Shown here piece after piece: positions 1-64,000 of a stretch of 64,000 nucleotides of DNA. The stretch is taken from contig NZ_CP115484.1 in the NCBI RefSeq assembly GCF_027627475.1, forward strand, positions 3,890,001-3,954,000. Direction: 5' to 3'. The notes beneath the pieces were generated by a model. That model had not been told where the DNA came from. It saw nothing but the letters and a program-made list of their open reading frames with translations, and made no database searches. This stretch comes from Paenibacillus sp. SYP-B4298. Lineage in GTDB: Bacteria; Bacillota; Bacilli; Paenibacillales; Paenibacillaceae. Every line of letters starts with the position of its first letter. Positions within the stretch are counted from its first letter, which is position 1. Both the position numbers and the translations under genes were made by a program.

Positions 1-292
1 CGAGCAGCGGCTTGCCGCTGCTGCACGCATAACGGAGCAGCCAGCGCTCGCTCTCCTCGCGCTCCGGGGAGTCTCCGCCATACTTGGACAGATCATTGCC
101 CCCGGTAATTAAGAAGCCACGGATCGTCAACTGGCTGAGTATCATCTTCACCGTTGGCAGATGGTTAGGCAGCAGCACAGGCATACAGCCGCAGGCTACC
201 AGCAGCTTGATCCACCGCTGATCGATCGCATCGCGCCGCTCCACTCGCTCACTCCAATCATCTACGCGCAACGTTACGCCAATCATGATCAT
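1..292 (-). CDS. class I glutamine amidotransferase-like hydrolase, partial (gamma-glutamyl-CDP-amidate hydrolase candidate)
   Basis: The 5' part of a gene that runs off the left edge; about 97 residues are visible. Translation starts at 292 (ATGA overlap with the stop of the upstream gene) or at the in-frame ATG at 286. The visible part has the peptidase C26/PuuD layout: MIGVTLR at the N-terminus, a PVLLPNH segment and ITGGNDLSKYGG, the loop that precedes the nucleophile region. The catalytic Cys lies beyond the window. Relatives remove gamma-linked glutamate; in Campylobacter Cj1417 hydrolyses gamma-glutamyl-CDP-amidate and acts with the glutamine kinase Cj1418. Because the gene is translationally coupled to a Cj1418-like gene, I favour this role over ordinary gamma-Glu-GABA hydrolysis. 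Family assignment is good; exact substrate is inference. Confidence 0.7.
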   Translation of the reverse strand, partial: MIMIGVTLRVDDWSERVERRDAIDQRWIKLLVACGCMPVLLPNHLPTVKMILSQLTIRGFLITGGNDLSKYGGDSPEREESERWLLRYACSSGKPLL

Positions 293-2622
293 CGAATAAT
301 CCTCATTTGCTTGCCTGCACAATCAATCGTGAGCAGCTCAGCCTGGCTGCATCGCTGGTACAGCACCTCACCCGCCCCGATTACAGCGGGAATCGACAGC
401 TCGCCTGCACGAATCGCCATATGCGAATTGGCGCCTCCATACATGGTGACGAAGCCCGCAATCCCGGTGGAGAATATCCAGTCATACCCTGGATCAGCGC
501 TTGGCAGCAGCAGGATACTTCCCTTGAAGCGGTCGCGCTCATCCTCCGGGAAGACGACTCGTCCGGTCGCCTCACGAAGCGTAATATAGTTCGGTTCACA
601 TTCGGGATAGCTGAAGCGCCATACATCAGCAGGCTTGGTAATTAGAGGCGGCAGTTCCAACTGCAATGTCGCCTTGTGCCGTCGCTTGCCCTCCTCGATG
701 CTGCTATGCAGCAGGCTGCGCAGATCCCCATCCGACTCATAGGCTCGCTTAATGACGAGTATGTTTGCATAAGCAGCCTCCTCCTTCGAGATGCCGTATT
801 CAGCCGCTACTTCCCCGAACAGACGCAGTGCCTCGCTCAAGCTTTTGGTGAACACGAATTTGGAGTATTCTCGCCCCTCAATCGCCGTCTTGAGAAAATC
901 GAACAGTTGCAGCACATCGCCGCCAAGCAAGCCGTGCTCCAGCAGCAGCGCCTGGATGCGCCGGTACTGCGCGAGAGACAGCGAGAAGGACGGCTTATCC
1001 GGCTTGTCACTGCTATTTTGCGACAGCTCGAACGCGAAATATTGCTCCGGAGCCTCATCATAGCGTGGTGAGCACAGCTCATAGGTGCCCGGACGAAGAT
1101 GCCCATATTTATCCAGAAATGATTGTTTATCCAATTCACTGTAGTCCTGGCTGATTCGCGAGCTGACCGTCTCCAGACTGCTCATATAGTGCTGATAGTC
1201 TGTATCAGAGAGAATATCGATCGCAACGAGCGAGCGCAGCAACTGCACCGCGATGAACCCTCCCCTGGCCAGCCCGGCAAATGGCAGCGTGCCGTAGCGC
1301 TTGCAATCCTCCAGCAGCCAGTAGATTTGGGATACCTTATCCAGCGAGCTGTCCATGATGATTGCCCGCCGAGCCTCCAGCTCATCGATCCGCTCCAGAT
1401 CGCTGCGCAGCAGACCATTGTTCGGACCAATGATGTGATTGGTCAGCTCCTTGAGGCATTGCGCCAACTGCTCCAGCTCGGCAGGGTCAAAGCCATGCTC
1501 CAGCAAGCCCGACAACTGCCGATCCAGGTCGAAGGTGAAGCAGGAGAAGATAATCTCGAACTCGACCTTATCATGATGCTTCGGATTGGCAATCAGACGC
1601 TCCATATAGTAATTGAGCAGCTTCTCGCTTAATGCCGCATCCAGCTCTCTCGGCAAAAAGGAATTAAAGCTGACACGCACATCAATGTACGGAACGCCCC
1701 CAAGATCGATTAGCAGCGGAAAGCTGCGTACATTCTGATACCCGTATCGGCTGCGCTGGTACGCCCATATACTGTCGGTTACCAGCTCCTTGTATAGTGA
1801 CAGCGCGAGCGGACGTGGGCGAACGCCGATAATCTCGGCCGGGTTCCAATCCGGCATGACACCGTACACCGTCTTGCTGCCGAACAGATACGGCTGCCGC
1901 TGCTGCCCCTGCTCCACCTTGTCATGAATGCGCTGGAGCAGCTCGGTCTGCTCCCTCATATCGGCCGGCTCGCAGACGGCTGCCAGCGGGCGGGCCTGGA
2001 ATAGATAGAGACGGCCAGCCGTATCGAATGCGAACTCAATATCGAGCCGTGAGGTCATCAGGATCGCCTCCAGCTCTCTGATCAGGGCAATCACTCTGTC
2101 CAGCGGCTCGGCCGGCGGCTCGGGAGAGCCTTTAAAGTAATAGTAGGTTTTCAGCCCCCCACCTGTCCCGGCCGTCACCGAATCGGAGGCTCCACTGCTG
2201 TCATCGTAATTAATGACGATGTAGTGTCCGCCGTTATTCGGGTTGGCGCTGAAGGCGACGCCGCTGGATGCGATATCCGCTAGCATCGGCTGGATGAATA
2301 CATGATGGAGCGCACCGTCCTGCTGGGGGTATGAGGCAATCACGCTATGGACTGCGAGGATGACCTCGCCCTCGCCATGCACATCCAGCACCGAATCATA
2401 TCGTCCAGCGAGCGAGGCCTCCGCCCCATCCTCACCGGCGGCGCTGCTGCGGACAATTAGCGGCTGCCCCGCCCAGGGCAGCTTCCGCAAGCGTTCCAAT
2501 ACGCCGGCCTGGTTCATGCGCCACTCTCCCACGGCAAATTGAAGCTGAGGAAGCACAATCGCCTCGGTTACCCGCTCCTTCAACCGCTCCAGCGTCTCCG
2601 ATTTCGTACCGAACACCATCAC
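289..2622 (-). CDS. PEP-synthase-related L-glutamine kinase-like enzyme
   Basis: A 777-residue protein with the domain order of PEP synthase/rifampin phosphotransferase relatives. The N-terminus FGTKSETLERL is followed by the ATP-grasp motif RSSAAGED (58-65), SGVAFSANP (120-128) and the DIEFAF...QARPL end of the nucleotide domain (194-213). A middle domain follows, then a C-terminal phosphohistidine domain, YGGANSHMAIRAGEL, with His734 as the likely phospho-acceptor. Length, N-terminal motif and His position fit Cj1418, which phosphorylates the amide of L-glutamine (ATP to AMP + Pi) in phosphoramidate synthesis; PhtL of the phaseolotoxin cluster is another relative. The gene overlaps both neighbours (TGA/GTGATG upstream, ATGA downstream), so it is translationally coupled. 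Start is GTG 2622 or ATG 2619 behind GGAGGGAG. A generic PEP/pyruvate-binding phosphotransferase remains possible. Confidence 0.75.
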   Translation of the reverse strand: MMVFGTKSETLERLKERVTEAIVLPQLQFAVGEWRMNQAGVLERLRKLPWAGQPLIVRSSAAGEDGAEASLAGRYDSVLDVHGEGEVILAVHSVIASYPQQDGALHHVFIQPMLADIASSGVAFSANPNNGGHYIVINYDDSSGASDSVTAGTGGGLKTYYYFKGSPEPPAEPLDRVIALIRELEAILMTSRLDIEFAFDTAGRLYLFQARPLAAVCEPADMREQTELLQRIHDKVEQGQQRQPYLFGSKTVYGVMPDWNPAEIIGVRPRPLALSLYKELVTDSIWAYQRSRYGYQNVRSFPLLIDLGGVPYIDVRVSFNSFLPRELDAALSEKLLNYYMERLIANPKHHDKVEFEIIFSCFTFDLDRQLSGLLEHGFDPAELEQLAQCLKELTNHIIGPNNGLLRSDLERIDELEARRAIIMDSSLDKVSQIYWLLEDCKRYGTLPFAGLARGGFIAVQLLRSLVAIDILSDTDYQHYMSSLETVSSRISQDYSELDKQSFLDKYGHLRPGTYELCSPRYDEAPEQYFAFELSQNSSDKPDKPSFSLSLAQYRRIQALLLEHGLLGGDVLQLFDFLKTAIEGREYSKFVFTKSLSEALRLFGEVAAEYGISKEEAAYANILVIKRAYESDGDLRSLLHSSIEEGKRRHKATLQLELPPLITKPADVWRFSYPECEPNYITLREATGRVVFPEDERDRFKGSILLLPSADPGYDWIFSTGIAGFVTMYGGANSHMAIRAGELSIPAVIGAGEVLYQRCSQAELLTIDCAGKQMRIIR

Positions 2623-5534
2623 GACACACTCCCTCCGCTCCCTTGCCTGGCTATGCCGGAGAGCAGCAGCGCCTTATATTCCACGCGCTCCGATTCCTCC
2701 ATTTGCCGCTCTGCTGCGAGCAATTTCATGCAGAGCCGGTAGATCACAGCCCGAACTGCTCCAGACTGTCCGGCCGCCGCCTCATATGCCTGCTCGAACC
2801 GGAAGGGCTCCTTCAACTGCTCCTCCAGCTCTGCATAGCCGCTGATCCCTTCGCTCTGGCTTCCTACTGCTCCGCCATGACGACTTGTCGCCGCCACGCT
2901 AGCGGCATCGGCTGCGCTGCCCGCCCCCTCCTCGCCTGCGCGCTCCGCCTCGACCTTCTGCTTCATGTCGCCAGGCTCGCAATCATAGCCCCAGGCCCGA
3001 TACTTGACCAGCAGCATGCGGGCCAGCCTGGACTTATCCAGAGGAGATAGCAGCTCGTCATAGGTTTTGGAGACCGTGCGGTCTGTGAACCCGGACAACA
3101 GCTCGGAGGTCAACGAATTCCACCATTTCATCCCGCCGAACGTGCTGCGCAGCAGGCTATCCTCCCACCTCATGCCCAGGTAGGCACAGAGCAGCCGCAG
3201 TGTAGCCTCAGGCTGCGCATGCACATCGTCCAGCCTGACCACATAGGTCTGCTCCGCCCATTCCGGCTTGGCAGGCACACCATGGAACAGCGATTGTAGT
3301 TGAAAGCACAGATTGTATAATGTCGCTTGCCCTGCCTTGAGCTGATAATTCAACGCTGAACCAAAGGCGATGACCGGATTGCGCACCATATACAGCAGCC
3401 TGGTCCAAGGGAATAGCGCAAGCAGACGTTCTGTATCCGCGATATTCGTCCCGAAATGGATGCCCCCCTCCACGATAAGCGGCAATTCTCCCGCCTCCGG
3501 CTTATAGCTTCCGCCCAGCGCAACGAATGCCGCCAGATGTACAGACTGATAGAACAGCTTCAGGTCCAGCTCTTCTGCTGTCTCTACAATCTCCATCCAT
3601 TCCTGCCGGAAGCGGACACGATCGATCGTAAAGAGCTGATCCCGCTCCTCGCCGAGCGCGCACATGCCATTCATGCGCGGCTCCTCCAGCACGCGCCCCT
3701 CATTGAACTCACCGGGGAAGGCAGCGAATATCGCCTCTACCAGCGCCTCCAAGTCCGGCCGCCCGTCAGCCATCCCTACCTGCTTCTGCCACAGCTTGAA
3801 CAGCTCCGGCCCGCTCAGCATGGTCACGATCACCTGGGGGTGTCCGTCCAGCAAGCTCTTGAGCAGGTGGGTGCCGCTTCGTCCATAGCAATAGATGCTG
3901 ACCACCTTGTTCAGCGATGCTGCATAGTCGCGCTTCGTCAGCCTCATGCTGCCGACCAGCCCGCGCAGCCGCTCGCATTCACGCGCCAGCATCGCCCCCG
4001 CTCCAGAGGAGGCTGCAAGCCGCTCCGCCCGCGCATACAGATCCAGCGCCTCCAGCAGCTTGCCCTGCTGCTCGCAGAGGGCGCCCAGCTCCTGCAGCAC
4101 GGACAGCTCCTCAGGCTCGCGAAGCAGGCGCCGCCGTAGCCGCTCCGCCTCCTTCTCCAGCAGATGCGGGTGGATTCGCAGCAGCTTGCCAGTCGATGTT
4201 CGCGGCAGTCGGGGGGTCCAGCAGAAGCGGCGCGGCAGCTTGTAGTCTGCCATCTGCTCCTGGCACCATGCCAGCAGCTCCGCCTCCTGCAGCCCCGCCT
4301 CCCGCTCGATATGAGCTTCAATTCGTTGATTGTCCTCAGAGAGACAGACCAGTACCTCACGCACCTGCGGATGCTGCTTCAGCCTGGCTTCTACCTCCTG
4401 CAGATTCACCTTCAGTCCGCCGATAATTTTGATGCTGTCCGACCGCCCCTGGACATGTACATAGCCATCGTGATCCACATAGCCGCTGTCTCCCATATTG
4501 AACCAGCCTTCATGCCAGCGCTCCTGCCCCGCAGGAGGCAGATACGGACTCTCCGGCAGCGCGGCCTGCAGCTCGCCCTGCTCGGCGCGAAGCTGAACGC
4601 CTGGAAGCGGACGGCCGACACTCTCCGGGCAACGCCCCTCCCAGTCCATCGTCAGCACCCCCGTCTCGCTCGTGCCATATTGCTGCCCGATCGATACACG
4701 GTATCGGCTGTAGAACGCCTGATGCGTCTCCAGCGATAGCGCCTCCCCTGCGGAGATGGCGTGCTTCAGATGCTCCAGCGGCGCGGCTGCTGGGGCTTGC
4801 GCCAGCAACTGGTAATGGAACGGAACACCGTACATGATCGTAATCCGTTCCTCGCGCAGCGTCTCCAGCAGGTGCGCGCTCTGATTATTCCTCGGGAAAT
4901 AAAGCGTTGCGCCAACGTATAACGTCTGCAACAGCCCATTCAGCAGGCCATAGGTATGCGTCAGCGGAGAGAGCGTCAGCACTCTGTCGCCAGGCTTCAT
5001 CAGCGGCTCGGCAGTCAGCTTGTACATGTCATGTATAATCGCCTCCCGCCTCCTGCCGATCGCCTTCGGCCTGCCCGTAGAGCCGGAGGTGAACAGGATG
5101 AGCGCATGATCCGGGTTATGGAGCCGCTCAGGAGTTGCCAGCTTCATCATCTCCACCTCTACCCGATCCTCAAATGCTGCCAGCGGATTCTGCCTGCCGA
5201 TCGACCGGATATAGTAATGGGGCTGATACTGCTGCAGCAGCGCTTCACTCTCCGCCTGCTTCAGCCTGCTGTCCAGCAGCATCACCTGCGCCCCCTGCCG
5301 CCAGACCGCGTACAGCAGTGTAATGAAGGTCAGCGAGCTTTTGACATGCAGCGCCACCAGATCACCGGCTTGAACGCCGGCATCTGACAGGCTGCACCGC
5401 TGCTCCTCAATCTCCTGCTCCAGCCGCGCATAAGTGACAGCAGATGCGCATTTCAGCGCCAAGTCATCTGGCGCCGCCGCATGGGCAAGGAGCATGTGCC
5501 CAAATGCTTGCCTATCGATTGAGTGTAACTGCAT
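2619..5534 (-). CDS. acyl/aryl-AMP ligase - sulfotransferase fusion protein
   Basis: About 971 residues; I start at ATG 5534 because GGAGGGGGAGG lies directly in front, rather than the longer frame from 5561. Residues 1-460 are an ANL adenylation enzyme: FTSGSTGRPK (about 148-157), QYGTSETG, FNMGDSGYVDHDGYVHV and the catalytic-Lys loop RTSTGKLLR. A helical, TPR-like linker follows (about 470-530). A sulfotransferase domain comes next, with the 5'-phosphosulfate loop YGRSGTHLLKSLL (about 550) and the 3'-phosphate motif YMVRNPVIAFGSALN (about 715). The last 120 residues contain an Ala/Gly/Ser-rich stretch and helices without a recognised fold. The ligase probably activates an acid for one of the two ACPs; the second domain would transfer sulfate from PAPS. 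It overlaps the KS-like gene upstream by 23 bases. The fusion is unusual; the acceptor is unknown. Confidence 0.82.
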   Translation of the reverse strand: MQLHSIDRQAFGHMLLAHAAAPDDLALKCASAVTYARLEQEIEEQRCSLSDAGVQAGDLVALHVKSSLTFITLLYAVWRQGAQVMLLDSRLKQAESEALLQQYQPHYYIRSIGRQNPLAAFEDRVEVEMMKLATPERLHNPDHALILFTSGSTGRPKAIGRRREAIIHDMYKLTAEPLMKPGDRVLTLSPLTHTYGLLNGLLQTLYVGATLYFPRNNQSAHLLETLREERITIMYGVPFHYQLLAQAPAAAPLEHLKHAISAGEALSLETHQAFYSRYRVSIGQQYGTSETGVLTMDWEGRCPESVGRPLPGVQLRAEQGELQAALPESPYLPPAGQERWHEGWFNMGDSGYVDHDGYVHVQGRSDSIKIIGGLKVNLQEVEARLKQHPQVREVLVCLSEDNQRIEAHIEREAGLQEAELLAWCQEQMADYKLPRRFCWTPRLPRTSTGKLLRIHPHLLEKEAERLRRRLLREPEELSVLQELGALCEQQGKLLEALDLYARAERLAASSGAGAMLARECERLRGLVGSMRLTKRDYAASLNKVVSIYCYGRSGTHLLKSLLDGHPQVIVTMLSGPELFKLWQKQVGMADGRPDLEALVEAIFAAFPGEFNEGRVLEEPRMNGMCALGEERDQLFTIDRVRFRQEWMEIVETAEELDLKLFYQSVHLAAFVALGGSYKPEAGELPLIVEGGIHFGTNIADTERLLALFPWTRLLYMVRNPVIAFGSALNYQLKAGQATLYNLCFQLQSLFHGVPAKPEWAEQTYVVRLDDVHAQPEATLRLLCAYLGMRWEDSLLRSTFGGMKWWNSLTSELLSGFTDRTVSKTYDELLSPLDKSRLARMLLVKYRAWGYDCEPGDMKQKVEAERAGEEGAGSAADAASVAATSRHGGAVGSQSEGISGYAELEEQLKEPFRFEQAYEAAAGQSGAVRAVIYRLCMKLLAAERQMEESERVEYKALLLSGIARQGSGGSVS

Positions 5535-6435
5535 AGCCTCCCCCTCCAAATCGATCATCATAGACCACAGCCGGCCCCGTCATCTCCCCTCGGCTCATTC
5601 GCTCTGCGGCGATGACCACCTCTGCCAGACCCTGATTGCCTGAGAGCGGACGCGCACGTCGAACACCATCGGTATTCTCCGACCGCCGCGATTCAATCTC
5701 GCTTATGCAGACCATGGCCATATCTCCGGAGCCATAGGCATCCACGCAGCTGTGCTCATCCTCTTGGTCGGCTGACCTATCCGGGGGCGCATCCACACTC
5801 GCGCTTCGCTCCAGCAGCAGCGAGACGGCGTGGTCGCAGGAGCGCATTGCTGCGGCATCCCCTGACAGCTCAGCCAGCAGCTCATCCGCTCGGGTCGAGT
5901 GCAGCTCTACGCCAATGACCAGCACCTGCCCGACATCTGGCAGCTCGCTATACAGCGTGGCAATCTCCAGCAACGCAGACAGCCCGTCCCCTTGGTGGGC
6001 AAGCGCCGTCATACGTCCGGTGAAGCCGAATTGTCTGGAAGCGTATCCCAGGATCGAATTGGGCACCGATTGGTAGAACAGCAGCGGATTATGAACCTGT
6101 CCTGCCAGCAGATTACGGCTGGCGCAGTCAGCCGTTGCCGTATCCCCCATCGCGCTTGCCAGGATGATGGCCAGCTTCTCGGGCTGGTGGATGTTCCCTG
6201 ATTCCAGATGCATCTGAATGATCCGGTAGACGAGCGGATTGAAGGTCGACTCGATGAAGCCCGGCACCGGAGCCAGCTCGGCTGTCAGCGGCAGCTCCAT
6301 GTCTGCCGACGTTGCGGCAGAGGCGGCCGATGCTTGCTGCGACCACGACTCGATGTAATTGGCCATCCCTTCTACTGTCTCTCCCCAGGGTCCTACACAA
6401 GTCGAAGCGATAACTCGCAGACATCCTCTGCTCAT
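5512..6435 (-). CDS. ketosynthase-like protein without active-site Cys (chain-length-factor-like)
   Basis: 307 residues starting behind an excellent ribosome site (GAGGAGGTGG). It resembles the N-terminal half of beta-ketoacyl synthases: MSRGCLRVIAS, then SAMGDTATADCAS, PLLFYQSVPNSILGYASRQF and VLVIGVELHS. Where a condensing enzyme has the nucleophilic Cys, the sequence reads TALAHQGDGLSALLE, with no Cys at the elbow, and the C-terminal HGTGT/His motifs are absent. This is the pattern of KS-like subunits of type II systems and aryl-polyene clusters, which shape the pocket of a partner KS and set chain length. It overlaps the active KS gene by 4 bases (ATGA), supporting a KS/CLF heterodimer. 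It could alternatively be a decarboxylase-like or purely structural subunit. Confidence 0.7.
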   Translation of the reverse strand: MSRGCLRVIASTCVGPWGETVEGMANYIESWSQQASAASAATSADMELPLTAELAPVPGFIESTFNPLVYRIIQMHLESGNIHQPEKLAIILASAMGDTATADCASRNLLAGQVHNPLLFYQSVPNSILGYASRQFGFTGRMTALAHQGDGLSALLEIATLYSELPDVGQVLVIGVELHSTRADELLAELSGDAAAMRSCDHAVSLLLERSASVDAPPDRSADQEDEHSCVDAYGSGDMAMVCISEIESRRSENTDGVRRARPLSGNQGLAEVVIAAERMSRGEMTGPAVVYDDRFGGGGYAVTLNR

Positions 6436-7733
6436 CTCGCCACCTCCTCGGGATGCTGAAGCACCAGCGCCGTATTATTGCCGCCGAACGAGGCATTGAG
6501 ATTGACCACTCGTCGCAGTCTGGCGCTTCGCGGCTCATTCGGGACATAATCCAGATCGCAGCTCTCATCCGGCTGCTCGAACCCGACAGTCGGCGGGAGG
6601 ATGCCCTCCTTCATCGCCAGCACCGACAGCGCGGTCTCCAGCGCTCCCGTGCCTTCGAGCAGATGGCCTGTCACCGTCTTCGTCGAGGAGACCGGGGTTC
6701 GATAAGCCGCCGCCCCCAGCGCCTGCTTGATGGCCGCCGTCTCGCTGCGGTCATTCAGCGGCGTACCTGTGCCATGCGCATGAATGTAATCGATCTGATC
6801 CGCAGGCAACCCGGATGCCTGCAGCGCGCGCTCGATCGCCAGCGCCATCCCCGCGCCGTGCGGATGCGGCTGACAGACATGGAAGGCGTCGCAGGACAGC
6901 CCCCATCCGACCAGCTCCGCATGGATCGTTGCTCCGCGGCGAACAGCTTGCTCCAGACTTTCCAGCATCAGCATGGCGCCGCCATCTCCGAGCAGCATGC
7001 CTGAACGGTTGGCAGAGAACGCCCGCACTCGGCCATCCTTGGCAAAGGCACGGCCCGAATCGAATTTGGCGAACATCTCCTCAGTGACGAGCGAATAACC
7101 GCCACATAGCACACTATTCGCCCTCCCCTGCCGAATCAGCTCATAGGCGACCCCGATCGCATTGCTTGAGGCGATACAGGCATTATTCAGGCACAGCCTT
7201 GTGCCCAGCGGGCTCATCCCGTAGCGCTCTGCTATCGTCTGCATATGAAACGCCGGCAGAAATTCCACGGCCGGGACAGCCGCTGGCGCCATGTGCTCGG
7301 ATTGCAATCGTTCAGGACGCCCGCCCTCTGGCTCTGCTCCCTCAGACTCGCTCTCCCAGGCTGCACTGCGGCTGCTGGAAGCCGCCGTGGCAGCTTGCCC
7401 AGCCGCCACCTGCGGAGTCCCCATGTCTATACGCTCGCGCCAGTAGTGCTGCAGGCCGTTATAATCGCCCTGTATGCCTAGCACCAGTGCTGAGCTCGAC
7501 AGATCGGCAAGCCCCGCCGAGGTCAGAGCATCGGCTGCCAGGCGCAGTCCCAGCTCCAGCAGGCTGCCCGTAAAGGCCGACTCGGCGGCTATCCCTGCCC
7601 GGAACGGCGAAGTATCGAAACGAGTGATCGGCCGGAACTGATGCACGCCTGCCAGCACGCTGCTCCGCGCCGCCTCCGCGCCGAAGCCGCTGGGCACCAT
7701 CATCCCGATACCCGAAATAACGACGCGATTCAT
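6432..7733 (-). CDS. beta-ketoacyl-ACP synthase (FabF-like, type II)
   Basis: 433-residue condensing enzyme with intact catalysis: NNACIASSNAIG (nucleophile Cys186), HAHGTGTPLND (His320), SSTKTVTGHLLEGTGA (Lys352, His357) and a C-terminal NASFGGNN. It would catalyse decarboxylative Claisen condensation between an acyl or aroyl primer and malonyl-ACP. An Ala/Ser/Glu-rich insertion around residues 109-150 is not typical of FabF and lies on the surface by analogy. Position between an ACP gene and a Cys-less KS-like gene, overlapping both by 4 bases, argues for a specialised KS/CLF pair rather than housekeeping fatty acid synthesis. No ketoreductase or dehydratase gene is seen in the window. Confidence 0.88.
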   Translation of the reverse strand: MNRVVISGIGMMVPSGFGAEAARSSVLAGVHQFRPITRFDTSPFRAGIAAESAFTGSLLELGLRLAADALTSAGLADLSSSALVLGIQGDYNGLQHYWRERIDMGTPQVAAGQAATAASSSRSAAWESESEGAEPEGGRPERLQSEHMAPAAVPAVEFLPAFHMQTIAERYGMSPLGTRLCLNNACIASSNAIGVAYELIRQGRANSVLCGGYSLVTEEMFAKFDSGRAFAKDGRVRAFSANRSGMLLGDGGAMLMLESLEQAVRRGATIHAELVGWGLSCDAFHVCQPHPHGAGMALAIERALQASGLPADQIDYIHAHGTGTPLNDRSETAAIKQALGAAAYRTPVSSTKTVTGHLLEGTGALETALSVLAMKEGILPPTVGFEQPDESCDLDYVPNEPRSARLRRVVNLNASFGGNNTALVLQHPEEVAR

Positions 7734-8023
7734 GCCTTTTCACTCCTCTCTCCCGAGCCGCCGGTTATACCGCATGTGGTGGCGGCACGTTCCGAAATAA
7801 GCTGCTGGATGGACTGGATGGAATCAAATCGCTCATAGTCCTGCTCCTCCAGCTCCAGACGCAACTGCAGGCGCTGCTCCAGCTTCTCCAGAAACCAGAG
7901 CAGAGACAGCGAATCCATCACGATGCGCGAATCATAGCGAAGCTCCTCAGATAGCGCAACATACAACTGATTTTCCAACAGCAGTTGCCGAATTTCCTCC
8001 AGCGTAATCAGCGGCTCCTTCAT
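7730..8023 (-). CDS. acyl carrier protein (second of two)
   Basis: 97 residues, small and acidic at its core. The phosphopantetheine attachment motif is MDSLSLLWFLEKLE, with Ser38 as the expected modified residue; the preceding helix and the following LEEQDYERFDSIQSIQQLI match the four-helix ACP fold. The C-terminal 20 residues after the fold are irregular and basic. It overlaps the KS gene by 4 bases and the other ACP gene by 4 bases, so the two carriers and the KS are coupled. Two discrete carriers suggest separate roles, for example one holding the starter and one the extender; this is inference. Confidence 0.82.
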   Translation of the reverse strand: MKEPLITLEEIRQLLLENQLYVALSEELRYDSRIVMDSLSLLWFLEKLEQRLQLRLELEEQDYERFDSIQSIQQLISERAATTCGITGGSGERSEKA

Positions 8024-8283
8024 ACCGCATTGGCCCGCGCCTGCAGGGTGGTCAACAGCTCGCCTACCGTATACCCCCCCACATCCAGCAGCTCGCTGTC
8101 CGACAGCTTCACCCCTAGCTGCGCTTCAATACGAGCAGCCAGCTCGATAATCTGGATCGAATCCAGCGCCAGTCCCGCCTCCCCCAGCGGCAGCTCCTCT
8201 TCGATCGCCTGTGGATCGATAGGGAGATTCATATGACCTGTAATCATCTGAACAATAGCCTCATAGATATGTTCTCTCGTCAT
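8020..8283 (-). CDS. acyl carrier protein (first of two)
   Basis: 87 residues with a clear carrier-protein fold. The attachment motif is LALDSIQIIELAARIE with Ser42. The helix-2 signature and a C-terminal GGYTVGELLTTLQARA helix are typical of ACPs of type II polyketide or specialised fatty-acid systems. The stop codon of the preceding chorismate-lyase-like gene abuts the start codon, and the 3' end overlaps the next ACP gene. It probably carries the substrate loaded by the adenylation domain or the growing chain. Confidence 0.85.
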   Translation of the reverse strand: MTREHIYEAIVQMITGHMNLPIDPQAIEEELPLGEAGLALDSIQIIELAARIEAQLGVKLSDSELLDVGGYTVGELLTTLQARANAV

Positions 8284-8829
8284 TTATACCAACTCTCCTT
8301 CCTTTACAGTGAATTGCAGTGCCGATTCCATCGTCCTTCTCAGCATATCCGGGTTAAAATATTCGAGAATATGCGCCCCGCATTGCTCATAAGGCGGGAA
8401 TATCAGCTTGTACTCCTTGAACGGTATCCAGCCAGCCTCCTCAAAGCTCAGTTGATACGGCTGACCGAAGAGATCAACAATCTCCTCTGCCCGCCGCCAG
8501 CCGTTGCGAACCATCTGCCGCTGATCGCTTGTGCCGCTTGCACGCAGGACGTGGCCGATGCCTTCTCCCTCATGCACGATTCGCTCCAGCAGCGCAAGCG
8601 GCACGTAATTCGGGTTGATCCTTACGATGTTTTGTGACACATAGCGCTGATCCTTCTCCGTCATGAGGAAGGACTCACGCCATATTTCCCCTCCGGCCAA
8701 TTCCGATTGACCCGCCACGATAGGCCGAAGCCGATCCATGACGATCATCTCCAGCAGATCGGTTGTACGGCTATTCGAGGTGACGAGCAGTTGAAATATG
8801 ATCCATTCCAAGCGATTGGTGTCGCCCAA
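8284..8829 (-). CDS. chorismate lyase-like protein (UbiC/DUF98 type)
   Basis: The longest frame starts at 8907, but a perfect Shine-Dalgarno (AAAGGAGGTGA) lies inside it, 7 bases before an in-frame TTG at 8829, giving 181 residues. That length fits the chorismate pyruvate-lyase fold. Visible matches are WRESFLMTEKDQRYVSQNI, IVRINPNYVPLALLERI, EGIGHVLR (compare PLGRYL in UbiC) and a late acidic residue in HILEYFNPD. Such enzymes convert chorismate to a hydroxybenzoate plus pyruvate. As first gene of the cluster it would make the aromatic primer for the adenylation domain and KS. Similarity is by eye and moderate; a DUF98 protein of other function is possible. Confidence 0.58.
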   Translation of the reverse strand: MGDTNRLEWIIFQLLVTSNSRTTDLLEMIVMDRLRPIVAGQSELAGGEIWRESFLMTEKDQRYVSQNIVRINPNYVPLALLERIVHEGEGIGHVLRASGTSDQRQMVRNGWRRAEEIVDLFGQPYQLSFEEAGWIPFKEYKLIFPPYEQCGAHILEYFNPDMLRRTMESALQFTVKEGELV

Positions 8830-8996
8830 TGGGTATTCACCTCCTTTCATCAGCAGTACAGGGAAGCGGGGCAGCCTAAAATAACAAAAATCACATAATG
8901 TATCCACTTTTTAATTTTTTATTGTAGGGAGCAGCAGAACATGGTATTTTTTAGAAAACGGTATCATCACCTTGAATTTCATAGGAGCGATCGAAC
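8830..8996. promoter_or_regulatory. divergent promoter region of the biosynthetic cluster and the MFS gene
   Basis: An AT-rich stretch between two divergent genes. It contains runs of A/T around 8910-8930 and the ribosome-binding site AGGAG just before the plus-strand ATG at 8997. I see no convincing operator or paired -35/-10 boxes, so only the regional role is called. Confidence 0.45.
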
Positions 8997-10271
8997 ATGA
9001 TGCACAAGCTCAAGCAACTGATGTCGGCATCCGACTTTTTTGGCAACAAATTTATCCGCGTCATACTGCTGTCCAGTCTGTTCCTGCAGACCGGCGTCTG
9101 GGTGCGCAACTTCGCCGTGCTCCTATTCGTCATGGAGATGACGAACAACGATACGATGGCTGTATCGCTGCTGTACGTTGCCGAATATGCTCCGATCTTC
9201 ATCTTCTCCGTCATCGGCGGAACGTTCGCGGACCGCTGGCGGCCGAAGCGGACGATGATCTGGTGCGACATCCTCAGCGCTCTATCGCTGCTAGCGATTC
9301 TAGCTGCTCTGACAGCCGGTTCATGGCAGGCTGTCTTCTTCACAACGCTGCTGTCCGCCATCCTATCCCAATTCTCGCAGCCCTCAGGAATGAAGCTGTT
9401 CAAGCAGCATGTACCCGAGGAGCATATACAGACCGGTATGGCGATGTATCAGACGCTGATCAGCACCTTCATGATCATCGGCCCGGTCATCGGAACCTTC
9501 GTATACAGCGCATACGGCATCCAGATCTCATTAGGTCTGGTGGCAGTCGCCTTCATCCTGTCCGCTGTCACGCTCGTTATGCTGCCAACAGACAAACCAC
9601 GCAGCGCTGCCACAGCGCAAGAGCCCTTCTGGATCGAGCTGCGCGGCGGCTTTCGCTATGTGCTGCAGCATCCGGTGCTGCGCCTGCTGGGCATTGCCTT
9701 CGGACTCGGCGGGCTCGCTGTAGGCATCATCCAGCCGCTGAGCATCTTCATCGTCGTGAAGCAGCTCTCATTAGACAAGGAATACTACCAATGGTTCGCC
9801 AGCACGAACGTTGTCGCCACCGTAGCCGGGGGCCTGCTCGTCGTCGGCATCTCCAAGCGGGTATCCTCTCAGAAGATCCTCGCTATCGGCAATATCGTGA
9901 GCGCCTTCTCTGTCATCGGTATCGGCATATCCACCTATCTGTACCTATCCTTGCTGATGCAGTTCATCCGTGGGTTTGTCCTGCCCTTCATTCAAGTCGG
10001 GATTAATTCGATCGTCATGAAGACGACGCATGAATCCTATGTGGGCAGAGTCAATGGCGCGTTCGGCCCTGTGTTTATGGGGTCGATGGTACTGATGACG
10101 ATGCTCTCCGGCTGGCTCAGCTCCTACGTGCCGCTGGCGGTTATGTTTGTCATCTCCGGCCTGATGTTTATTATCTCGACGGTCGTCATCTCGCTGATGT
10201 TCCGGCTGACGCTCGCCGTCAGTGGGACTTCGAGCGACAGCACGGTTGGCGCCGATTCCAAAGCCATGTAA
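8997..10271 (+). CDS. MFS transporter, probable exporter
   Basis: 424 residues with about 12 hydrophobic segments and the MFS loop between helices 2 and 3, GGTFADRWRPKRTMIW (the GxxxDRxGRR-like motif). The fold resembles the MFS_3/enterobactin-exporter-like group (EntS, macrolide exporters), with a basic N-terminus MMHKLKQL and the second half beginning near residue 220. Start ATG 8997 follows AGGAG. It is transcribed away from the phosphoramidate/sulfotransferase-type cluster, and the natural inference is export of that product and self-resistance. It is also about 9 kb from the metallophore genes, so service to that pathway (as S. aureus CntE, also MFS) cannot be excluded. Confidence 0.82.
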   Translation: MMHKLKQLMSASDFFGNKFIRVILLSSLFLQTGVWVRNFAVLLFVMEMTNNDTMAVSLLYVAEYAPIFIFSVIGGTFADRWRPKRTMIWCDILSALSLLAILAALTAGSWQAVFFTTLLSAILSQFSQPSGMKLFKQHVPEEHIQTGMAMYQTLISTFMIIGPVIGTFVYSAYGIQISLGLVAVAFILSAVTLVMLPTDKPRSAATAQEPFWIELRGGFRYVLQHPVLRLLGIAFGLGGLAVGIIQPLSIFIVVKQLSLDKEYYQWFASTNVVATVAGGLLVVGISKRVSSQKILAIGNIVSAFSVIGIGISTYLYLSLLMQFIRGFVLPFIQVGINSIVMKTTHESYVGRVNGAFGPVFMGSMVLMTMLSGWLSSYVPLAVMFVISGLMFIISTVVISLMFRLTLAVSGTSSDSTVGADSKAM

Positions 10272-10422
10272 TGACTATACAGGAAGCAGATTCATCAATA
10301 AATTATCATTTTTTCCTGTATTCACTTTTTTTTCGGAGATACTTGAAACCCTGTACATATGCAGCATTCCTCATCACCCAGGTCTTCCGGCCAAGCTGGC
10401 CAGCTTACCATCCATCCTCCAG

Positions 10423-10463
10423 AAAAAAAGCCCTGCCACCGATTTCAGGCTCGGTAGCAGGGC
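10423..10463 (-). terminator. rho-independent terminator of the metallophore operon
   Basis: Reading the minus strand, a GCCCTGC(T)ACCGA stem with one internal mismatch, an 8-base loop and its complement is followed by seven Ts. It sits about 70 bases past the methyltransferase stop and closes the operon that begins near 19684. It could also stop plus-strand transcription from the MFS gene. Confidence 0.85.
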
Positions 10464-10531
10464 AATGATCATGATTCAGGTTTTGTTCTATTGCTTCAAC
10501 ATGACTGTCGATATTCAGAGTCATTAACGGC

Positions 10532-11206
10532 CTAATCCTTCGTCGAAAACCGGAAAATATAGGCTTTCTCATAGGCATATTGCAACTGATCCGCTACACT
10601 TCCATACCAACTGTCCGAGGCGGATAGCTGGACAAAGTCTGTTGGCTTCATCCGACGCACGCCTACGTCGAATCCAGCCTCGAAGAAGGCTGCCGCGATC
10701 TCATCGAGTGAATAGCTCTGCATCGGTTGAGCCGAGCTTGCATTGATTCGCTCGCGAATACGCGGAAAGCTTGGATTGCGCGGGTAGTCTGCATAGGTCG
10801 CATAGTAGATGCCTCCGGGCTTCAGACAGGCCTTCATTTTGCGTGCATGCTCGCTCAGATCATCGAGCAGGTAGAGCACGGCAAGGCTGAAGGCGATATC
10901 AAAGCGCTGCCCCAACTGCTCGGGATGAGCTGTAGCGATATATTGGATAGGCAGCTCACCCTTGCGCGCATTAGCCACCTCGATCGAGCCGATCGCCAGA
11001 TCCGTGCCCACCGCCTCAGCGAAGGGTGAGCGCTCATATAGCAACCGCAAAAATCCTCCCTGGTTGCAGCCGAAATCCAGAATGCGTCGGCCTCGCAGAT
11101 TCGTCTCCGGAATAAAATCCAGCACACGCCGCCAATGCGCCTGGTGCGAATCCTCCATACTCTGATCTCCATCACGCCACCATACATCATACAAAGAGCT
11201 GTTCAT
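10532..11206 (-). CDS. class I SAM-dependent methyltransferase
   Basis: 224 residues. The SAM-binding motif I is ILDFGCNQGGFLRLL (about 42-56), followed by an acidic residue after the second strand (EAVGTDLA) and motif-like FDIAFSLAVLYLLDD. The C-terminal half (SYSLDEIAAAFFEAGFDV) is typical of small-molecule methyltransferases of the Methyltransf_11/23 type. It is the last gene before the terminator and 35 bases from the EamA gene, apparently in the same minus-strand transcript as the opine-metallophore genes. It may modify the metallophore; characterised opine metallophores need no methyltransferase, so the role is unknown. Confidence 0.8.
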   Translation of the reverse strand: MNSSLYDVWWRDGDQSMEDSHQAHWRRVLDFIPETNLRGRRILDFGCNQGGFLRLLYERSPFAEAVGTDLAIGSIEVANARKGELPIQYIATAHPEQLGQRFDIAFSLAVLYLLDDLSEHARKMKACLKPGGIYYATYADYPRNPSFPRIRERINASSAQPMQSYSLDEIAAAFFEAGFDVGVRRMKPTDFVQLSASDSWYGSVADQLQYAYEKAYIFRFSTKD

Positions 11207-11241
11207 GATTTCATTCCCCCTCTACCCCTTGTTCTTCAAGC

Positions 11242-12123
11242 TTAGCTCCGCGCCGCTCCTTCCGGCTTGCCGCTGCTCACCGATACTCCCTGTTTCCTGC
11301 CTCCGTTCACACCGATACTGCCAGCGATAATCATGATGCCGCCCGCTAATGTCAGCCAGCCAGGAAGTTCTCCCCAGATAAGCATACCGAGCAACGCATT
11401 CATCATCAGCCCCGAATAACTGACCATCTGCACCACGACCGCATTTTCATGCGTGAAGGCCTTGGTCAAGAACAGTTGCCCCAGCAAGGAGACAATCCCG
11501 ATCACGAGCAGCAACAGTCCAGTACGCAGATTCGGCACGACAAATGAGCTCCACATGAACGGAAGTGAGATGAGGGCCGAGGCCGCCGTAAAATAAAACA
11601 CAATTTCATAGGCTGGATGCGTTCGGCTCAAATAACGAATGGACAAGCTGGCTGCAGCCGAGAACATGGCCCCGGCAAGACCGACGAGAGCTGGCCATGA
11701 GAAGCTGCCATACTGCAGCGGGTTCAAGATAACGAACGCTCCCGCCATAATCAGCAGTACGTAGCCTTTGACGCGGGCATGAAGCCGCTCCCGCAAAAAT
11801 AGAGCAGACAGCAGCAGTACAAACAGCGGCGAGGTCTGTGCCAATATGCTGGCATCCGTCAACGGCATACGCGACACCGTATAGAAAAAGGCCAGCATGT
11901 ACAAGCCTCCCATTGCACCGCGCAACAGCAGCATCGGTACCCCCTTCCGAGAGAGCGCTATCCCGCTGCGCCGCATCAATAGCATAATGAGCAGCGTGCC
12001 TATTACTCCGCGAAAAAAAGCGATCTCCGCCGCTGGAATATCAGCGCTGGCCTCCTTCACCAACGCATTCATTACACTAAATACGAGGGACGATAGCAAT
12101 GCAAGAGCGACGCCGTTCTTCAT
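11242..12123 (-). CDS. EamA/DMT-family transporter, candidate metallophore exporter
   Basis: 293 residues with ten predicted membrane helices in two homologous halves, the EamA/DMT layout; the first helix begins MKNGVALALLSSLVFSVMNALVKE. Helix-end motifs such as FFRGVIGTLL and a second half starting SWPALVGLAGAMFSAAASLSIR fit drug/metabolite exporters. In Pseudomonas the DMT protein CntI exports pseudopaline, so position inside a cnt-type operon makes export of the opine metallophore the leading hypothesis. It follows the ATPase gene after about 27 bases and precedes the methyltransferase gene. No substrate can be read from the sequence. Confidence 0.8.
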   Translation of the reverse strand: MKNGVALALLSSLVFSVMNALVKEASADIPAAEIAFFRGVIGTLLIMLLMRRSGIALSRKGVPMLLLRGAMGGLYMLAFFYTVSRMPLTDASILAQTSPLFVLLLSALFLRERLHARVKGYVLLIMAGAFVILNPLQYGSFSWPALVGLAGAMFSAAASLSIRYLSRTHPAYEIVFYFTAASALISLPFMWSSFVVPNLRTGLLLLVIGIVSLLGQLFLTKAFTHENAVVVQMVSYSGLMMNALLGMLIWGELPGWLTLAGGIMIIAGSIGVNGGRKQGVSVSSGKPEGAARS

Positions 12124-12150
12124 CTTCTTCTCTTCACTCCTCCCCCGCTC

Positions 12151-12930
12151 CTACAGAGCCGCCGCGATCAGAAGCCGGGTATACGGATGACGCTTCTCGC
12201 CCCATAGCTCGCCGCGGGCGAATTCGTCCACGATCTTGCCTTCATACATGACCATAATTCGGTCGCACAGTTGCCCCACCGCTGCCAAATCATGAGAAAT
12301 AAATACAATCGACAGCCCAAGTCTCATTTGCAGCTCGCTCAAGAGCTGCATAATCTGACTCTGGGACGCGGCATCAAGACTGGAGGTCGGCTCATCACAG
12401 ACGAGAAGCTGCGGTGACAGACTGATTGCGCGAGCAATACAGACGCGCTGACGCTGACCGCCGCTCAGCTCATGCGGATAGCGATTCATGTACGAGCTAT
12501 CCAGCCCAACCATGTGCAGCAGCTTCTCTGCTCTAGCTCTGCGGGGAAGCACAGCCCCTTGCCATAACTCCGGCTGCACACTCTTGAAGTTATCCAGCGG
12601 CTCGATAACAGATCGCCATATCGGCAGCCGCTCGTTCAACGAAGCGGTCGGATCTTGAAATACCACCTGCACATGCTGCCGCAGGCGGCGCAGCTCGCGT
12701 TGACTTGCACAGGTTAAGGACTGTCCCAGCAGCAGCACCTCGCCTTCATCAGGCTGCTCCAGTCCAAGCAGCAGCCGGGCGAGAGTGCTCTTGCCGCTGC
12801 CGCTCTCTCCAACGATGCCGACACATTCGCAACTGCCCACAACCAGCGAGACTCCGTCTACTGCCGCTGTCTGCAAGCCGCCCCTCCGATAGTGCTTCAC
12901 AAGACCTTCAGCGCGCAGAAGCTCATTCAC
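12151..12930 (-). CDS. cntF: Opp/Nik-type ABC transporter ATPase (CntF-like)
   Basis: 260 residues from a GTG start at 12930, chosen because AGGAGG lies 7 bases upstream; the longer frame to 13071 lacks support. Walker A GESGSGKSTLARLL, signature LSGGQRQRVCIARA, Walker B LLVCDEPTSSLD and the switch His in VFISHDLAAV are intact. The C-terminal HPYTRLLIAA is the oligopeptide/nickel-type ending. It pairs with the ATPase domain of the overlapping upstream gene to energise import of the metal-metallophore complex. The 8-base overlap with that gene implies translational coupling. Confidence 0.85.
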   Translation of the reverse strand: MNELLRAEGLVKHYRRGGLQTAAVDGVSLVVGSCECVGIVGESGSGKSTLARLLLGLEQPDEGEVLLLGQSLTCASQRELRRLRQHVQVVFQDPTASLNERLPIWRSVIEPLDNFKSVQPELWQGAVLPRRARAEKLLHMVGLDSSYMNRYPHELSGGQRQRVCIARAISLSPQLLVCDEPTSSLDAASQSQIMQLLSELQMRLGLSIVFISHDLAAVGQLCDRIMVMYEGKIVDEFARGELWGEKRHPYTRLLIAAAL

Positions 12931-14860
12931 CAGCAGCCCTCCTCTTCTGCCTGTCATGCTTCGCCTGAGCTGTCTCGCCTTCATCGACCAACGATGCGGG
13001 TGGCGACTCTGATGATGGCTCTGATAATGGCTCCAGTCGCTGCAGCCGAGGACTGGCAGCCAACAATTCACGGGTATACGGATGTTCAGGCCGGGCCCTT
13101 ATCGTCTCTGCATTGCCCATCTCCACTATCGTTCCCCCGCGCATTATAGCCATTCGATCGGCACGTCGCCAGACCTGACGCAGATCATGGGTAATGAATA
13201 ACACTGCACAGCCCACCTCGCGCTGCAGCTCGCTGATCAGATCCATCATCTGCTCGCTCGTCACAACATCCAGCGCGGTGGTGGGCTCATCGGCGATCAG
13301 CAATGTCGGCCGTGGCAGCAGCGCCGCAGCCAGCGCAACCCGCTGACGCTGGCCGCCGCTAAGCTGGAAGGAATAGCTGCTATAGACACGCTCCGGCGGC
13401 AGGCCGACGCGCGCCAGCCATTGCAGCACCAACTGACGCGCCTCCTCGCGTGTGAGAGCCAGATGGATCTGCGCCACCTCCCTCAATTGCGAGCCCAGCT
13501 TCCGATAGGGTGTGAAGCTGCCCTGATAATCCTGGAATACCCAGCCGATCTTGCTGCCCCGCAGTTGCTTGCGCTCTTTGGCGGACAGCTCCAGCAGCCG
13601 CTGTCCGTCAAAGCAGATTTCGCCGTCACACTGCATATGCCCAGACAAGAGCCCGCCGATCGCCGCTGCTGTCATGCTCTTGCCGCTACCGCTCTCCCCT
13701 ACAAGCGCCAGCATCTCCCCTGCTCGAATTGAAAAAGATACATATTGTATTATAACTTTAATCCCTGAACGATTCTGCGTTTCAATGCACAGTCCCTCCA
13801 CACGCAGCAGCTCTGTTTCCCTGTTATCTGGCTCCGCACCCGCCTGCCCGCTTGCACCTGAATGAACCTGTTCTGGGGGGAGCGGCAATGTGCTTGCTTC
13901 CTGCCCTGCCTTGAGCTCTCGGCGAGGTCTGCCTCTACGCGCGGATAGCAACCGCGACAAGCTGTCTGCTGTCCTTGCGCTTGCCCTTCTCCCCTCAGCC
14001 GATCTCCTCGGGTTGCCCTGCAGGCTCCCGCTTCTAACATCCAGCCTATCGCGCAGTCCATCGCTTAACAGGTTGCAAGCGAGCACCACCAGCAGGATGG
14101 CCATTCCGGGGTACAGCATCATCTGTGGCTCAGATTGGAAGTAAGCACGGCCGTCATTGAGCATCGCTCCCCATTCCGGTGCTGGCGGCTGCGCACCCAG
14201 ACCCAGATAAGACAGCGCAGAGATTAACAGAATCATTCGACCCATATCTCCCGCCGCTACGATAGCTAGCGGTGCGCCCGCATGCCGCAGCAGATGACGG
14301 CGAATCACCGTCCAGCCAGTGCTGCCAGCCGCGATGGAGGCGATCACATATTCCTTCTCTCGCTCGGATTGGATAACTCCACGGATTAATCGGGCATAAC
14401 CAATCCACTTCACACAGGCGATTGCCAGCAGCACATTCGGCAAGCCTGGACCGAGAAATCCGGCCACAGCAACCGCTATCAGAAATTCTGGCAATGCGCC
14501 TGCACCATCCGCCAGTCGCATCAGCACGGTATCTAGCCTCCCACCCGCATAGCCTGCCAGCAGTCCGATCGGGATGCCTATCGCGACAACAATGACGATA
14601 ACCGCGGCTGCAAGCCCTAACGTCAGAGGCATTCCACCTAGCAGCCGGGACAGAATGCAGCGCCCTAGATGGTCGGTGCCAAGCGGATAATCCATGCTGG
14701 GCGGACGCAGGCGCTCTCCCATCTGGATGAGCAGCGGATCATGGGGAGCCAGCAGCGGCCCGACGATAGCCAGCAGCAGGAACAGCAGCAGCAATACACC
14801 GCCAGTCGAGACCAGCGGAGCAAGCCACAACTGCCTGATGCCGCAGTTCATCCTTCTCAT
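12923..14860 (-). CDS. ABC transporter permease-ATPase fusion (CntC-CntD)
   Basis: A single 645-residue frame. Residues 1-270 are an OppC/NikC-type permease: an N-terminal membrane anchor, PLGTDHLGRCILSRL, and the EAA-like loop EKEYVIASIAAGSTGW. A basic, low-complexity linker (about 275-350) follows, then a complete ATPase: Walker A GESGSGKSMTAAAIGG, LSGGQRQRVALAAAL, LLIADEPTTALD, VLFITHDL and the Opp-type HPYTRELLAASP end. Staphylococcal cntC and cntD are separate genes; here they are joined, so the importer has four genes for five functions. It overlaps the next permease gene by 4 bases. A gene fusion is more likely than a sequencing error because the linker reads through cleanly. Confidence 0.85.
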   Translation of the reverse strand: MRRMNCGIRQLWLAPLVSTGGVLLLLFLLLAIVGPLLAPHDPLLIQMGERLRPPSMDYPLGTDHLGRCILSRLLGGMPLTLGLAAAVIVIVVAIGIPIGLLAGYAGGRLDTVLMRLADGAGALPEFLIAVAVAGFLGPGLPNVLLAIACVKWIGYARLIRGVIQSEREKEYVIASIAAGSTGWTVIRRHLLRHAGAPLAIVAAGDMGRMILLISALSYLGLGAQPPAPEWGAMLNDGRAYFQSEPQMMLYPGMAILLVVLACNLLSDGLRDRLDVRSGSLQGNPRRSAEGRRASARTADSLSRLLSARRGRPRRELKAGQEASTLPLPPEQVHSGASGQAGAEPDNRETELLRVEGLCIETQNRSGIKVIIQYVSFSIRAGEMLALVGESGSGKSMTAAAIGGLLSGHMQCDGEICFDGQRLLELSAKERKQLRGSKIGWVFQDYQGSFTPYRKLGSQLREVAQIHLALTREEARQLVLQWLARVGLPPERVYSSYSFQLSGGQRQRVALAAALLPRPTLLIADEPTTALDVVTSEQMMDLISELQREVGCAVLFITHDLRQVWRRADRMAIMRGGTIVEMGNAETIRARPEHPYTRELLAASPRLQRLEPLSEPSSESPPASLVDEGETAQAKHDRQKRRAAGE

Positions 14861-15807
14861 GTGCGTCCTCCTTCCTGTCCCCGAAGGCGTATACGTGGAT
14901 CAAGAACGGCAAGCCCTAGCTCTGATACCCAGTTCGCCAGCAGGAAGCAGGCGCCGCTGAGTAATACATAGCCCTGAATAACCGGATAGTCTCGTACACG
15001 GATCGCTTCAATCGCCAGACTACCCAGTCCGGGCCAGCCATACAGGGATTCCGTCACGACCGAGCCTGCCATGAGCGCACCCATACTGATCCCCGAGATG
15101 GCGATGATCGGAATCAGAGCTGCCCGCAGCGTATAACGCAGCAGGATTCGCCAGCTTGGAACCCCTCTGGCTTGCGCTGCGCGGATATATTCCTGAGACA
15201 TCGTATCCAGCAGGCCGGCACGCAGCAGCCGGATATATTCTGGCGCCATGACAACACCGAGCGTTACCGATGGCAGCACCAGATAACGCAAGCCTCCGCT
15301 GCCCATCGCTGGCAGCCAGTTCAGTTGATAGGCGAACAGATAGACCAGCAGCAAGGCCAGCCAGAAGCTCGGGATAGAAGCACCGAGCAGCGCAAAGCCG
15401 CGGCTGAACACGTCAGGCGCCTTCCCCTTATATACAGCAGAGAGCAGACCCAGAGGGAGCGAGATGGCGATCAGAACAATAAGTGCGCCAAGCGTCAGCC
15501 AGAGCGTCGCTGGCAGCCGCTCCATCAGGAGAGTCCATACGTCCCGATTGTTCGTCATCGAGCGTCCCCAGTCCAATTGCGCCATCTTGCCCAGCCAATT
15601 CGCATATTGCTCATAGAGAGGCAGAGTCAATCCCCATTCCTCGCGTACCGCCTGCTGATCCGCCAGTGTGAGGGCCCCATCTCCTATCTGTAACATAGTT
15701 AGCACCGGATCGCCTGGTGCCAGCTTCATGAGTACAAAGGTCACCATACTGAGAATGACCAGCACAACAACAAGCTGTACAAGCTTTGCGGCTAACTGTC
15801 GCAGCAT
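14857..15807 (-). CDS. cntB: Opp/Nik-type ABC transporter permease (CntB-like)
   Basis: 316 residues with the OppB/NikB pattern: an N-terminal helix, LAPGDPVLTMLQIGDG, a cluster of five helices and the EAA-like loop RAAQARGVPSWRILLRYTLR. The conserved ending LANWVSELGLAVLDPRIRLR is typical of dipeptide/nickel permeases. The start codon follows the stop of the binding-protein gene directly (TAGATG), so the two are co-translated. It forms the membrane channel with the permease half of the fused protein encoded next. Confidence 0.86.
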   Translation of the reverse strand: MLRQLAAKLVQLVVVLVILSMVTFVLMKLAPGDPVLTMLQIGDGALTLADQQAVREEWGLTLPLYEQYANWLGKMAQLDWGRSMTNNRDVWTLLMERLPATLWLTLGALIVLIAISLPLGLLSAVYKGKAPDVFSRGFALLGASIPSFWLALLLVYLFAYQLNWLPAMGSGGLRYLVLPSVTLGVVMAPEYIRLLRAGLLDTMSQEYIRAAQARGVPSWRILLRYTLRAALIPIIAISGISMGALMAGSVVTESLYGWPGLGSLAIEAIRVRDYPVIQGYVLLSGACFLLANWVSELGLAVLDPRIRLRGQEGGRT

Positions 15808-17442
15808 CTAGTCCACATCCAGCTTGTTCGTTACAATATAGAATTCCTCTGCACCAGGCCGCCAGTTTGTGACACGCTTATTCATACCGACCAGAATATT
15901 CGGATGAATCAGATACGAATGAGGTCTATACTCGTTGTTCGTCTTCACAGCCTCGCGCGTCAGCTTGATCCGCTCCTCCATATCCCCAATGCCATTCAGT
16001 TCCTTCACAATCGGCTCCAGACCCGGCACCTCGATGTTAGCCGAGTTGTATGAGCCACCGGGGAGGTAGGTCGAATTCAGGAAGGAGCCGCTGTCCCCTC
16101 TCGGCGCAGTCAGGTAACTTGCCGTCGATATATCCCAGTCGCTCGTCTCCTTGATGTAGGTCTCTGGATACTCCACGGAGACGATCTCAATGGTTATGCC
16201 CGCCTTGGTCGCCTCTGATTGGACCAGTAGTGGCATCAGCGGGAGCTCCGGATTAATGCCAGTAAAGGCGATCAGCTTAAGCTTCAGCGGCTTGCCGTTC
16301 TTCTCCAGCTTGCCGCCAGCCCCCTTCATATACCCGGCGCTCTCCAGCAGAGCCAGCGCTCCAGCCTGATCCAGTTGCTGCGGCTCCTCCACGCTGCCAA
16401 ACGGCAGCTTGGGGCTGAACGGGCCACTAGCCGCCAGCGCATGTCCCTGCATAATATCGCGCACGATGGCCTCGCGGTCGATCAGCTTATCCAGCGCCTG
16501 ACGCACCCGAAGATCCTGCACCTGGTCGCTAAGCGGATTATACGTGAAATAATGGGTGCGCAGGCTGGTAACAGACTGCACCTCCAACTGCTCATCCTGC
16601 CCGATCGCCTGGAGCGCTTCTGGAGCAAGATGATAGACGATATCCGCCTGCTTAGATTGAAATGCCAGTGTGCGAACATTGGCGTCGGAATTGAACTGGA
16701 ATTTGACCTCGCTTATAGGAGCTGGCTCATCCCAATACTGTTCGTTGCGAACCAGATTCAGCTCTTTGCCGGGGGTGAAGCCCGTAACCTTGAACGCCCC
16801 TGTTCCGACAGGCGCCATGTTGAATGCATCCTTGCCCATGGCCTGCTCTGCAGCCACGCTCATCAGACTTGCTGTCGGATGCACCAGCTCATTGGGAAAG
16901 GCCGGATGCGGCTCTGTCGTGGTGAAGATCAGCTCCTGCCCATTGGCCTCGATCGAGGCCAGCTTCAACGCAGCCTCAAGCGACTTACTATCAACGATCC
17001 CTCTAGCAAAAGATGCCTTGGCTGCATCTGCGTCCAGCTTCGTTCCATCGGAGAAGCTTACATCGTCACGCAACGTAAAGACCCAGGTTAGCTCGTCTCT
17101 GGCTTCCCACTTACTAGCCAGCCATGGCACGATCTTCATGTTCTCGTCCAGCTTGACCAGCGTCTCGGTAACGCCAGCGCGCAGCGCAATCCATCCATTA
17201 TGCGGATCCAGCGTATCCACGGGCAGACTATGAATAATGGTCAGTGACTTCTGCTTGTCTGTGGGCTGCTTATCGGGTGTTGCGCTTCCAGCTCCATTTC
17301 CTTCACCTGCTGTCCGGGACGCTGTATTCGCATCCCCTGTGCCCGCATTGCCCGAGCAAGCACTCAAGCATAATACCATCGCAAGCAGGATGAGCCAGCT
17401 TGCCTTGCGCTTTCCGTGAGCTTGTTTTCGAATCCGCTTCAT
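15808..17442 (-). CDS. cntA: metallophore/nickel-type substrate-binding lipoprotein (CntA-like)
   Basis: About 544 residues, an SBP family 5 (OppA/NikA) protein. The basic N-terminus and hydrophobic stretch LLAMVLCLSACSG form a lipobox with acylated Cys, so the protein is membrane-anchored outside the cell. Family signatures include TETLVKLDENMKIVPWLA, LRDDVSFSDGTKLDADA, VGTGAFKVTGFTPGKELNLVRNEQYWDE and RVRQALDKLIDREAIV. Of two nearby ATGs I prefer 17442 because AAGGGG lies 11 bases upstream; 17451 would be only 2 bases away. Immediately downstream of the opine dehydrogenase gene, it should capture the metal-loaded opine metallophore. A nickel or peptide ligand is the alternative. Confidence 0.85.
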   Translation of the reverse strand: MKRIRKQAHGKRKASWLILLAMVLCLSACSGNAGTGDANTASRTAGEGNGAGSATPDKQPTDKQKSLTIIHSLPVDTLDPHNGWIALRAGVTETLVKLDENMKIVPWLASKWEARDELTWVFTLRDDVSFSDGTKLDADAAKASFARGIVDSKSLEAALKLASIEANGQELIFTTTEPHPAFPNELVHPTASLMSVAAEQAMGKDAFNMAPVGTGAFKVTGFTPGKELNLVRNEQYWDEPAPISEVKFQFNSDANVRTLAFQSKQADIVYHLAPEALQAIGQDEQLEVQSVTSLRTHYFTYNPLSDQVQDLRVRQALDKLIDREAIVRDIMQGHALAASGPFSPKLPFGSVEEPQQLDQAGALALLESAGYMKGAGGKLEKNGKPLKLKLIAFTGINPELPLMPLLVQSEATKAGITIEIVSVEYPETYIKETSDWDISTASYLTAPRGDSGSFLNSTYLPGGSYNSANIEVPGLEPIVKELNGIGDMEERIKLTREAVKTNNEYRPHSYLIHPNILVGMNKRVTNWRPGAEEFYIVTNKLDVD

Positions 17443-17549
17443 TTGCGCCATATCCCCTTTTCACATCATACGATCTTATGGTTCACAACTATATGAACTC
17501 ACGTCACATTGTAATACTCAGTGAACGGGTTCCTTATGACTCATAAGAG

Positions 17550-18884
17550 CTAAAAATGTGAATTTTGTGTGAAATCAAGGATGGCATCCACCTGCTCTTC
17601 CACATGATGAATCGATGGCTCGGCGCCTTCCCCGTCCGTTCCAGAGCCCGTGCAGAAACGCCTGTATGCTGCTTTATATCCTGCCAGCAAGCCGTCCGCC
17701 TCAGGCATAGGCACGCCGAGCCTGGCTCCAAGCCGCAGCAGCAGCTCCAGCCGCTGCGCATCCTCCTGCGGGATGCGCGGGATGCGCAATACTCCATTCT
17801 CCATCGTCGCCCGCTGGAAGGGCACAGCGGCAAATTCAACATATCGCCCCAGCTCATCCGGTTGGGAGTAGGGATCAATCAGCAACGAAGCGTAGCGCAC
17901 ATAGAGCGCATATTCCTGCCGCACCTCGTCCAGTTCGACAAACTGCTCTACGATGTTCCGCCCCAGACTCTCCTCGCGCACCGGATAGTTGTCATCCTGC
18001 AGAAATTTCAACAGATTGAATGTCTCAACCCCAAGCCCGGCCAGCACCTGCGACAGCTCCTTCCACAGCCGAACCATGCTGCCCATCGTCCGCGGCGAGA
18101 TTGGCCCTTCCGGGTACAGCTTGTACATATACCTCACCGGGCCATCCTGCGAGAAGATATGCGCTAGTGCCATCTCGCTCATGGACAGTGGCGGGTGGAC
18201 ATAGGTGGTAATACTGAAGCACTCGGCGGCAAGCGGAGACGAAGTAGGGATGCAGAGGATGCCCTGAGCCGTCAGCAGCTCGGCTACCGCCTGGCAGGCA
18301 TCGCTGCTGGCAATCGTCGAGCCAAGGCGAATGCTGCGCTTGAGCGCCTTGACAACCGAGAGCAGCGGCGACTCTGCCGAGATGAACTTGGACGCGCCAA
18401 AGTAGGTGGACAAGCTGATAACCTCCACCCGCGCACGCTCCTCGCCCAACATTCGGACGATCCATGCGCCCGAGCCGATGCCGGGGGAGAGCAGGATGAT
18501 GCGTCTGAGATGACGTAGACGACTCGGCTGGAGCCCTTCGATCACCTCGGCATAGCTGCCTCCGGGAGTACAGATTACTACGGTCTGCCAGCCATCCTCC
18601 AGTTGATCATAGCCGGTATAATATCGCGCGATCCGCGCCGATCCGGACAACTGCTCTCGCCCGGATACTCTAACCTCACAGCGAACAATATAGCTGTTCA
18701 GCTCCAGCTCGCGGCGAGCCAGATCAGCGTGCTGTCCCGCCCGGTTCAACAGACCGAGCTGCTCCGACACTCCGCTCCAGCAAACCGCCGCGTGGATGCC
18801 TGCCGGGCCTGCTCCAATAATTAAGGTATTGCCGAAGCCAAAGCTCTTCCCGCAGTTATCCTCCACCTCATCACTGTTCCTCAT
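17550..18884 (-). CDS. cntM: opine metallophore dehydrogenase (CntM-like)
   Basis: 444 residues, NAD(P)H-dependent reductive condensation of the CntL product with an alpha-keto acid. The Rossmann loop is TLIIGAGPAGIHAAV. Conserved family blocks are YVHPPLSMSEMAL, YKLYPEGPI, VRYASLLIDPYSQPDELGRY and FAAVPFQRA, all colinear with S. aureus CntM. At the residue that sets the keto-acid choice (Asp150 in LGDTR of the staphylopine enzyme) this protein has Ala in FGASK, the state reported for alpha-ketoglutarate-using enzymes. An Arg after the second beta strand (LLNRAGQ) aligns with Arg33 and suggests NADPH. It overlaps the CntL-like gene by 4 bases. The predicted product is of the pseudopaline/bacillopaline type. 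Confidence 0.92.
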   Translation of the reverse strand: MRNSDEVEDNCGKSFGFGNTLIIGAGPAGIHAAVCWSGVSEQLGLLNRAGQHADLARRELELNSYIVRCEVRVSGREQLSGSARIARYYTGYDQLEDGWQTVVICTPGGSYAEVIEGLQPSRLRHLRRIILLSPGIGSGAWIVRMLGEERARVEVISLSTYFGASKFISAESPLLSVVKALKRSIRLGSTIASSDACQAVAELLTAQGILCIPTSSPLAAECFSITTYVHPPLSMSEMALAHIFSQDGPVRYMYKLYPEGPISPRTMGSMVRLWKELSQVLAGLGVETFNLLKFLQDDNYPVREESLGRNIVEQFVELDEVRQEYALYVRYASLLIDPYSQPDELGRYVEFAAVPFQRATMENGVLRIPRIPQEDAQRLELLLRLGARLGVPMPEADGLLAGYKAAYRRFCTGSGTDGEGAEPSIHHVEEQVDAILDFTQNSHF

Positions 18885-19684
18885 GAACCTACCCCCTCTA
18901 CGGCAGCCGTCAGAATCAACGTATCATAGATGCGATCCATCCTGCTTCGTGCATTAGCTTGCCACGCTGAGCCGAATTCAGCTTGCAGCGGGTAATTAAA
19001 GATTGACTTCAGCCCATTGCCATAACGTACAATAATCCGCGTCTTTGCAGGAATACAGACCCGCAGCCGCTCTATCACATCTTGCTTCTTCTCCACCAGT
19101 GAAGCAATGAAGACATGAGTTGCCTGCTCCGACCAGGCAAGCGCGTCCTCATAGCTGTTGACGACCCGGCATTGCCCAAGCAGTCCCGCCTCCTTCATCA
19201 CACGACTGCCCATCTCCGCTGCCTCCTCGTCAATATCCAGACAACATAAAGCCGCCCCTGTCTGGCGGGCGATCGTCAACGCAGATAACGGCAGGGAGCC
19301 GCTGCCGACAAACAGTACACGCGACTCACTATTCATCTCGTACTCCTCCAGCTCCTCCTGCATCGAGCTGGACAACAGCGACAAGTATTCGCTCGCATGA
19401 TTTTGTTGCCCCAGTAGACGGCGACACTGGAACTTCTCTAATTCACACACTGCCTGATTGCTTGTATGCCGAAGCTGAGCCCCCAGTCCCTTCAGCTCGT
19501 CCAGATGCCCCCAACGGCTCCAGTCGCTATGATTGTCCTCGCTCAGGATGAATCGGCACAGTGCATCCAGCTTCAGCTCCAGCAACTCAAAGCATTCAGC
19601 AGATTGCCTGATATAGCTGCTCAGGTGTGTTAATTCGTAGTCAAATGATTTCAGCGCAAGCAGTAGCGCATACTTGGCCTTCAT
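18881..19684 (-). CDS. cntL: nicotianamine synthase-like protein (CntL-like)
   Basis: 267 residues. Such enzymes transfer one aminobutyrate unit from S-adenosylmethionine to histidine. The C-terminal two thirds form a SAM-binding Rossmann fold: RVLFVGSGSLPLSALTIARQ (motif I), CCLDIDEEAAEMGSRVM, then ATHVFIASLV and RIIVRYGNGLKSIFNYP, all typical of nicotianamine-synthase-like proteins. The all-helical N-terminus fits the family. It is the first gene of the operon, with AGGTGTGAATC before the ATG. No CntK-type histidine racemase accompanies it, so L-histidine is the default substrate unless a racemase is encoded elsewhere. Confidence 0.9.
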   Translation of the reverse strand: MKAKYALLLALKSFDYELTHLSSYIRQSAECFELLELKLDALCRFILSEDNHSDWSRWGHLDELKGLGAQLRHTSNQAVCELEKFQCRRLLGQQNHASEYLSLLSSSMQEELEEYEMNSESRVLFVGSGSLPLSALTIARQTGAALCCLDIDEEAAEMGSRVMKEAGLLGQCRVVNSYEDALAWSEQATHVFIASLVEKKQDVIERLRVCIPAKTRIIVRYGNGLKSIFNYPLQAEFGSAWQANARSRMDRIYDTLILTAAVEGVGS

Positions 19685-20021
19685 GATTCACACCTCCAGG
19701 TTTATCGCGTTTGCCGCATCGTGTCGCAGCCGTCTTAGAGTCCTCCATCTCCTTTCATTCAGTCCATCATGATACACAATAATATGACACAAAAGGGAAT
19801 AACTTCATATCACTCCTTCGAGTCATCTTGCGCAGCAATCTGCCAGCCCAGTCTGCCCCTTGTCTAGTGAACTCTTGATCTGTTCTGCTAGCGTTACTCC
19901 CTGCAACTGTCACGATTTTGTCATGAAGATGACAGACAATGACACGATGGAGTTATTTCAGTACGCCTGACAGTAACGCTAAAGTAAAGGTAATGAAATG
20001 AAGCGAAGGGAATGAAGGCAG
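19685..20021. promoter_or_regulatory. divergent regulatory region between cntL and an OmpR-type regulator
   Basis: 337 bases without a gene. It holds four pentamers in helical phase at 19908, 19919, 19930 and 19940: TGTCA, TGTCA, TGACA, TGACA, with spacers of 6, 6 and 5 bases. The inner pair forms TGTCAT-GAAG-ATGACA (19919-19934). The symmetrical array is a strong candidate for cooperative binding by a dimeric regulator, most simply the OmpR-type protein encoded at 20022. I searched for a Zur or Fur palindrome and saw none. Confidence 0.55.
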
Positions 20022-20774
20022 ATGGAGCGACCCTCTCACATACTGATCATCGATGACGATGCACGCACCCGTATGATGCTGAAGATGTATCTGGAGAATG
20101 AAGGCTGTATCGTCAGCGAGGCTGCCGATGATTTTACCGGTCTGCAGCAGGCGTTCGCAACAGATATTGATCTCGTTGTGCTGGAGATGACCATCCCGTT
20201 GATGCGTGGCTTTAATCTCCATGAATATCTGTATTGCCTGAAGCCGGCATCCGTGCTGATCCTGACGAGCAGGAGTGAACTAACCGACAAATGCATGGGC
20301 TTTGAAGCTGGTGCGGATGATTATGTAACGAAGCCATTCAGTCCCCGCGAGCTCGTGCACCGTGTTCTGGCTATACTGAACCGCACTCGAGGACTGCATC
20401 ATCCGAGCCAGCGTCTGGAAGGCAGCAGCTCTCTCATTCTGCCCGATCTCATCTTCGAACCGAAGGCCTGGAAGGTAAGCGCTCGCGGCCAGCAGCTCCA
20501 ACTGACTCCCAAGGAGTACGAGCTGCTCTATTATCTGTCAATGCAGGCGGGCAAGGCAATTAGCCGCCGCCAGTTGCTTCAGAAGGTATGGAAGCTGACT
20601 CCCTTCAAGGATCACCGAACGATAGATACACATATCAAAAGGCTGCGTGACAAGCTGAACGCGGCAGCCCCCTCGCTTGGAGACCACATTGTGACGATCC
20701 GAGGCCAGGGATATTGCTGGAGCCTCTCCCCCCAGTACCAGGAACATTCAGTTAATATGACGGCTTCGATATAG
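20022..20774 (+). CDS. OmpR-family response regulator with Glu at the phospho-site
   Basis: 250 residues: receiver (1-120) plus winged-helix DNA-binding domain (about 140-235; RQQLQLTPKEYELLYYLS, RTIDTHIKRLRDKL, IRGQGYCW). The acidic pocket (IIDDDAR), the conserved Thr/Ser (LILTSRS) and Lys (YVTKPF) are present, but the phospho-accepting Asp is replaced: the strand reads IDLVVLEMTIP, Glu55. Asp-to-Glu changes in receivers often mimic the active state. No kinase gene is adjacent. It is divergent from the cntL operon across a phased half-site array, so control of that operon is plausible. It ends at a strong terminator. Confidence 0.85.
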   Translation: MERPSHILIIDDDARTRMMLKMYLENEGCIVSEAADDFTGLQQAFATDIDLVVLEMTIPLMRGFNLHEYLYCLKPASVLILTSRSELTDKCMGFEAGADDYVTKPFSPRELVHRVLAILNRTRGLHHPSQRLEGSSSLILPDLIFEPKAWKVSARGQQLQLTPKEYELLYYLSMQAGKAISRRQLLQKVWKLTPFKDHRTIDTHIKRLRDKLNAAAPSLGDHIVTIRGQGYCWSLSPQYQEHSVNMTASI

Positions 20775-20777
20775 AAC

Positions 20778-20810
20778 AAGCCCAAGAATGCTGACAACAT
20801 TCTTGGGCTT
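20778..20810 (+). terminator. terminator after the OmpR-type regulator
   Basis: A 13-bp perfect stem (AAGCCCAAGAATG and its complement) with a 7-base loop, four bases after the stop codon; its T-rich side is short. It may also serve minus-strand transcription from the oxidase genes. Confidence 0.75.
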
Positions 20811-20888
20811 TCGATTGTGTGAAGGTTAGTGTCCATGTTAGACTCCCTGGGTCGCCCCATGCTTGTGAATCTGCAGCTTAGCCTCCCT

Positions 20889-21911
20889 CTATTGTTGCAT
20901 CGTCCGCGGTGCTTCCTGCATATACGGCGCAAGATACAGCTCTCGCACCTCATGCCTGATCCAGCTCATCATTCCCATGATGAGGAACAGGATCACTACA
21001 GAGGAGATGAACAGCCTGCGCGAATCGGCCTTATACAGCCGATACAGCATAACAATCAGGATAAGCGCCAGCACAACTGCAACGCTCAGGAGCAGGGTAT
21101 GGAACAGTGAACCGCCCATAAAGCTAGTTCGTACCCCCTCGCTCATGCCAAGCAGCAGGATGGGTCCAGCGATCAATTGGAGCACCGTGAACAGCAAGGC
21201 AGAGCCCTTGCCGAATGTTTTGGCTCGCTCATGAATCGGTGTGGGGTGATTTCCGCCTCTGCGCCTGCCCCACCAATACATGTACATGCCGATAATAGCA
21301 AAGCTTGCCGACATGAAGTGGAAATAGCGCTGCCAGATGGTCGGATAACGAAAGAGTGAGTCCCAGAAGCCCTTCGACCCTGTCCACATCTCCGGATGCA
21401 GCATCGAGGCTACGTTCGTAATGAAGATCAGCGGCACAAACAACAATATGAGCGAACCGGATATACCGAACAGCAGATGCAGTCCTTTACGATCCTGCCA
21501 CCTATCCCACATGAATTTGTAGACATATAATAGCAGGAAAGAGACAATAAGCAGCGGAATGAGCATCAGCCACCATTTGCCGATCAGAATCGTCGACGGA
21601 TAGAAAAATTGAGTGTAGATGGTGCTGATGATAAGTAGAGGGGCAACTCCCAGAACCACTGCAATGCTCTTGTGAATCGAGACGAGTGTAGCCAGTTGCA
21701 GGGCGAGCCCGTCTGCCACCTTGTCCCGCTTGCGGATACCGATCAACTCGAACAGCACCGCATAGACCGAACCGGCGACAACAATATTGACATAGATCAG
21801 ATGAAGAATAAATCCAACGACGATCAGCACTTCAAATAACGGCAAGTTGCCTGGAATCATCAGCCCCAGATCATTAGGAACCGGTGATTCGGCTTTTAAC
21901 CATGACTGCAT
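20889..21911 (-). CDS. CydA-like membrane subunit of an atypical bd-type oxidase
   Basis: 340 residues with about eight membrane helices. The opening FEVLIVVGFILHLIYVNIVVAGSVY and the later FHFMSASFAIIGMYMYWWG resemble CydA helices carrying haem-ligand His residues, but the Q-loop signature GRQPW is absent. AAAGGAG lies 10 bases before the start. It lies 14 bases after the gene for a CydA-like protein with a fused cytochrome c domain, apparently as its partner. The pair recalls the CydAA' and OR-C branches of the bd superfamily rather than quinol-oxidising CydAB. Substrate and electron donor are unknown; NO or O2 reduction are both possible. Confidence 0.62.
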   Translation of the reverse strand: MQSWLKAESPVPNDLGLMIPGNLPLFEVLIVVGFILHLIYVNIVVAGSVYAVLFELIGIRKRDKVADGLALQLATLVSIHKSIAVVLGVAPLLIISTIYTQFFYPSTILIGKWWLMLIPLLIVSFLLLYVYKFMWDRWQDRKGLHLLFGISGSLILLFVPLIFITNVASMLHPEMWTGSKGFWDSLFRYPTIWQRYFHFMSASFAIIGMYMYWWGRRRGGNHPTPIHERAKTFGKGSALLFTVLQLIAGPILLLGMSEGVRTSFMGGSLFHTLLLSVAVVLALILIVMLYRLYKADSRRLFISSVVILFLIMGMMSWIRHEVRELYLAPYMQEAPRTMQQ

Positions 21912-21925
21912 GCACGCAAACTCCT

Positions 21926-23269
21926 TTACTCAGCTTGATCCTTCTGCTTCGGCTCCGTATCGTTGAGCTCGGACACAATGTTCTCCAGATAGGTAGCCAA
22001 CGCTTCAACCTCTTCCTCTGTTCCGACAAACGGCGGCATCACATCGCGAATCTGATGCATATTCGGAATGAACTGGGCAATCGCATCCTTGCTCCAGCCA
22101 TTCATTCGCTCCGTCATCGCGCGGCTGCGACGCACGCCGTCGATGCTGTGGCAGGCAATGCACTGCATGCGGAATAGTTCCTCGCCCGCCTCCAGCTTGT
22201 TATCGTCTGTCACCGTCTTGACCGTTGTGAACTTCGCAGAGGCCAAGGCTCCCTGCTCCTTGTAGCGCTCGGCGTCTTCCTTCAGCACGCCATTGGCATA
22301 CATGTAATTGTAGATGACATACGGCTTGCGAATATTTTCGCGTACAATCTCGAACTCGGTAATAAGCAGCAGTGAAAAGGCAGCGGTGAACAGTGTCAGC
22401 ATGACTGGAAGCCTGGGCTTGCCATCCAGCAGCAGCACCGCCAGCAGCAGGATCAGCAGCAGACCGCCTACATTGACCCAGACAAACAATGTCTCGCTCA
22501 TCCCTGAGGCCCATTTCACTAAAACTTGCGCCTGATCAGGCAGACTGCGCATGTACCAAAATCCGCTAAGCAGCATAATCGGTACGGAAATCAGCAGCCA
22601 TTTTCCGAAAATTTGCTGTGCGATGATTCGATCGCGTCTCTCCTTCAAGCTCCAGCGTATGAAGAGATGCAGCACCGCTACGCCCAGCGCAATCGCTGCG
22701 AAGGTGCGGAATATGGTGGATGGAATCCAGGTCGGATTCAAGAAGGCATCCCAGAAGGATAGCGTCTCGACCCAGTTGCCAGGGTTGAGCTGGGCCGCCA
22801 GCACCCCGGTAATAATAACCAGTGTGAGCCAGGACATGATGCATAACGCAAAGCCGACGCGCAGATGCTTCTTTTTGTCCGCACCCTTCCATTTGTCCCA
22901 AGTGTAAAAATAAGTCAGCAGCAGCACAACCTCTGACACGAAGACGAGCCACTCTGTGAACCAGGCCCAATGGAAAATACGCAGCAGCGAGCCGATCGCA
23001 TCGGGCAAAATAACAGTGGTCGTAAACCATATGCCTACCCCTGTCATTGCCCCAACCGTCGTTGTAATGATGAGAATCCATCTGCTCAGCCCTCGCGCAT
23101 AGGCATCCAGCCGAGGATTGTTATCCTTATAGCCCTTGTACTCGATGGATACCATCAGCACACAGCCGCCAATCGCCACAGCATGGTTGATCATGACATG
23201 CAGCACAGCCATCATGCCAATCAGATTGCCGTTACCGAGCCAACCGAAATCAATGGTTGGAAAGTTCAA
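21926..23269 (-). CDS. CydA-like oxidase subunit with C-terminal cytochrome c domain
   Basis: 447 residues. Residues 1-330 carry about nine helices and a CydA-like core: VLHVMINHAVAIGGC, GVGIWFTTTVILPDAIG, FHWAWFTEWLVFVSEVVLLLTYFYTWDKW. The last 90 residues form a class I cytochrome c domain with the haem site CIACH near residue 372 and a distal Met in VMPPFVGTEEEVEALATYL. The canonical Q-loop GRQPW is missing. A haem c on the outer face suggests electrons come from a c-type cytochrome or a membrane donor rather than directly from quinol, as proposed for OR-C type bd oxidases. First gene of a two-gene operon. Confidence 0.72.
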   Translation of the reverse strand: MNFPTIDFGWLGNGNLIGMMAVLHVMINHAVAIGGCVLMVSIEYKGYKDNNPRLDAYARGLSRWILIITTTVGAMTGVGIWFTTTVILPDAIGSLLRIFHWAWFTEWLVFVSEVVLLLTYFYTWDKWKGADKKKHLRVGFALCIMSWLTLVIITGVLAAQLNPGNWVETLSFWDAFLNPTWIPSTIFRTFAAIALGVAVLHLFIRWSLKERRDRIIAQQIFGKWLLISVPIMLLSGFWYMRSLPDQAQVLVKWASGMSETLFVWVNVGGLLLILLLAVLLLDGKPRLPVMLTLFTAAFSLLLITEFEIVRENIRKPYVIYNYMYANGVLKEDAERYKEQGALASAKFTTVKTVTDDNKLEAGEELFRMQCIACHSIDGVRRSRAMTERMNGWSKDAIAQFIPNMHQIRDVMPPFVGTEEEVEALATYLENIVSELNDTEPKQKDQAE

Positions 23270-23634
23270 GCCCTTCTCCTCCTCCTTGTTCTCTTGTTCC
23301 GTTCCTTAGTATAAGGAGTAAGGGATCGATTAAAAATGGCTATATCGAGCTAAATTGATTCATTTTCCGTTAATGATCTGTGAAATTTTATCATTCTCTT
23401 CGAATTAGTCTGGAATTCTCTTAATTGGTATGAGTATTTGGGGCTATCTCCGGTGGAATGCAAGAGGTGCCCAATGTGCAGGTGTGGAAGCGAAGTGCTC
23501 ACCTGTATCTCCTAACTGTTGCAATGCGAGGATAGCTGTGTCTTGTTACAGCCTGTCAAATAGCGAAGGTTGGTATCGGGCGGTTAGCGTCGTGTCCTTA
23601 CACTTACAGCATCAAGCAAGTGTGCCAAGCGATA
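23270..23634. other. intergenic region upstream of the CydA-cytochrome c gene
   Basis: 365 bases. The first 150, next to the oxidase start, are AT-rich and should hold its promoter; I see no full FNR, Rex or ResD-like palindrome. The remainder contains only short inverted repeats. A 93-codon plus-strand frame here has no ribosome site and unusual composition, so it is not called. Confidence 0.4.
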
Positions 23635-23667
23635 AAGGAGATGACTCCAGCGCTGCCCCATCTCCTT
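23635..23667 (-). terminator. putative terminator after the SF0329-family gene
   Basis: A 9-bp stem AAGGAGATG/CATCTCCTT with a 15-base loop, about 25 bases past the minus-strand stop codon. The following T tract is weak (TTTATC), so efficiency is uncertain. Confidence 0.5.
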
Positions 23668-23692
23668 GTCCTCTCTTATCTCGTCATACTAC

Positions 23693-24253
23693 CTACAGCC
23701 GCAGCTCATAAAAGTATTGCACGCTGGGATGCTTGGCCTTCATCTTGTCGGCCATGTTCAACAATCGTTTCTTGCCCACTCGTCTGTCCACCAGGGCTAG
23801 GATATTCAGGAGGATCTCCTTGCTCTCCAGGCAATCCTCTATGGAAGTGGACAAAAACCTCGTCGCGACCGTCATAAAATCAGATTTGCTTAGGGCAGTC
23901 TGTGCCAGCATAATCTCCTTGGCATAGACAGAAGTTTTCCTGCCTCTCGCGATGACCTGCAGACGATCCTCTGGAACTTGCCCTTGGGTCTCTATCCTGA
24001 TCGCTTCTATTTCTTCCTCGCTGATCGGAATCTGGATCGTGGCATCATTCTTAATCTCCAGCTCTGTCTGGTACCATCTGATGGGGCTTGCTGGATCGCC
24101 CATATGGAGAATATTCTTCTTATCTACTGTAATATAGCATTGCCCTGCTTTGTCCGGCAGATAACGATAGCTGGTTGCCCGGTACTCTACCCTCCCCTGT
24201 AACGCAGGACTGAGAAAACTCTCCAGTTGTTGCTTCACTTTGCTCCAGGACAT
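23693..24253 (-). CDS. SF0329-family protein of unknown function
   Basis: 186 residues from the ATG at 24253 (MSWSKVKQQLESFL), the usual start of this family; the frame extends to 24289 without support. The sequence is soluble and helical, with the family blocks GRVEYRATSYRYLPD, CYITVDKKNILHMGD, IRWYQTELEIKND and a C-terminal NILALVDRRVGKKRLL. The family is common in Bacillus/Paenibacillus and has no established function. It appears to be a single-gene unit, unrelated in function to the neighbouring oxidase and sigma-factor genes as far as can be seen. Confidence 0.75.
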   Translation of the reverse strand: MSWSKVKQQLESFLSPALQGRVEYRATSYRYLPDKAGQCYITVDKKNILHMGDPASPIRWYQTELEIKNDATIQIPISEEEIEAIRIETQGQVPEDRLQVIARGRKTSVYAKEIMLAQTALSKSDFMTVATRFLSTSIEDCLESKEILLNILALVDRRVGKKRLLNMADKMKAKHPSVQYFYELRL

Positions 24254-24408
24254 GTATCCTCCCATATTACCTATGATACATACCATCATACACCAATTAT
24301 TGAACAGGTGCGAATACAGGAGACGCTTGGCGCTTCCCCCGAGTATGTTATAACTCGCATGCCGGAAGCTGCTTTGGGAGCCACTTTCTCTCGCGGAAGC
24401 ATCCAGCT

Positions 24409-25077
24409 TTATTTGACGTTGTTTCGGACATTTCTCTCATATTCGGCTTCTTGTTCAGCAGTGGCTTTAGGAATATTCATGTCTTTTTCCCAAATGGTAA
24501 TCCGGTCGTTTTGATTTTTTCCTTCGTAATAAATGGCTGTTATTTCTTTGTTCGTGCTCGGATGGATTGTGGGAATCCAGTTCTCGGGAAGTGAAACGAC
24601 GCTTTTGGTTGAACTCGATGAGAAGCGCCTGTGCTCATAGAGTCGAAGAATTTGTGTGCTTCCGCTGCCGATCTGGGTGGCGTTGCTTATATAACTTTCC
24701 ACATTAGCAGAGATTCGGTAATGGATGGAGCCATCCTTCATTTGGTACACATCGCTAATCTTCACTTCACTGCTTGAGACGGGAAATTGTCTTTGAACAA
24801 TGAAGTAAAACACGGCGAAAAAGATCATTAGGGCGGCAAATACGCTAATCGCGGCCGTCATCCATTGCCGCCTTTTGATTTTTTTTAGAAAATTGATCTG
24901 TTTTTGCGGAGCCGTATCCAGCTCTTTCACTTCTTTTGTCATCGCCGACCGTATTTTCTCGCATTCGCTGCATGAAGCAAGGTGTTCTTCCAGGGACTTG
25001 TTCGTCACTTCGCTTGTCAGACCTTCAATATAGCTAGGCAGAAGATCTTGTACAATTTTACAGTTTAATTTATCCAT
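24409..25077 (-). CDS. anti-sigma factor with N-terminal zinc-finger and one membrane helix
   Basis: 222 residues. The cytoplasmic N-terminus has the ZAS-type motif LEEHLASCSECEKI (HxxxCxxC). A basic segment KKIKRRQW precedes a single membrane helix (about 72-92, WMTAAISVFAALMIFFAVFYF), and the remaining 130 residues lie outside the cell without a recognised domain. It overlaps the preceding ECF sigma-factor gene by 8 bases, the standard sigma/anti-sigma arrangement, and should hold that sigma factor inactive until an envelope signal releases it. The extracytoplasmic sensor domain gives no clue to the signal. Confidence 0.85.
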   Translation of the reverse strand: MDKLNCKIVQDLLPSYIEGLTSEVTNKSLEEHLASCSECEKIRSAMTKEVKELDTAPQKQINFLKKIKRRQWMTAAISVFAALMIFFAVFYFIVQRQFPVSSSEVKISDVYQMKDGSIHYRISANVESYISNATQIGSGSTQILRLYEHRRFSSSSTKSVVSLPENWIPTIHPSTNKEITAIYYEGKNQNDRITIWEKDMNIPKATAEQEAEYERNVRNNVK

Positions 25078-25564
25078 TCTGCTCTCGCTCCTTCACCATT
25101 TTTTGTTTGCCGCGGTAAAATGTCACCCGGGCCCACGTTTCGCTTTGACCCAGAATATCCCCGATTTCGGAAAAGCTTAGTTCGCCTGAAAGACGTAAAT
25201 ACATCACTTCTTTTGTTTTCTCATCCAGCCGATGCAGCATTCGAAACATCGCCAGCTTGTCTTCATTTTGCAAAACGCTGTTTTCCAAATTATGTCCAGG
25301 ATGTACAAGGGATTCCGACTCATCCATGGAGCGGGTTTGCATTTTTTTACTTTTACTTAACTCTTTATACCAGGCCCGCTTGGCGATTTGGCATAACCAG
25401 ACGGAAATTTTACAATCGCCGCGAAAATGATGAATGGTTTTTGTGGCTTGGTAGAACGTTTCCTGCGTAAGCTCTTCGGACAGGTCAGCATTTTGCGTGA
25501 TGCTGAATAAGTATTTGTAAACGGTTTGAGCATACATTGCATAGAGATGCTCAATGCTTTCCAT
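25070..25564 (-). CDS. ECF-type RNA polymerase sigma factor
   Basis: 164 residues from ATG 25564, chosen because AGGAGGTG precedes it by 6 bases; the frame to 25618 has no such site. Region 2 is YKYLFSITQNADLSEELTQETFYQATKTIHHF, abbreviated here in two parts: ITQNADLSEELTQETFYQA and the following FRGDCKISVWLCQIAKRAW. Region 4 is TKEVMYLRLSGELSFSEIG with ILGQSETWARVTFYRGKQK. It directs RNA polymerase to a small regulon and is co-transcribed with its anti-sigma gene, which it overlaps. Its own autoregulatory promoter was not identified with confidence in the 80 bases upstream. Confidence 0.88.
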   Translation of the reverse strand: MESIEHLYAMYAQTVYKYLFSITQNADLSEELTQETFYQATKTIHHFRGDCKISVWLCQIAKRAWYKELSKSKKMQTRSMDESESLVHPGHNLENSVLQNEDKLAMFRMLHRLDEKTKEVMYLRLSGELSFSEIGDILGQSETWARVTFYRGKQKMVKEREQNG

Positions 25565-25644
25565 TTCTTCACCTCCTGCTTTATAAGTGCGCACATCCGT
25601 CATTTCGTTACAGGTCATTTTTAAATATTTTTCGTTATACTACA

Positions 25645-25836
25645 GGCTCAAACCAGAAATCAGTGCTTGACTTGGGCCGAGGTGAGACGCTACGGGACAG
25701 AGGGTTCTTCCGATCGCTGTTAAAGCCCGATTCCTTTTATTTATATGAGGACTATGGTGGGAATCGGTCTTTAAAGGCGAACACTGACGTTTCTCCAGAA
25801 TCCCTTTCTGTCAAGCACTGATTATTAGGTTGAGCC
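25645..25836. repeat. MITE-like palindromic element with imperfect terminal inverted repeats
   Basis: Two 27-base ends, 25645-25671 and 25810-25836, are inverted copies matching at about 23 of 27 positions, including a perfect 14-mer AATCAGTGCTTGAC. Inside, a second inverted pair (about 25712-25734 and 25758-25780, TTAAAG.CCGATTCC core) lets the whole 192 bases fold into a long hairpin. No coding capacity. A target-site duplication is not evident. Confidence 0.6.
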
Positions 25837-26102
25837 AGAATACATAAATCAGGTTTACACATCAGCTTTCACAGAGTGAGAATCAGTTCAACAGCATGTG
25901 TAGCACAGGCTTGAAATCTATTGGGGAGCCATCTTGACGAACATAGAAAAACACCTCTTCGTTTGGTAAAGTGAGAGTGTCGAGCTCCACTACCACACTG
26001 AAGAGGTGCCTTCTCTAGGATAGATCAACAACCGTCATGTGATCAACTGCCAAATAAAATTAAATCGGCCTTTCAAGCTAAGTAGTCCTCCCCCTATTCC
26101 TC
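25837..26102. other. non-coding remnant region upstream of the cydABS 3' end
   Basis: 266 bases with no supported gene. A 9-bp inverted repeat (CACCTCTTC at 25952, GAAGAGGTG at 26000) encloses a minus-strand frame fragment ending LPNEEVFFYVRQDG...LLN, preceded by a stop and lacking a ribosome site. It looks like debris of a decayed gene or mobile element. Confidence 0.35.
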
Positions 26103-26198
26103 CTACACCAACTGGCGAACAATCGACAGCAGCAGCAGTACCGCCAGCCCGAAGCATAGACGCATCAGCCAGCGATCCTGCCGATCAAACAGATTCAT
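26103..26198 (-). CDS. cydS: small single-helix cytochrome bd subunit (CydS/CydX-like)
   Basis: A 31-residue protein beginning MNLFDRQDRWLMRL and continuing as one hydrophobic helix (about residues 12-27: MRLCFGLAVLLLLSIV). Its ATG overlaps the cydB stop codon (ATGA), so it is translationally coupled to cydB. Position, size and single transmembrane helix are those of the accessory bd-oxidase subunits CydX (Proteobacteria) and CydS (Geobacillus, 33 residues), which stabilise the haem d site. Sequence identity with either is not obvious, as is usual for such small proteins. Confidence 0.65.
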   Translation of the reverse strand: MNLFDRQDRWLMRLCFGLAVLLLLSIVRQLV

Positions 26199-27211
26199 GA
26201 CAGCTCCCCCTTTACATAACGGACATTGAACAGAAACAGACGCATCAGCAGCACGAGCGAGGGCACCAGCAGCGCGAAGCCTGCGACGAAGACAGCAACC
26301 AGCGCACGCCCCGACGCCGGATTCGTTACGCTGCCGTAGATGGTCAGATGCGGGTACAGCAGATACGGAAGATGGGAGATACCATAGCCGTAGAAGGCAA
26401 ATGCGAATTGCAGCATGACCAGCACAAACGCCAGTCCATACTGCTTCCGCCGCCAGATGAGCCAGGCCGCCCCGAGGAAGCTGATCAGCGACAATCCGAA
26501 CATCCACCAAATGTCCAGCGTCCGCTCGAAATGCTCCAGATTGTGGTTGCGCAGGGCGATGAACACGAACAGACTGGAGATGATCGTCGGCACTCCGCCC
26601 CATAGCGCGAACTGCCGCATCAGCTCCAGTGCCCGCTCATCGCGGGCGCGAGCAGCATAATACGCCAGGAAGGCCGAGCTGATGAACAGCACGCTCGACA
26701 TCGCCAGCAGTACGACCGCCCAGGAGTACGTGCTGTAGAACAGCTCCGCCATGAGCAGCTCGATTCTTGCACCATGTACGGCAATAAATCCACCCTCAGA
26801 GATGGTGAAGACGGTCGCTAAGGAAGCAGGGATCAACAGCCCCGTCATGCCGTAGGCGAACAGATAGAAGCTGTTCTTCTTCGCGCCGTAATTGGCGAAG
26901 GCGTAGAAGGAGCCGCGGATGGACAGCAGCACCAGCGCAATGCTGCCAGGAATTAGAAGCGCTGTTCCATAATAATGGGCCGTCTCCGGGAAGAAGCCGA
27001 CCAGGCCGACGAAGAAGAAGACGAGGAAGACATTCGTCACCTCCCAGACCGGAGACAGATAACGCGAGATGACAGGGGCGATGATCGATTCCTGACCGAT
27101 CAAGCGACCATAGTAGGCGTAGAAGCCTGCTCCAAAATCGATAGAGGCGACGATCAGATAGCCGTATAAGAAGCTCCACAGTACCCCAATGCCCAGTTGT
27201 TCAATCGACAT
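26195..27211 (-). CDS. cydB: cytochrome bd-type oxidase subunit II (CydB)
   Basis: 338 residues with about eight or nine helices. The first helix and loop MSIEQLGIGVLWSFLYGYLI and IDFGAGFYAYYGRLIG correspond to the conserved start of CydB; SPVWEVTNVFLVFFFVG is the typical W/EVTN segment, and SIRGSFYAFANYG the following helix. It forms the heterodimer with CydA in the cytoplasmic membrane, supporting quinol-driven O2 reduction to water. It starts 14 bases after the cydA stop and overlaps the small third gene. It belongs to the Firmicute YthAB-like short-Q-loop group by gene length and context. Confidence 0.85.
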   Translation of the reverse strand: MSIEQLGIGVLWSFLYGYLIVASIDFGAGFYAYYGRLIGQESIIAPVISRYLSPVWEVTNVFLVFFFVGLVGFFPETAHYYGTALLIPGSIALVLLSIRGSFYAFANYGAKKNSFYLFAYGMTGLLIPASLATVFTISEGGFIAVHGARIELLMAELFYSTYSWAVVLLAMSSVLFISSAFLAYYAARARDERALELMRQFALWGGVPTIISSLFVFIALRNHNLEHFERTLDIWWMFGLSLISFLGAAWLIWRRKQYGLAFVLVMLQFAFAFYGYGISHLPYLLYPHLTIYGSVTNPASGRALVAVFVAGFALLVPSLVLLMRLFLFNVRYVKGELS

Positions 27212-27225
27212 CCTCCCATTCCTCC

Positions 27226-28554
27226 CTATAGTATAATTCGCCGCGCCTCCAGCTCCAGCTCGGCCGGCTTATTGCGGAACAGCCTCGCCAGCACAACCAG
27301 GCAGACTATGCCCAGTAAGGCATACAAGGCCGCAAACATCCAGAACGCTGCGCCGACATGCGGATTTGTCGTCGCCGCCTCCGATACGCGCATATAGCCG
27401 CGCAATATCCAGGGCTGCCGTCCCACCTCGGCATAGAACCAGCCCAGCTCAATCGCGAACAGTGACAAGGGGCCGCCTGCGACGATGGCCGCCAGCATCC
27501 AGCGATTATACGCCCCCTCTCGCCTGGAGCGCAGCAGCAGCAGGAAGAGTACAGGCACAGCAAGCAGGTAGAAGCCGATCGTGACCATCGCGTCGAACAG
27601 ATAATGGACATAGAGCGGCGGCCAGTCCTCCTGCGGGTAGTCATTCAGACCGATGACCACGCCATCCGGGTTATGAGTCGCCAGCAGACTTAGTCCCCAT
27701 GGAAGCTCCAGCGCCCCTCTCACCTGCTGCGTGTCCGGGTCAAGCACACCGCCAACGATGAGCGGCGCTCGCCCGCCCGTCTCGAAGTGCCACTCCGCTG
27801 CCGCCAGCTTCTCCGGCTGATGTGCCGCGAGAAATTGCGCAGACATGTCGCCGATGAGAATCGTCAGCACCGCCAGTACGAGGCCAACCGTCATATTCAA
27901 TCGAATCGACTTGCGGTAATACTCATCCTTGCGCCCCTTGAGCATCGAGAAGGCAGCGATCATCGCCAGCACGAAGGCAGAGGTTAGATAAGCCGAGGAC
28001 AGGACATGCGCCACCTTGGATGGGGCAGCCGGATTGAACATCGCAGCGAGCGGGTCAACATCAACCAGACTGCCATTCTCGAATGTAAAGCCCTGGGGCG
28101 TATTCATAAACGAGTTCACGGTTGTAATAAACAGCGCGGAGGCGGAGGCCCCCAGCACGATCGGCAGCGTGAGCAGCCAGTGGGTATAAGGGTTTTTGAA
28201 CCGATTCCATGTATAGAGATAAATCCCGAGGAAGATCGCCTCGAAGAAGAACGCGAACGTCTCCATGAACAGCGGCAGTCCGACGACATTGCCGGCCAGA
28301 CTCATAAATTCCGGCCACAGCAGGTTGAGCTGCAAGCCGATGCAGGTGCCAGTAACGACACCGACGGCAACCGTAATGACGAATCCCCGTGCCCATCTGC
28401 GCGCCATTAGGGAGTAATGCGGATCTTTTCGGTAGATGCCTAGCCATTCAGCGATCGAGATCAGCACCGGCACCCCTACCCCAATCGTGGCGAACAAAAT
28501 ATGAAAAGCCAGCGTCATCTCCGTCAGACCGCGGCTCCAATCCACTGTACTCAT
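27226..28554 (-). CDS. cydA: cytochrome bd-type quinol oxidase subunit I (CydA)
   Basis: 442 residues from ATG 28554, which has GGGGAGGT 7 bases upstream; the frame runs on to 28611 without support. Haem-ligand and quinol-site features are present: LAFHILFATIGVG (His of haem b595), HVLSSAYLTSAFVLAM (His of haem b558), and the Q-loop end GWFYAEVGRQPWILRGYMR. The Q-loop is short, as in other Firmicutes. The enzyme oxidises menaquinol and reduces O2 with high affinity, contributing to microaerobic growth and resistance to H2S and NO. First gene of cydABS. A second, divergent CydA-like pair lies 4 kb away. Confidence 0.9.
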   Translation of the reverse strand: MSTVDWSRGLTEMTLAFHILFATIGVGVPVLISIAEWLGIYRKDPHYSLMARRWARGFVITVAVGVVTGTCIGLQLNLLWPEFMSLAGNVVGLPLFMETFAFFFEAIFLGIYLYTWNRFKNPYTHWLLTLPIVLGASASALFITTVNSFMNTPQGFTFENGSLVDVDPLAAMFNPAAPSKVAHVLSSAYLTSAFVLAMIAAFSMLKGRKDEYYRKSIRLNMTVGLVLAVLTILIGDMSAQFLAAHQPEKLAAAEWHFETGGRAPLIVGGVLDPDTQQVRGALELPWGLSLLATHNPDGVVIGLNDYPQEDWPPLYVHYLFDAMVTIGFYLLAVPVLFLLLLRSRREGAYNRWMLAAIVAGGPLSLFAIELGWFYAEVGRQPWILRGYMRVSEAATTNPHVGAAFWMFAALYALLGIVCLVVLARLFRNKPAELELEARRIIL

Positions 28555-28863
28555 GCTTTGGTACCTCCCCAAACCTAATGATGCGCCAGCCCGCCTTGTT
28601 CTGTCGGGCACAGCACAAGACTCTTGCTGGCAGCGTATGATCCCTGATGGCTCATGGATCGGCTAGCACACTCCCTAGCTCCATCCTCAGCTTCTGGAAT
28701 TCATGAACATGGTTATCATAACCAGTCAACGATCTGCCTATGCGTGAAGCCTCGTGATCAGAGTCGTCCCCGGGGCTTTGTTCATCTGTCTGAATCGTTA
28801 AGCTGTGCCTTATTGCAGACAGTTGCAGTATAGAAAGACTAAGACATACGGATAACCTTCAGC
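28555..28863. other. cydABS upstream region
   Basis: About 300 bases between cydA and a divergent promoter. It must contain the cydABS promoter on the minus strand. I looked for Rex (TTGTGA-like) and FNR palindromes and found none convincing; no gene or stable hairpin is seen. Confidence 0.35.
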
Positions 28864-28894
28864 TTGACATTAGCTCTGCCCTAAGGTGTATTCT
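28864..28894 (+). promoter_or_regulatory. MerR-type promoter with 19-bp spacer
   Basis: TTGACA (28864-28869) and TATTCT (28889-28894) are 19 bases apart, the over-long spacing used by MerR-family activators. The spacer carries the typical imperfect dyad ATTAG...CTAAGGTG. No MerR gene is adjacent, and the transcript would meet a strong hairpin at 29000-29030, so it would give only a short RNA with at most a small frame from ATG 28930. Confidence 0.55.
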
Positions 28895-28999
28895 TATGGA
28901 TAATGAATGGTGGAGGGAGTACGGGAAGGATGAAGAAGGAGATTACGATGCCGCACTGCTGTATACGGTGGATATCACTTTCTTGTATGTCGAGCAAAG

Positions 29000-29030
29000 A
29001 CAGCACCCGGACGATACGTCCGGGTGCTGT
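29000..29030 (-). terminator. terminator of the pectin-utilisation operon
   Basis: A 14-bp perfect stem (ACAGCACCCGGACG and complement) with a 3-base loop, 30 bases past the GH105 stop. On the minus strand it is followed by TCTTTGCT. It also faces any plus-strand transcript from the MerR-type promoter at 28864. Confidence 0.8.
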
Positions 29031-29059
29031 TCATAGCGGTTATTCATTTGTTCTGGGTG

Positions 29060-30235
29060 TCATCCAGCATCCAGCACGCCTGACCGCTCGATCTCCAGAC
29101 AGGCCAGCACGAACGGAGCGAAGCCCTTGGGATCATCACGGCGCGTCGGCTCGCTGATGTAATAGTCGAACGAGCCGTCGCGGTATGGCGTGTTGCCCAG
29201 CCCCGCAACGCTGCATATGCCGTTCAGATGCAGGGAGCCATCTGCATCCTGCTCCACATAATGCTTCAAGAGCCCGTGGTAGCCGCGTGCCGCCGATTCC
29301 AACGCCCAGCCGTCCAGATAGCCCTCGTTGGCTCCCTTTGCCAGTGCATAGGTGAACATCGCCGACCCGGACGCCTCCAGATAGTTGCCTTGGCGCTCCG
29401 CTTGATCCAGCACCTGATACCACAGTCCGCTCCCCTCATCCTGCACGCGCACCACTGCCTTGGCCAGACGGTAGAAGATACCGACAATCTGACCACGCTG
29501 CGGATGGGACAGCGGCAGATGATCCAATACATCGACGATTGCCATCATATACCAGCCGACAGCCCGTCCCCAGAAATGCGGCGAGCAGCCTGTCTGCGGA
29601 TTCGACCACCGTTCCTCACGACTCTCGTCCCATCCATGATAGAGCAATCCTGTCTTGGGATCACGCGAGACGCGCTCCATCAGCAGAATTTCGCTTGCCA
29701 GATCATCATACCACTGCGCCTCATCAAACACCGCCGCATATTGCGCCAGAAATGGCGAGGTCATATACACCCCGTCCAGCCACATCTGGAACGGATAGAT
29801 CTTCTTATGCCACAGCCCGCCCTCTGTGGTGCGAGGGTGTCCCTTCAACTGTGCGGCCAGCAGCTCTGCTGCCTTGCGGTAGCGCTGCTCTCCGGTCTGC
29901 TCCAGCAGCACGAAGAGCGCCTTGCCCTGATTGATCATGTCTACATTGTACTCGTTAAGCGAATACGTATCGATGGAGCCGTCCTCACGGATGAACAAAT
30001 CCATGTTGTCGCGGATATAGGTGAGGTATCTCTCGTCTCCCGTCGTTCGCCATACCTGTTCAAATGCGGTTAAAATGCAACCGTTCTCATAATTCCAGCA
30101 TCTGCTCTTCTGAAAGGGCATGTCCGATACGAGAGGATATTGCTTCATAAATGATTCGGACATCGCCAGCGACCATAGCTTGCTCAGGTGCTCCGCCTCC
30201 TTTGATGAATGATCCTTCACTTCTTCTCTCTCCAT
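29060..30235 (-). CDS. GH105 unsaturated rhamnogalacturonyl/glucuronyl hydrolase (YteR/YesR-like)
   Basis: About 391 residues from ATG 30235 (MEREEVKDHSS); another in-frame ATG at 30262 has no ribosome site, and the long extension to 30676 is spurious. The (alpha/alpha)6-barrel family is recognised by CWNYENGCILTAFEQVW, MINQGKALFVLLEQTG, WLDGVYMTSPFLAQYA (catalytic Asp), HGWDES, WGRAVGWYMMAIVDVLDHLP and NYLEASGSAMFTYALAKG. It removes the 4,5-unsaturated uronate left by pectate or rhamnogalacturonan lyases from imported oligosaccharides. No signal peptide, so it acts in the cytoplasm. Last gene of the ABC transporter-pectinesterase operon. Confidence 0.88.
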   Translation of the reverse strand: MEREEVKDHSSKEAEHLSKLWSLAMSESFMKQYPLVSDMPFQKSRCWNYENGCILTAFEQVWRTTGDERYLTYIRDNMDLFIREDGSIDTYSLNEYNVDMINQGKALFVLLEQTGEQRYRKAAELLAAQLKGHPRTTEGGLWHKKIYPFQMWLDGVYMTSPFLAQYAAVFDEAQWYDDLASEILLMERVSRDPKTGLLYHGWDESREERWSNPQTGCSPHFWGRAVGWYMMAIVDVLDHLPLSHPQRGQIVGIFYRLAKAVVRVQDEGSGLWYQVLDQAERQGNYLEASGSAMFTYALAKGANEGYLDGWALESAARGYHGLLKHYVEQDADGSLHLNGICSVAGLGNTPYRDGSFDYYISEPTRRDDPKGFAPFVLACLEIERSGVLDAG

Positions 30236-30374
30236 CTCTCGAATTCCTGCCATGTCTTCCATATCGACACGAGTAACAGCTCTCACACACTGACTGCGGA
30301 GTGTCTGCGCCCACCCACATGCTTGTTCTCCCGGCTTGTGCTGCACATTGGACTCCGCTGGAGCAACACCTCGC

Positions 30375-31388
30375 CTATTCGCTACCTTCCAGCGGCCTCC
30401 AGCCATCCGAGCCGCCGAGCATCCTCTCCGGCTCATACTGTCGCAGCTCCAACTCCGCGAGCTGCCGCGACCACCCGACACGCTGCGCCCCCATCGCTCC
30501 CGGCCCGTAGCTGCCGTGCTCCGCATACCGCACCGTGTGCTCGCTCTCCGGCTTGTCCCAATTATCCCAGCCCTCCGGGCGAATATGCGCGCCAAGCCAG
30601 CAATCGATGAACACCGTATGCGCGTGATTGCGCCATGGGCGTCCCAGATAGACACTGCCTGGCGGCGCATCTCCACTCAGTCGGCAACGACGGAATACAT
30701 ACCCGTACTCCGCATGCTCGGGTGTCGATGCCGCCGTCACCCAGCCATGGGTGGCAGCGGGCTGCCGCAACGAGCGGGAATGAATCGAGCAATGGTAGAA
30801 GAGCGCCGCTGCCGAGCCGAAGATGAAGTCGATGTCTCCCTCGATGTAGCAGCGCTCGTATAGCTGTCTTCCCTGTATACGAGGAGCGCGCCCTCGCGGG
30901 CCGCCGAAGTACGGCTGATTCGGGTCGATCGGCCGATCGGGCAGCGGCCCGGTACAGAGCGTATCCTGATAGCCGAGCAAGCGGCAATCGCGAAATACAG
31001 CGCGGTCTGCATCCACATAGGCCGCCACCGCTTGCCCTACCTGCTCGCCTGGCCCGGCGCTATTCTCGATCGTCAGCCGCTCTGCTGTGAAGCCGACCGC
31101 TCCGACAAACAGCGTATACGAATGGAAGGTCTCATAACGCTCTCCGTCCGGGAACGTCTTCCATGCAGAGTCATCATAGGTAATGACCGTATCCTCCGCA
31201 TCCTTACTTTCCCCCATCAGGGTTACATATGGCTTCTCAATAACCAGCTTCTCGCGGTACACCCCCGGCTTGATGTGGATGACGACCTGCTCGCGATTGT
31301 CCGCAGGCACCTGGTCGATGGCCTCTTGAATTCGGGTGAATTCCCCACTCCCATCCCAAGCGACAACCATCCTGTTATTCCTGCTCAT
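30375..31388 (-). CDS. pectin methylesterase (carbohydrate esterase family 8), cytoplasmic
   Basis: 337 residues, a right-handed beta-helix esterase. Family motifs are GQAVAAYVDADRAVFRDC, GYQDTL (catalytic Asp), IDFIFGSA (nucleophilic Asp) and YLGRPWRN (Arg). It hydrolyses methyl esters of polygalacturonate. There is no signal peptide, so unlike secreted plant-pathogen enzymes it probably de-esterifies oligosaccharides after import. The start codon overlaps the stop of the permease gene by 4 bases, confirming its place in the operon. About 140 bases separate it from the GH105 gene. Confidence 0.9.
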   Translation of the reverse strand: MSRNNRMVVAWDGSGEFTRIQEAIDQVPADNREQVVIHIKPGVYREKLVIEKPYVTLMGESKDAEDTVITYDDSAWKTFPDGERYETFHSYTLFVGAVGFTAERLTIENSAGPGEQVGQAVAAYVDADRAVFRDCRLLGYQDTLCTGPLPDRPIDPNQPYFGGPRGRAPRIQGRQLYERCYIEGDIDFIFGSAAALFYHCSIHSRSLRQPAATHGWVTAASTPEHAEYGYVFRRCRLSGDAPPGSVYLGRPWRNHAHTVFIDCWLGAHIRPEGWDNWDKPESEHTVRYAEHGSYGPGAMGAQRVGWSRQLAELELRQYEPERMLGGSDGWRPLEGSE

Positions 31389-32209
31389 CCTTTGACTGCC
31401 CCCGCTGCTACCCCGCTAATAATATATTTTTGCAGCGAGATATACAGGATGACGATCGGCAGCGAGGAGAGAATCAGGCTCGCCGTAATAATATCCCAAT
31501 CGCTGCCGAACTTGCCGAACAGCTTATAGATGTTGATCGTGAGCGTCGCAGCCTCCTTGTCCGTCAGCACGAGAAACGGCAGCAGGAAATCATTCCATGT
31601 CCAGAGCGCATACAATATAGCGACACTGCTTACCGCCGGCTTCAGCAGCGGAAAGATGATCTTGAAGAAGAAGCCCATCTCCGAGCAGCCATCCATGTAG
31701 GCCGATTCATCGATCTCACGCGGGATGCTTTTGACGAAGGCATGGAACAGAAAGACGGCGAAGCTGCCTGTGGACATGTAGATCAGCGACAGCCCCAGCG
31801 GATTGTTCGTAATATGCAGCGTCTTGGACAACTGAACCAGCGGAATCATATACGTGTAGAACGGAATCAGGAACGGGAACGTGCATAGCAAGTAAATGAA
31901 CCAGCTCAGCCGCCCGCGATCACGCGACAGCTTGTAGCCCGCCAGCGCAGCCACGATAATCACTCCGATGACAGAGGCGACAGAAATGATCGCATTATTC
32001 ATAAACGCCTTGGCAAAGTTGGTCGACGACCACGCCCGAACATAATTGTCCAGATAGAGCGTTTGCGGAAGCGCCAGGAACGAATCAAAGATTTCCCGGA
32101 AGGACTTGAAGGAATTGAGCGCGATCAGATACACCGGGAACAGATAGACGATAACCATGAGCAGCAGCACGATGCCCAGCAGAGGCGATGTTTTGAATGG
32201 ACTGCGCAT
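31385..32209 (-). CDS. CUT1-type sugar ABC transporter permease (MalG/YesQ-like)
   Basis: 274 residues with six helices. The N-terminal PLLGIVLLLMVIVYLFPVYL anchor and the EAA loop EIDESAYMDGCSEMGFFFKIIFPLLKPA identify a MalG-type permease (shown in part: DESAYMDGCSEMGFF). It partners the MalF-type permease encoded upstream; no ATPase gene is present, as is common for such systems that share MsmX-type ATPases. The operon context (pectinesterase, GH105) points to import of pectin-derived oligosaccharides such as unsaturated rhamnogalacturonides. It overlaps the pectinesterase gene by 4 bases. Confidence 0.88.
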   Translation of the reverse strand: MRSPFKTSPLLGIVLLLMVIVYLFPVYLIALNSFKSFREIFDSFLALPQTLYLDNYVRAWSSTNFAKAFMNNAIISVASVIGVIIVAALAGYKLSRDRGRLSWFIYLLCTFPFLIPFYTYMIPLVQLSKTLHITNNPLGLSLIYMSTGSFAVFLFHAFVKSIPREIDESAYMDGCSEMGFFFKIIFPLLKPAVSSVAILYALWTWNDFLLPFLVLTDKEAATLTINIYKLFGKFGSDWDIITASLILSSLPIVILYISLQKYIISGVAAGAVKG

Positions 32210-33105
32210 TAAGCCTCCACCTCCCTGGATTTGAAAAATTTCAACTGGAAGTAGGAAATGATCAGCACGATGATGCCGAGCACGACCGACTTCGCCATGC
32301 CGTAGCCAAAACGGTTCGCCGAGCCGAACGCCTCATAATAGATGTTCAGCGCTATCGACTCTGTTGCATAGCCCGGGCCTCCGCCCGTCAGCACGAAGAT
32401 CGCATCGAATATTTTGAGCGAGCTCGTGATGCTCGTAAACACACAGATCGAGATGGACGGCATCAGGAGCGGCACTGTCATCATGCGAAACCGTGCCCAC
32501 CCTGTCGCGCCATCGATTGACGCTGCTTCCATGACACTGGAGTCGATCGTCTGGATGCCTGCAAGGTAGATGATCAGATAGTAGCCGATGCCAAACCAGA
32601 TATTCATCACGATCACCGCATACAGCGCAAGCTGCGGGTTCCCGATATAGTCCAAATTCAGAAATTCGAGCAAGGGGCTCAGCTTCGCAATGTCGGGAAT
32701 AATCTCGATGTACATAATTTTCCAGGTGAACCCGACGACGACGAGACTGAACACATAAGGAAGAAAAAATAACGTTCGCAGCGTGTTTTTGAAGCGAGCG
32801 CCACTCTCAATCAGCACGGCCAGCACGAGCGACACAAAGTTCGATGCGATGACTGTGAGCGCAGTGAATACAAATGTAATCCAGAGCGAGTGCAAAAACC
32901 TTGAATCGTCGGTAAATAATTCGATATAATTGTCCAGCCCGTTGAATGGAGCGCTCCGTTCAATGCCATTCCAATCCGTGAACGACAGCACAACGCCGCG
33001 AGCGAGCGGATACAGGAAAAACACAGCGAACACGATCAGAAATGGGGCCGTAAACATAAGCAGGGAGGCAGTGTTCTTGCCGCGACGCTGCAGGATGCTG
33101 TTCAT
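32209..33105 (-). CDS. CUT1-type sugar ABC transporter permease (MalF/YesP-like)
   Basis: 298 residues from ATG 33105 (MNSILQRRGKNTASLL), preceded by GGAGGAGAGAGA; the frame to 33162 runs through a stable hairpin and is not used. Six helices, with the start SLLMFTAPFLIVFAVFFLYP and the EAA-type loop IDSSVMEAASIDGATGWARF, are typical. It forms the channel with the MalG-type protein encoded next (one-base overlap). A hairpin separates it from the binding-protein gene, probably reducing permease expression relative to the binding protein. Confidence 0.88.
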   Translation of the reverse strand: MNSILQRRGKNTASLLMFTAPFLIVFAVFFLYPLARGVVLSFTDWNGIERSAPFNGLDNYIELFTDDSRFLHSLWITFVFTALTVIASNFVSLVLAVLIESGARFKNTLRTLFFLPYVFSLVVVGFTWKIMYIEIIPDIAKLSPLLEFLNLDYIGNPQLALYAVIVMNIWFGIGYYLIIYLAGIQTIDSSVMEAASIDGATGWARFRMMTVPLLMPSISICVFTSITSSLKIFDAIFVLTGGGPGYATESIALNIYYEAFGSANRFGYGMAKSVVLGIIVLIISYFQLKFFKSREVEA

Positions 33106-33133
33106 ATGATCTCTCTCCTCCTCCAGTCCACTT

Positions 33134-33170
33134 GCGGCCAGGTGCGTGCATAAGCTCTGCACCTGGCCGC
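33134..33170 (-). promoter_or_regulatory. intercistronic hairpin between binding-protein and permease genes
   Basis: A 12-bp perfect stem (GCGGCCAGGTGC and complement) with a 13-base loop and no T tract. Such structures in sugar ABC operons stabilise the upstream message or partially stop transcription, giving excess binding protein. Confidence 0.6.
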
Positions 33171-33247
33171 CGGGACGGCTGTTGCCTTCTTCTCTATATG
33201 GGAACTCTTATGATCTTATATAGGGACGCTTATGCGCGTCCTGCAGA

Positions 33248-34531
33248 TCATGGCTTATATAGCTTCTTCCACGAAGCGTCGATGTTGTCGAAGAGCTGGT
33301 CGCGCGTCTTCTTCTTCGCAATATAGTCTTGCATTTCCTTGCCGATAATGTCGGCCAGACCGCTCGGCCAGAAATTGATCACAAATCCGCGCGTCTTGCC
33401 GCCCTCCTCGATATACTTGGCCACATCGGCGCTCAGCGCGTTCAGCTCGGACTTCGGATTGCTCGCCGAGGTGGATTGCTGCTTCAGGATGCTGCCAACT
33501 GTTGCCTCAGCGCCCTCCTTCGATACCATCCACTCCAGGAACTGCTTCGCCTCCTGCGGATGCTTGCTGTCCTTGGAGATGTAGATGAAGCCATCGCCGT
33601 CTGCGAGCATCGTCGCATCCTGCGGATCTTCGGATACCGGGATCGGCGCAAGGCCAAGCTCCACGTTAGGGTCGAGCTTCACCATCTCCTCATACGACCA
33701 GACGCCCTGGATCGCCATCGCAGCCTGCTTCGTGCCGACGAGATGGCTCATGTTGGCGAAGTCGCTGGACAGCGGGTTCTGCCCATCATTCGCATTGTAT
33801 AGATCGAACAGCTCGAACGCCTTATCCAGCCGATCCGTCTTGGTCTTCGCCTTCCCGGCATTCATATCGTCGTAGAATTGCTGAAAGTCATCCAGCGTTG
33901 CGCCCTGCATCGCCCAGAACATATGATAGCTGAGCCACACATCCTTGAAGCCGGAGGCAAACGGTGTAATACCGACGTTATTCAGCTTATCCACCGCAGT
34001 CTTCAGCTCGCTTAGCGTCTTGGGCGGCGCATCGATGCCAGCTTCCTTGAACGCCTGCTTGTTGTAGATCAGGCCATAGCCCAGCACCTGAGTGGACACT
34101 GCATAGGTCTTGCCATTGTATTTGCCGCCCTCGCGGAAGTTCGGCAGGATGCCCTCCTCAATCTTGTCCTCCGTCAGATCAAGCAGTTGATCGGCATCCA
34201 CGAACGGCTTCATCGCCAGATAGCCGGCGTAATTGAAGAGGTCGGGCGCATCCTTTGTGGCAATCTTCGTCTTCAGCACCGAGTCGTAGTTGTCAAATAC
34301 ATGGTCGAACTCGACCGTAATGTTCGGATACGTCTTATGCAGCGCTTCATTAATTTCATCCTGGTACTTGGGATAATCGACGACTTGGGTCAAGAACTTC
34401 AGCTTGACTGGCTCTGCGGGGGGCGTCTCCGTCGTCCCAGAGCCGTTATTTTTCTCCGCGGTGCCGCAGGCCGACAGCAATAATAGGCAAGCAACCGATG
34501 CAAGCAGTGCAGGCTTTAATCTCTTTCTCAT
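33248..34531 (-). CDS. sugar ABC transporter substrate-binding lipoprotein (SBP family 1)
   Basis: 427 residues from ATG 34531 (MRKRLKPALLASVACLLLLSACG), with GGAGAGGGG-like sequence upstream; the frame extends to 34681 without support. The lipobox LLSACG gives a membrane-anchored lipoprotein. The extracellular SBP family 1 fold is shown by KLKFLTQVVDYPKYQDEIN, APDLFNYAGY, YAVSTQVLGYGLIYNKQAF and AAMAIQGVWSYEEM. As first gene of the transport operon it binds the oligosaccharide. The divergent, immediately adjacent kinase/regulator pair (34848-38268, same strand but separate unit) is the likely regulator. Confidence 0.88.
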   Translation of the reverse strand: MRKRLKPALLASVACLLLLSACGTAEKNNGSGTTETPPAEPVKLKFLTQVVDYPKYQDEINEALHKTYPNITVEFDHVFDNYDSVLKTKIATKDAPDLFNYAGYLAMKPFVDADQLLDLTEDKIEEGILPNFREGGKYNGKTYAVSTQVLGYGLIYNKQAFKEAGIDAPPKTLSELKTAVDKLNNVGITPFASGFKDVWLSYHMFWAMQGATLDDFQQFYDDMNAGKAKTKTDRLDKAFELFDLYNANDGQNPLSSDFANMSHLVGTKQAAMAIQGVWSYEEMVKLDPNVELGLAPIPVSEDPQDATMLADGDGFIYISKDSKHPQEAKQFLEWMVSKEGAEATVGSILKQQSTSASNPKSELNALSADVAKYIEEGGKTRGFVINFWPSGLADIIGKEMQDYIAKKKTRDQLFDNIDASWKKLYKP

Positions 34532-34742
34532 GACATAACCCCTCTCCATATTGTCCGAAACCCGCCGCGATTGAAGCGGGGAGGCCACTGAGCGAACCTC
34601 ATACTCGTATTGTACGCGTTTCCATTTTGAATAAACATGTATTTGCTTGTTCTCCATTTGTATTGTATTGAACAGATTCATCTGTTAATGGCGTCCCGGC
34701 ATACAAGCGTACACAGCTATCGCCGTCCTTGACGGGCTAAGC

Positions 34743-34767
34743 AAAAAAGACCCCGCAAAGCGGAGCC
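34743..34767 (-). terminator. terminator of the two-component operon
   Basis: On the minus strand GCTCCGC-TTT-GCGGGGT (7-bp stem with G-T pairs) is followed by C and six Ts, about 80 bases past the response-regulator stop. Confidence 0.65.
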
Positions 34768-34831
34768 GTGAACTGTGGCCCATGAGAAGGACACTATGAA
34801 AAGAGTGACCCACTTATGGGTCACAGTTCAC
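34768..34831. repeat. nested inverted repeat, possible mobile-element end
   Basis: GTGAACTGTGGCCCAT (34768-34783) is matched at 15 of 16 positions by an inverted copy at 34816-34831. Inside the right copy, GTGACCCA-CTTA-TGGGTCAC (34805-34824) forms a second, exclusive hairpin. It lies between the regulator stop and its terminator; origin from a decayed insertion sequence is possible but unproven. Confidence 0.45.
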
Positions 34832-34847
34832 CCGGAGTTTGAAGCCC

Positions 34848-36452
34848 CTAGAAGAGTCTGAATTGATCGCGGTATGAGCGTGGAGAATAGCCAGTATGCT
34901 TTTTGAAGGTTTTGCTGAAGTGGCTTTCGTCGTTAAATCCCAGCTCATCGACAATCTGCCGCACCTTGACCTCGCTGCCAGTGAGCAGCAGCTTCGCTCT
35001 CTCGATCTTCAGCTCCGCCAGATAGACGAACAGGTTGGCCCCGAACTCCTCCTTGAACATCTTGGAGATATATTCCTTGCTCAAGTAGAAGCGGTCGGAC
35101 AGCTCCTTGAGCGAATGCTTGCGCGCATACTCCTGCTCCAGATAGTCGCGAATATCGTAGATGACCTTGCGCTCCTTGCGCTGCTTGATCTCCAGCCGCG
35201 AGACCGATTCCAGAAACTTGAGCACGCAGCGCCGCACAAACGGGACATTCAATTCGCTGCCCACCGCGAGCCTAAGCGCCGCCAGCTCGGCAAGATACGC
35301 CCGTTGATCCTCCATCTGGTCAACGAGCCGCTCCAACTGGTAGAGCAGATCGGCATTCAGCTTACGGATGCTCGCCAGACTCATGCCAGCCGCTCCCCCG
35401 GCCTCATCGTATACCTCCTCCACCGTCTGGCGGATGAAGGCGAGGCTGCCCGAATCGATGGCAGATGACAGCCTTCGCTCAATGCTCCCAGCCTGGTGAT
35501 GCGTCGCTCGCGCTGTCGGCTGGAGCAACGCATAGAACGCCGTTCGATTTTCCAACTGTCCGGCATGCAGCCAGGACAGCGCCGCCCGCGCTTCCTTGAG
35601 CGAATCACGGGTCTGATGCGGACGTGTTCGACTTTCACCTACGCCGATCAGCACGGTAATGCCGAGCAGCTCCTTCAGCTCACCCCCAAGCCTGTCGAGC
35701 AGCTCGCCAAGCTCCTGATGTCCTAGCCCGCGATACATAATGAGGATCAGCTCACTGTCTTGCTGGCGGCTGCGGAAGCACCGTCCCAGGCCGGCCAGCA
35801 GCTCGTTCACCATATTGACTAGCGCATATAGCAGCAGATGAGGATTGGCGTGGAAGCGGTTATCAGCCACCTCTGCAAAGTTGTCCATTACACAGGCAAC
35901 CGCGGTATATTCCGCCTCCTGTGGGCGATCCGGCAGACCGAGGCTACGCAGCAGCCCCTCCTCACTGGTCGTGGAGCCGACCATCCACTGATGGAACAAA
36001 TCCTCGCTAAGCAGCGGCAGGCTCTCATTAAGCCGCTGTTGCACATGGAGCGAGCGCTCCTGCTCCTGCCGCCTGGCATTCAGCTCCCGCACCGCCTGTG
36101 ACAACGCATCATGCAGCGCTTCCGGCCGAATCGGCTTAAGCAGGTAATCGACAATCCGCGAGGTAATCGCCTGCTTCATATAAGCAAAATCATCATAGCC
36201 GCTAATGATGATGAGTTGTATATGCGGGTATCTCTCCCGCAGCGTGCGGATTAGCTCTGCGCCATGCAAGCCCGGCATTCGCATATCGCTCAGCACCAGA
36301 TCAGGCCGCTCGCGCTCGACCGCCTCCAGCAGCTCATCGCCATTTTGAGCCTCTGCGATGAGCTCAATGCCGTGACGCTCCCATTCCGCTTGCTTCACAA
36401 TCGCGCTGCGAGCCCGCCGCTCATCATCTGCCACGATCGCTCTATATTTCAT
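34848..36452 (-). CDS. AraC-type response regulator (YesN-like)
   Basis: 534 residues. The receiver (1-125) has the pocket VADDERRAR, the phospho-acceptor in PDLVLSDMRMPGLHG, and YLLKPIRPEAL. A middle region of about 270 residues is typical of YesN regulators. The C-terminal AraC domain (about 430-534) has two helix-turn-helix units: HSLKELSDRFYLSKEYISKMF and KVRQIVDELGFNDESHFSKTF, ending in KHTGYSPRSYRDQF. Controlled by the YesM-like kinase whose gene it overlaps by 11 bases, it should activate the adjacent sugar-import and pectin-degradation operon. Confidence 0.9.
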   Translation of the reverse strand: MKYRAIVADDERRARSAIVKQAEWERHGIELIAEAQNGDELLEAVERERPDLVLSDMRMPGLHGAELIRTLRERYPHIQLIIISGYDDFAYMKQAITSRIVDYLLKPIRPEALHDALSQAVRELNARRQEQERSLHVQQRLNESLPLLSEDLFHQWMVGSTTSEEGLLRSLGLPDRPQEAEYTAVACVMDNFAEVADNRFHANPHLLLYALVNMVNELLAGLGRCFRSRQQDSELILIMYRGLGHQELGELLDRLGGELKELLGITVLIGVGESRTRPHQTRDSLKEARAALSWLHAGQLENRTAFYALLQPTARATHHQAGSIERRLSSAIDSGSLAFIRQTVEEVYDEAGGAAGMSLASIRKLNADLLYQLERLVDQMEDQRAYLAELAALRLAVGSELNVPFVRRCVLKFLESVSRLEIKQRKERKVIYDIRDYLEQEYARKHSLKELSDRFYLSKEYISKMFKEEFGANLFVYLAELKIERAKLLLTGSEVKVRQIVDELGFNDESHFSKTFKKHTGYSPRSYRDQFRLF

Positions 36453-38268
36453 CGGTCTTCCCCCTCTCTTGCTCGTGAGGCTCTGCCTGCTCCGGCAGTG
36501 GCGGCAGCCACAGCTCGACCTGCGTGCCCTGTCCCGGCGCGCTGCTCAGTTGCAGGCGCGCTTCCTGTCCGTACATTAGCTGTAGCCGCTGGGACACATT
36601 AAGCAGCCCGATCCGCTCATGACCGCTCTGCTCCAGCATATCAGGCGCATCCAATGCCGCCTGTAGACGGCTTAACCTCTCGGGCGCTATGCCCACCCCA
36701 TTGTCCGTAATTATGATGCGCAGTCCCCCGTCCTCCAGGCGGCATTGCAGCTCCACCTCGCCGCGATGCTTCGACGGCTCCAGGCCGTGGATGATCGCAT
36801 TCTCCACGAGCGGCTGCAGGAACAGCTTGGGCACCACCCACTGCAGCGCCTCCTTGGGCACATCGATGCGCGAGGCCAGTCTGTCTTCGAATCGACAGGT
36901 CTGAATCCATAGATAATCCTCGACATTGCGAAGCTCGTCCTGCAGCATGGCGCGCTCCCCCGGCTTCAAGCTATAGCGGAGCATATCAGAGAGCGCATGC
37001 GTCATGCGAACCAGCTCGTCAATCCCCTCATCCAGGGCCACACTGCCGATCGTCTGCAACGTGTTGTACATAAAATGCGGATTAATCTGAGCCTGCAGCG
37101 CCTTCCATTGTGATTCACGGGTAGCCAGCCTCATCTTGTACTTCTCCGTAATCAGCGTATCGATCTGCTGGATCATCCGGTTATAGGCATGGGAGATTTG
37201 CCCGATCTCATCCGTTTGCGTTACGGTAACAGGCAATTGGAAGTTGCCCTCCCCGGCACGCACCATATGGCGCTTCAGCTTGAGCAGCGGCCCGGTCAGC
37301 CGGATCGAGATATACGCAGTCGTCGCAATAACAATGCATACGATGCTTAATGCAATCAACAGGTTAATCGTCCGCGTCTTGTCGGCCTGAGCGATAATAA
37401 CATGCACCGGAATCAGCTTCGCCACCAGTTGGCCATTGTGAGCCGAGCGGGCATAGACAAGCCGCTTCGTTTCCGCGCTGCCCGCTTCGGTATATTGGAA
37501 GCTCCCCGCCTCCTCCTCGCCCGCCATCGTAGAGAGCCATTCGGCTGGCAATGATGACATCGCCGGATCAGAGCTGTACAGCAGCTCCCCCTTAGCCGTC
37601 CACACTCCGATCTCCTCATCGGGACTTAGAAGCCCCTCCTCACCGATCCGCTGGAGCTGTGTCAACGTGTAATTCATCGTCAGGACGCCAACCTCGGGGG
37701 TATAGCCCTTGATCAGCCGAGTCAGCGAGAACACGGGCACACCGGATTGTATCCGGTATTCAGCGGGATAGTTGCTTAGCTTATGCTGCGGTTCAATAAT
37801 CAGCTTGTCCGGCTCCGCCACTGCATGAGCGTACCAATCCCGCTCCTCCATAGCTTTCGCGTCTGAAAAGGAGGTGTTCAACGCTTTATTAATGACATAC
37901 AGCTCTTGATTGAGCGGAGTATAGAACAGCACGGAATGGGTCTCCTTGCGAGCCAGATACAGGCTCATCAGCTTGCGCAGCTTGAGATTATGCTGAATGA
38001 ACTCCGTGTCCGCAAGCTGATATTCCGGTGAAAACAACAGATCCGAATAAAATGCAAGCCCCACGTTCTCAAGCTGTATAAAATAATCATCCAGCCTGCT
38101 AATAAGCTGCTGCAGAATGGCTTTATTATTAACAATATAGCTCTGCTCCAATTCGGCAGCGAAGTTGCGGTACGAAATGTAGATCGATAACAGCAGCGGC
38201 AGCATGATGACGCCGACAAAGCTCAATATCATCTTTTTGCGTATACTTTGCATGATGGCCTGGATCAC
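36442..38268 (-). CDS. sensor histidine kinase (YesM-like)
   Basis: About 608 residues from GTG 38268 (GAGAGGGG 7 bases upstream); ATG 38253 is an alternative and the frame to 38349 lacks support. Order: first helix MILSFVGVIMLPLLLSIYI, a large extracellular sensor with coiled-coil character, second helix near 305-325, a HAMP linker, then the HisKA_7/His_kinase phospho-site QINPHFMYNTLQTIGSVAL and an ATPase domain with LVENAIIHGLEP and DNGVGI. It forms a two-component system with the overlapping YesN-like regulator. The signal is probably a plant cell-wall oligosaccharide, by context only. Confidence 0.88.
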   Translation of the reverse strand: MIQAIMQSIRKKMILSFVGVIMLPLLLSIYISYRNFAAELEQSYIVNNKAILQQLISRLDDYFIQLENVGLAFYSDLLFSPEYQLADTEFIQHNLKLRKLMSLYLARKETHSVLFYTPLNQELYVINKALNTSFSDAKAMEERDWYAHAVAEPDKLIIEPQHKLSNYPAEYRIQSGVPVFSLTRLIKGYTPEVGVLTMNYTLTQLQRIGEEGLLSPDEEIGVWTAKGELLYSSDPAMSSLPAEWLSTMAGEEEAGSFQYTEAGSAETKRLVYARSAHNGQLVAKLIPVHVIIAQADKTRTINLLIALSIVCIVIATTAYISIRLTGPLLKLKRHMVRAGEGNFQLPVTVTQTDEIGQISHAYNRMIQQIDTLITEKYKMRLATRESQWKALQAQINPHFMYNTLQTIGSVALDEGIDELVRMTHALSDMLRYSLKPGERAMLQDELRNVEDYLWIQTCRFEDRLASRIDVPKEALQWVVPKLFLQPLVENAIIHGLEPSKHRGEVELQCRLEDGGLRIIITDNGVGIAPERLSRLQAALDAPDMLEQSGHERIGLLNVSQRLQLMYGQEARLQLSSAPGQGTQVELWLPPLPEQAEPHEQERGKTDEI

Positions 38269-38432
38269 GCTGCCGCCCCTCTCGAAATCTGTCTTATTTT
38301 GTCGTATAGCATGTGTTCCAAGTATAAGGTTGGACAAATGATTATACAAGTATCCTGCTCCTATTCTACTTGTCCGATTACGGTTCTGTCATAGCCATCG
38401 AGAAGTGCGGGCTACCGACCATCCGACACAAA

Positions 38433-38461
38433 AATAGCGGCACAGCTAAGCTGCACCGCTA
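38433..38461 (-). terminator. terminator of the NlpC/P60 gene
   Basis: On the minus strand ATAGCGG-t-CAGCT ... AGCTG-t-CCGCTAT, a 12-bp stem with one mismatch, is followed by TTTTTGTG; about 50 bases past the stop codon. Confidence 0.75.
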
Positions 38462-38508
38462 TACATGTATCGTATTGGCTACAATCACTCCACTATGTAC
38501 TCACTTCG

Positions 38509-38982
38509 TCACTCCGAAGCCGTCATCGCTGCAAAGGCTTCATCTGTAGCCACCCGACGCGCCGTGACATATCTTTTGGCGTAATACCCCTCGGTCAAGC
38601 TGCTAATAATAACCCCCTTGCTTGAGGAGGAATGCGCGAATTGGCCGTCCCCTACATAAATTCCTGCATGAGAAACGCCCTTGCCACTCGTATTGAAGAA
38701 GACCAGATCGCCTATACGCAGATCCTCCGTCTGAACCTCGGTGCCTTCCTCCGCCTGAGACTGCGAGGTTCGCGGCAGCTCGACATCATATTGACTGAGA
38801 ATATGAAGAATAAAGCCCGAACAATCAAATCCGCCTGTCGTTGTTCCTCCATATAGATATGGAGTGCCCAGCACCTCGTCAATCGATTGCTGCAGCGCCG
38901 TGCCCGACGGACTCGCGAAGACACTCCCTCCGCCGATCAGAAGCATCAAGCAGGATAATACTGCCGCTACACGTTTCCTCAA
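38509..38982 (-). CDS. secreted NlpC/P60 family cell-wall endopeptidase
   Basis: 157 residues. An N-terminal signal peptide (MRKRVAAVLSCLMLLIGGGSVFA) is followed by a single catalytic domain: LGTPYLYGGTTTGGFDCSGF with the nucleophile Cys, GDLVFFNTSGKGVSHAGIYVG with the catalytic His, and FAHSSSSKGV as the third element. It cleaves the D-gamma-Glu to diaminopimelate link or a related bond of peptidoglycan. There is no cell-wall-binding repeat, so it is a minimal enzyme of the family. It stands alone with its own terminator. Confidence 0.9.
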   Translation of the reverse strand: MRKRVAAVLSCLMLLIGGGSVFASPSGTALQQSIDEVLGTPYLYGGTTTGGFDCSGFILHILSQYDVELPRTSQSQAEEGTEVQTEDLRIGDLVFFNTSGKGVSHAGIYVGDGQFAHSSSSKGVIISSLTEGYYAKRYVTARRVATDEAFAAMTASE

Positions 38983-39323
38983 GATCGAATCCTCCCTTTC
39001 AGTTTAGCGCGCGCCCTTATCACACCGTGTATCGACCGCACCGATCCAAACTATAGAGTCATTGATTCTCAACTTATTATTTGTAGTATAATTCGGCACA
39101 GGCAAGTTTTATCCTCTGTCAGCAACATTAAAAAAAATTCATTTTATTGAGGATTCACACAAAATACAAACCCATTCCTAAAAACAATGCTCGATCTGCT
39201 CCTCAATAATTCAGTAGCAACATCACTACAGGATGATGCCACTATACACCCAGCAGCTTGTCCCACATCAGATCAAGACAAAGAGCCCGCTCTGCAGCAG
39301 AAGCAGGACGGGCAGCGAATACA
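38983..39323. other. intergenic region between NlpC/P60 and BlaI-type genes
   Basis: 341 bases. The AT-rich part 39060-39180 should hold the promoter of the NlpC/P60 gene. A weak hairpin at 39286-39314 (GCCCG...CGGGC with two internal mismatches) may terminate the BlaI-type gene on the minus strand. No gene is seen. Confidence 0.4.
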
Positions 39324-39746
39324 TCATTTAAGCTTCCTCTCCTGCAGCCGCTCCTCCAGCTTGCGGATAAGGGACGGGTCAATATCATCCAACTGCTCAA
39401 TGAAATGATTGACAACTAGCGGGCCAAAATCCTTGATCAGTCCTTCGGTTACCGCTCGGGTCTGCTCCACAATGAACTGCTCCTTCGTCTGCACCGGATA
39501 GAAGAACGTTAGCCGATTGCGGCCGCCCCCCGTCGATTCCTTATGCAGAATGCCTTTATCGGCGAGGCGGATCATGACCGTCATAACCGCGTTCAAAGAA
39601 ATGGCCGTTTCCTTGTTCAACTGTTCATGTGTCTGCTTGATCGTCAGCTTGCCTCTCTCCCAGAGCAGCTCCATGATTTTTGCCTCAAGCGAGCCGAAGA
39701 AACGGTTGAGTCCTCCTTCATTAAGATTCAGCCTCTTAATCGTCAT
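39324..39746 (-). CDS. BlaI/MecI/CopY-family repressor
   Basis: 140 residues. The winged-helix core is RFFGSLEAKIMELLWERG, LTIKQTHEQLNK and ISLNAVMTVMIRLADKGIL, followed by the wing and a C-terminal dimerisation helix (LIRKLEERLQERK). Family members repress beta-lactamase (BlaI, with BlaR1) or copper-efflux genes (CopY). No BlaR1-type protease gene and no CopY Cys hook (CxC motifs) are seen. Because the next genes encode copper/haem-type membrane proteins, a role in metal or oxidase gene control is suggested, but the ligand or signal is unknown. Confidence 0.82.
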   Translation of the reverse strand: MTIKRLNLNEGGLNRFFGSLEAKIMELLWERGKLTIKQTHEQLNKETAISLNAVMTVMIRLADKGILHKESTGGGRNRLTFFYPVQTKEQFIVEQTRAVTEGLIKDFGPLVVNHFIEQLDDIDPSLIRKLEERLQERKLK

Positions 39747-40008
39747 TTATGCTTTCTCCTTGGATTGCTAGTTATATGGTTATTGTAGCATTTTTCCGAC
39801 AGGAGACAAAGGACTGACCATGCGGGCATGGCCTGCAACGTAGAAGCGGAGCACCTGCATGGCGGACGTACTTGGGGCATAGGATGAACATAGCAAGCCG
39901 ATCGCCATACCGCAGCATGGCAGCCAGTTGCCAAGGCTAGCATATTAGGCGGTGTGTAGCTTCGCGAGGAAGCTGCCAAGACGGCAAGGCGGGTCATGGC
40001 CGAACCAT
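39747..40008. other. upstream part of a structured intergenic region
   Basis: About 260 bases between the BlaI-type gene and a complex repeat. Several imperfect inverted repeats occur (for example AGCTTCGCGAGGAAGCT near 39958). An AT-rich start near 39770-39800 should contain the BlaI-type promoter. No gene is supported. Confidence 0.35.
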
Positions 40009-40170
40009 GGCGCTAAGGCGTGTATGCAAACCCGCATAAGGGTACCATCCCCGCCTTAGCGCCCCCTGCTGCGTTGCTTTTCGCAGGCGTACCCCGGTAC
40101 GCCTGCGAAAAAGCGCCTGGCATGGAACGAAAATTCGGCAACATCTGCTCCTTGCGGAGTTTGCATACAC
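40009..40170 (+). promoter_or_regulatory. structured leader or palindromic repeat upstream of the FixH-like gene
   Basis: Three perfect inverted pairs are nested or mutually exclusive: GGCGCTAAGGCG (40009-40020) with 40052-40063; GTGTATGCAAAC (40020-40031) with 40159-40170; and a 16-bp stem with a 2-base loop at 40078-40111 (TTTTCGCAGGCGTACC arm). The first two pairs compete, since the second left arm lies in the loop of the first. The last arm ends just before the ribosome site of the next gene. It could be an attenuator or a mobile palindromic repeat. Confidence 0.5.
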
Positions 40171-40187
40171 ACCCTAGGGGGGATGTC

Positions 40188-40604
40188 ATGAAAGCAAGCT
40201 GGGGAATCGCGCTATTAATAGGGGTGCTAGCGGTCAGCTTCACGCTGCGCTATGGCGGAATTGTGGACAGTCGAAGCGATCAATCGGTCTATACCCATCA
40301 AGAGATGCGGATGGAGCTTGAGATGGAAACCGATGCAGCGTCGATCCAATCGATGGAGGAGGTGGTCTTCCTGCTGCGAGCCGCCCGGCCTTCAGGGGAG
40401 CCGATAAGCGGCGCAACGGTACACATTCGTGTGTCCATGCCGGATATGCTGTGCGGTATTCTTCCTGGCGATGCGGTGGAAACCGCTCCAGGCCATTACC
40501 GGATTACCGTCCTTCCGGTCATGCCGGGTCGCTGGCAGGCGGAGACACAGCTTAGCTGGCAGGGGAATGTCGGCAGCATGACGGCTTCATTTGACGCCCA
40601 CTAA
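40188..40604 (+). CDS. FixH/YtkA-like membrane-anchored protein
   Basis: 138 residues from ATG 40188 (GGGGGG 6 bases upstream); the longer frame to 40020 lies in the repeat. One N-terminal membrane helix (WGIALLIGVLAVSFTLRYG) is followed by an extracytoplasmic beta-sandwich: EVVFLLRAARPSGEPISGA, VHIRVSMPDMLCG and GHYRITVLPVMPGRWQAETQ, a layout shared by FixH and YtkA-like domains. Such proteins occur with copper delivery and cbb3 or other oxidase assembly genes. A second protein of the same type is encoded at 44088. Exact role unknown. Confidence 0.7.
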   Translation: MKASWGIALLIGVLAVSFTLRYGGIVDSRSDQSVYTHQEMRMELEMETDAASIQSMEEVVFLLRAARPSGEPISGATVHIRVSMPDMLCGILPGDAVETAPGHYRITVLPVMPGRWQAETQLSWQGNVGSMTASFDAH

Positions 40605-40636
40605 GCTTCGGTTCCCCACTCCACCTCGCAGCAGGC

Positions 40637-41323
40637 TCACCATAGCCAGGGGTGAATGGCTGGAATCCAGCCGCTGACGCTCATTCCCTTGAGCAGAGCG
40701 AGCATCCCCATCAGAATCGCCAGCGTCAGTCCCGCTCGGCGCAGCGCATGTCGCCAGCGGCGACCAAGCTTGCCTGCCAGCAGTGCCGTCAACAGCATCG
40801 CCGGGAGGGTAGACAGTCCGAAGGCAAGCAGTAACAGCGCCCCCTGCACCCATGATCCGGTAGAGGCCGCATTCATCTGCATCGCATAGGTCAGGCCGCA
40901 AGGCAACAAGCCGAGTAGCAGTCCAGATGCCAATGGAGCTAACAACTCATGGCGTGTGCCAAGCCAGGCTAGCCTTCGTTGCAGCGGCCCCTGTCCCAGC
41001 AGACGATGGCCGGGATAGATCGGGAGTGTATAGCGCCGCCAGGCCCATAATAGAATAAGCAGGCCGCCAAGCATGCTGGCGGCCCCCTGAATGCCGACCA
41101 GGCCGCCGGCCATATTGAGGAAGGAGCCGGCCAATCCCATCAAGCCGCCAATAGCCGTATACGTCACGACGCGGCCGACATTATAAGCCAGTGCCGCACG
41201 CATCGAACGTTCCCCCGACTGCAGCGCAAATGCCGAGACGATCCCTCCGCACATGGCGATGCAATGCGGAGCACCGCTCAAGCCAGCCAGCACGGCCAGC
41301 GACAGCAAGGCACTGCTGATCAT
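40637..41323 (-). CDS. SafE/TauE-like (UreH-domain) membrane protein
   Basis: 228 residues from ATG 41323 (GGGGGAGTGAGGGG in front); the extension to 41539 is not supported. Six or seven helices with two conserved Cys-containing motifs: LSGAPHCIAMCGGIVSAF in the first helix and LLPCGLTYAMQM in the middle. These HCxxMCGG and PCG motifs define the SafE/UreH_2 group found with FixGHIS/CcoS copper-oxidase maturation genes, where copper or sulfur transfer has been suggested. Convergent with the FixH-like gene, it fits the metal/cytochrome theme of the region. Substrate not established. Confidence 0.78.
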   Translation of the reverse strand: MISSALLSLAVLAGLSGAPHCIAMCGGIVSAFALQSGERSMRAALAYNVGRVVTYTAIGGLMGLAGSFLNMAGGLVGIQGAASMLGGLLILLWAWRRYTLPIYPGHRLLGQGPLQRRLAWLGTRHELLAPLASGLLLGLLPCGLTYAMQMNAASTGSWVQGALLLLAFGLSTLPAMLLTALLAGKLGRRWRHALRRAGLTLAILMGMLALLKGMSVSGWIPAIHPWLW

Positions 41324-41581
41324 CCCCTCACTCCCCCTTTGTGGCCTCGCGGGACTGCATATGCTGTGACACCACCTGCTTGAGCAGAGAGCATGAGCAA
41401 CCGTCGCCAGGGCAAGATGTCCATCTATATGGATATATATGAGCTTGCCAGCCAAAAAAGAAGACGCGGTGAAGCCCTCATGTCGACCCGTACACTGACC
41501 GCCCTGCCCGTACCGTTTGCTTATTCTATGAATGATCAAGCTGTGCGCGCTTCAACCAGGCAAGGCACAGCCCCTGAACTC

Positions 41582-42406
41582 CTATGTTTTTTTCTTGCGC
41601 ACCGTGACGATGGTCTCTCCCTGCTCCCTCACCATACTCCATTCCCATGACATCATGCGAGCGCGATCCTGCATCATTTTCAACCCGTATCGACTGCCGC
41701 CAGCGGCTTTCTCAGGGTCCCAGCCCTTGCCGTCATCGACAATCCGGCATACCCAGCCTCCCCCCTCCAGCTCTGCCTGAATCCTCGCCCTCCCTGCATC
41801 CGCATGCTTGTGAATATTGATCAGCGCTTCACGCACAATGGCCAGCAATTCGACTTTTTCCTTGGCACTCAGTGCCAGGTCGGGAATGCTCCAGTTGCTC
41901 TCGACTTGCAGCGCAGACTCTCTGCCCAGCTCCGCGATAAGACTCTGTATACCCTGCAGCCATGCCGCTGTCTTGGTATCCGCCGGATGACGCAGATTAG
42001 CTATCGCCTGTCGCACATAATCATTGGTTCGATGCACGCTCTCCTTCAGCTTGTGCAGCATTCCCTGCTCCGGCTGCTTGGTATGCTCTAGCTGCGTGAG
42101 CTGCGCATTGAGGAAGAACAGCGATTGCGCGATGCCATCATGGAGCTCCTGGGCAATCTTCTCCCGTTCCTCCATTGCCGCCTGCACAGCTTTGGCCTTG
42201 TTCAGCTCCTCCTGATTGTGCTCAATCATGGAGAACAACTGGGTCAGGAACAATAGTGACACGAGCAGCACAAATACCGGAGCCAGCCAGTTTCCCAGCT
42301 CCATGGAGATGTAGGGAAGCAAAAATTCATGCCGCACATACTCCCAGATTCCGATGGTTAATGTCGGTATCGTCAAGATCAGCCATTTGATTTGTCTATA
42401 AGTCAA
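41582..42406 (-). CDS. orphan histidine kinase of the LiaS/NarX (HisKA_3) type
   Basis: 274 residues from TTG 42406, with AGGAGTAGGGG upstream. Two N-terminal helices with a very short outer loop (LILTIPTLTIGIWEYV and LAPVFVLLVSLLFLTQLF) form an intramembrane-type sensor. A coiled coil leads to the phospho-site REKIAQELHDGIAQSLFF, and a HATPase_c domain with VREALINIHKHA, DDGKGW and GSRYGLKMMQDRA follows. Kinases of this group normally sit beside a LuxR-type response regulator; none is present here. It is divergent from the PepSY gene. Confidence 0.85.
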   Translation of the reverse strand: MTYRQIKWLILTIPTLTIGIWEYVRHEFLLPYISMELGNWLAPVFVLLVSLLFLTQLFSMIEHNQEELNKAKAVQAAMEEREKIAQELHDGIAQSLFFLNAQLTQLEHTKQPEQGMLHKLKESVHRTNDYVRQAIANLRHPADTKTAAWLQGIQSLIAELGRESALQVESNWSIPDLALSAKEKVELLAIVREALINIHKHADAGRARIQAELEGGGWVCRIVDDGKGWDPEKAAGGSRYGLKMMQDRARMMSWEWSMVREQGETIVTVRKKKT

Positions 42407-42652
42407 TGTCCCCTACTCCTCTCAGCAATCCGTCTCTCTACTATTCTACCTTGTGCAAGGCCAGAGCGGCATGACTCCAAATGGCTATGCCGCCGCTTGC
42501 GCCACACTCAGGCCAACACAGCAAGCAGCGGTCTGTGACACTCGCTTCAGCATGGCTGCCGTACATTTTTAACTCCAAAGAGCTATAGAAGAAATAACGC
42601 TGCCCCCATATAATTACTCAAGTAAATTGCTCGAATAGACAAGGAGGACATC

Positions 42653-44071
42653 ATGAAAGCCACTGTTACCCCACCCGCATCCACCCGGCCGCCCCGGGAC
42701 AAGCACCAGATCGCGCCGTCTCGGCTTCTGCCCTCGCTGTACCAAGCGGTATGGAGGTGGCATTTTTACGCAGGCATCATCTTTGCGCCGTTCCTCATGA
42801 TCCTCGCCTTCAGCGGCGGCGTCTACCTGTTCAAGCCACAGATCGAGGGCTATCTTTACAAGGATATGCTGACGGTGCGCGCCGTCGCCCCGGCAGCTCT
42901 GAGCGCTGACGAGATCATTGCCAAAACGGAACGCGCTTACCCAGGAACCTCCATATCCTCCATTACTTACACGGATCAACCGCAGGAGACGATAAAGCTG
43001 AACGCTGCTCGCAACGGCGTCTCCACTACGATGTATGCCGACCCGTATACCGGCAACATTGTTGGCCTGTTGAATAATGATTCAACCTTCAGCGCCTTCT
43101 TCAAAAAAATGCATAGCCAGCTCGTCATTGGCGGCACCTGGGCCAACCGTCTGGTCGAGCTCGCTGCTTGCTGGGCATTGCTGCTGGTTGTAACCGGACT
43201 CTATTTGTGGTGGCCGCGCAACAAGGCTTCGATCTGGGGAACGGTTCTGCCCCGTCTAAGCCGCCCCGGCAGCCGTCAATTTTGGCGCGATCTTCACGCG
43301 GTTCCGGCCTTTTGGCTATCCTTATTCATGATTCTGCTCATCGCTTCGGGGCTACCCTGGTCAGGGGTGCTCGGCAAGCAGATTGACCGGTTCGCCAACG
43401 CTACAAATACAAGCTATCCCCCCTATGCACTTAGCTTTATGACCAAGCCCGATGCCGTCACTGTCACCAAGGATATAGCCGACGACGTGCCTTGGGCAAC
43501 TGAGAATCTGCCCGTTCCCGAATCGGCCGCAGGCGGCTATATCCCGCTGCAGGTGCAAGAGGTAGCCGAAATTGCCGACAGACAGCAGGTTCAGAAGCCA
43601 TATACTATCTCCCTGCCGCAAGGCGAACGTGGCGTCTACACCATATCCACCGCACATTCTCGACCCGGCAACAATGCCACACTGCATATTGATCCATACA
43701 GTGGCGCCGTGCTGACTGATGTCCGCTTTGCGGATTATGGCTTCATGGCCAAGTTGATTACACTCGGGATCGCAATGCATGAAGGCAAGCTCTTCGGCTG
43801 GCCGAATCAACTGCTTGGACTCCTTACATGTATCGGCATTATGCTGATGTCTGTTAGTGCCTATACGATGTGGCGCAAGCGTAAGCCCAGTGGCAAGCTT
43901 GGTGCTCCAGGCCGCCCGCAGGAGAAACGGGTAAGACGAGGCGTCTTGCTGATTATGCTCGCATGTGGTGTGCTCATGCCCCTAGTCGGCCTTTCACTGC
44001 TGGCGGTGCTGGCGCTGGACATGCTCGTGATTCGCCGCATCCCGACGCTCAAGCATTGGTTCTCAGCATAA
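42653..44071 (+). CDS. PepSY-associated membrane protein (PepSY_TM)
   Basis: 472 residues behind AAGGAGGACATC. Four or five helices: WHFYAGIIFAPFLMILAFSGGVYLF, then an extracytoplasmic PepSY-like domain (SADEIIAKTERAYPGTSISS ... MYADPYTGNIVG), a second helix pair (LVELAACWALLLVVTGLYLWWP), WRDLHAVPAFWLSLFMILLIASGLPW, and a C-terminal pair. The W-H/D-L-H motifs are those of PiuB/PepSY_TM proteins, which are linked to iron or copper siderophore reduction and uptake. It is followed after 16 bases by a YtkA-like lipoprotein gene, probably in one operon. Confidence 0.85.
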   Translation: MKATVTPPASTRPPRDKHQIAPSRLLPSLYQAVWRWHFYAGIIFAPFLMILAFSGGVYLFKPQIEGYLYKDMLTVRAVAPAALSADEIIAKTERAYPGTSISSITYTDQPQETIKLNAARNGVSTTMYADPYTGNIVGLLNNDSTFSAFFKKMHSQLVIGGTWANRLVELAACWALLLVVTGLYLWWPRNKASIWGTVLPRLSRPGSRQFWRDLHAVPAFWLSLFMILLIASGLPWSGVLGKQIDRFANATNTSYPPYALSFMTKPDAVTVTKDIADDVPWATENLPVPESAAGGYIPLQVQEVAEIADRQQVQKPYTISLPQGERGVYTISTAHSRPGNNATLHIDPYSGAVLTDVRFADYGFMAKLITLGIAMHEGKLFGWPNQLLGLLTCIGIMLMSVSAYTMWRKRKPSGKLGAPGRPQEKRVRRGVLLIMLACGVLMPLVGLSLLAVLALDMLVIRRIPTLKHWFSA

Positions 44072-44087
44072 TTCAGGAGGGACAACG

Positions 44088-44591
44088 ATGACACAGATGA
44101 ATTCCTTATTGCGGTTCGCATTGACGCTTGCGCCCCTGCTCTCCCTGCTGCTGCTCAGCGCTTGCGCCCCTAATACAGCCGGCACAGACGAGCACGGTCT
44201 GCGCCCTTATCTGGCAGTGGACCTGCAATTGCCAGACAAGCTTGCTTCGCACAGTACTAGCCAGTTCAGCATAACAGTCCGTCGCAGCGGTCAGCCGGTA
44301 ACAGTTGACCAGGTGACCTTCGAGATTTGGCCGGAGGGACAGGAGGCGTTACGGCAATCGATGCCCGGCGTTCCAACTGGAGAAGGTCGATATACAGCCA
44401 CGCACCAGTTGTCGGGCGAGGGCATCTATATTATCCGCAGCACCGTAAGCGCTGGGGAACTGGAGGCGAGGCCGGAGAGGCGCTTCGCGATCGGCCAGGA
44501 CGCCGTGCAGCGGCTTGCCGAACTGGAGGCGATGCAGGCTGGCGGCAATCACGAGGAAGGTGCCGCCTCCGCAGGACATCATGACCACTAG
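44088..44591 (+). CDS. YtkA/FixH-like lipoprotein
   Basis: 167 residues. Signal peptide with lipobox LLLLSACAPN, so the protein is anchored outside the cell. The body (about 45-145) is a beta-sandwich like YtkA: HSTSQFSITVRRSGQPVTVD, VTFEIWPEG and GEGIYIIRSTVSAGELEA. The tail is Gly/His-rich (GGNHEEGAASAGHHDH), which suggests metal binding. AGGAGG precedes the ATG. It lies 16 bases after the PepSY_TM gene. Second protein of this type in the region; probably a copper or haem accessory factor, not proven. Confidence 0.78.
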   Translation: MTQMNSLLRFALTLAPLLSLLLLSACAPNTAGTDEHGLRPYLAVDLQLPDKLASHSTSQFSITVRRSGQPVTVDQVTFEIWPEGQEALRQSMPGVPTGEGRYTATHQLSGEGIYIIRSTVSAGELEARPERRFAIGQDAVQRLAELEAMQAGGNHEEGAASAGHHDH

Positions 44592-44651
44592 TCCCTGTCT
44601 TCACCCGCTCCGAGACATGATGTATCCCCTGTGCGCCCCCTGCTGCGCTAA

Positions 44652-44690
44652 TAACCCCAAGAATGCTGTATATCAACATCCTTGGGGTTA
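44652..44690. terminator. bidirectional terminator
   Basis: A 14-bp stem with one mismatch (TAACCCCAAGAATG arm) and an 11-base loop between convergent genes, the YtkA-like lipoprotein gene (plus) and the CopD-like gene (minus). Confidence 0.75.
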
Positions 44691-44735
44691 ATTGAGTTAG
44701 AGCGCACAGCTAGTGCCAACACATGCTCCGATTCC

Positions 44736-46022
44736 TCATGGCACGATCTCCTGTTGCTCATAATGGAAGCTCTGCTGCTCGGCATCGGTCACATTGACCT
44801 TCAATGTCCAATCGCCAGCTTCATTCAGATAGTCGCCTACAGCCTCATACGTATATTTGTCAAAGCCTTCAAATCCATACGGGTCAGGCCCGCCCTCCTT
44901 GAAGCTAACAGGCACAGCTAGCGCCTGGCTTCCATGTGCAAGCCTCACCTCCACCGTTGCCGGACGTCCCTTGCCCTCTGGCAGCCAGACATCGAGGCGC
45001 ACGAGCTGCTTCCCGCCGGCTTCATCGCGAATGCGCAGCGACATATGCGCATCTGTGCCCATCACATGCCAGTAAATCGGCTCCTGCAGCACCCCTTTTG
45101 GCTGCGAGGAGGACTGCACCACAGCCGCAAGCAGTTGGATCAGCACCATCACACTTAATGCAAAGCGCAGGCTCTGCCCGAAGCGGAAGGAACCGCTGTC
45201 TTGTGAAGCAGAGCTCTGCCGCCGCCAGCGACGATACGCATCAGCCATAAACAGCGCTACGGTGCCAGACAGCACAAGGCTGAACAGCAGTATTGCCCCA
45301 AGCGGCTTCTCCAGCCCTCCAGATAGTCGGAGCACAGCATCCGCTATTCCGGTCACAAGCCACACTCCGCCCGCTCCCGCCGCCCATTTCATGTATCGCC
45401 GTATCAACATATCCTGCGATGCCGATCCCTTCGGCTCCGAAGCAAGCGCAGTATAGAGCGCAGCCCCCCCGCCTAGCCAGACCGCGCCGGACAGGGCATG
45501 GACCCCCATCAGCAGCAGCCATCCGATGCCTTCCACAGTGAACAGACGCTCGGCCTCATATAGATTCAATCCGAATGCCAGTCCCCAGACACCGATCACC
45601 CTCGCGAACAGTGCAGCGGTCTGCGGGATGATGCCCCACACGGCGAGCAACAGACCGGCAGCCATGGCAGCCTTCACGATAGTCAGCCCATTATCCGTTC
45701 CAACCCATATAATGGACAGCAACACCGCGATCGAAGCGATCTGCTCCAATCGGTTCAAGTCCTTCCAGTTGCCCGTTACAGCGGCCTCAGGCCATATGGC
45801 ATAGCGAAATATCGAGCTCCCCAGCAGCAAGAGCACGGACAGCAACTCGAAGAAGCGCCCGCATACGGCAAGCACAAGCGCCCATTCACTGCTGCTAGCC
45901 GCCTGCTGCCCATGGTTGTGTGCCCATACGGTCATCTGCCCTGTCGGGACAAGTCCCTCCCACAAGACGATAACCGCTCCTATAACCAGCGCCAGCCAAC
46001 CGGCCTTCGCATTCACTCTCAT
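44736..46022 (-). CDS. CopD-like copper/membrane protein with extracytoplasmic C-terminal domain
   Basis: 428 residues from ATG 46022 (MRVNAKAGWLALV). About eight helices with the CopD-type core VEGIGWLLLMGVHALSGAVWLGGGAALYTAL (shown in parts: GVHALSGAVWLGGGA) and LIRRYMKWAAGAGGVWLVTG. The last 110 residues (after VQSSSQPKGVLQEPI) form a soluble beta-rich domain outside the membrane, similar in outline to the YtkA-like proteins encoded nearby (VRLDVWLPEGKGRPATVEV ... YLNEAGDWTLKVNV). CopD proteins move or bind copper. With the SafE-like, PepSY and YtkA-like genes this forms a metal/cytochrome-maturation set. Confidence 0.78.
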   Translation of the reverse strand: MRVNAKAGWLALVIGAVIVLWEGLVPTGQMTVWAHNHGQQAASSSEWALVLAVCGRFFELLSVLLLLGSSIFRYAIWPEAAVTGNWKDLNRLEQIASIAVLLSIIWVGTDNGLTIVKAAMAAGLLLAVWGIIPQTAALFARVIGVWGLAFGLNLYEAERLFTVEGIGWLLLMGVHALSGAVWLGGGAALYTALASEPKGSASQDMLIRRYMKWAAGAGGVWLVTGIADAVLRLSGGLEKPLGAILLFSLVLSGTVALFMADAYRRWRRQSSASQDSGSFRFGQSLRFALSVMVLIQLLAAVVQSSSQPKGVLQEPIYWHVMGTDAHMSLRIRDEAGGKQLVRLDVWLPEGKGRPATVEVRLAHGSQALAVPVSFKEGGPDPYGFEGFDKYTYEAVGDYLNEAGDWTLKVNVTDAEQQSFHYEQQEIVP

Positions 46023-46257
46023 GCTTTGTCCCTCTTCCATCCTACGATTCTTGGCACTGCGGCACGTACCTATTTTCTCTGTCCTGTACAGAAATGAAAA
46101 TAGCTCTTATGAGCCATTCCGTAGCTACATATGAAATCGGCTGTCGCCGTTCTTGACAGGCTAAGCTTCGTTTCGCGTAGATATAGAAGCACATATACGG
46201 CGAGCAGCACTTATGCATCCTTATATATCAAGCCTAAACGGCTGTGTCATTCTTGGC

Positions 46258-46289
46258 AAAAAAAAGCTGCCGGTTATCCCTCGGCAGCT
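46258..46289 (-). terminator. terminator of the bdbDC operon
   Basis: On the minus strand AGCTGCCG, a 9-base loop, CGGCAGCT and then seven Ts; 25 bases past the BdbC stop codon. A textbook rho-independent terminator. Confidence 0.9.
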
Positions 46290-46313
46290 AGTTCATGCAT
46301 AGCTTGTGCATGC

Positions 46314-46721
46314 CTATTTTCTCGTCAGAACGAGAATCAGTGTAATCAAGGTAAAAGCAATCAGCGCCAGAAACGGAATGGTTATGAACCCAAGCCAGTT
46401 AATATACTGGGCGCTGCACGGTACCCCTTGCGTACAAGGCTTGATCTCCGCCAGGCCGGGAATCTTCTGCAGCATGTAATGGAAGGTCGATACGCACATG
46501 CCTATAATCGAAAGCGGCAGCACGTATTTCCGAACGGTATGCTCGTCAAAGAAGGCCGCAATGCCAAGAATAATACTGAGCGGATACATTAAAATGCGTT
46601 GGTACCAGCAATATTCGCATGGTATGAAGCCCAATATCTCACTAAAATACAGACTTCCAAAAGTCGCGACCAACGCGACCAGCCAAGCCAGATACAAGCT
46701 GTATTGCCTGAGTGTTCTCAT
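46314..46721 (-). CDS. bdbC: disulfide bond formation protein BdbC (DsbB-like)
   Basis: 135 residues with four helices. The two redox pairs are GFIPCEYCWYQRILMYP (CxxC in the first loop) and KPCTQGVPCSAQY in the second loop. It passes electrons from the thiol-disulfide oxidoreductase BdbD to menaquinone, regenerating oxidised BdbD. It lies 21 bases after the bdbD gene. In Bacillus BdbCD is needed for competence and for folding of c-type cytochromes and secreted proteins, which suits the neighbouring oxidase-related genes. Confidence 0.92.
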   Translation of the reverse strand: MRTLRQYSLYLAWLVALVATFGSLYFSEILGFIPCEYCWYQRILMYPLSIILGIAAFFDEHTVRKYVLPLSIIGMCVSTFHYMLQKIPGLAEIKPCTQGVPCSAQYINWLGFITIPFLALIAFTLITLILVLTRK

Positions 46722-46742
46722 GCTTCAAGCCCCCTTTGATCT

Positions 46743-47420
46743 TTACTTGGCTTCCTGCTCGATCGCCTGCTTGATCGCCTCATAATCGAACGGATTCGCA
46801 ATGACAATATTATTCACCATAATGGTAGGTGTCTGTCGAATGTTGAACTTCGTCACCAATTGATTGTCCTCTGCGATTTTTGCAGCCACCTCGTCCGATT
46901 TGCTCTGCTGCTTGAACGCTTCCTCGTCCAGACCCGGCACCGACGCGCGTGCCACCTCAAGCAGCGAGTCCGCCGTCACCCACGTCGAATCATGATTCAC
47001 ATCCGGTTGCTTGGCGAATAGTGCGGTATGGAAATTCCAGAACTGCTCCGGGTTGCTCTTCCAGATGGCTTCACTCGCCTCCGCCGCAAGCTGAGATTCC
47101 TCTCCATGGAACAGCGTATTGATGAATGAATAGGTTGCAATGCCTGTATCGACATAATCCTTCTTCAATTGCGGCCAGATTTGCTGCTCCCATGACTTAC
47201 AGCTTGGACATTTATAATCCCCGAACTCAACTACCGATACCTTGGCATCCTGATTGCCAATGATCGGCTGGCCACTAACCGAAGGCGACTCGGCTGCCGT
47301 TTTGTTCTCGCCTTCCTTATTCTTGCTGACAGTATTCAGCGCAAACAGCGCTCCAAACAACAGAACAATGATTAAGGTATACACTACAAGACTGCGCGAT
47401 TTCTTATTCTTGTTACTCAT
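46743..47420 (-). CDS. bdbD: thiol-disulfide oxidoreductase BdbD (DsbA family)
   Basis: 225 residues from ATG 47420 (MSNKNKKSRSLVVYTLIIV). An N-terminal membrane anchor is followed by a DsbA-type thioredoxin fold: KVSVVEFGDYKCPSCKSWEQ with active site CPSC, and the cis-Pro loop RQTPTIMVNN. It introduces disulfides into exported proteins and is re-oxidised by BdbC, encoded just downstream. The operon has its own promoter in the upstream region and ends at a strong terminator. Confidence 0.92.
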   Translation of the reverse strand: MSNKNKKSRSLVVYTLIIVLLFGALFALNTVSKNKEGENKTAAESPSVSGQPIIGNQDAKVSVVEFGDYKCPSCKSWEQQIWPQLKKDYVDTGIATYSFINTLFHGEESQLAAEASEAIWKSNPEQFWNFHTALFAKQPDVNHDSTWVTADSLLEVARASVPGLDEEAFKQQSKSDEVAAKIAEDNQLVTKFNIRQTPTIMVNNIVIANPFDYEAIKQAIEQEAK

Positions 47421-47949
47421 GCTCCACCTCTTCATAAATTTGAATTGTATCCTATTTCTTCAATTTATTACTTGTCTACTCATTCGACATTCACGCCGCA
47501 TCCTCCTCCAAGACACGACATGTTTATCCCAGAAAGTTCAACTCTCTGTGTGCCATGGCGGCTGTCCACACACCACTACACGCCCATCCTCCAGCTCTCC
47601 ATTGGACGGAATCGCATCATCACCATCTCGCGCAGCTTCCACCTTCAAGAGAGAGGCATTGTTGCATGCTGCCCGTTATGCCTCATCATCATTCCGATGA
47701 TTTATCATACCATGATAGCTGCAGCTTGAGCTACATGTCTTGAACATCATTATACTACTCACTGTAGTTTAATGCAGCCCACCTCTGCTCCTGGGAGGGA
47801 CAACGAATATATTATATCAGAACCTGGCAGCAAATGAACAGCGAACTGTAACGAAATTCTGAACATTATGCCGATTCCTCACGATGACGATTGTCGGTGG
47901 CAAAAGCGACATTTTTTTCATATTTTTAGTTAGATGGGTCAAAATAGGA
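47421..47949. other. intergenic region between bdbD and the P-type ATPase gene
   Basis: About 530 bases. Three overlapping plus-strand frames (47445-47743) have odd composition (His/Ser/Pro-rich) and no ribosome site and are not called. The bdbD promoter should lie near 47440-47480. The region from 47750 to 47949 is AT-rich and leads into the ATPase promoter. No repeat or RNA structure was recognised. Confidence 0.35.
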
Positions 47950-47996
47950 TTGACACCGACGTGCTTCAGATTTATCATATGAATAAGTATTCATAT
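47950..47996 (+). promoter_or_regulatory. promoter with ArsR/SmtB-type (CzrA/CadC-like) operator
   Basis: TTGACA (47950-47955), a 17-base spacer and TATCAT (47973-47978) form a good sigma-A promoter. A perfect 9-2-9 palindrome, ATATGAATA-AG-TATTCATAT (47977-47996), overlaps the -10 end and the start site. This is the operator form of zinc/cadmium sensors of the ArsR/SmtB family, so repression lifted by Zn or Cd is expected. No such regulator gene is in the window. Confidence 0.82.
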
Positions 47997-48019
47997 ATTG
48001 ATCGAAAGAAGGTCTTCTT

Positions 48020-50242
48020 ATGAATGAATATCGTATAAAGGGCTTATCCTGCGCGGGCTGTGCCCAGCGTATCGAGGATGAGATCAAGGAGCTGGAGCAT
48101 GGCTCCGATACGAAGCTAAGCTACAATTCCGGGAAATTGACCGTCCATCCGGACATCTCTATGGCAGCGGTCAGGAAGATTCTGAAGTCGGACGGCGCCT
48201 ATATCGTCCATCCATCGCGATCGGGCAGCTCTGGTCATGGTCATCATGACCATCATCACAGTGAGCACAAGCACAGCCATACGAACCATGATCATAGCCA
48301 CGGCGGGCACAGTCATAGCCATGATGATGACCACGACCATGACCACAGTCATGATGCGAACGGCAAAATGCTGAAGCTGCTGATCACCTCAGCCATTCTG
48401 TATGCGGGGGCACTGCTGCTGGATGGCACTGTGAAGCCGCAGGCGCTCATTTTGCTCTATCTGGCAGCAACGATTATTAGTGGGTACACCACTTTTCTGC
48501 GCGGCCTGAAAAATCTGCTCAAGCTCAAATTCAACATCGATACGCTGATGACGATTGCACTCATCGGAGCCGTCGCTATCGGCGAATGGAAGGAAGCCAC
48601 ACTCGTCGCCATCCTGTTCGGACTTAACGAGCTGCTGGAGGGCTACGGCATGGAGAAGGCACGCCGCTCGATGGAGGCGCTGCTGGAGGTTGCCCCGAAG
48701 GAAGCGCTCAAGCTGGAGAATGGGAAGGAGAGGGTCGTTCCTATTGCCTCCCTGCAGGCTGGCGATCTGGTTCGCATCAAGCCGGGGACCAAGATTCCAT
48801 CCGATGGCATCATTACCGAAGGGCGCAGCTCCGTGAATGAAGCCGCCATTACCGGGGAATCACTGCCGGTCGAGAAAGAGCCGGGCGCATCGGTATTTGG
48901 CGGGAGCATCAACAACGAAGGGCTGTTGCTTGTCCAGATCGAGAAGGCTTATCAGGACTCATCGCTGGCGAAGATTCTCCATCTCGTTCAAGAGGCTCAG
49001 GAGACGAAGACGCCAACCGAGCTGTTCATTAATCGGTTCGCCAAATATTACACCCCCATTATTATGGCTATCGCTGTGCTCGTGACCATCGTGCCGCCGC
49101 TGCTTCTGGGCGGAGAATGGATGAGCTGGCTGTACCAAGGATTATCCGTCCTGATTGTTGGCTGTCCGTGTGCGCTTATCTTGTCTTCACCGATTGCGAT
49201 TGTATCCGGCATTACCCGGGCCGCCCGTAATGGCATACTGGTCAAGGGCGGCGTATTTCTGGAGCAGCTTGGCAAGCTGGATGCGCTGGCCTTCGACAAG
49301 ACGGGCACATTGACCAAGGGCGAGCCGCATGTCGCTGAGCTCGAGGCTTACGACGAGCAGCGCTTCTTCCGGGTCGCGGGCGCGATCGAGAGGTCATCCT
49401 CTCATCCATTGGCGAAGGCTATTATGAAGGAGGTAGAGCGGCGCGGCATCTCGATCCCCGAGCCGGAGGAGATCGAAACCTTGGCAGGTAGCGGCATCAG
49501 GGCTCGCATCGAAGGTCGCAGCTACTGGCTCGGCAATGAGAACAGTATTCGCCATATCCATATGACGGATGCGGTCAGCGGACGGATTAGCCGCTTGAAG
49601 AGCGAGGGCCTGACACTCGTGCTCGTAGCCGATGAGCAGCAGGTGCTCGGCGTATTCGGCATCGCTGACGAGATTCGCGAGGAGAGCCGCGAGGTCATCC
49701 AGGCACTACACAAGCTGGGTATCCGCCGTACCGTCATGCTGACGGGCGACCATCAGCAGACGGCCGCCAAGGTCGCGGCTGCAGTCGGCGTCTCCGAATA
49801 TTACGGCGGATTGCTGCCAGAGGATAAGGTGAGCCAGATCCGCTCCCTCTCCCAACAAGGCACAGTCGGCATGATCGGCGACGGCATTAATGACGCTCCT
49901 GCACTCGCCTCGGCAAGCCTCGGCATCGCTATGGGCAAGGGTACAGACAGCGCCATCGAGACGGCGGACATCGTGCTGATGCAGGATCATCTCGGCAAGC
50001 TGCCTGAGGCGGTCTCTGTCGCCAAGCAGGTCAATCGGATCATCCGCTTCAACATTACCGTCTCGATCGGTCTGAAGGCGATCGCGCTGTTGCTGACCAT
50101 CCCCGGCTGGCTCACACTCTGGATCGCAATACTGTCCGACATGGGCGCGACAGTCTTCGTCACGCTGGTCAGCCTCACCATTCTGATACAGCGCCGCCAG
50201 GGCAGCGACTCGTCCCCAAAGGTAGAGAAAGAGATTGCATAA
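48020..50242 (+). CDS. heavy-metal P1B-type ATPase (Zn/Cd/Pb exporter, CadA/ZntA-like)
   Basis: 740 residues. N-terminal metal-binding domain with CAGC (11-14), then an unusual His/Asp-rich stretch (about 72-112, more than 20 His). The membrane metal site is CPC (382-384, GCPCALILSSP), the phosphorylation site DKTGT at Asp426, the HP dipeptide in SSSHPLAKA and the hinge GDGINDAPAL near 620. CPC plus the C-terminal SDMGATVFVTLVSLTIL fit the Zn/Cd/Pb class. It pumps metal out at the expense of ATP. The His-rich segment may buffer zinc. The ArsR-type operator upstream supports metal-induced expression. A hairpin follows the gene. Confidence 0.92.
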   Translation: MNEYRIKGLSCAGCAQRIEDEIKELEHGSDTKLSYNSGKLTVHPDISMAAVRKILKSDGAYIVHPSRSGSSGHGHHDHHHSEHKHSHTNHDHSHGGHSHSHDDDHDHDHSHDANGKMLKLLITSAILYAGALLLDGTVKPQALILLYLAATIISGYTTFLRGLKNLLKLKFNIDTLMTIALIGAVAIGEWKEATLVAILFGLNELLEGYGMEKARRSMEALLEVAPKEALKLENGKERVVPIASLQAGDLVRIKPGTKIPSDGIITEGRSSVNEAAITGESLPVEKEPGASVFGGSINNEGLLLVQIEKAYQDSSLAKILHLVQEAQETKTPTELFINRFAKYYTPIIMAIAVLVTIVPPLLLGGEWMSWLYQGLSVLIVGCPCALILSSPIAIVSGITRAARNGILVKGGVFLEQLGKLDALAFDKTGTLTKGEPHVAELEAYDEQRFFRVAGAIERSSSHPLAKAIMKEVERRGISIPEPEEIETLAGSGIRARIEGRSYWLGNENSIRHIHMTDAVSGRISRLKSEGLTLVLVADEQQVLGVFGIADEIREESREVIQALHKLGIRRTVMLTGDHQQTAAKVAAAVGVSEYYGGLLPEDKVSQIRSLSQQGTVGMIGDGINDAPALASASLGIAMGKGTDSAIETADIVLMQDHLGKLPEAVSVAKQVNRIIRFNITVSIGLKAIALLLTIPGWLTLWIAILSDMGATVFVTLVSLTILIQRRQGSDSSPKVEKEIA

Positions 50243-50249
50243 TGCATAA

Positions 50250-50289
50250 GAGACATCGTCGGCTTCAATACATCTGCCGACGATGTCTC
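50250..50289. terminator. bidirectional hairpin between ATPase and sensor-kinase genes
   Basis: A 14-bp perfect stem (GAGACATCGTCGGC and complement) with a 12-base loop between convergent genes. No T tract follows, so efficient termination is not certain. Confidence 0.6.
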
Positions 50290-50352
50290 CCACTGTAGAT
50301 TGCCACGCAATATGCTGCAGACGTCCTCTTCGGGCGGAGACAGGCTGCGACC

Positions 50353-51714
50353 TTATGGCGATGCGGGCAGCGATACCCGCATCGTCGTGCCCTCGCCCAG
50401 CTTGCTGACAACCCGAATTTTGCCGTTGTGGAGCGCAATAATCCGCTTCACAATTGATAGGCCGATGCCGTTGCCCCCCACCGTCCGGTCTCTTTGTTTG
50501 TCCACCTTGTAGAATGGCTGGAAGATGTTCTCCAGCTCGTCCTCTGGCATGCCCTGACCGTTGTCTGTAATCTCAATCTCAAGCCATTCATCATTTTGGC
50601 GCCCGCTAATGTGAATGGAGCCGTGATAGCCGGTGAATTTGATACTGTTCGTCAGCAGATTCATCCATAGATGAATAAGCTTCCCCTCATCTGCCGTGAT
50701 GACCAGCTCCGGCAAGTCCAGTTGCAGCTCAAGCTGCTTGGCAGCCCACTGCGGCTCCAGTGCGATGATGATGTTGCGAATCTGCTCATCCAGCCGATAG
50801 GTAACGGGATGGTTCACCGTCTGCTCGTAATCGAGCGAGGATAGCTGCAGCAGATCCTCGGTCAGCCGCGACAGCCGCTTGCTCTCCTGTTCAATAATAT
50901 CGAGCAGCCGGAGCCGGCTCTCTTCATCCAGCTTTTTATGCTTCAATGCTTGAGTAAAGCCTTGAATGGAGGTCAACGGAGACTGCAGCTCATGAGAGAC
51001 ATCCGAGACGAACTGTCTTCTTGATCTCTCCAGCATGCCCAGCTCGTGAGCCATGTGGTTGAAGCTCTCCGTCAATTGTCCGATCTCATCCTTGCGCCGC
51101 GTGCTCAGACGCAGATCGAACTCGCCTTTGGCCATCTTGCGGGTAGCTCTGGTCAGCTTCTGGATCGGCCGTACAATATAACGGGCTGAGATTAAAATAA
51201 ACAGACCTCCGAACAGCATGACAATGAACAACTGGTTGCGAAACAACTGGGACAAAAACTGCTTGAATTCCCCGAAGTCTGCTTCAACAAACAGCGCATA
51301 GGGCTGTCCTTCAACTATAAACGGCAACCCCACCATCATATGCCCGAAGCCATGCCTTTCCTCATTGCGGTATACCGCCCCCTTGATGACCTGAAGCAGC
51401 GCCCCCGATTCAATCTCGTAGGCCGTCTTGCCCTCAACTCCAGCCGGGCTGTGTAACGTTCTGCCTTCCTTGTCATACAACCGGTACGAATAAATCGGAA
51501 AAGCGGTCAAGCCTTGAACCAGATCCTCGCGATTGGAGGGCGTAGCCTGCTTGTAAGACTGCACAATCGTTTTCCCATTAGCAATCATGTTATCTAGCAT
51601 ATAGTTTCTCAACTGTCCGCTGTACAACTGTCCGTATACAAAAAAGCTCAAAATAATGCTGATTACCGTTGAGCCGAGAAAGGCGCACAGTATCCGAATG
51701 TACAGCGATTTAAT
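50353..51714 (-). CDS. HAMP-containing sensor histidine kinase, ATT start
   Basis: 453 residues if translation begins at the ATT codon at 51714, 7 bases after GGAGGTG and overlapping the stop of the response-regulator gene; this restores a first helix (KSLYIRILCAFLGSTVISII). The first conventional start, TTG 51651, would cut this helix in half. Further: extracytoplasmic sensor, second helix FIVMLFGGLFILISARYIV, HAMP, phospho-site SDVSHELQSPLTSIQGF, and ATPase motifs MNLLTNSIKFTG, DNGQGM, GNGIGLSIVKRI. Partner of the OmpR-type regulator; the RND exporter gene upstream is the likely target. Confidence 0.85.
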   Translation of the reverse strand: MKSLYIRILCAFLGSTVISIILSFFVYGQLYSGQLRNYMLDNMIANGKTIVQSYKQATPSNREDLVQGLTAFPIYSYRLYDKEGRTLHSPAGVEGKTAYEIESGALLQVIKGAVYRNEERHGFGHMMVGLPFIVEGQPYALFVEADFGEFKQFLSQLFRNQLFIVMLFGGLFILISARYIVRPIQKLTRATRKMAKGEFDLRLSTRRKDEIGQLTESFNHMAHELGMLERSRRQFVSDVSHELQSPLTSIQGFTQALKHKKLDEESRLRLLDIIEQESKRLSRLTEDLLQLSSLDYEQTVNHPVTYRLDEQIRNIIIALEPQWAAKQLELQLDLPELVITADEGKLIHLWMNLLTNSIKFTGYHGSIHISGRQNDEWLEIEITDNGQGMPEDELENIFQPFYKVDKQRDRTVGGNGIGLSIVKRIIALHNGKIRVVSKLGEGTTMRVSLPASP

Positions 51715-52414
51715 CGCGATACACCTCCAGACGGTAGCCCAGCCCCCGAAGAGTTACGATGCGGAATTCGTTCTCATACGCCTCGAACCGGTCTCTCAAG
51801 CGCTTGACATGGGTGTCTACCGTTCGCTCGTCACCATCATATTCGTAGCCCCATATTTGCTCAATCAGCCTGTTGCGTGTGAACAATATTCCCGGATGAC
51901 TTGCCAGCATGAGCAGCAGCTCGAACTCCTTGAGCGGAATCGATTCACTGCGTCCGTCCTTATATCGCACGAGATAGCTCGTTTTGTCCAGGGTAATGCC
52001 GCCCAGCATCACCAGCTCGGAGATCGAGATGAGATAGCGCTTGAGCAGCGCCTTTACCCGCAGCACCAGCTCCATCGGTTCAAACGGCTTGACCAAATAA
52101 TCATCTGTACCAAGCTGAAAGCCCTTGATGCGGTCAAACGGCTCCCCCTTGGCCGTCATCATCAATATCGGCTTGTCACCGGACTCGCGGAGACGGCGGC
52201 ATAGCTCCCAGCCGTCCATACGCGGCATCATCACATCCAGCACGACAAGATCAACCGGATAGCTCTGGCAATACGCCCAGGCCTCCTCGCCATTGGCCTT
52301 CTCGACAACCTGCATCCCTTCATCCTCAAGGTATAGCTTGACCAACTCCCGAATATGCGATTCATCGTCTACGACCATTACTGTCGTCAGGTGCGCTCCC
52401 TCCCTTCTATCCAC
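51710..52414 (-). CDS. OmpR-family response regulator
   Basis: About 234 residues. Receiver with VMVVDDESHIREL, the phospho-acceptor in VDLVVLDVMMPRMDGWEL, MMTAKG and YLVKPFEP; winged-helix domain with IPLKEFELLLMLA, RTVDTHVKRLRDR and LRGLGYRLE. The start is unsettled: GTG 52414 has no ribosome site, whereas GAAGGGAGGGAG lies 7 bases before an in-frame CTG at 52390; ATG 52378 is 19 bases away. It lies 17 bases after the RND gene, and its stop overlaps the kinase start, so all three form one operon. Confidence 0.88.
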   Translation of the reverse strand: MDRREGAHLTTVMVVDDESHIRELVKLYLEDEGMQVVEKANGEEAWAYCQSYPVDLVVLDVMMPRMDGWELCRRLRESGDKPILMMTAKGEPFDRIKGFQLGTDDYLVKPFEPMELVLRVKALLKRYLISISELVMLGGITLDKTSYLVRYKDGRSESIPLKEFELLLMLASHPGILFTRNRLIEQIWGYEYDGDERTVDTHVKRLRDRFEAYENEFRIVTLRGLGYRLEVYRD

Positions 52415-52430
52415 TGGATCACGTTCTTAT

Positions 52431-55400
52431 TTACCACTGTTCTTGTTCCTGTACATCGTGTCGGCTCCATGCGAGATGATAAATGACCGGTACAACAATC
52501 AGAGTCAGCATCGTAGAGCTGAACAAGCCGCCGATCACTGTAATGGCCAATCCACCCGAGATGAGGCTCGTAGTGGAGCCGGATAAAGCCAAGGGGACTA
52601 GCGCCAGCATCGTTGCACATGCGGTCATCAAGATCGGGCGCAGTCGCGTCTTCGACGCTTCAACAATAGCTTCGGTCAGGCCCATGCCGGATGCGCGATT
52701 GTTCTCGACCCGATCCAGCAGGACGACGGCATTGGTCACGACGATGCCAACGAGCATCAGCATTCCGATCATGCCGCTCATCGAGAGCGGTTGTCCCGCA
52801 ATCAGCAGCGCACCGAGCGCTCCAACCGGAATGAACACAAGCGAGGACATGATGATCAGTGGTGTCCTTAGTCCGCCGAAGGTGATACTCATGACCAAAA
52901 ATACGAGTCCTACTGCAGCTCCCATAGCTATGCCTATGTTCACAAAGCCTTCACTAATCATCTCCAGTCCGCCTCCGACATTGGCTTCGACGCCCTCTGG
53001 AAATACGAGGCTATTCAGATCGGCTTCAACGCGCTTGGTTACCGCTGACACCTCGTCCTCATTTTTTACCGTAGCGCTGACCTTGGCATACATCCGTCCA
53101 TCATCATGATTGACTGTAATCCAGGCATGCTCTTCCGTAATGTCCGCTATTTCTTTCAGTTGCCTGATTCCCCCCTGTGTCGCAATCGGTATGCTCTCCA
53201 ATTGCTCCCGGGACACAATGTCCTGCTTGTAGGATACGGTTATGCTTCTGGATTTGTTGTCCAGCGTGTAGGTTCCTGCATCCACAGGACGCAGGCGCTC
53301 GCCGACGGTCTGCATCACCAGATAAGGGCTGACGTTCAGATCGATACCCTCCTGATTCAGCTCGATCCCCCATTTTGGAGTCACTTCATTCATATTATTG
53401 GCAATATCCTTCACATCGCCGTTTTGCTTCAAGAGCGCCTCAACCTGCTTCGAGGCTTCCGCCAGGCTCTCCACATTAGACGAGTACAAATTCACCTCGA
53501 TGGTATTGCCGGTCGGTGGGCCTTGCTGCTCGCCCTCCTTAACCTGGACGGCTGTGTCCGGCACCACGGCAGCGGCTACGTCTGGCAGCTCTGCGTTCAG
53601 TTGCTCCACGACGTGCTTCATATCTGTTCCTTCGGCGAACTGCACGTTCACCGTCGCCTTGTTCTTGCCGCCCGCGGAGAGGATCGGACTTGCTCCACTG
53701 CTCCCAACAGACGCCTGATAGCTCTCAAGACCGGTCAGCTCCTGCACATAGTGTTCAATCTTCGCAGTGACGTTATCCGTCTGCTCCAGGCTGCTCTGGG
53801 CGGGCAAGACAAGCTCGATTGTTGCATTGGGAGTAGCGCTTGCCGGAAAGAAGACGACGCCGAGCGCCGGGATCAGACTTAGCGAGCCAATCAGCAGCGC
53901 AACCGCCGCTGCAAGCACAGTCTTCTTGCGCTTCAATGCGCCACGAATGATGCGCTCAAACCGATCTGCCAGCCAGCTCGGCTCTTTATGCGCCTTGACA
54001 TTGCGGAAGTACCGACTGCCAAGCACTGGAATCAGCATAATCGCGACGAGCAAGGAGGTGACAATGGAAATGACGACCGCAATTGAGAACGGCCGGAAAA
54101 ATTCTCCGATAATGCCACCCACGAAAGCAAGCGGTGCAAACACGACTACAGTAGCAATAGTGGAGGAAGCGACAGGGCCAATTACTTCCTTCGTAGCCTG
54201 ATAGGCAAGCGCCTTGCCCTTGAGCTGGTCACCCTTTTCCTGGCGCCATCTGAATATATTTTCGATTACCACAATGCTGTCATCCACAATTCGTCCGATC
54301 GATACCGCAATCCCGCCCAATGTCATAATATTGAGTGTATAATCCATCTGGTTCAGCACTGCGATCGTCGCAAAGATGGAAATTGGCAGGGAAAGAATCG
54401 AGATCAAGGTGGCTCTTACATTGCGCAAAAACAGGAAAATGATGAGCACACAGAACAGCGCTCCGTATAGTCCTTCCTTCACCAGTCCATCTACCGACTT
54501 GTTGATTTCCTTACCCAGATCGGTAATGACATGCACATTCAGCTCTCCGCTCTGCTCGTAGGCAGCCAGCGCCTCCTTAACGGCATCGGCGACATCCGCC
54601 GTGTTCGCATCCTGCTCCTTCACCACCTCCACCACATAGCTCGGCTCGCCATTGAAGCGAACAAGCTCGTCGCTGGAGGTCGAAGTGCGAATCTCGGCGA
54701 TGTCGGACAGCACGAGCGGCTGGCTTCCAGCCGCGGACGCCTCCGCTCCCGCTGACGCAGCACTTCCCGCCGGAAGCTGGCCTTGGGCCATCGAAGAAGG
54801 CGATGCCCCCCCTGCACCAGCCCCTGAAGCAGTCCCTGCGGCAGAACCTCCCGGAGGCTGCTGCCCCGAGCCACTGGTGCTTGCGCTCGGCGAGGCGGCT
54901 GCTCCGAGCTTAAGCTGCTCCACCTGCTCCAGGGATTGCAGCTTGCCGGTCAGGCGGATCGGGATGGTGACGTCATCTTGTGAGACAGCCCCCAGCGGCA
55001 GAGCATAGTCGGCCGCTTGCAATGCACTCTTGATCGAGCTGAGAGAAATACCGGCTTGCGCAGCCTTTTCCTTGTCGACAACAATGTCCAGATGCTCAGA
55101 GGCAATCCCTTTGAGCCGCACCGAGTAGACGCCATCGAGCTTTTCCAGCTCCGGCGCAATGACCTCCTCCAGTCTGGTTTGCAATGCTTGAGCATCCTCT
55201 GTCGCGGAGAAGATGGCTGCTTGATAGATCGGCTGCGAATTCGCAGACTGTCTAAGAAAGCTCACTGTCGCGTTGTCCGGCAAGTCCACCTTGTTGACGG
55301 CGGACTCGATCTTTGCCGATAGCTCGTCCATATCCGAGCCGAACGGGTATTGAATAATAATACTTGCTATGTTCTCCGAGGTCGTGCTAGTTAACGACTC

Positions 55401-55634
55401 ATAGCCCTTTACGGACTGCAGACTAGCCTCGATCGGCCCGGTAACCGCAGCTTCAATCTCTTCGGTCGACGCTCCCGGCTGAGCGACCTGAATGAACACC
55501 GCGGGAAATTCCAGATCCGGGAAGGTCTGCTGCTTGATCTGTGTTGCAGCAAACAAACCGTAACCCATAACCAGCATACATAGAATGACAACCGCTGTTC
55601 CATTTTTCAGACTGAATTTTGTCATCCAACTCAT
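52431..55634 (-). CDS. RND-family efflux transporter (SwrC/YerP-like)
   Basis: 1067 residues from ATG 55634, with AAAGGTGA 8 bases upstream; the frame to 55694 is not supported. Twelve helices in two repeats, each with a large outer domain. Typical segments are KNGTAVVILCMLVMGYGLFA, QVAQPGASTEEIEAAVT, the proton-relay helix AVSIGRIVDDSIVVIENIF and the second-repeat helix GMIGMLMLVGIVVTNAVVLLDRV. A Ser/Gly/Ala/Pro-rich insertion of about 60 residues (about 244-306) interrupts the first outer domain. Gram-positive members export surfactin-like lipopeptides and other amphiphiles. No membrane-fusion protein is encoded next to it. Upstream gene of the two-component pair. Confidence 0.9.
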   Translation of the reverse strand: MSWMTKFSLKNGTAVVILCMLVMGYGLFAATQIKQQTFPDLEFPAVFIQVAQPGASTEEIEAAVTGPIEASLQSVKGYESLTSTTSENIASIIIQYPFGSDMDELSAKIESAVNKVDLPDNATVSFLRQSANSQPIYQAAIFSATEDAQALQTRLEEVIAPELEKLDGVYSVRLKGIASEHLDIVVDKEKAAQAGISLSSIKSALQAADYALPLGAVSQDDVTIPIRLTGKLQSLEQVEQLKLGAAASPSASTSGSGQQPPGGSAAGTASGAGAGGASPSSMAQGQLPAGSAASAGAEASAAGSQPLVLSDIAEIRTSTSSDELVRFNGEPSYVVEVVKEQDANTADVADAVKEALAAYEQSGELNVHVITDLGKEINKSVDGLVKEGLYGALFCVLIIFLFLRNVRATLISILSLPISIFATIAVLNQMDYTLNIMTLGGIAVSIGRIVDDSIVVIENIFRWRQEKGDQLKGKALAYQATKEVIGPVASSTIATVVVFAPLAFVGGIIGEFFRPFSIAVVISIVTSLLVAIMLIPVLGSRYFRNVKAHKEPSWLADRFERIIRGALKRKKTVLAAAVALLIGSLSLIPALGVVFFPASATPNATIELVLPAQSSLEQTDNVTAKIEHYVQELTGLESYQASVGSSGASPILSAGGKNKATVNVQFAEGTDMKHVVEQLNAELPDVAAAVVPDTAVQVKEGEQQGPPTGNTIEVNLYSSNVESLAEASKQVEALLKQNGDVKDIANNMNEVTPKWGIELNQEGIDLNVSPYLVMQTVGERLRPVDAGTYTLDNKSRSITVSYKQDIVSREQLESIPIATQGGIRQLKEIADITEEHAWITVNHDDGRMYAKVSATVKNEDEVSAVTKRVEADLNSLVFPEGVEANVGGGLEMISEGFVNIGIAMGAAVGLVFLVMSITFGGLRTPLIIMSSLVFIPVGALGALLIAGQPLSMSGMIGMLMLVGIVVTNAVVLLDRVENNRASGMGLTEAIVEASKTRLRPILMTACATMLALVPLALSGSTTSLISGGLAITVIGGLFSSTMLTLIVVPVIYHLAWSRHDVQEQEQW

Positions 55635-55914
55635 CTGTAATCTCACCTTTCTAATCTGTGTCTGAATTGAATTATACATGCTGTTTTTGTACACAATTTG
55701 TACGGCGTTAAAAAACGTCGGATACAGGCCGGATTCTGCCCGCCGTGAGTATTCCTCTACTGCCGCGAAGCGTGAAGGGCCATCACTTCAATTGGAACAG
55801 GAAATTACTGTAATTAATGGATGCAATCATCTAATCACATACGTTTAATTCATCTTTGGGCTTTAAGCTGCTGAACATATAAGCTTTTTATGTGAACATC
55901 TATACTTTATCAGG
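55635..55914. other. intergenic region between RND and GH43 genes
   Basis: 280 bases between divergent genes. The first 60 should hold the RND promoter on the minus strand; no clear operator is seen. The remainder is AT-rich without gene or repeat. Confidence 0.35.
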
Positions 55915-55943
55915 TTCGACGCGAACTGTATTTTTGATACAAT
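55915..55943 (+). promoter_or_regulatory. sigma-A-type promoter of the GH43 gene
   Basis: TTCGAC and TACAAT separated by 17 bases, with the ribosome site GGAGG 38 bases further on. No operator palindrome is seen beside it. Confidence 0.5.
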
Positions 55944-55992
55944 AGAGTTATGCGTCTGCAACCAGAATAGATTACGATACGGAGGATTGGAC

Positions 55993-56973
55993 ATGAATGA
56001 ACCGGTAAAACCAAATGAGCCGATCGTCAAGCATATCTACACTGCTGACCCGTCTGCTCATGTATTTGAGGGCAAGCTATACATCTACCCTTCCCACGAT
56101 CTTGATCATGAGAACACATCCAATGATAATGGTGACCAGTATGATATGGAAGACTATCATGTACTGTCCATTGACAGCCTGGATGCACCTTGCGTCGATC
56201 ACGGGGAAGCGCTTCATCTGCGTGATATTCCTTGGGCGAAGCAGCAGCTATGGGCGCCTGATGCAGCCTACCGCAATAATACGTACTATCTGTTCTTCCC
56301 TGCCAGGGACAAGGAGGGAATCTTCAGACTCGGCGTAGCGACAAGCCCTTCGCCATCAGGGCCGTTCACTCCCGAGCCGAACTACATTCCGGGCAGCTTC
56401 AGCATCGATCCGGCTGTCTTCATTGATGAGGACGATCAGGCTTATGTCTACTTCGGCGGACTGTGGGGCGGCCAATTGGAGAAGTGGCAGACGGGCGCTT
56501 ACGTCGAGGATGCAGAAGGGCCGGAGCCATCTGCTCCAGCGATTGGCCCTCGTGTAGCCAAGCTGAGCGAGGACATGCTCTCCTTCCAGCACGATGCATT
56601 GGAAATCTCGATCCTTGACGAGAACGGCCAGCCGCTGACCGCTGGCGATGAGGAGCGCCGTTACTTTGAAGGGCCGTGGATGCACAAATATAACGGAACC
56701 TACTACTTGTCCTATTCGACTGGCTCGACGCATCAGATTGTGTACGCGACCAGCGACAATCCGCTTGGCCCGTTCACCTATCGCGGCGTCATCCTGACGC
56801 CGGTGCTCGGCTGGACGACGCATCATTCGATCGTCGAGTTCCAAGGCAAATGGTATCTGTTCTACCATGACAGCTCGCTCTCTGGCGGCGCTGACAATAA
56901 ACGCTCTGTCAAATTTACCGAGCTGCATTACAACGAGGATGGCACCATTCAGATGATTCCTTATCCATCCTAG
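55993..56973 (+). CDS. glycoside hydrolase family 43 (arabinofuranosidase/xylosidase-like)
   Basis: 326 residues from ATG 55993, 8 bases after GGAGG. A five-bladed beta-propeller enzyme with the three catalytic carboxylates: IYTADPSAHVFEGKLYIYPS (general base Asp), SFSIDPAVFIDEDDQAYVYF (pKa-modulating Asp) and RRYFEGPWMHKYNGTYYLSY (general acid Glu). No signal peptide, so it acts on imported arabino- or xylo-oligosaccharides in the cytoplasm. The closest outline is the single-domain GH43 group with N-terminal NEPIVKHIYTADPS. It is a monocistronic unit ending at a strong hairpin. Exact sugar specificity cannot be read from the sequence. Confidence 0.88.
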   Translation: MNEPVKPNEPIVKHIYTADPSAHVFEGKLYIYPSHDLDHENTSNDNGDQYDMEDYHVLSIDSLDAPCVDHGEALHLRDIPWAKQQLWAPDAAYRNNTYYLFFPARDKEGIFRLGVATSPSPSGPFTPEPNYIPGSFSIDPAVFIDEDDQAYVYFGGLWGGQLEKWQTGAYVEDAEGPEPSAPAIGPRVAKLSEDMLSFQHDALEISILDENGQPLTAGDEERRYFEGPWMHKYNGTYYLSYSTGSTHQIVYATSDNPLGPFTYRGVILTPVLGWTTHHSIVEFQGKWYLFYHDSSLSGGADNKRSVKFTELHYNEDGTIQMIPYPS

Positions 56974-57052
56974 AGCAGCTAATGATAGCAAGCTGATTTG
57001 CTCCCTCTAGATAGCCCCTTATCCATAGAGAGAACAATGTTAGAATGTGAAA

Positions 57053-57098
57053 AAATACGGCCGTAGCCCTGAATTCGATGGAATTCAGGGCTACGGCC
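57053..57098. terminator. bidirectional terminator
   Basis: An 18-bp perfect stem (GGCCGTAGCCCTGAATTC arm) with a GATG loop between the convergent GH43 and LURP-one-like genes. On the minus strand it is followed by a run of Ts. Confidence 0.85.
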
Positions 57099-57194
57099 AT
57101 TACATGACTGAATGAATTGTCTGTCTTTCTATCCGTACTCGCTTAGCAATAATCAAGCGATGATCCGCTAATATGAATCTCCATTTGTAACTCC

Positions 57195-57716
57195 TTAATT
57201 TTTCAAAGCTAATATAAAATACAGCGCGGCAACTTCAGAAATATCAAGTGTCGAATCAAAAATATCAAAAGTAACTAGATTGGATTGAGGCGGCATTAAT
57301 CCCGCCGGTATCGCTTCAGCAATTTTTTTATTATTTATCGAAAAGCGAACAATCCGGTCAGCAAAATCTTTTTTGATCCAAACTTGCTCATCATTTTTGG
57401 TATATAGAAATTGAGGGTTCGTTTTAATTTTTGTCTTGCTTTCCATTTTGTGCTCTTGATCCCCTATGAGTATTCTCCAGCGTTCAACGATCAACGTTTT
57501 GACGTTGTTCACCTCAACTACATGCAGAACCAATTGTTTGTCGCTATCATACACTTTTACATTATTTACGAAGTTATCGAAGATCAAATTGATTGTACGC
57601 TGCGTCCAATTGGCATGATAGCGCTGTATATAACCAATGATCCCCCCTGTTTCATCCTTTATTTCGCATATAGATGTATTATTTCTTAAAAAAGGAAAAC
57701 GAATCGTATACTTCAT
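57195..57716 (-). CDS. LURP-one-related/tubby-like protein
   Basis: 173 residues from ATG 57716 (MKYTIRFPFLRNNTSICEI), chosen as a typical family start; the frame continues to 57746. The sequence is beta-rich with blocks such as IKDETGGIIGYIQRY, NVKVYDSDKQLVLHV and DRIVRFSINNKKIAEA, the pattern of bacterial LOR/YxjI-type single-domain proteins that bind membranes or lipids. Function is unknown. The gene and the small neighbour at 57761 are distinctly AT-rich compared with the rest of the window, which suggests later acquisition. Confidence 0.6.
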   Translation of the reverse strand: MKYTIRFPFLRNNTSICEIKDETGGIIGYIQRYHANWTQRTINLIFDNFVNNVKVYDSDKQLVLHVVEVNNVKTLIVERWRILIGDQEHKMESKTKIKTNPQFLYTKNDEQVWIKKDFADRIVRFSINNKKIAEAIPAGLMPPQSNLVTFDIFDSTLDISEVAALYFILALKN

Positions 57717-57760
57717 ATCATATACCTCGAATAATAGAGATAACAAGCCGACTTGGATAC

Positions 57761-57979
57761 TTAGGCAACCTTTCCCTTACTGGATAAATGAAAAGAATTA
57801 ACAATGGAATACACCCAAATGATGGGGTAAATGAAAATTCCAATAACAACGGAAATAAGTAAGATGGAAATAAAATCAATTATAATCAACAAAACTCCTT
57901 TTTTAACATATCCAAGATATAAATGTCCTAAGCCTGGGTAAATCACAGACAGAAGAACCGCCAACCAAGTCTTCTTCAA
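57761..57979 (-). CDS. small TM2-like membrane protein
   Basis: 72 residues with two hydrophobic segments: KKTWLAVLLSVIYPGLGHLY and VLLIIIDFISILLISVVIGI, ending in a short polar tail. The PGLGHLYLGYVKKG turn is the signature of TM2-domain-like and other small two-helix proteins common in Firmicutes. It lies 45 bases upstream of the LOR-like gene on the same strand, probably one operon. Function unknown. AT-rich like its neighbour. Confidence 0.6.
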   Translation of the reverse strand: MKKTWLAVLLSVIYPGLGHLYLGYVKKGVLLIIIDFISILLISVVIGIFIYPIIWVYSIVNSFHLSSKGKVA

Positions 57980-58136
57980 TCCAATTCCCCCTCATCTACT
58001 ATCATATTTAATCACCCAAAATTTATCAACTATAAACAAAATTGCATAATATCATTTCGTTATCTTGCGCTTCCATTGCTCCTGTTGTCCATCCGACGTT
58101 ATTTCAGGGTATACTTAGGGAGAGGGGGGATCAAGG

Positions 58137-58784
58137 ATGAAGGATGAGTTGATTCTAGAGACATCAGATCGCCGGCAGGCGGATGGGAGCGACCGCGTAC
58201 AGCAGGAGCAGCAGCTCCCTAGGCCACTGACGGAGGAGCAATGGCGAGCAGTCCGGGATAATGATTCGTCCTATGATGGTCGTTTCTTCTATGCTGTGAA
58301 GACGACAGGCATTTTTTGCCGTCCTTCCTGCAAATCCAGGGTACCCAATCGGGAGAATATCGGCTGGTTTCATTCGTCGCAGGAAGCGTTGGCCGCCCAG
58401 TATCGCCCCTGCAAGCGATGTCGACCTACCCTTGAACGATGGCCGGATGAGGAATGGGTTGCCGCTATCGCTCGCTATGCAGAACAATATTATCGCGCCC
58501 CGCTATCGCTAGAGGAGCTAGCACAGTTGAGCCATGGAACCCCCTATCATCTACATCGCACCTTCAAACGAATCAAGGGGGTCACGCCCCTGGACTATAT
58601 TCAGAGCTTGCGAATCAATGAGGCCAAATCACTGCTCGCACACTCGCCGCTAAGCATAGCCGAAGTGGGCCGAGCGGTCGGCATGACCAACACCTCTTAT
58701 TTCATTACACTATTCAAGAAAAAAACCGGCCATACTCCGAACGCCTATCGGCAGTTGCATCAACAACAGCAGCCGCACGCTTAG
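58137..58784 (+). CDS. adaA: AdaA-type methylphosphotriester-DNA methyltransferase/AraC regulator
   Basis: 215 residues. The N-terminal Ada domain (about 30-105) has the four-Cys zinc site: GIFCRPSCKSR and PCKRCRP; its first Cys accepts the methyl group from phosphotriesters. The C-terminal AraC half has two helix-turn-helix units, LSLEELAQLSHGTPYHLHRTF and SIAEVGRAVGMTNTSYFITLF, ending KKTGHTPNAYRQ. Methylation converts it into an activator of the adaptive response. GGGGGGATCAAGG lies before the ATG. The O6-methylguanine transferase gene follows after about 100 bases, as in B. subtilis adaA-adaB. Confidence 0.92.
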   Translation: MKDELILETSDRRQADGSDRVQQEQQLPRPLTEEQWRAVRDNDSSYDGRFFYAVKTTGIFCRPSCKSRVPNRENIGWFHSSQEALAAQYRPCKRCRPTLERWPDEEWVAAIARYAEQYYRAPLSLEELAQLSHGTPYHLHRTFKRIKGVTPLDYIQSLRINEAKSLLAHSPLSIAEVGRAVGMTNTSYFITLFKKKTGHTPNAYRQLHQQQQPHA

Positions 58785-58886
58785 CCCGTTCGGCCGTAAT
58801 AGGCCGGTCATGCGATAGAACTCATGGAACAGAATTACACAAGCAGAATCGGCAGAAGCCGCTCTGCACGGAGAGGAGAATGAATC

Positions 58887-59447
58887 ATGTCTGTCCCAAC
58901 CCCAATCCTGTACTGGTCTGTGCTGGAGACTGAGGACTGGAGGCTGCATCTGGCAGCAACAGAGGAGGGCCTATGCTTTGTCGGCGCACATGGTCAGCCG
59001 TACACCGAGCTGACCGACTGGGCCTCTGCACGTTATCCTCGGCAGGCGCTGGCGCGCGATGACAGCCGGCTCCAGCCCTATGCAGCAGAGCTCGCAGCTT
59101 TCCTGCTAGGCAAGCAAGAACACTTCGCCCTGCCGCTTGCCTGCCGGGGGACGTCCTTTCAGGAGAGTGTCTGGCAGGCGCTCCGCGCTATCCCTTATGG
59201 AGAGACCCGATCGTATTCGGATATTGCCCGGGCAATCGGCAGGCCAGCGGCTGTGCGGGCGGTCGGCGCTGCGATCGGCGCTAACCCGGTACTCATCGCT
59301 ATTCCCTGCCATCGGGTCGTTGGCAAGAATGGCACGCTGACCGGCTATCGCGGCGGCTTGGACATGAAGAGTCGGCTGCTAGCAATGGAGTCTGGCCGCC
59401 CGCTAACAGCTACGGCGGCTGCTCCTGCCTCCGTTGAGATACGCTGA
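58887..59447 (+). CDS. adaB: methylated-DNA-[protein]-cysteine S-methyltransferase (AdaB/Ogt)
   Basis: 186 residues. The active-site block IAIPCHRVVGKNGTLTGYRGG contains the alkyl-accepting Cys, and the preceding helix FQESVWQALRAIPYGETRSY is the DNA-binding element. The protein removes methyl groups from O6-methylguanine in a suicide reaction. The frame starts at the ATG read as MSVPTPILYW, behind AGAGGAG. It lies downstream of adaA and convergent to the alkD-like gene, completing a three-gene alkylation-repair group. The Ala/Pro-rich tail after the domain (ATAAAPASVEIR) is not conserved. Confidence 0.92.
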   Translation: MSVPTPILYWSVLETEDWRLHLAATEEGLCFVGAHGQPYTELTDWASARYPRQALARDDSRLQPYAAELAAFLLGKQEHFALPLACRGTSFQESVWQALRAIPYGETRSYSDIARAIGRPAAVRAVGAAIGANPVLIAIPCHRVVGKNGTLTGYRGGLDMKSRLLAMESGRPLTATAAAPASVEIR

Positions 59448-59510
59448 CGCTAACAGCGCCAGAGCCCCGCATTCCTCGGCTATTGTCCTGCGACAACGTT
59501 AACCAGCACT

Positions 59511-59563
59511 ACTGCTGCCTGCCTAATGCCTAAACCTGACTTCGGCATTAGGCAGGCAGCAGT
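59511..59563. terminator. bidirectional terminator
   Basis: A 20-bp perfect stem (ACTGCTGCCTGCCTAATGCC arm) with a 13-base loop between the convergent adaB and alkD-like genes. No T tract follows, but the stem is very stable. Confidence 0.75.
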
Positions 59564-59576
59564 GCGGTTATGGTCA

Positions 59577-60281
59577 TCAGGCGTTCCCCAGGCTTCGAGC
59601 CGCGCTCCGCATAGCGCGGATGGCCTCCTTATCGTTAGTGCTGACGCGGCGCGATTCGACTATTTTTTGCAGCGCCTTGCTGTATGTCGCCTGATCCAGT
59701 GAGCAGTGCTGGAGATAGGCCATCGTCCGCTCGGGCAGCCTCGCGAAACAGACCGATACCGCCCAGGCTACTGCCATCTTGACGTAGTAGCCATCATGCC
59801 GTATCTGATCTAGCTGCGTCAGCACCTGTTCGATATATTCTTCATCTACATAGTAGTTCAGCAGCATCACCACACCGAAGCGCAGCTCATACTCCTGCGC
59901 CCCCCGCAGGTACGGCTGCAAGAACTGCCATATGCGCGGACGGTGTGCGGCCGTGATCTTCAACCCCGAGCAGAAGCTGTCACATACCGACCAGTTATCG
60001 ATGCGCGGCACGAATGCAGCGACCTGCTGCAAAACCTCCTCCACATCTGCCCGTATATACCCGATCACCATGCCCTGCAGCATGACTTCCTCAAACCATT
60101 CTCCATCAGCCGAGGCCAGATAAGCGGCCCAGTCGCCGCGAGCGATCTGCTTGGCCAACGCCCGCAGATGAGGCAGACGTACCCCCATCATCGGGCCAAC
60201 CTCAGGAATTAACGCCGAAGCAAATGCCCGGTATGACTCCTCTGCAAGCTCCTGCAGCTTGGTTCTGATCTGCTGCTCCAT
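59577..60281 (-). CDS. DNA alkylation repair glycosylase (AlkD-like, HEAT repeats)
   Basis: 234 residues from ATG 60281, because AAAGGAG lies 11 bases upstream; the ATG at 60308 has only a weak site. The protein is built of HEAT-like helical pairs. Family blocks are MGVRLPHLRALAKQIARGDW, NWSVCDSFCSGLK (the WxxxD region that faces the lesion), YELRFGVVMLLNYYVDEEYI and YYVKMAVAWAVSVCFARLP. AlkD-type enzymes excise 3- and 7-alkylated purines without flipping the base. It adds base-excision repair to the adjoining adaA-adaB genes. Confidence 0.88.
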   Translation of the reverse strand: MEQQIRTKLQELAEESYRAFASALIPEVGPMMGVRLPHLRALAKQIARGDWAAYLASADGEWFEEVMLQGMVIGYIRADVEEVLQQVAAFVPRIDNWSVCDSFCSGLKITAAHRPRIWQFLQPYLRGAQEYELRFGVVMLLNYYVDEEYIEQVLTQLDQIRHDGYYVKMAVAWAVSVCFARLPERTMAYLQHCSLDQATYSKALQKIVESRRVSTNDKEAIRAMRSAARSLGNA

Positions 60282-60499
60282 CTTTGCCGTCGCTCCTTTT
60301 GCCTTCATGAGTATCTATCCCTGCCGCTACATCCTTGCCACTCATGCAGTTGGCTCAGCAGTCTTTAGTCTAATGATACCGCAGCGGCGGGAGCATGCCC
60401 ATGCTCCAGGAATGAAACAGCAAGATCGCGTTACCCCGTCAGCTGAAGCCGCGGGTGGAGCCGTTGCATTCTCGCCTTCTTGCCTTATTGCCTTCGTAT

Positions 60500-61507
60500 C
60501 TACTCCCCCATGATCTGCGCCAGCAGCTCATACGAATGCAGACGCGCCTGATGGTCATAGATTTGACCCGCCACAATCAACTCATCCGTTCGCGTCTCTT
60601 CAATGATTGTATCGAGCTTGCGCTTGACGGTATCCGGGCTGCCGACAGCCGAATATTTCAGCATCTTGCCATAGACCAGAAGCTGCTCCTGGGCTGTCCA
60701 CCGCCCATCCATCGTATCTACCGGCGGCTTCAGTCCGCCCCGTTCACCACGAATCAGGCTCAGGAACTGCTGCTCCTGCGAGGTCGCCAGCCTCCGGGCC
60801 TCCTCGTCCGTTGCAGCAACGACCGCATTGACCCCAATCATGACGTAAGGCTTCTCCAGGACAGCAGATGGCTGAAAATGGCGATGATACAGCTCCAGTG
60901 CCTGCAACAGATAATCCGGGGCAAAATGACTCGCAAACGCAAACGGCAAGCCGAGCTGACCTGCCAGTTGGGCGCTGAAGCCACTGGAGCCAAGCAGCCA
61001 GATTGGAATGTTCAGCCCCTCCCCCGGAACGGCGCGCACGCCGGGAACACCGCCTCCCATCGCCGGATTCAGATACGAGCGCAGCTCGTGAAGCTGTTCG
61101 GGAAAGTCGTTACCGTCGCTATGAAGGCCACGCCGCAGCGCTCTCATCGCTGGCTGATCTGTGCCGGGCGCACGCCCTAGCCCCAGATCAATCCGTCCCG
61201 GGAACAGCGACTCCAAGGTGCCGAATTGCTCGGCGATCATGAGCGGTGCATGGTTCGGCAGCATGATGCCGCCCGATCCGACCCGAATGGTCTGAGTATG
61301 CGCAGCGACATGACCGATAATAACCGAGGTCGCCGAGCTGGCGACGCCCGTCATGTTATGATGCTCTGCCAGCCAGTAGCGGTTATAGCCCCACTGCTCC
61401 ACATGCTGTGCCAGATCGACCGTATTGCGAAACGATTGGGCAGGTGTCCCCCCATCCAATACAGGCGCAAGGTCGAGCACCGATAATTTCACTTGATGAT
61501 TTGCCAT
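60500..61507 (-). CDS. LLM-class flavin-dependent oxidoreductase (luciferase-like)
   Basis: 335 residues behind AGGAGG. A (beta/alpha)8 luciferase-like monooxygenase of the MsnO8 type: [66 protein letters not shown] and the late [12 protein letters not shown]. It uses FMNH2 or F420H2-like cofactors to oxidise small substrates; the true substrate is unknown. The gene starts 14 bases after a MarR-type regulator gene and forms an operon with it, so expression is probably derepressed by a small molecule or oxidant. Confidence 0.85.
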
Positions 61508-61521
61508 CTTACATCAGCCTC

Positions 61522-61956
61522 CTATTCAATCATTCTGGCAACATTGCTGGCAATCCGGTTCATATACGCTGTCATCGCCGCGATTTCATGATCTGAGAAA
61601 TCACGGGTCATCTCCTCCAGGCATTGCCTCCGCTTCGCTTCCAGCTCCATAAGCTCTGCCTTGCCGCTGTCCGTCAAGGAAATCAGCGTCACACGCTTAT
61701 CCTGCTCAGGCTTGCGGCTTGCAATCAATTGCTGCTGCTTCAACTGCTGCAGATGACGGGTGATGGCCGCCGCATCCAGCCCGAGCTGCTGCTGCAGCTC
61801 CAACTGGCTCAGCTCCTTGCGTCGCTCGATAGCATGCAAAATCTCCAGCTTCGTGCAGCTCGTGCTGACCGAGGCCGTAAAGGCCTGACCCATCTCCTTC
61901 ACAAGCACATGCAAGCGGTACAGCAGCCTCTCGCGATCTGTGCATACAGGTTCGAT
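61522..61956 (-). CDS. MarR-family regulator, probable ATC start
   Basis: The frame has no ATG, GTG or TTG before TTG 61914, but clear family-like coding (EPVCTDRERLLYRLHVL) extends upstream to a stop at 61966. An in-frame ATC at 61956 lies 4 bases after GAGGTGA and gives 144 residues. The winged-helix core is KLEILHAIERRKELSQLELQ, LDAAAITRHLQQLKQQQLI and the wing RKPEQDKRVTLISLT. It should repress its own operon with the LLM oxidoreductase gene through the two tandem palindromes just upstream. A TTG start at 61914 would lose the first helix. Confidence 0.85.
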   Translation of the reverse strand: MEPVCTDRERLLYRLHVLVKEMGQAFTASVSTSCTKLEILHAIERRKELSQLELQQQLGLDAAAITRHLQQLKQQQLIASRKPEQDKRVTLISLTDSGKAELMELEAKRRQCLEEMTRDFSDHEIAAMTAYMNRIASNVARMIE

Positions 61957-61973
61957 ATGCTCACCTCATTTAG

Positions 61974-62000
61974 TTGATGCATCAATTGTTGATATATCAA
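61974..62000. promoter_or_regulatory. tandem palindromic operators of the MarR-type regulator
   Basis: Two 12-base perfect palindromes, TTGATGCATCAA (61974-61985) and TTGATATATCAA (61989-62000), are separated by three bases, giving a 15-base period. They lie about 20 bases upstream of the start codon, the classical position and form of MarR-family autoregulatory sites. Confidence 0.8.
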
Positions 62001-62177
62001 GCATTATAGTTGTTCTGCACCTGCAATGCAAGTCTACATCTACAGCAAGTCTTGCTGCATGGCAACGGCGTGTAACTACGAGCAGAGCCGCATCTCAGAC
62101 AAAGCACGACAAATTCTGCGATCCAAGCAATGTACACGCTCCCTAGCCGCAACTGCTCCTGTTTTGCTTCATCAGAA

Positions 62178-62221
62178 ACGGCAGTCCGATTAGGTAGCTC
62201 ACCCACCTGTCGGACTGCCGT
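62178..62221 (-). terminator. terminator of the ferredoxin/flavodoxin reductase gene
   Basis: A 12-bp perfect stem (ACGGCAGTCCGA and complement) with a 20-base loop ends 10 bases past the stop codon; on the minus strand it is followed by TTTCTG. Between 62001 and 62177 nothing else is seen. Confidence 0.7.
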
Positions 62222-62231
62222 CCTGATTCGT

Positions 62232-63281
62232 TTATCTGGAGAATAGATGCTTCTTTAACTCACGATTCTTGTCAGCGAATCGGTCGTTATGGGAGGAGAC
62301 CATTGCGCGCTCCTCTGCCTCAGGCGTAATATAGCGCTTCGCCTTATTCACAGCGTTGGCCGCATCCTGGAAGGCGCCTGCAATCAGATGCAGCTTGCCC
62401 TCGTGATGCAAGATGTCGCCTGCCGCATAGATGCCAGGCACCGAGGTTTCGCTCATTGCTGTACCGGCAATCCAGTGCTCATACAGTTCCAGACGAATGC
62501 TGCTGTTCTGCAGCAGCTCCTTGTCCCGCTCGTAGCCGTGGTTGATTATGACCTCATCCACCTCAAGCTCCACCGCGCTGCCATCCTCATTGCTGGTGAG
62601 CGCGACGCGCTCAATCTTGTCCTGACCAGGCGAGGCAACCAGTCTGTCGATCGTCGTGTTCAGCCAGCAGGTCACCGAGCTGTCATGCAGGCGCGAGACA
62701 TCGGCTTCATGCCCCTGCAGCACCTCCTTACGGTAGGTCAGGTGCACCTGCGCCGCGATTGGCTCCAGCTCATTGGCCCAATCGATTGCCGAGTTCCCGC
62801 CGCCGGAGATCAGTACCCGCTTCCCCTTGAAGCGCTCCAGCGACTTGACCGTGTAATGCAGGTTGCTCACCTCAAAGCGTTCTGCCCCCTCAATCTCCAG
62901 CTTCATCGGCTTCAAGATGCCTCCGCCGACCGCCAGGATGACTGTCCGCGAGTGATGCTCTTGTCCTGAGGCCGTGTGAAGGATGAATTGTCCGGCTTCG
63001 CCCCTGCCGATCGATGTCACCTTCTCGCCAAGCACCACCTCCGGCTGAAAGGTCAGTCCCTGGGCGACCATCTGTTCAATTAATTGTGCGCCAGGAAGCG
63101 GGGGCACGCCCCCTACATCCCAGACCATTTTCTCTGGATAGACATGAACCTTGCCGCCCAGCCGCGGCTGGAACTCGATAATCTTCGTCTTCATCTCCCT
63201 CAACCCGCTATAGAATGAGGCGAACAAGCCTGCAGGCCCACCGCCAATAATCGTCACGTCGTATAATTCCTTCTCGTTCAT
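62232..63281 (-). CDS. ferredoxin/flavodoxin-NADP reductase (YumC-type FNR)
   Basis: 349 residues from ATG 63281 (GGAG 9 bases upstream), the usual family start MNEKELYDVTIIGGG; the extension to 63434 is spurious. A thioredoxin-reductase-like flavoprotein without the redox CxxC: FAD motif VTIIGGGPAGLFASFYSG, NADP motif VLISGGGNSAIDWANEL and the second FAD motif VPGIYAAGDILHHEGKL. It reduces ferredoxin or flavodoxin with NADPH, and related enzymes supply electrons for iron release from siderophores. A Fur-like box lies just upstream, and an iron-siderophore permease gene is the next gene. Confidence 0.9.
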   Translation of the reverse strand: MNEKELYDVTIIGGGPAGLFASFYSGLREMKTKIIEFQPRLGGKVHVYPEKMVWDVGGVPPLPGAQLIEQMVAQGLTFQPEVVLGEKVTSIGRGEAGQFILHTASGQEHHSRTVILAVGGGILKPMKLEIEGAERFEVSNLHYTVKSLERFKGKRVLISGGGNSAIDWANELEPIAAQVHLTYRKEVLQGHEADVSRLHDSSVTCWLNTTIDRLVASPGQDKIERVALTSNEDGSAVELEVDEVIINHGYERDKELLQNSSIRLELYEHWIAGTAMSETSVPGIYAAGDILHHEGKLHLIAGAFQDAANAVNKAKRYITPEAEERAMVSSHNDRFADKNRELKKHLFSR

Positions 63282-63297
63282 TGCGCTCGCTCCATTT

Positions 63298-63316
63298 CTA
63301 TTCATTATCATTATTG
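63298..63316 (-). promoter_or_regulatory. Fur-like box upstream of the FNR gene
   Basis: Minus-strand AATAATGATAATGAATAGA matches the 19-base Fur consensus (GATAATGATAATCATTATC) at about 14 positions and contains overlapping hexamers GATAAT. It lies 17 bases in front of the start codon. Iron-dependent repression is likely but should be treated as a candidate. Confidence 0.5.
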
Positions 63317-63493
63317 AGCCGATGGATTGCCGGGAGCCGTCCGACATGCGCAACTCCAGCAGTGTATACAGAGACAGGCTGTGCCCTCCGCCACCGACTC
63401 CATCCACGGTTCCCGAACACAGCGCCGCCACCATCTGCTGTCGTGTCCAGCCTACTCCTCTGTGAGCTCCTCGCCCGTTATATTCTGCGAGCT

Positions 63494-64000
63494 CTAGCGC
63501 CGCTGCCGACGAAACATAAGATAGATGAAATAAGGCACACCGATAACCGAGATGACGATGCCAACTGGCAATTCGGCCGGGGCAAAGACCGTCTTCCCGA
63601 TGAAATCCCCGACCAGCACCATCAGCATCCCGACAAGACCGCTCACGGGCAACACATACTTATATGCAATGCCGACCAGCCTTCTGGCAATATGAGGAGC
63701 AATCAGGCCGACAAAGCCGACACCGCCCGCCACAGCAACACCAGCGCTGATCAAGCCGACACAGAGCAGCAGTACCTTTAGCCGCTCCCTGTCCTTGTCA
63801 AGCCCTATGCCCGCCACCGATACCTCATCCAGATACAGCAAATCCAGCCGATAAGATCGAAGCCAGATCGCCGGAATCAGCAGCACCACCCACGGCAGCA
63901 CCGCAGCAATCTGCATCCAGCTCGCGCTGTAGATGCTTCCCGCCAGCCAGACAGTCGCCATCTCGAAATCCTGTGGATTCATCTTCAGCGAGATATAGAG
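63494..64000 (-). CDS. FecCD-type iron-siderophore ABC permease, partial
   Basis: The 3' part of a gene cut by the right edge; about 168 residues are visible. The open frame continues to base 64000 without a start. Conserved segments are MATVWLAGSIYSASW, LDEVSVAGIGLDKDRERLK, VAVAGGVGFVGLIAPHIARRLVG, and the C-terminal ELPVGIVISVIGVPYFIYLMFRR, all typical of the BtuC/FhuB/FecCD family. It is a membrane channel for ferric siderophores. The nearby FNR gene and Fur-like box support iron uptake. The rest of the transport operon lies beyond the window. Confidence 0.88.
   Translation of the reverse strand, partial: LYISLKMNPQDFEMATVWLAGSIYSASWMQIAAVLPWVVLLIPAIWLRSYRLDLLYLDEVSVAGIGLDKDRERLKVLLLCVGLISAGVAVAGGVGFVGLIAPHIARRLVGIAYKYVLPVSGLVGMLMVLVGDFIGKTVFAPAELPVGIVISVIGVPYFIYLMFRRQRR

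Follow-up and report, generated by a model that had tools for sequence, protein, structure and literature searches.

A conserved operon at the left edge of the 64,000-nucleotide stretch of Paenibacillus sp. SYP-B4298 DNA analysed here (the window) probably makes an aryl polyketide that bears a phosphoramidate, and its predicted product is a hydroxybenzoyl polyketide with an (O-methyl) phosphoramidate. Natural products with P-N bonds are rare, and we know of no compound class of polyketide-type aryl O-methyl phosphoramidates. Our literature search found no description of such a cluster; if the assignment is true, this conserved cluster would be a genome-mining handle for a new class of compounds.

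Gene content and conservation of the operon

The cluster is an uncharacterised one. All of the genes named in a preliminary description of this DNA (exporter, chorismate-lyase-like protein, two ACPs, ketosynthase with a Cys-less partner, adenylation-sulfotransferase fusion, kinase and hydrolase) were found where it had placed them, ACP2 being weak by Pfam, and the cluster continues for about 4.3 kb more on its left side (to L002:13717, which is 4284 bases outside the window). Its features are listed here in window positions or, left of the window, in positions of locus L002, in which L002:18001 is window base 1:

8997-10271, plus strand: MFS exporter, divergent to the operon (MFS_1, 1.2e-34)
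8284-8907, minus strand: chorismate-lyase-like protein (no Pfam match)
8020-8283, minus strand: ACP1 (PP-binding, 4.4e-8)
7730-8023, minus strand: ACP2 (weak PP-binding, E 0.1)
6432-7733, minus strand: ketosynthase (KS; ketoacyl-synt N/C, Cys-His-His intact)
5512-6435, minus strand: Cys-less KS partner (CLF-like; Ketoacyl-synt_2, 8.4e-6)
2619-5561, minus strand: fusion of adenylation (~residues 1-470) and sulfotransferase-fold (~535-865) domains
289-2622, minus strand: predicted glutamine kinase, Cj1418 type (NF004508, 920 bits)
2-322, minus strand, running past base 1 (whole gene L002:17672-18322): gamma-glutamyl-CDP-amidate hydrolase-like protein
L002:16921-17685, minus strand, left of base 1: SAM methyltransferase
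L002:16178-16909, minus strand, left of base 1: cytidylyltransferase-type protein (NTP_transf_3, 7.1e-18)
L002:15102-16157, minus strand, left of base 1: BtrH-like protein
L002:14587-15105, minus strand, left of base 1: divergent APS kinase (APSK)
L002:13717-14577, minus strand, left of base 1: AraC regulator

Neighbouring reading frames on the minus strand overlap or abut; the operon counts 12 genes and is accompanied by the AraC regulator and the divergently placed exporter. The identical gene order is found in seven of 394 genomes of the family (one cut at a contig end, three with the first two genes fused), and because the order recurs in this way the gene set is more than a chance assembly. 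The lyase-like protein is fused to ACP1 in three relatives (L111-L113), ACP2 is 46-72% identical across six other cluster loci, and an MFS homologue, 70-86% identical, occupies the same divergent place in five other loci. Promoter scans gave site counts within about one standard deviation above those of shuffles. Cys, His and His are kept in the KS in 8/8 aligned homologues, the partner lacks the active-site Cys in 8/8, and the operon thus has the active KS, Cys-less partner and ACP of a type II KS/CLF system. PDB searches with the adenylation domain (at a strict limit of 1e-35) and the CLF (at 0.1) gave no matches.

Phosphoramidate supply genes

The kinase scored 920 bits (cut-off 501) against NF004508, which we take to be the family containing Cj1418, and 72 and 47 bits against PEP synthase and rifamycin phosphotransferase, respectively. 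In a tree of 36 kinases (part of those available, Cj1418 and PhtL being absent), which is weakened by two long outgroup branches and unsettled bootstrap, it lies among cassette kinases of many phyla and apart from other PPDK-type proteins; scores and tree together favour the Cj1418-like kinase of the preliminary description over a PEP synthase or rifamycin phosphotransferase. Its candidate phosphohistidine, from the position of the His motif, is His734, by analogy with the role of this motif in the PPDK family. The kinase is present in 12 of the 394 family genomes, and a phage search with it gave a single match, an unannotated 9.5 kb faecal record.

The preliminary description pointed to the DNA left of base 1 for a cytidylyltransferase and a kinase like Cj1416/Cj1415, and the genes next to base 1 indeed encode one protein of cytidylyltransferase type and one APS-type kinase; with the kinase profile score, they lend sequence support to the phosphoramidate core that it proposed. 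The hydrolase has NF045546 as its top match (109 bits, the next being 46), below the curated cut-off of 250. Kinase, hydrolase, cytidylyltransferase-type protein and APSK form what is, on sequence comparison, a well-supported candidate for a Cj1415-Cj1418-like set that would supply CDP-phosphoramidate 3'-phosphate. At 80 kinase loci across phyla, tblastn (E<1e-10) found homologues of the hydrolase at 73, the cytidylyltransferase (near the kinase) at 71, the methyltransferase at 68 (a count that may include non-orthologues) and the APSK at 66. The methyltransferase is present in 48 of the 49 loci that have 5 kb on both sides together with hydrolase, cytidylyltransferase and APSK, and this widely conserved enzyme is a candidate for a methylation step. 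At an Azospirillum plasmid locus the cassette lies among sugar genes; the nine genes scanned close to it in Actinoallomurus (L103, five genes) and P. putida (L083, four genes) include no clear scaffold gene, and 4 of them are without a Pfam match. The low hydrolase score would fit a kinase relative that acts on another amide or carboxylate and yields a different activated phosphorus group, for example an N-phosphoryl amide retained in the product, but the partner families and the methyltransferase stay together across many phyla, and we consider this the least probable of the alternatives weighed here.

The Cj1415-1418 chemistry has been described for Campylobacter capsules (PMC3907429, PMC11800397), and a polysaccharide role for the present genes, with phosphoramidate placed on a surface polymer and the KS/CLF genes serving a separate purpose, would agree with that use and with the sugar genes at the Azospirillum locus. 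PMC11800397 gives the pathway role of Cj1415-1418 and the loss of MeOPN on deletion of Cj1421/Cj1422, and reports no functional assignment for Cj1419 or Cj1420. However, glycosyltransferases and capsule genes are absent among the operon genes, the frames overlap in an order common to seven genomes, the sulfotransferase-fold domain is fused to an adenylation domain, and the exporter is a divergent MFS protein, not one for polymer export; a polysaccharide target therefore seems to us very improbable.

The sulfotransferase-fold domain

The sulfotransferase-fold (ST) domain was found to have the fold of ordinary PAPS sulfotransferases, which counts against its using a phosphoramidate donor. The preliminary description expected sulfate-bearing products; on that reading the domain is such an enzyme, and uses PAPS from the APS kinase to add sulfate beside or in place of the phosphoramidate. 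Against this, the genome already has a strong separate CysC (230.5 vs 122.2 bits), and ATP sulfurylase is not among the operon genes. The cluster APSK, which is over the cut-off for NF004041, an adenylyl-sulfate kinase subfamily in NCBIfam (180 vs 127 bits), is nearer to cassette APSKs (54% identical to the one of median score) than to the CysC of the same genome (33%), and residues kept cassette-wide in the APSKs differ in CysC. ST profile matches among the 394 genomes (E<=1e-10, up to four candidates scored per genome) were found solely beside a glutamine kinase, in nine genomes and in each at most 1.6 kb away. We thus regard ordinary sulfation as unlikely, and because the ST-fold domain co-occurs with the P-N cassette, the sulfate-bearing product envisaged earlier is doubtful and probably wrong.

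Since the family matches adjoin the kinase and the predicted donor resembles PAPS, the ST domain is probably a phosphoramidate transferase rather than a sulfotransferase; if true, such a transferase would account for the presence in the donor of a 3'-phosphate like that of PAPS. The ST family was present in 43 of 89 cassette loci in a first pass (36 of 82 without the seven seed loci, one of them a duplicate); with the family in about half of the loci, other transferases must therefore exist. We consider evenly balanced the wider proposal that this family, found beside the kinase cassette in several phyla, is a class of phosphoramidate transferases that use 3'-phospho-CDP-phosphoramidate as others use PAPS, and that its fusion in Paenibacillaceae to an aryl-acid loading domain leads to polyketide-type aryl O-methyl phosphoramidates. 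The terms 'methyl phosphoramidate' and 'sulfotransferase' both occur in PMC8708908 in its reference list only.

Starter unit, proposed pathway and known systems

The start codon of the lyase-like protein is uncertain, several relatives starting near residue 27. It has no Pfam match by hmmscan, including the chorismate lyase families PF04345 and PF01947, and comparison of its profile with that of UbiC was not significant with six or seven rows. Its seven-member profile gave two PDB matches up to E 5, the top one an unrelated protein and the second 2nwi, weak (E 2.4) and collinear over profile positions 12-107; the 2nwi fragment is a PF01947 Rv2949c-like chorismate pyruvate-lyase (3.1e-26). PF01947 itself had one weak match, below cut-off, in 101 genomes of the class (L137, in a region that looks flagellar by eye) and none in a set of 12 genomes, and a plasmid search with the lyase-like protein gave no match. 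Two weak phylum matches of the profile were set aside (G643, and G694, which by eye is antisense to a GAPDH-like ORF), and a two-sequence structure model was discarded (pLDDT 35.5). A homologue lies in a cluster of another Bacilli genome with two KS genes, an ACP, a reductase and a dehydratase. A related KS/CLF sister cluster without P-N genes, in which the BtrH-like protein has no match at E<=0.01, has an aminodeoxychorismate synthase (PabAB) and no lyase-like gene, which supports a para-substituted benzoate starter. The chorismate lyase call of the preliminary description is thus plausible from the weak 2nwi similarity and context, although the Pfam and UbiC comparisons gave no match.

From the gene set, its conservation, the protein families and the co-occurrence of ST and kinase genes we infer the reactions and product, including chorismate lyase identity, donor and methylation, as follows. 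The lyase-like protein would form 4-hydroxybenzoate, which the adenylation domain would load onto ACP for KS/CLF extension with malonyl-ACP from fatty-acid synthesis. The four supply enzymes (glutamine kinase, cytidylyltransferase-type protein, hydrolase and APSK) would convert glutamine, ATP and CTP to 3'-phospho-CDP-phosphoramidate. From this PAPS look-alike the ST-fold domain, fused to the loading enzyme, would transfer phosphoramidate to the acyl chain while it is bound to its carrier, at a hydroxyl group that in the simplest case is the phenol. The SAM methyltransferase may then give the O-methyl phosphoramidate, the BtrH-like Cys protein may release the acyl group to an amine or alcohol, and the MFS protein would export the product.

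Parts of this scheme resemble known systems. The ST domain is ~15-20% identical to curacin-type and tyrosylprotein sulfotransferases, and its genomic context suggests a phosphoramidate donor. The BtrH-like protein shares with the butirosin acyltransferase BtrH a BtrH_N-like N-terminus (25.4 bits, below the Pfam cut-off of 29.7) and has an invariant Cys in seven homologues. Aryl polyene and other type II KS-CLF clusters have in common with this operon a Cys-less KS partner, two ACPs and an acid-loading enzyme, whereas no ketoreductase, dehydratase or thioesterase is among its genes. Phaseolotoxin and other P-N natural products have the P-N bond expected here, but their scaffold genes differ; the likeness of the kinase to PhtL was drawn in the preliminary description from the letters alone. 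The Campylobacter jejuni MeOPN supply genes Cj1415-Cj1418, likened to this operon by protein family, have their probable counterparts in its kinase and its cytidylyltransferase-type, hydrolase-like and APS-kinase-like proteins, with a methyltransferase close by, but the set described here sits with KS/CLF, ACP, adenylation and BtrH-like genes instead of capsule sugars.

Operon extent and layout

The window lies in a single-contig genome of 6.26 Mb, and the ORF list together with Pfam confirmed each gene named in the preliminary description, except that the Pfam search gave no match for the lyase-like protein. ORFs and Pfam matches show that the operon runs on leftward past window base 1, where Pfam gave candidates for the cytidylyltransferase and further kinase that had been suggested as worth seeking: a MobA-like nucleotidyltransferase gene and an APS kinase (APSK) family gene. 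Positions in the leftward stretch L002 (window base 1 is L002:18001) are as follows:

Leftward part of the operon (L002 coordinates)
17672-18322, minus: hydrolase
16921-17685, minus: SAM methyltransferase
16178-16909, minus: MobA-like nucleotidyltransferase
15102-16157, minus: BtrH_N-like protein (Pfam 25.4 bits, under the 29.7 cut-off)
14587-15105, minus: APS kinase family protein
13717-14577, minus: AraC

From the lyase-like gene through AraC, adjacent genes overlap or have at most 20 bases between them by their ORF coordinates. A terminator-like hairpin (window 10463-10430, minus strand), 3' of the neighbouring methyltransferase gene, may mark the right boundary of the cluster; this evidence is weak, since 3 such sites were observed and 1.3 expected. 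Adjoining the cluster is an oligopeptide-type ABC importer operon (window 12151-17451, named by eye from translation) of solute-binding protein, permeases and ATPases, with one permease-ATPase fusion.

Predicted phosphoramidate supply genes

With NF004508 (PRK05849), its best NCBIfam family, the cluster kinase scores 920 bits; the PEP synthase and rifamycin phosphotransferase families reach 72 and 47. A tree was built, without Cj1418 and PhtL, from 36 cassette kinases together with 7 further PPDK-type proteins taken from genomes of the same genus. In it the seven cluster kinases form one clade (100/99) within the cassette kinases, and one branch separates the 7 others, although bootstrap is unsettled and 2 of those 7 have very long branches. 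Neither the scores nor the tree place the kinase with PEP synthase or rifampin phosphotransferase. The hydrolase scores best against the gamma-glutamyl-CDP-amidate hydrolase family NF045546; its 109 bits fall short of the 250 cut-off.

The cluster APSK is 33% identical to the genome's own CysC, which outscores it as an APS kinase family match (230.5 vs 122.2 bits). Among 60 cassette relatives, which include those of the cluster's own relatives, the median-score one is 54% identical to the cluster APSK and the lowest about 35%. Twelve residues, including Q76, T84, F88, W94, N95 and Y102, are kept in >90% of the 61 cassette APSKs, and CysC differs there. As counter-evidence, NCBIfam assigns the cluster protein to NF004041, an adenylyl-sulfate kinase subfamily, at 180 bits (cut-off 127).

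A kinase scan with one genome per species gave 256 relatives, of which the best 80 were retained; at these loci tblastn (E<1e-10) found the hydrolase in 73, methyltransferase in 68, cytidylyltransferase in 71 and APSK in 66, and KS plus CLF only in Paenibacillus L030 and L031. Where 5 kb was available on both sides (59/80 loci), hydrolase, cytidylyltransferase and APSK were all present in 49, and the methyltransferase in 48 of these. A plasmid of Vibrio alfacsensis (NZ_CP140104.1) carries genes for the kinase, the hydrolase and a cytidylyltransferase-type protein next to cysND and an annotated CDP-glycerol glycerophosphotransferase-family gene, possibly another transferase type using the same donor. 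A human faecal 'Bacteriophage sp.' record of 9.5 kb, which carries no annotation, codes at MT837632.1:673-2988 for a relative that covers 99% of the kinase at 34.5% identity. In G029 (L117:7943-10337) two overlapping ORFs stand where the glutamine kinase is encoded, so that the gene looks broken or frameshifted.

Family distribution and probable starter unit

NF004508 matches at E<=1e-100 occur in 12 of the 394 Paenibacillaceae genomes (11 exceed the cut-off), and the ketosynthase at E<=1e-90 in 8, of which 7 have the cluster and one, G060, lacks the kinase. Gene order is identical in the seven (the window genome, L030, L031 and L110-L113), with L031 cut by a contig end at the lyase-like gene and the lyase-like protein fused to ACP1 in L111-L113. 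AraC matches adjoin the operon in L030 and L111-L113, and MFS matches in L030 and L110-L113.

G060 holds a sister KS/CLF cluster (L136, G060:C9:50000-69900) with homologues of KS (47% identity), CLF (34%), ACP2 (38%) and the adenylation domain (42%). The lyase-like protein, the sulfotransferase-fold (ST) domain and the kinase found no counterpart in the L136 stretch, which encodes a PabAB-type aminodeoxychorismate synthase that passes the TIGR00553 cut-off; thus a chorismate-to-aminobenzoate enzyme seems to stand in the lyase-like gene's place. Two BtrH_N-type proteins there (one at 34.7 bits, over the cut-off; the other weak, E 0.0098) do not match the cluster's BtrH-like protein at E<=0.01. 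Two adenylation enzymes and, by eye, sugar genes are also present, and the product is probably an aminobenzoyl polyketide with sugars.

Another Bacilli genome, G427, has a lyase-like homologue (33% identity) in a cluster (L150:9496-16694) with a FabA-like dehydratase and a glycine-cleavage T-like protein by Pfam, and, by tblastn or by eye, a fused two-KS protein, AcpS, ACP, reductase and acyltransferase. Because of this context, the apparent PabAB swap in G060 and the lyase-like protein's weak similarity to an Rv2949c-like fold, para-hydroxybenzoate is the likely, though unproven, starter.

Predicted product and the Campylobacter modification

Judging by titles and abstract openings, no description of this gene set was found in the literature searched. 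The most likely product is predicted to be a hydroxybenzoyl-type polyketide amide or ester bearing O-methyl phosphoramidate, and we do not presume it to be bioactive. PMC3907429 points out that MeOPN, the Campylobacter capsule group, resembles some synthetic pesticides and that an insecticidal effect had been reported before; it also notes weaker killing of larvae by biosynthesis mutants, but finds that transferase mutants keep wild-type activity and that MeOPN compounds have none.
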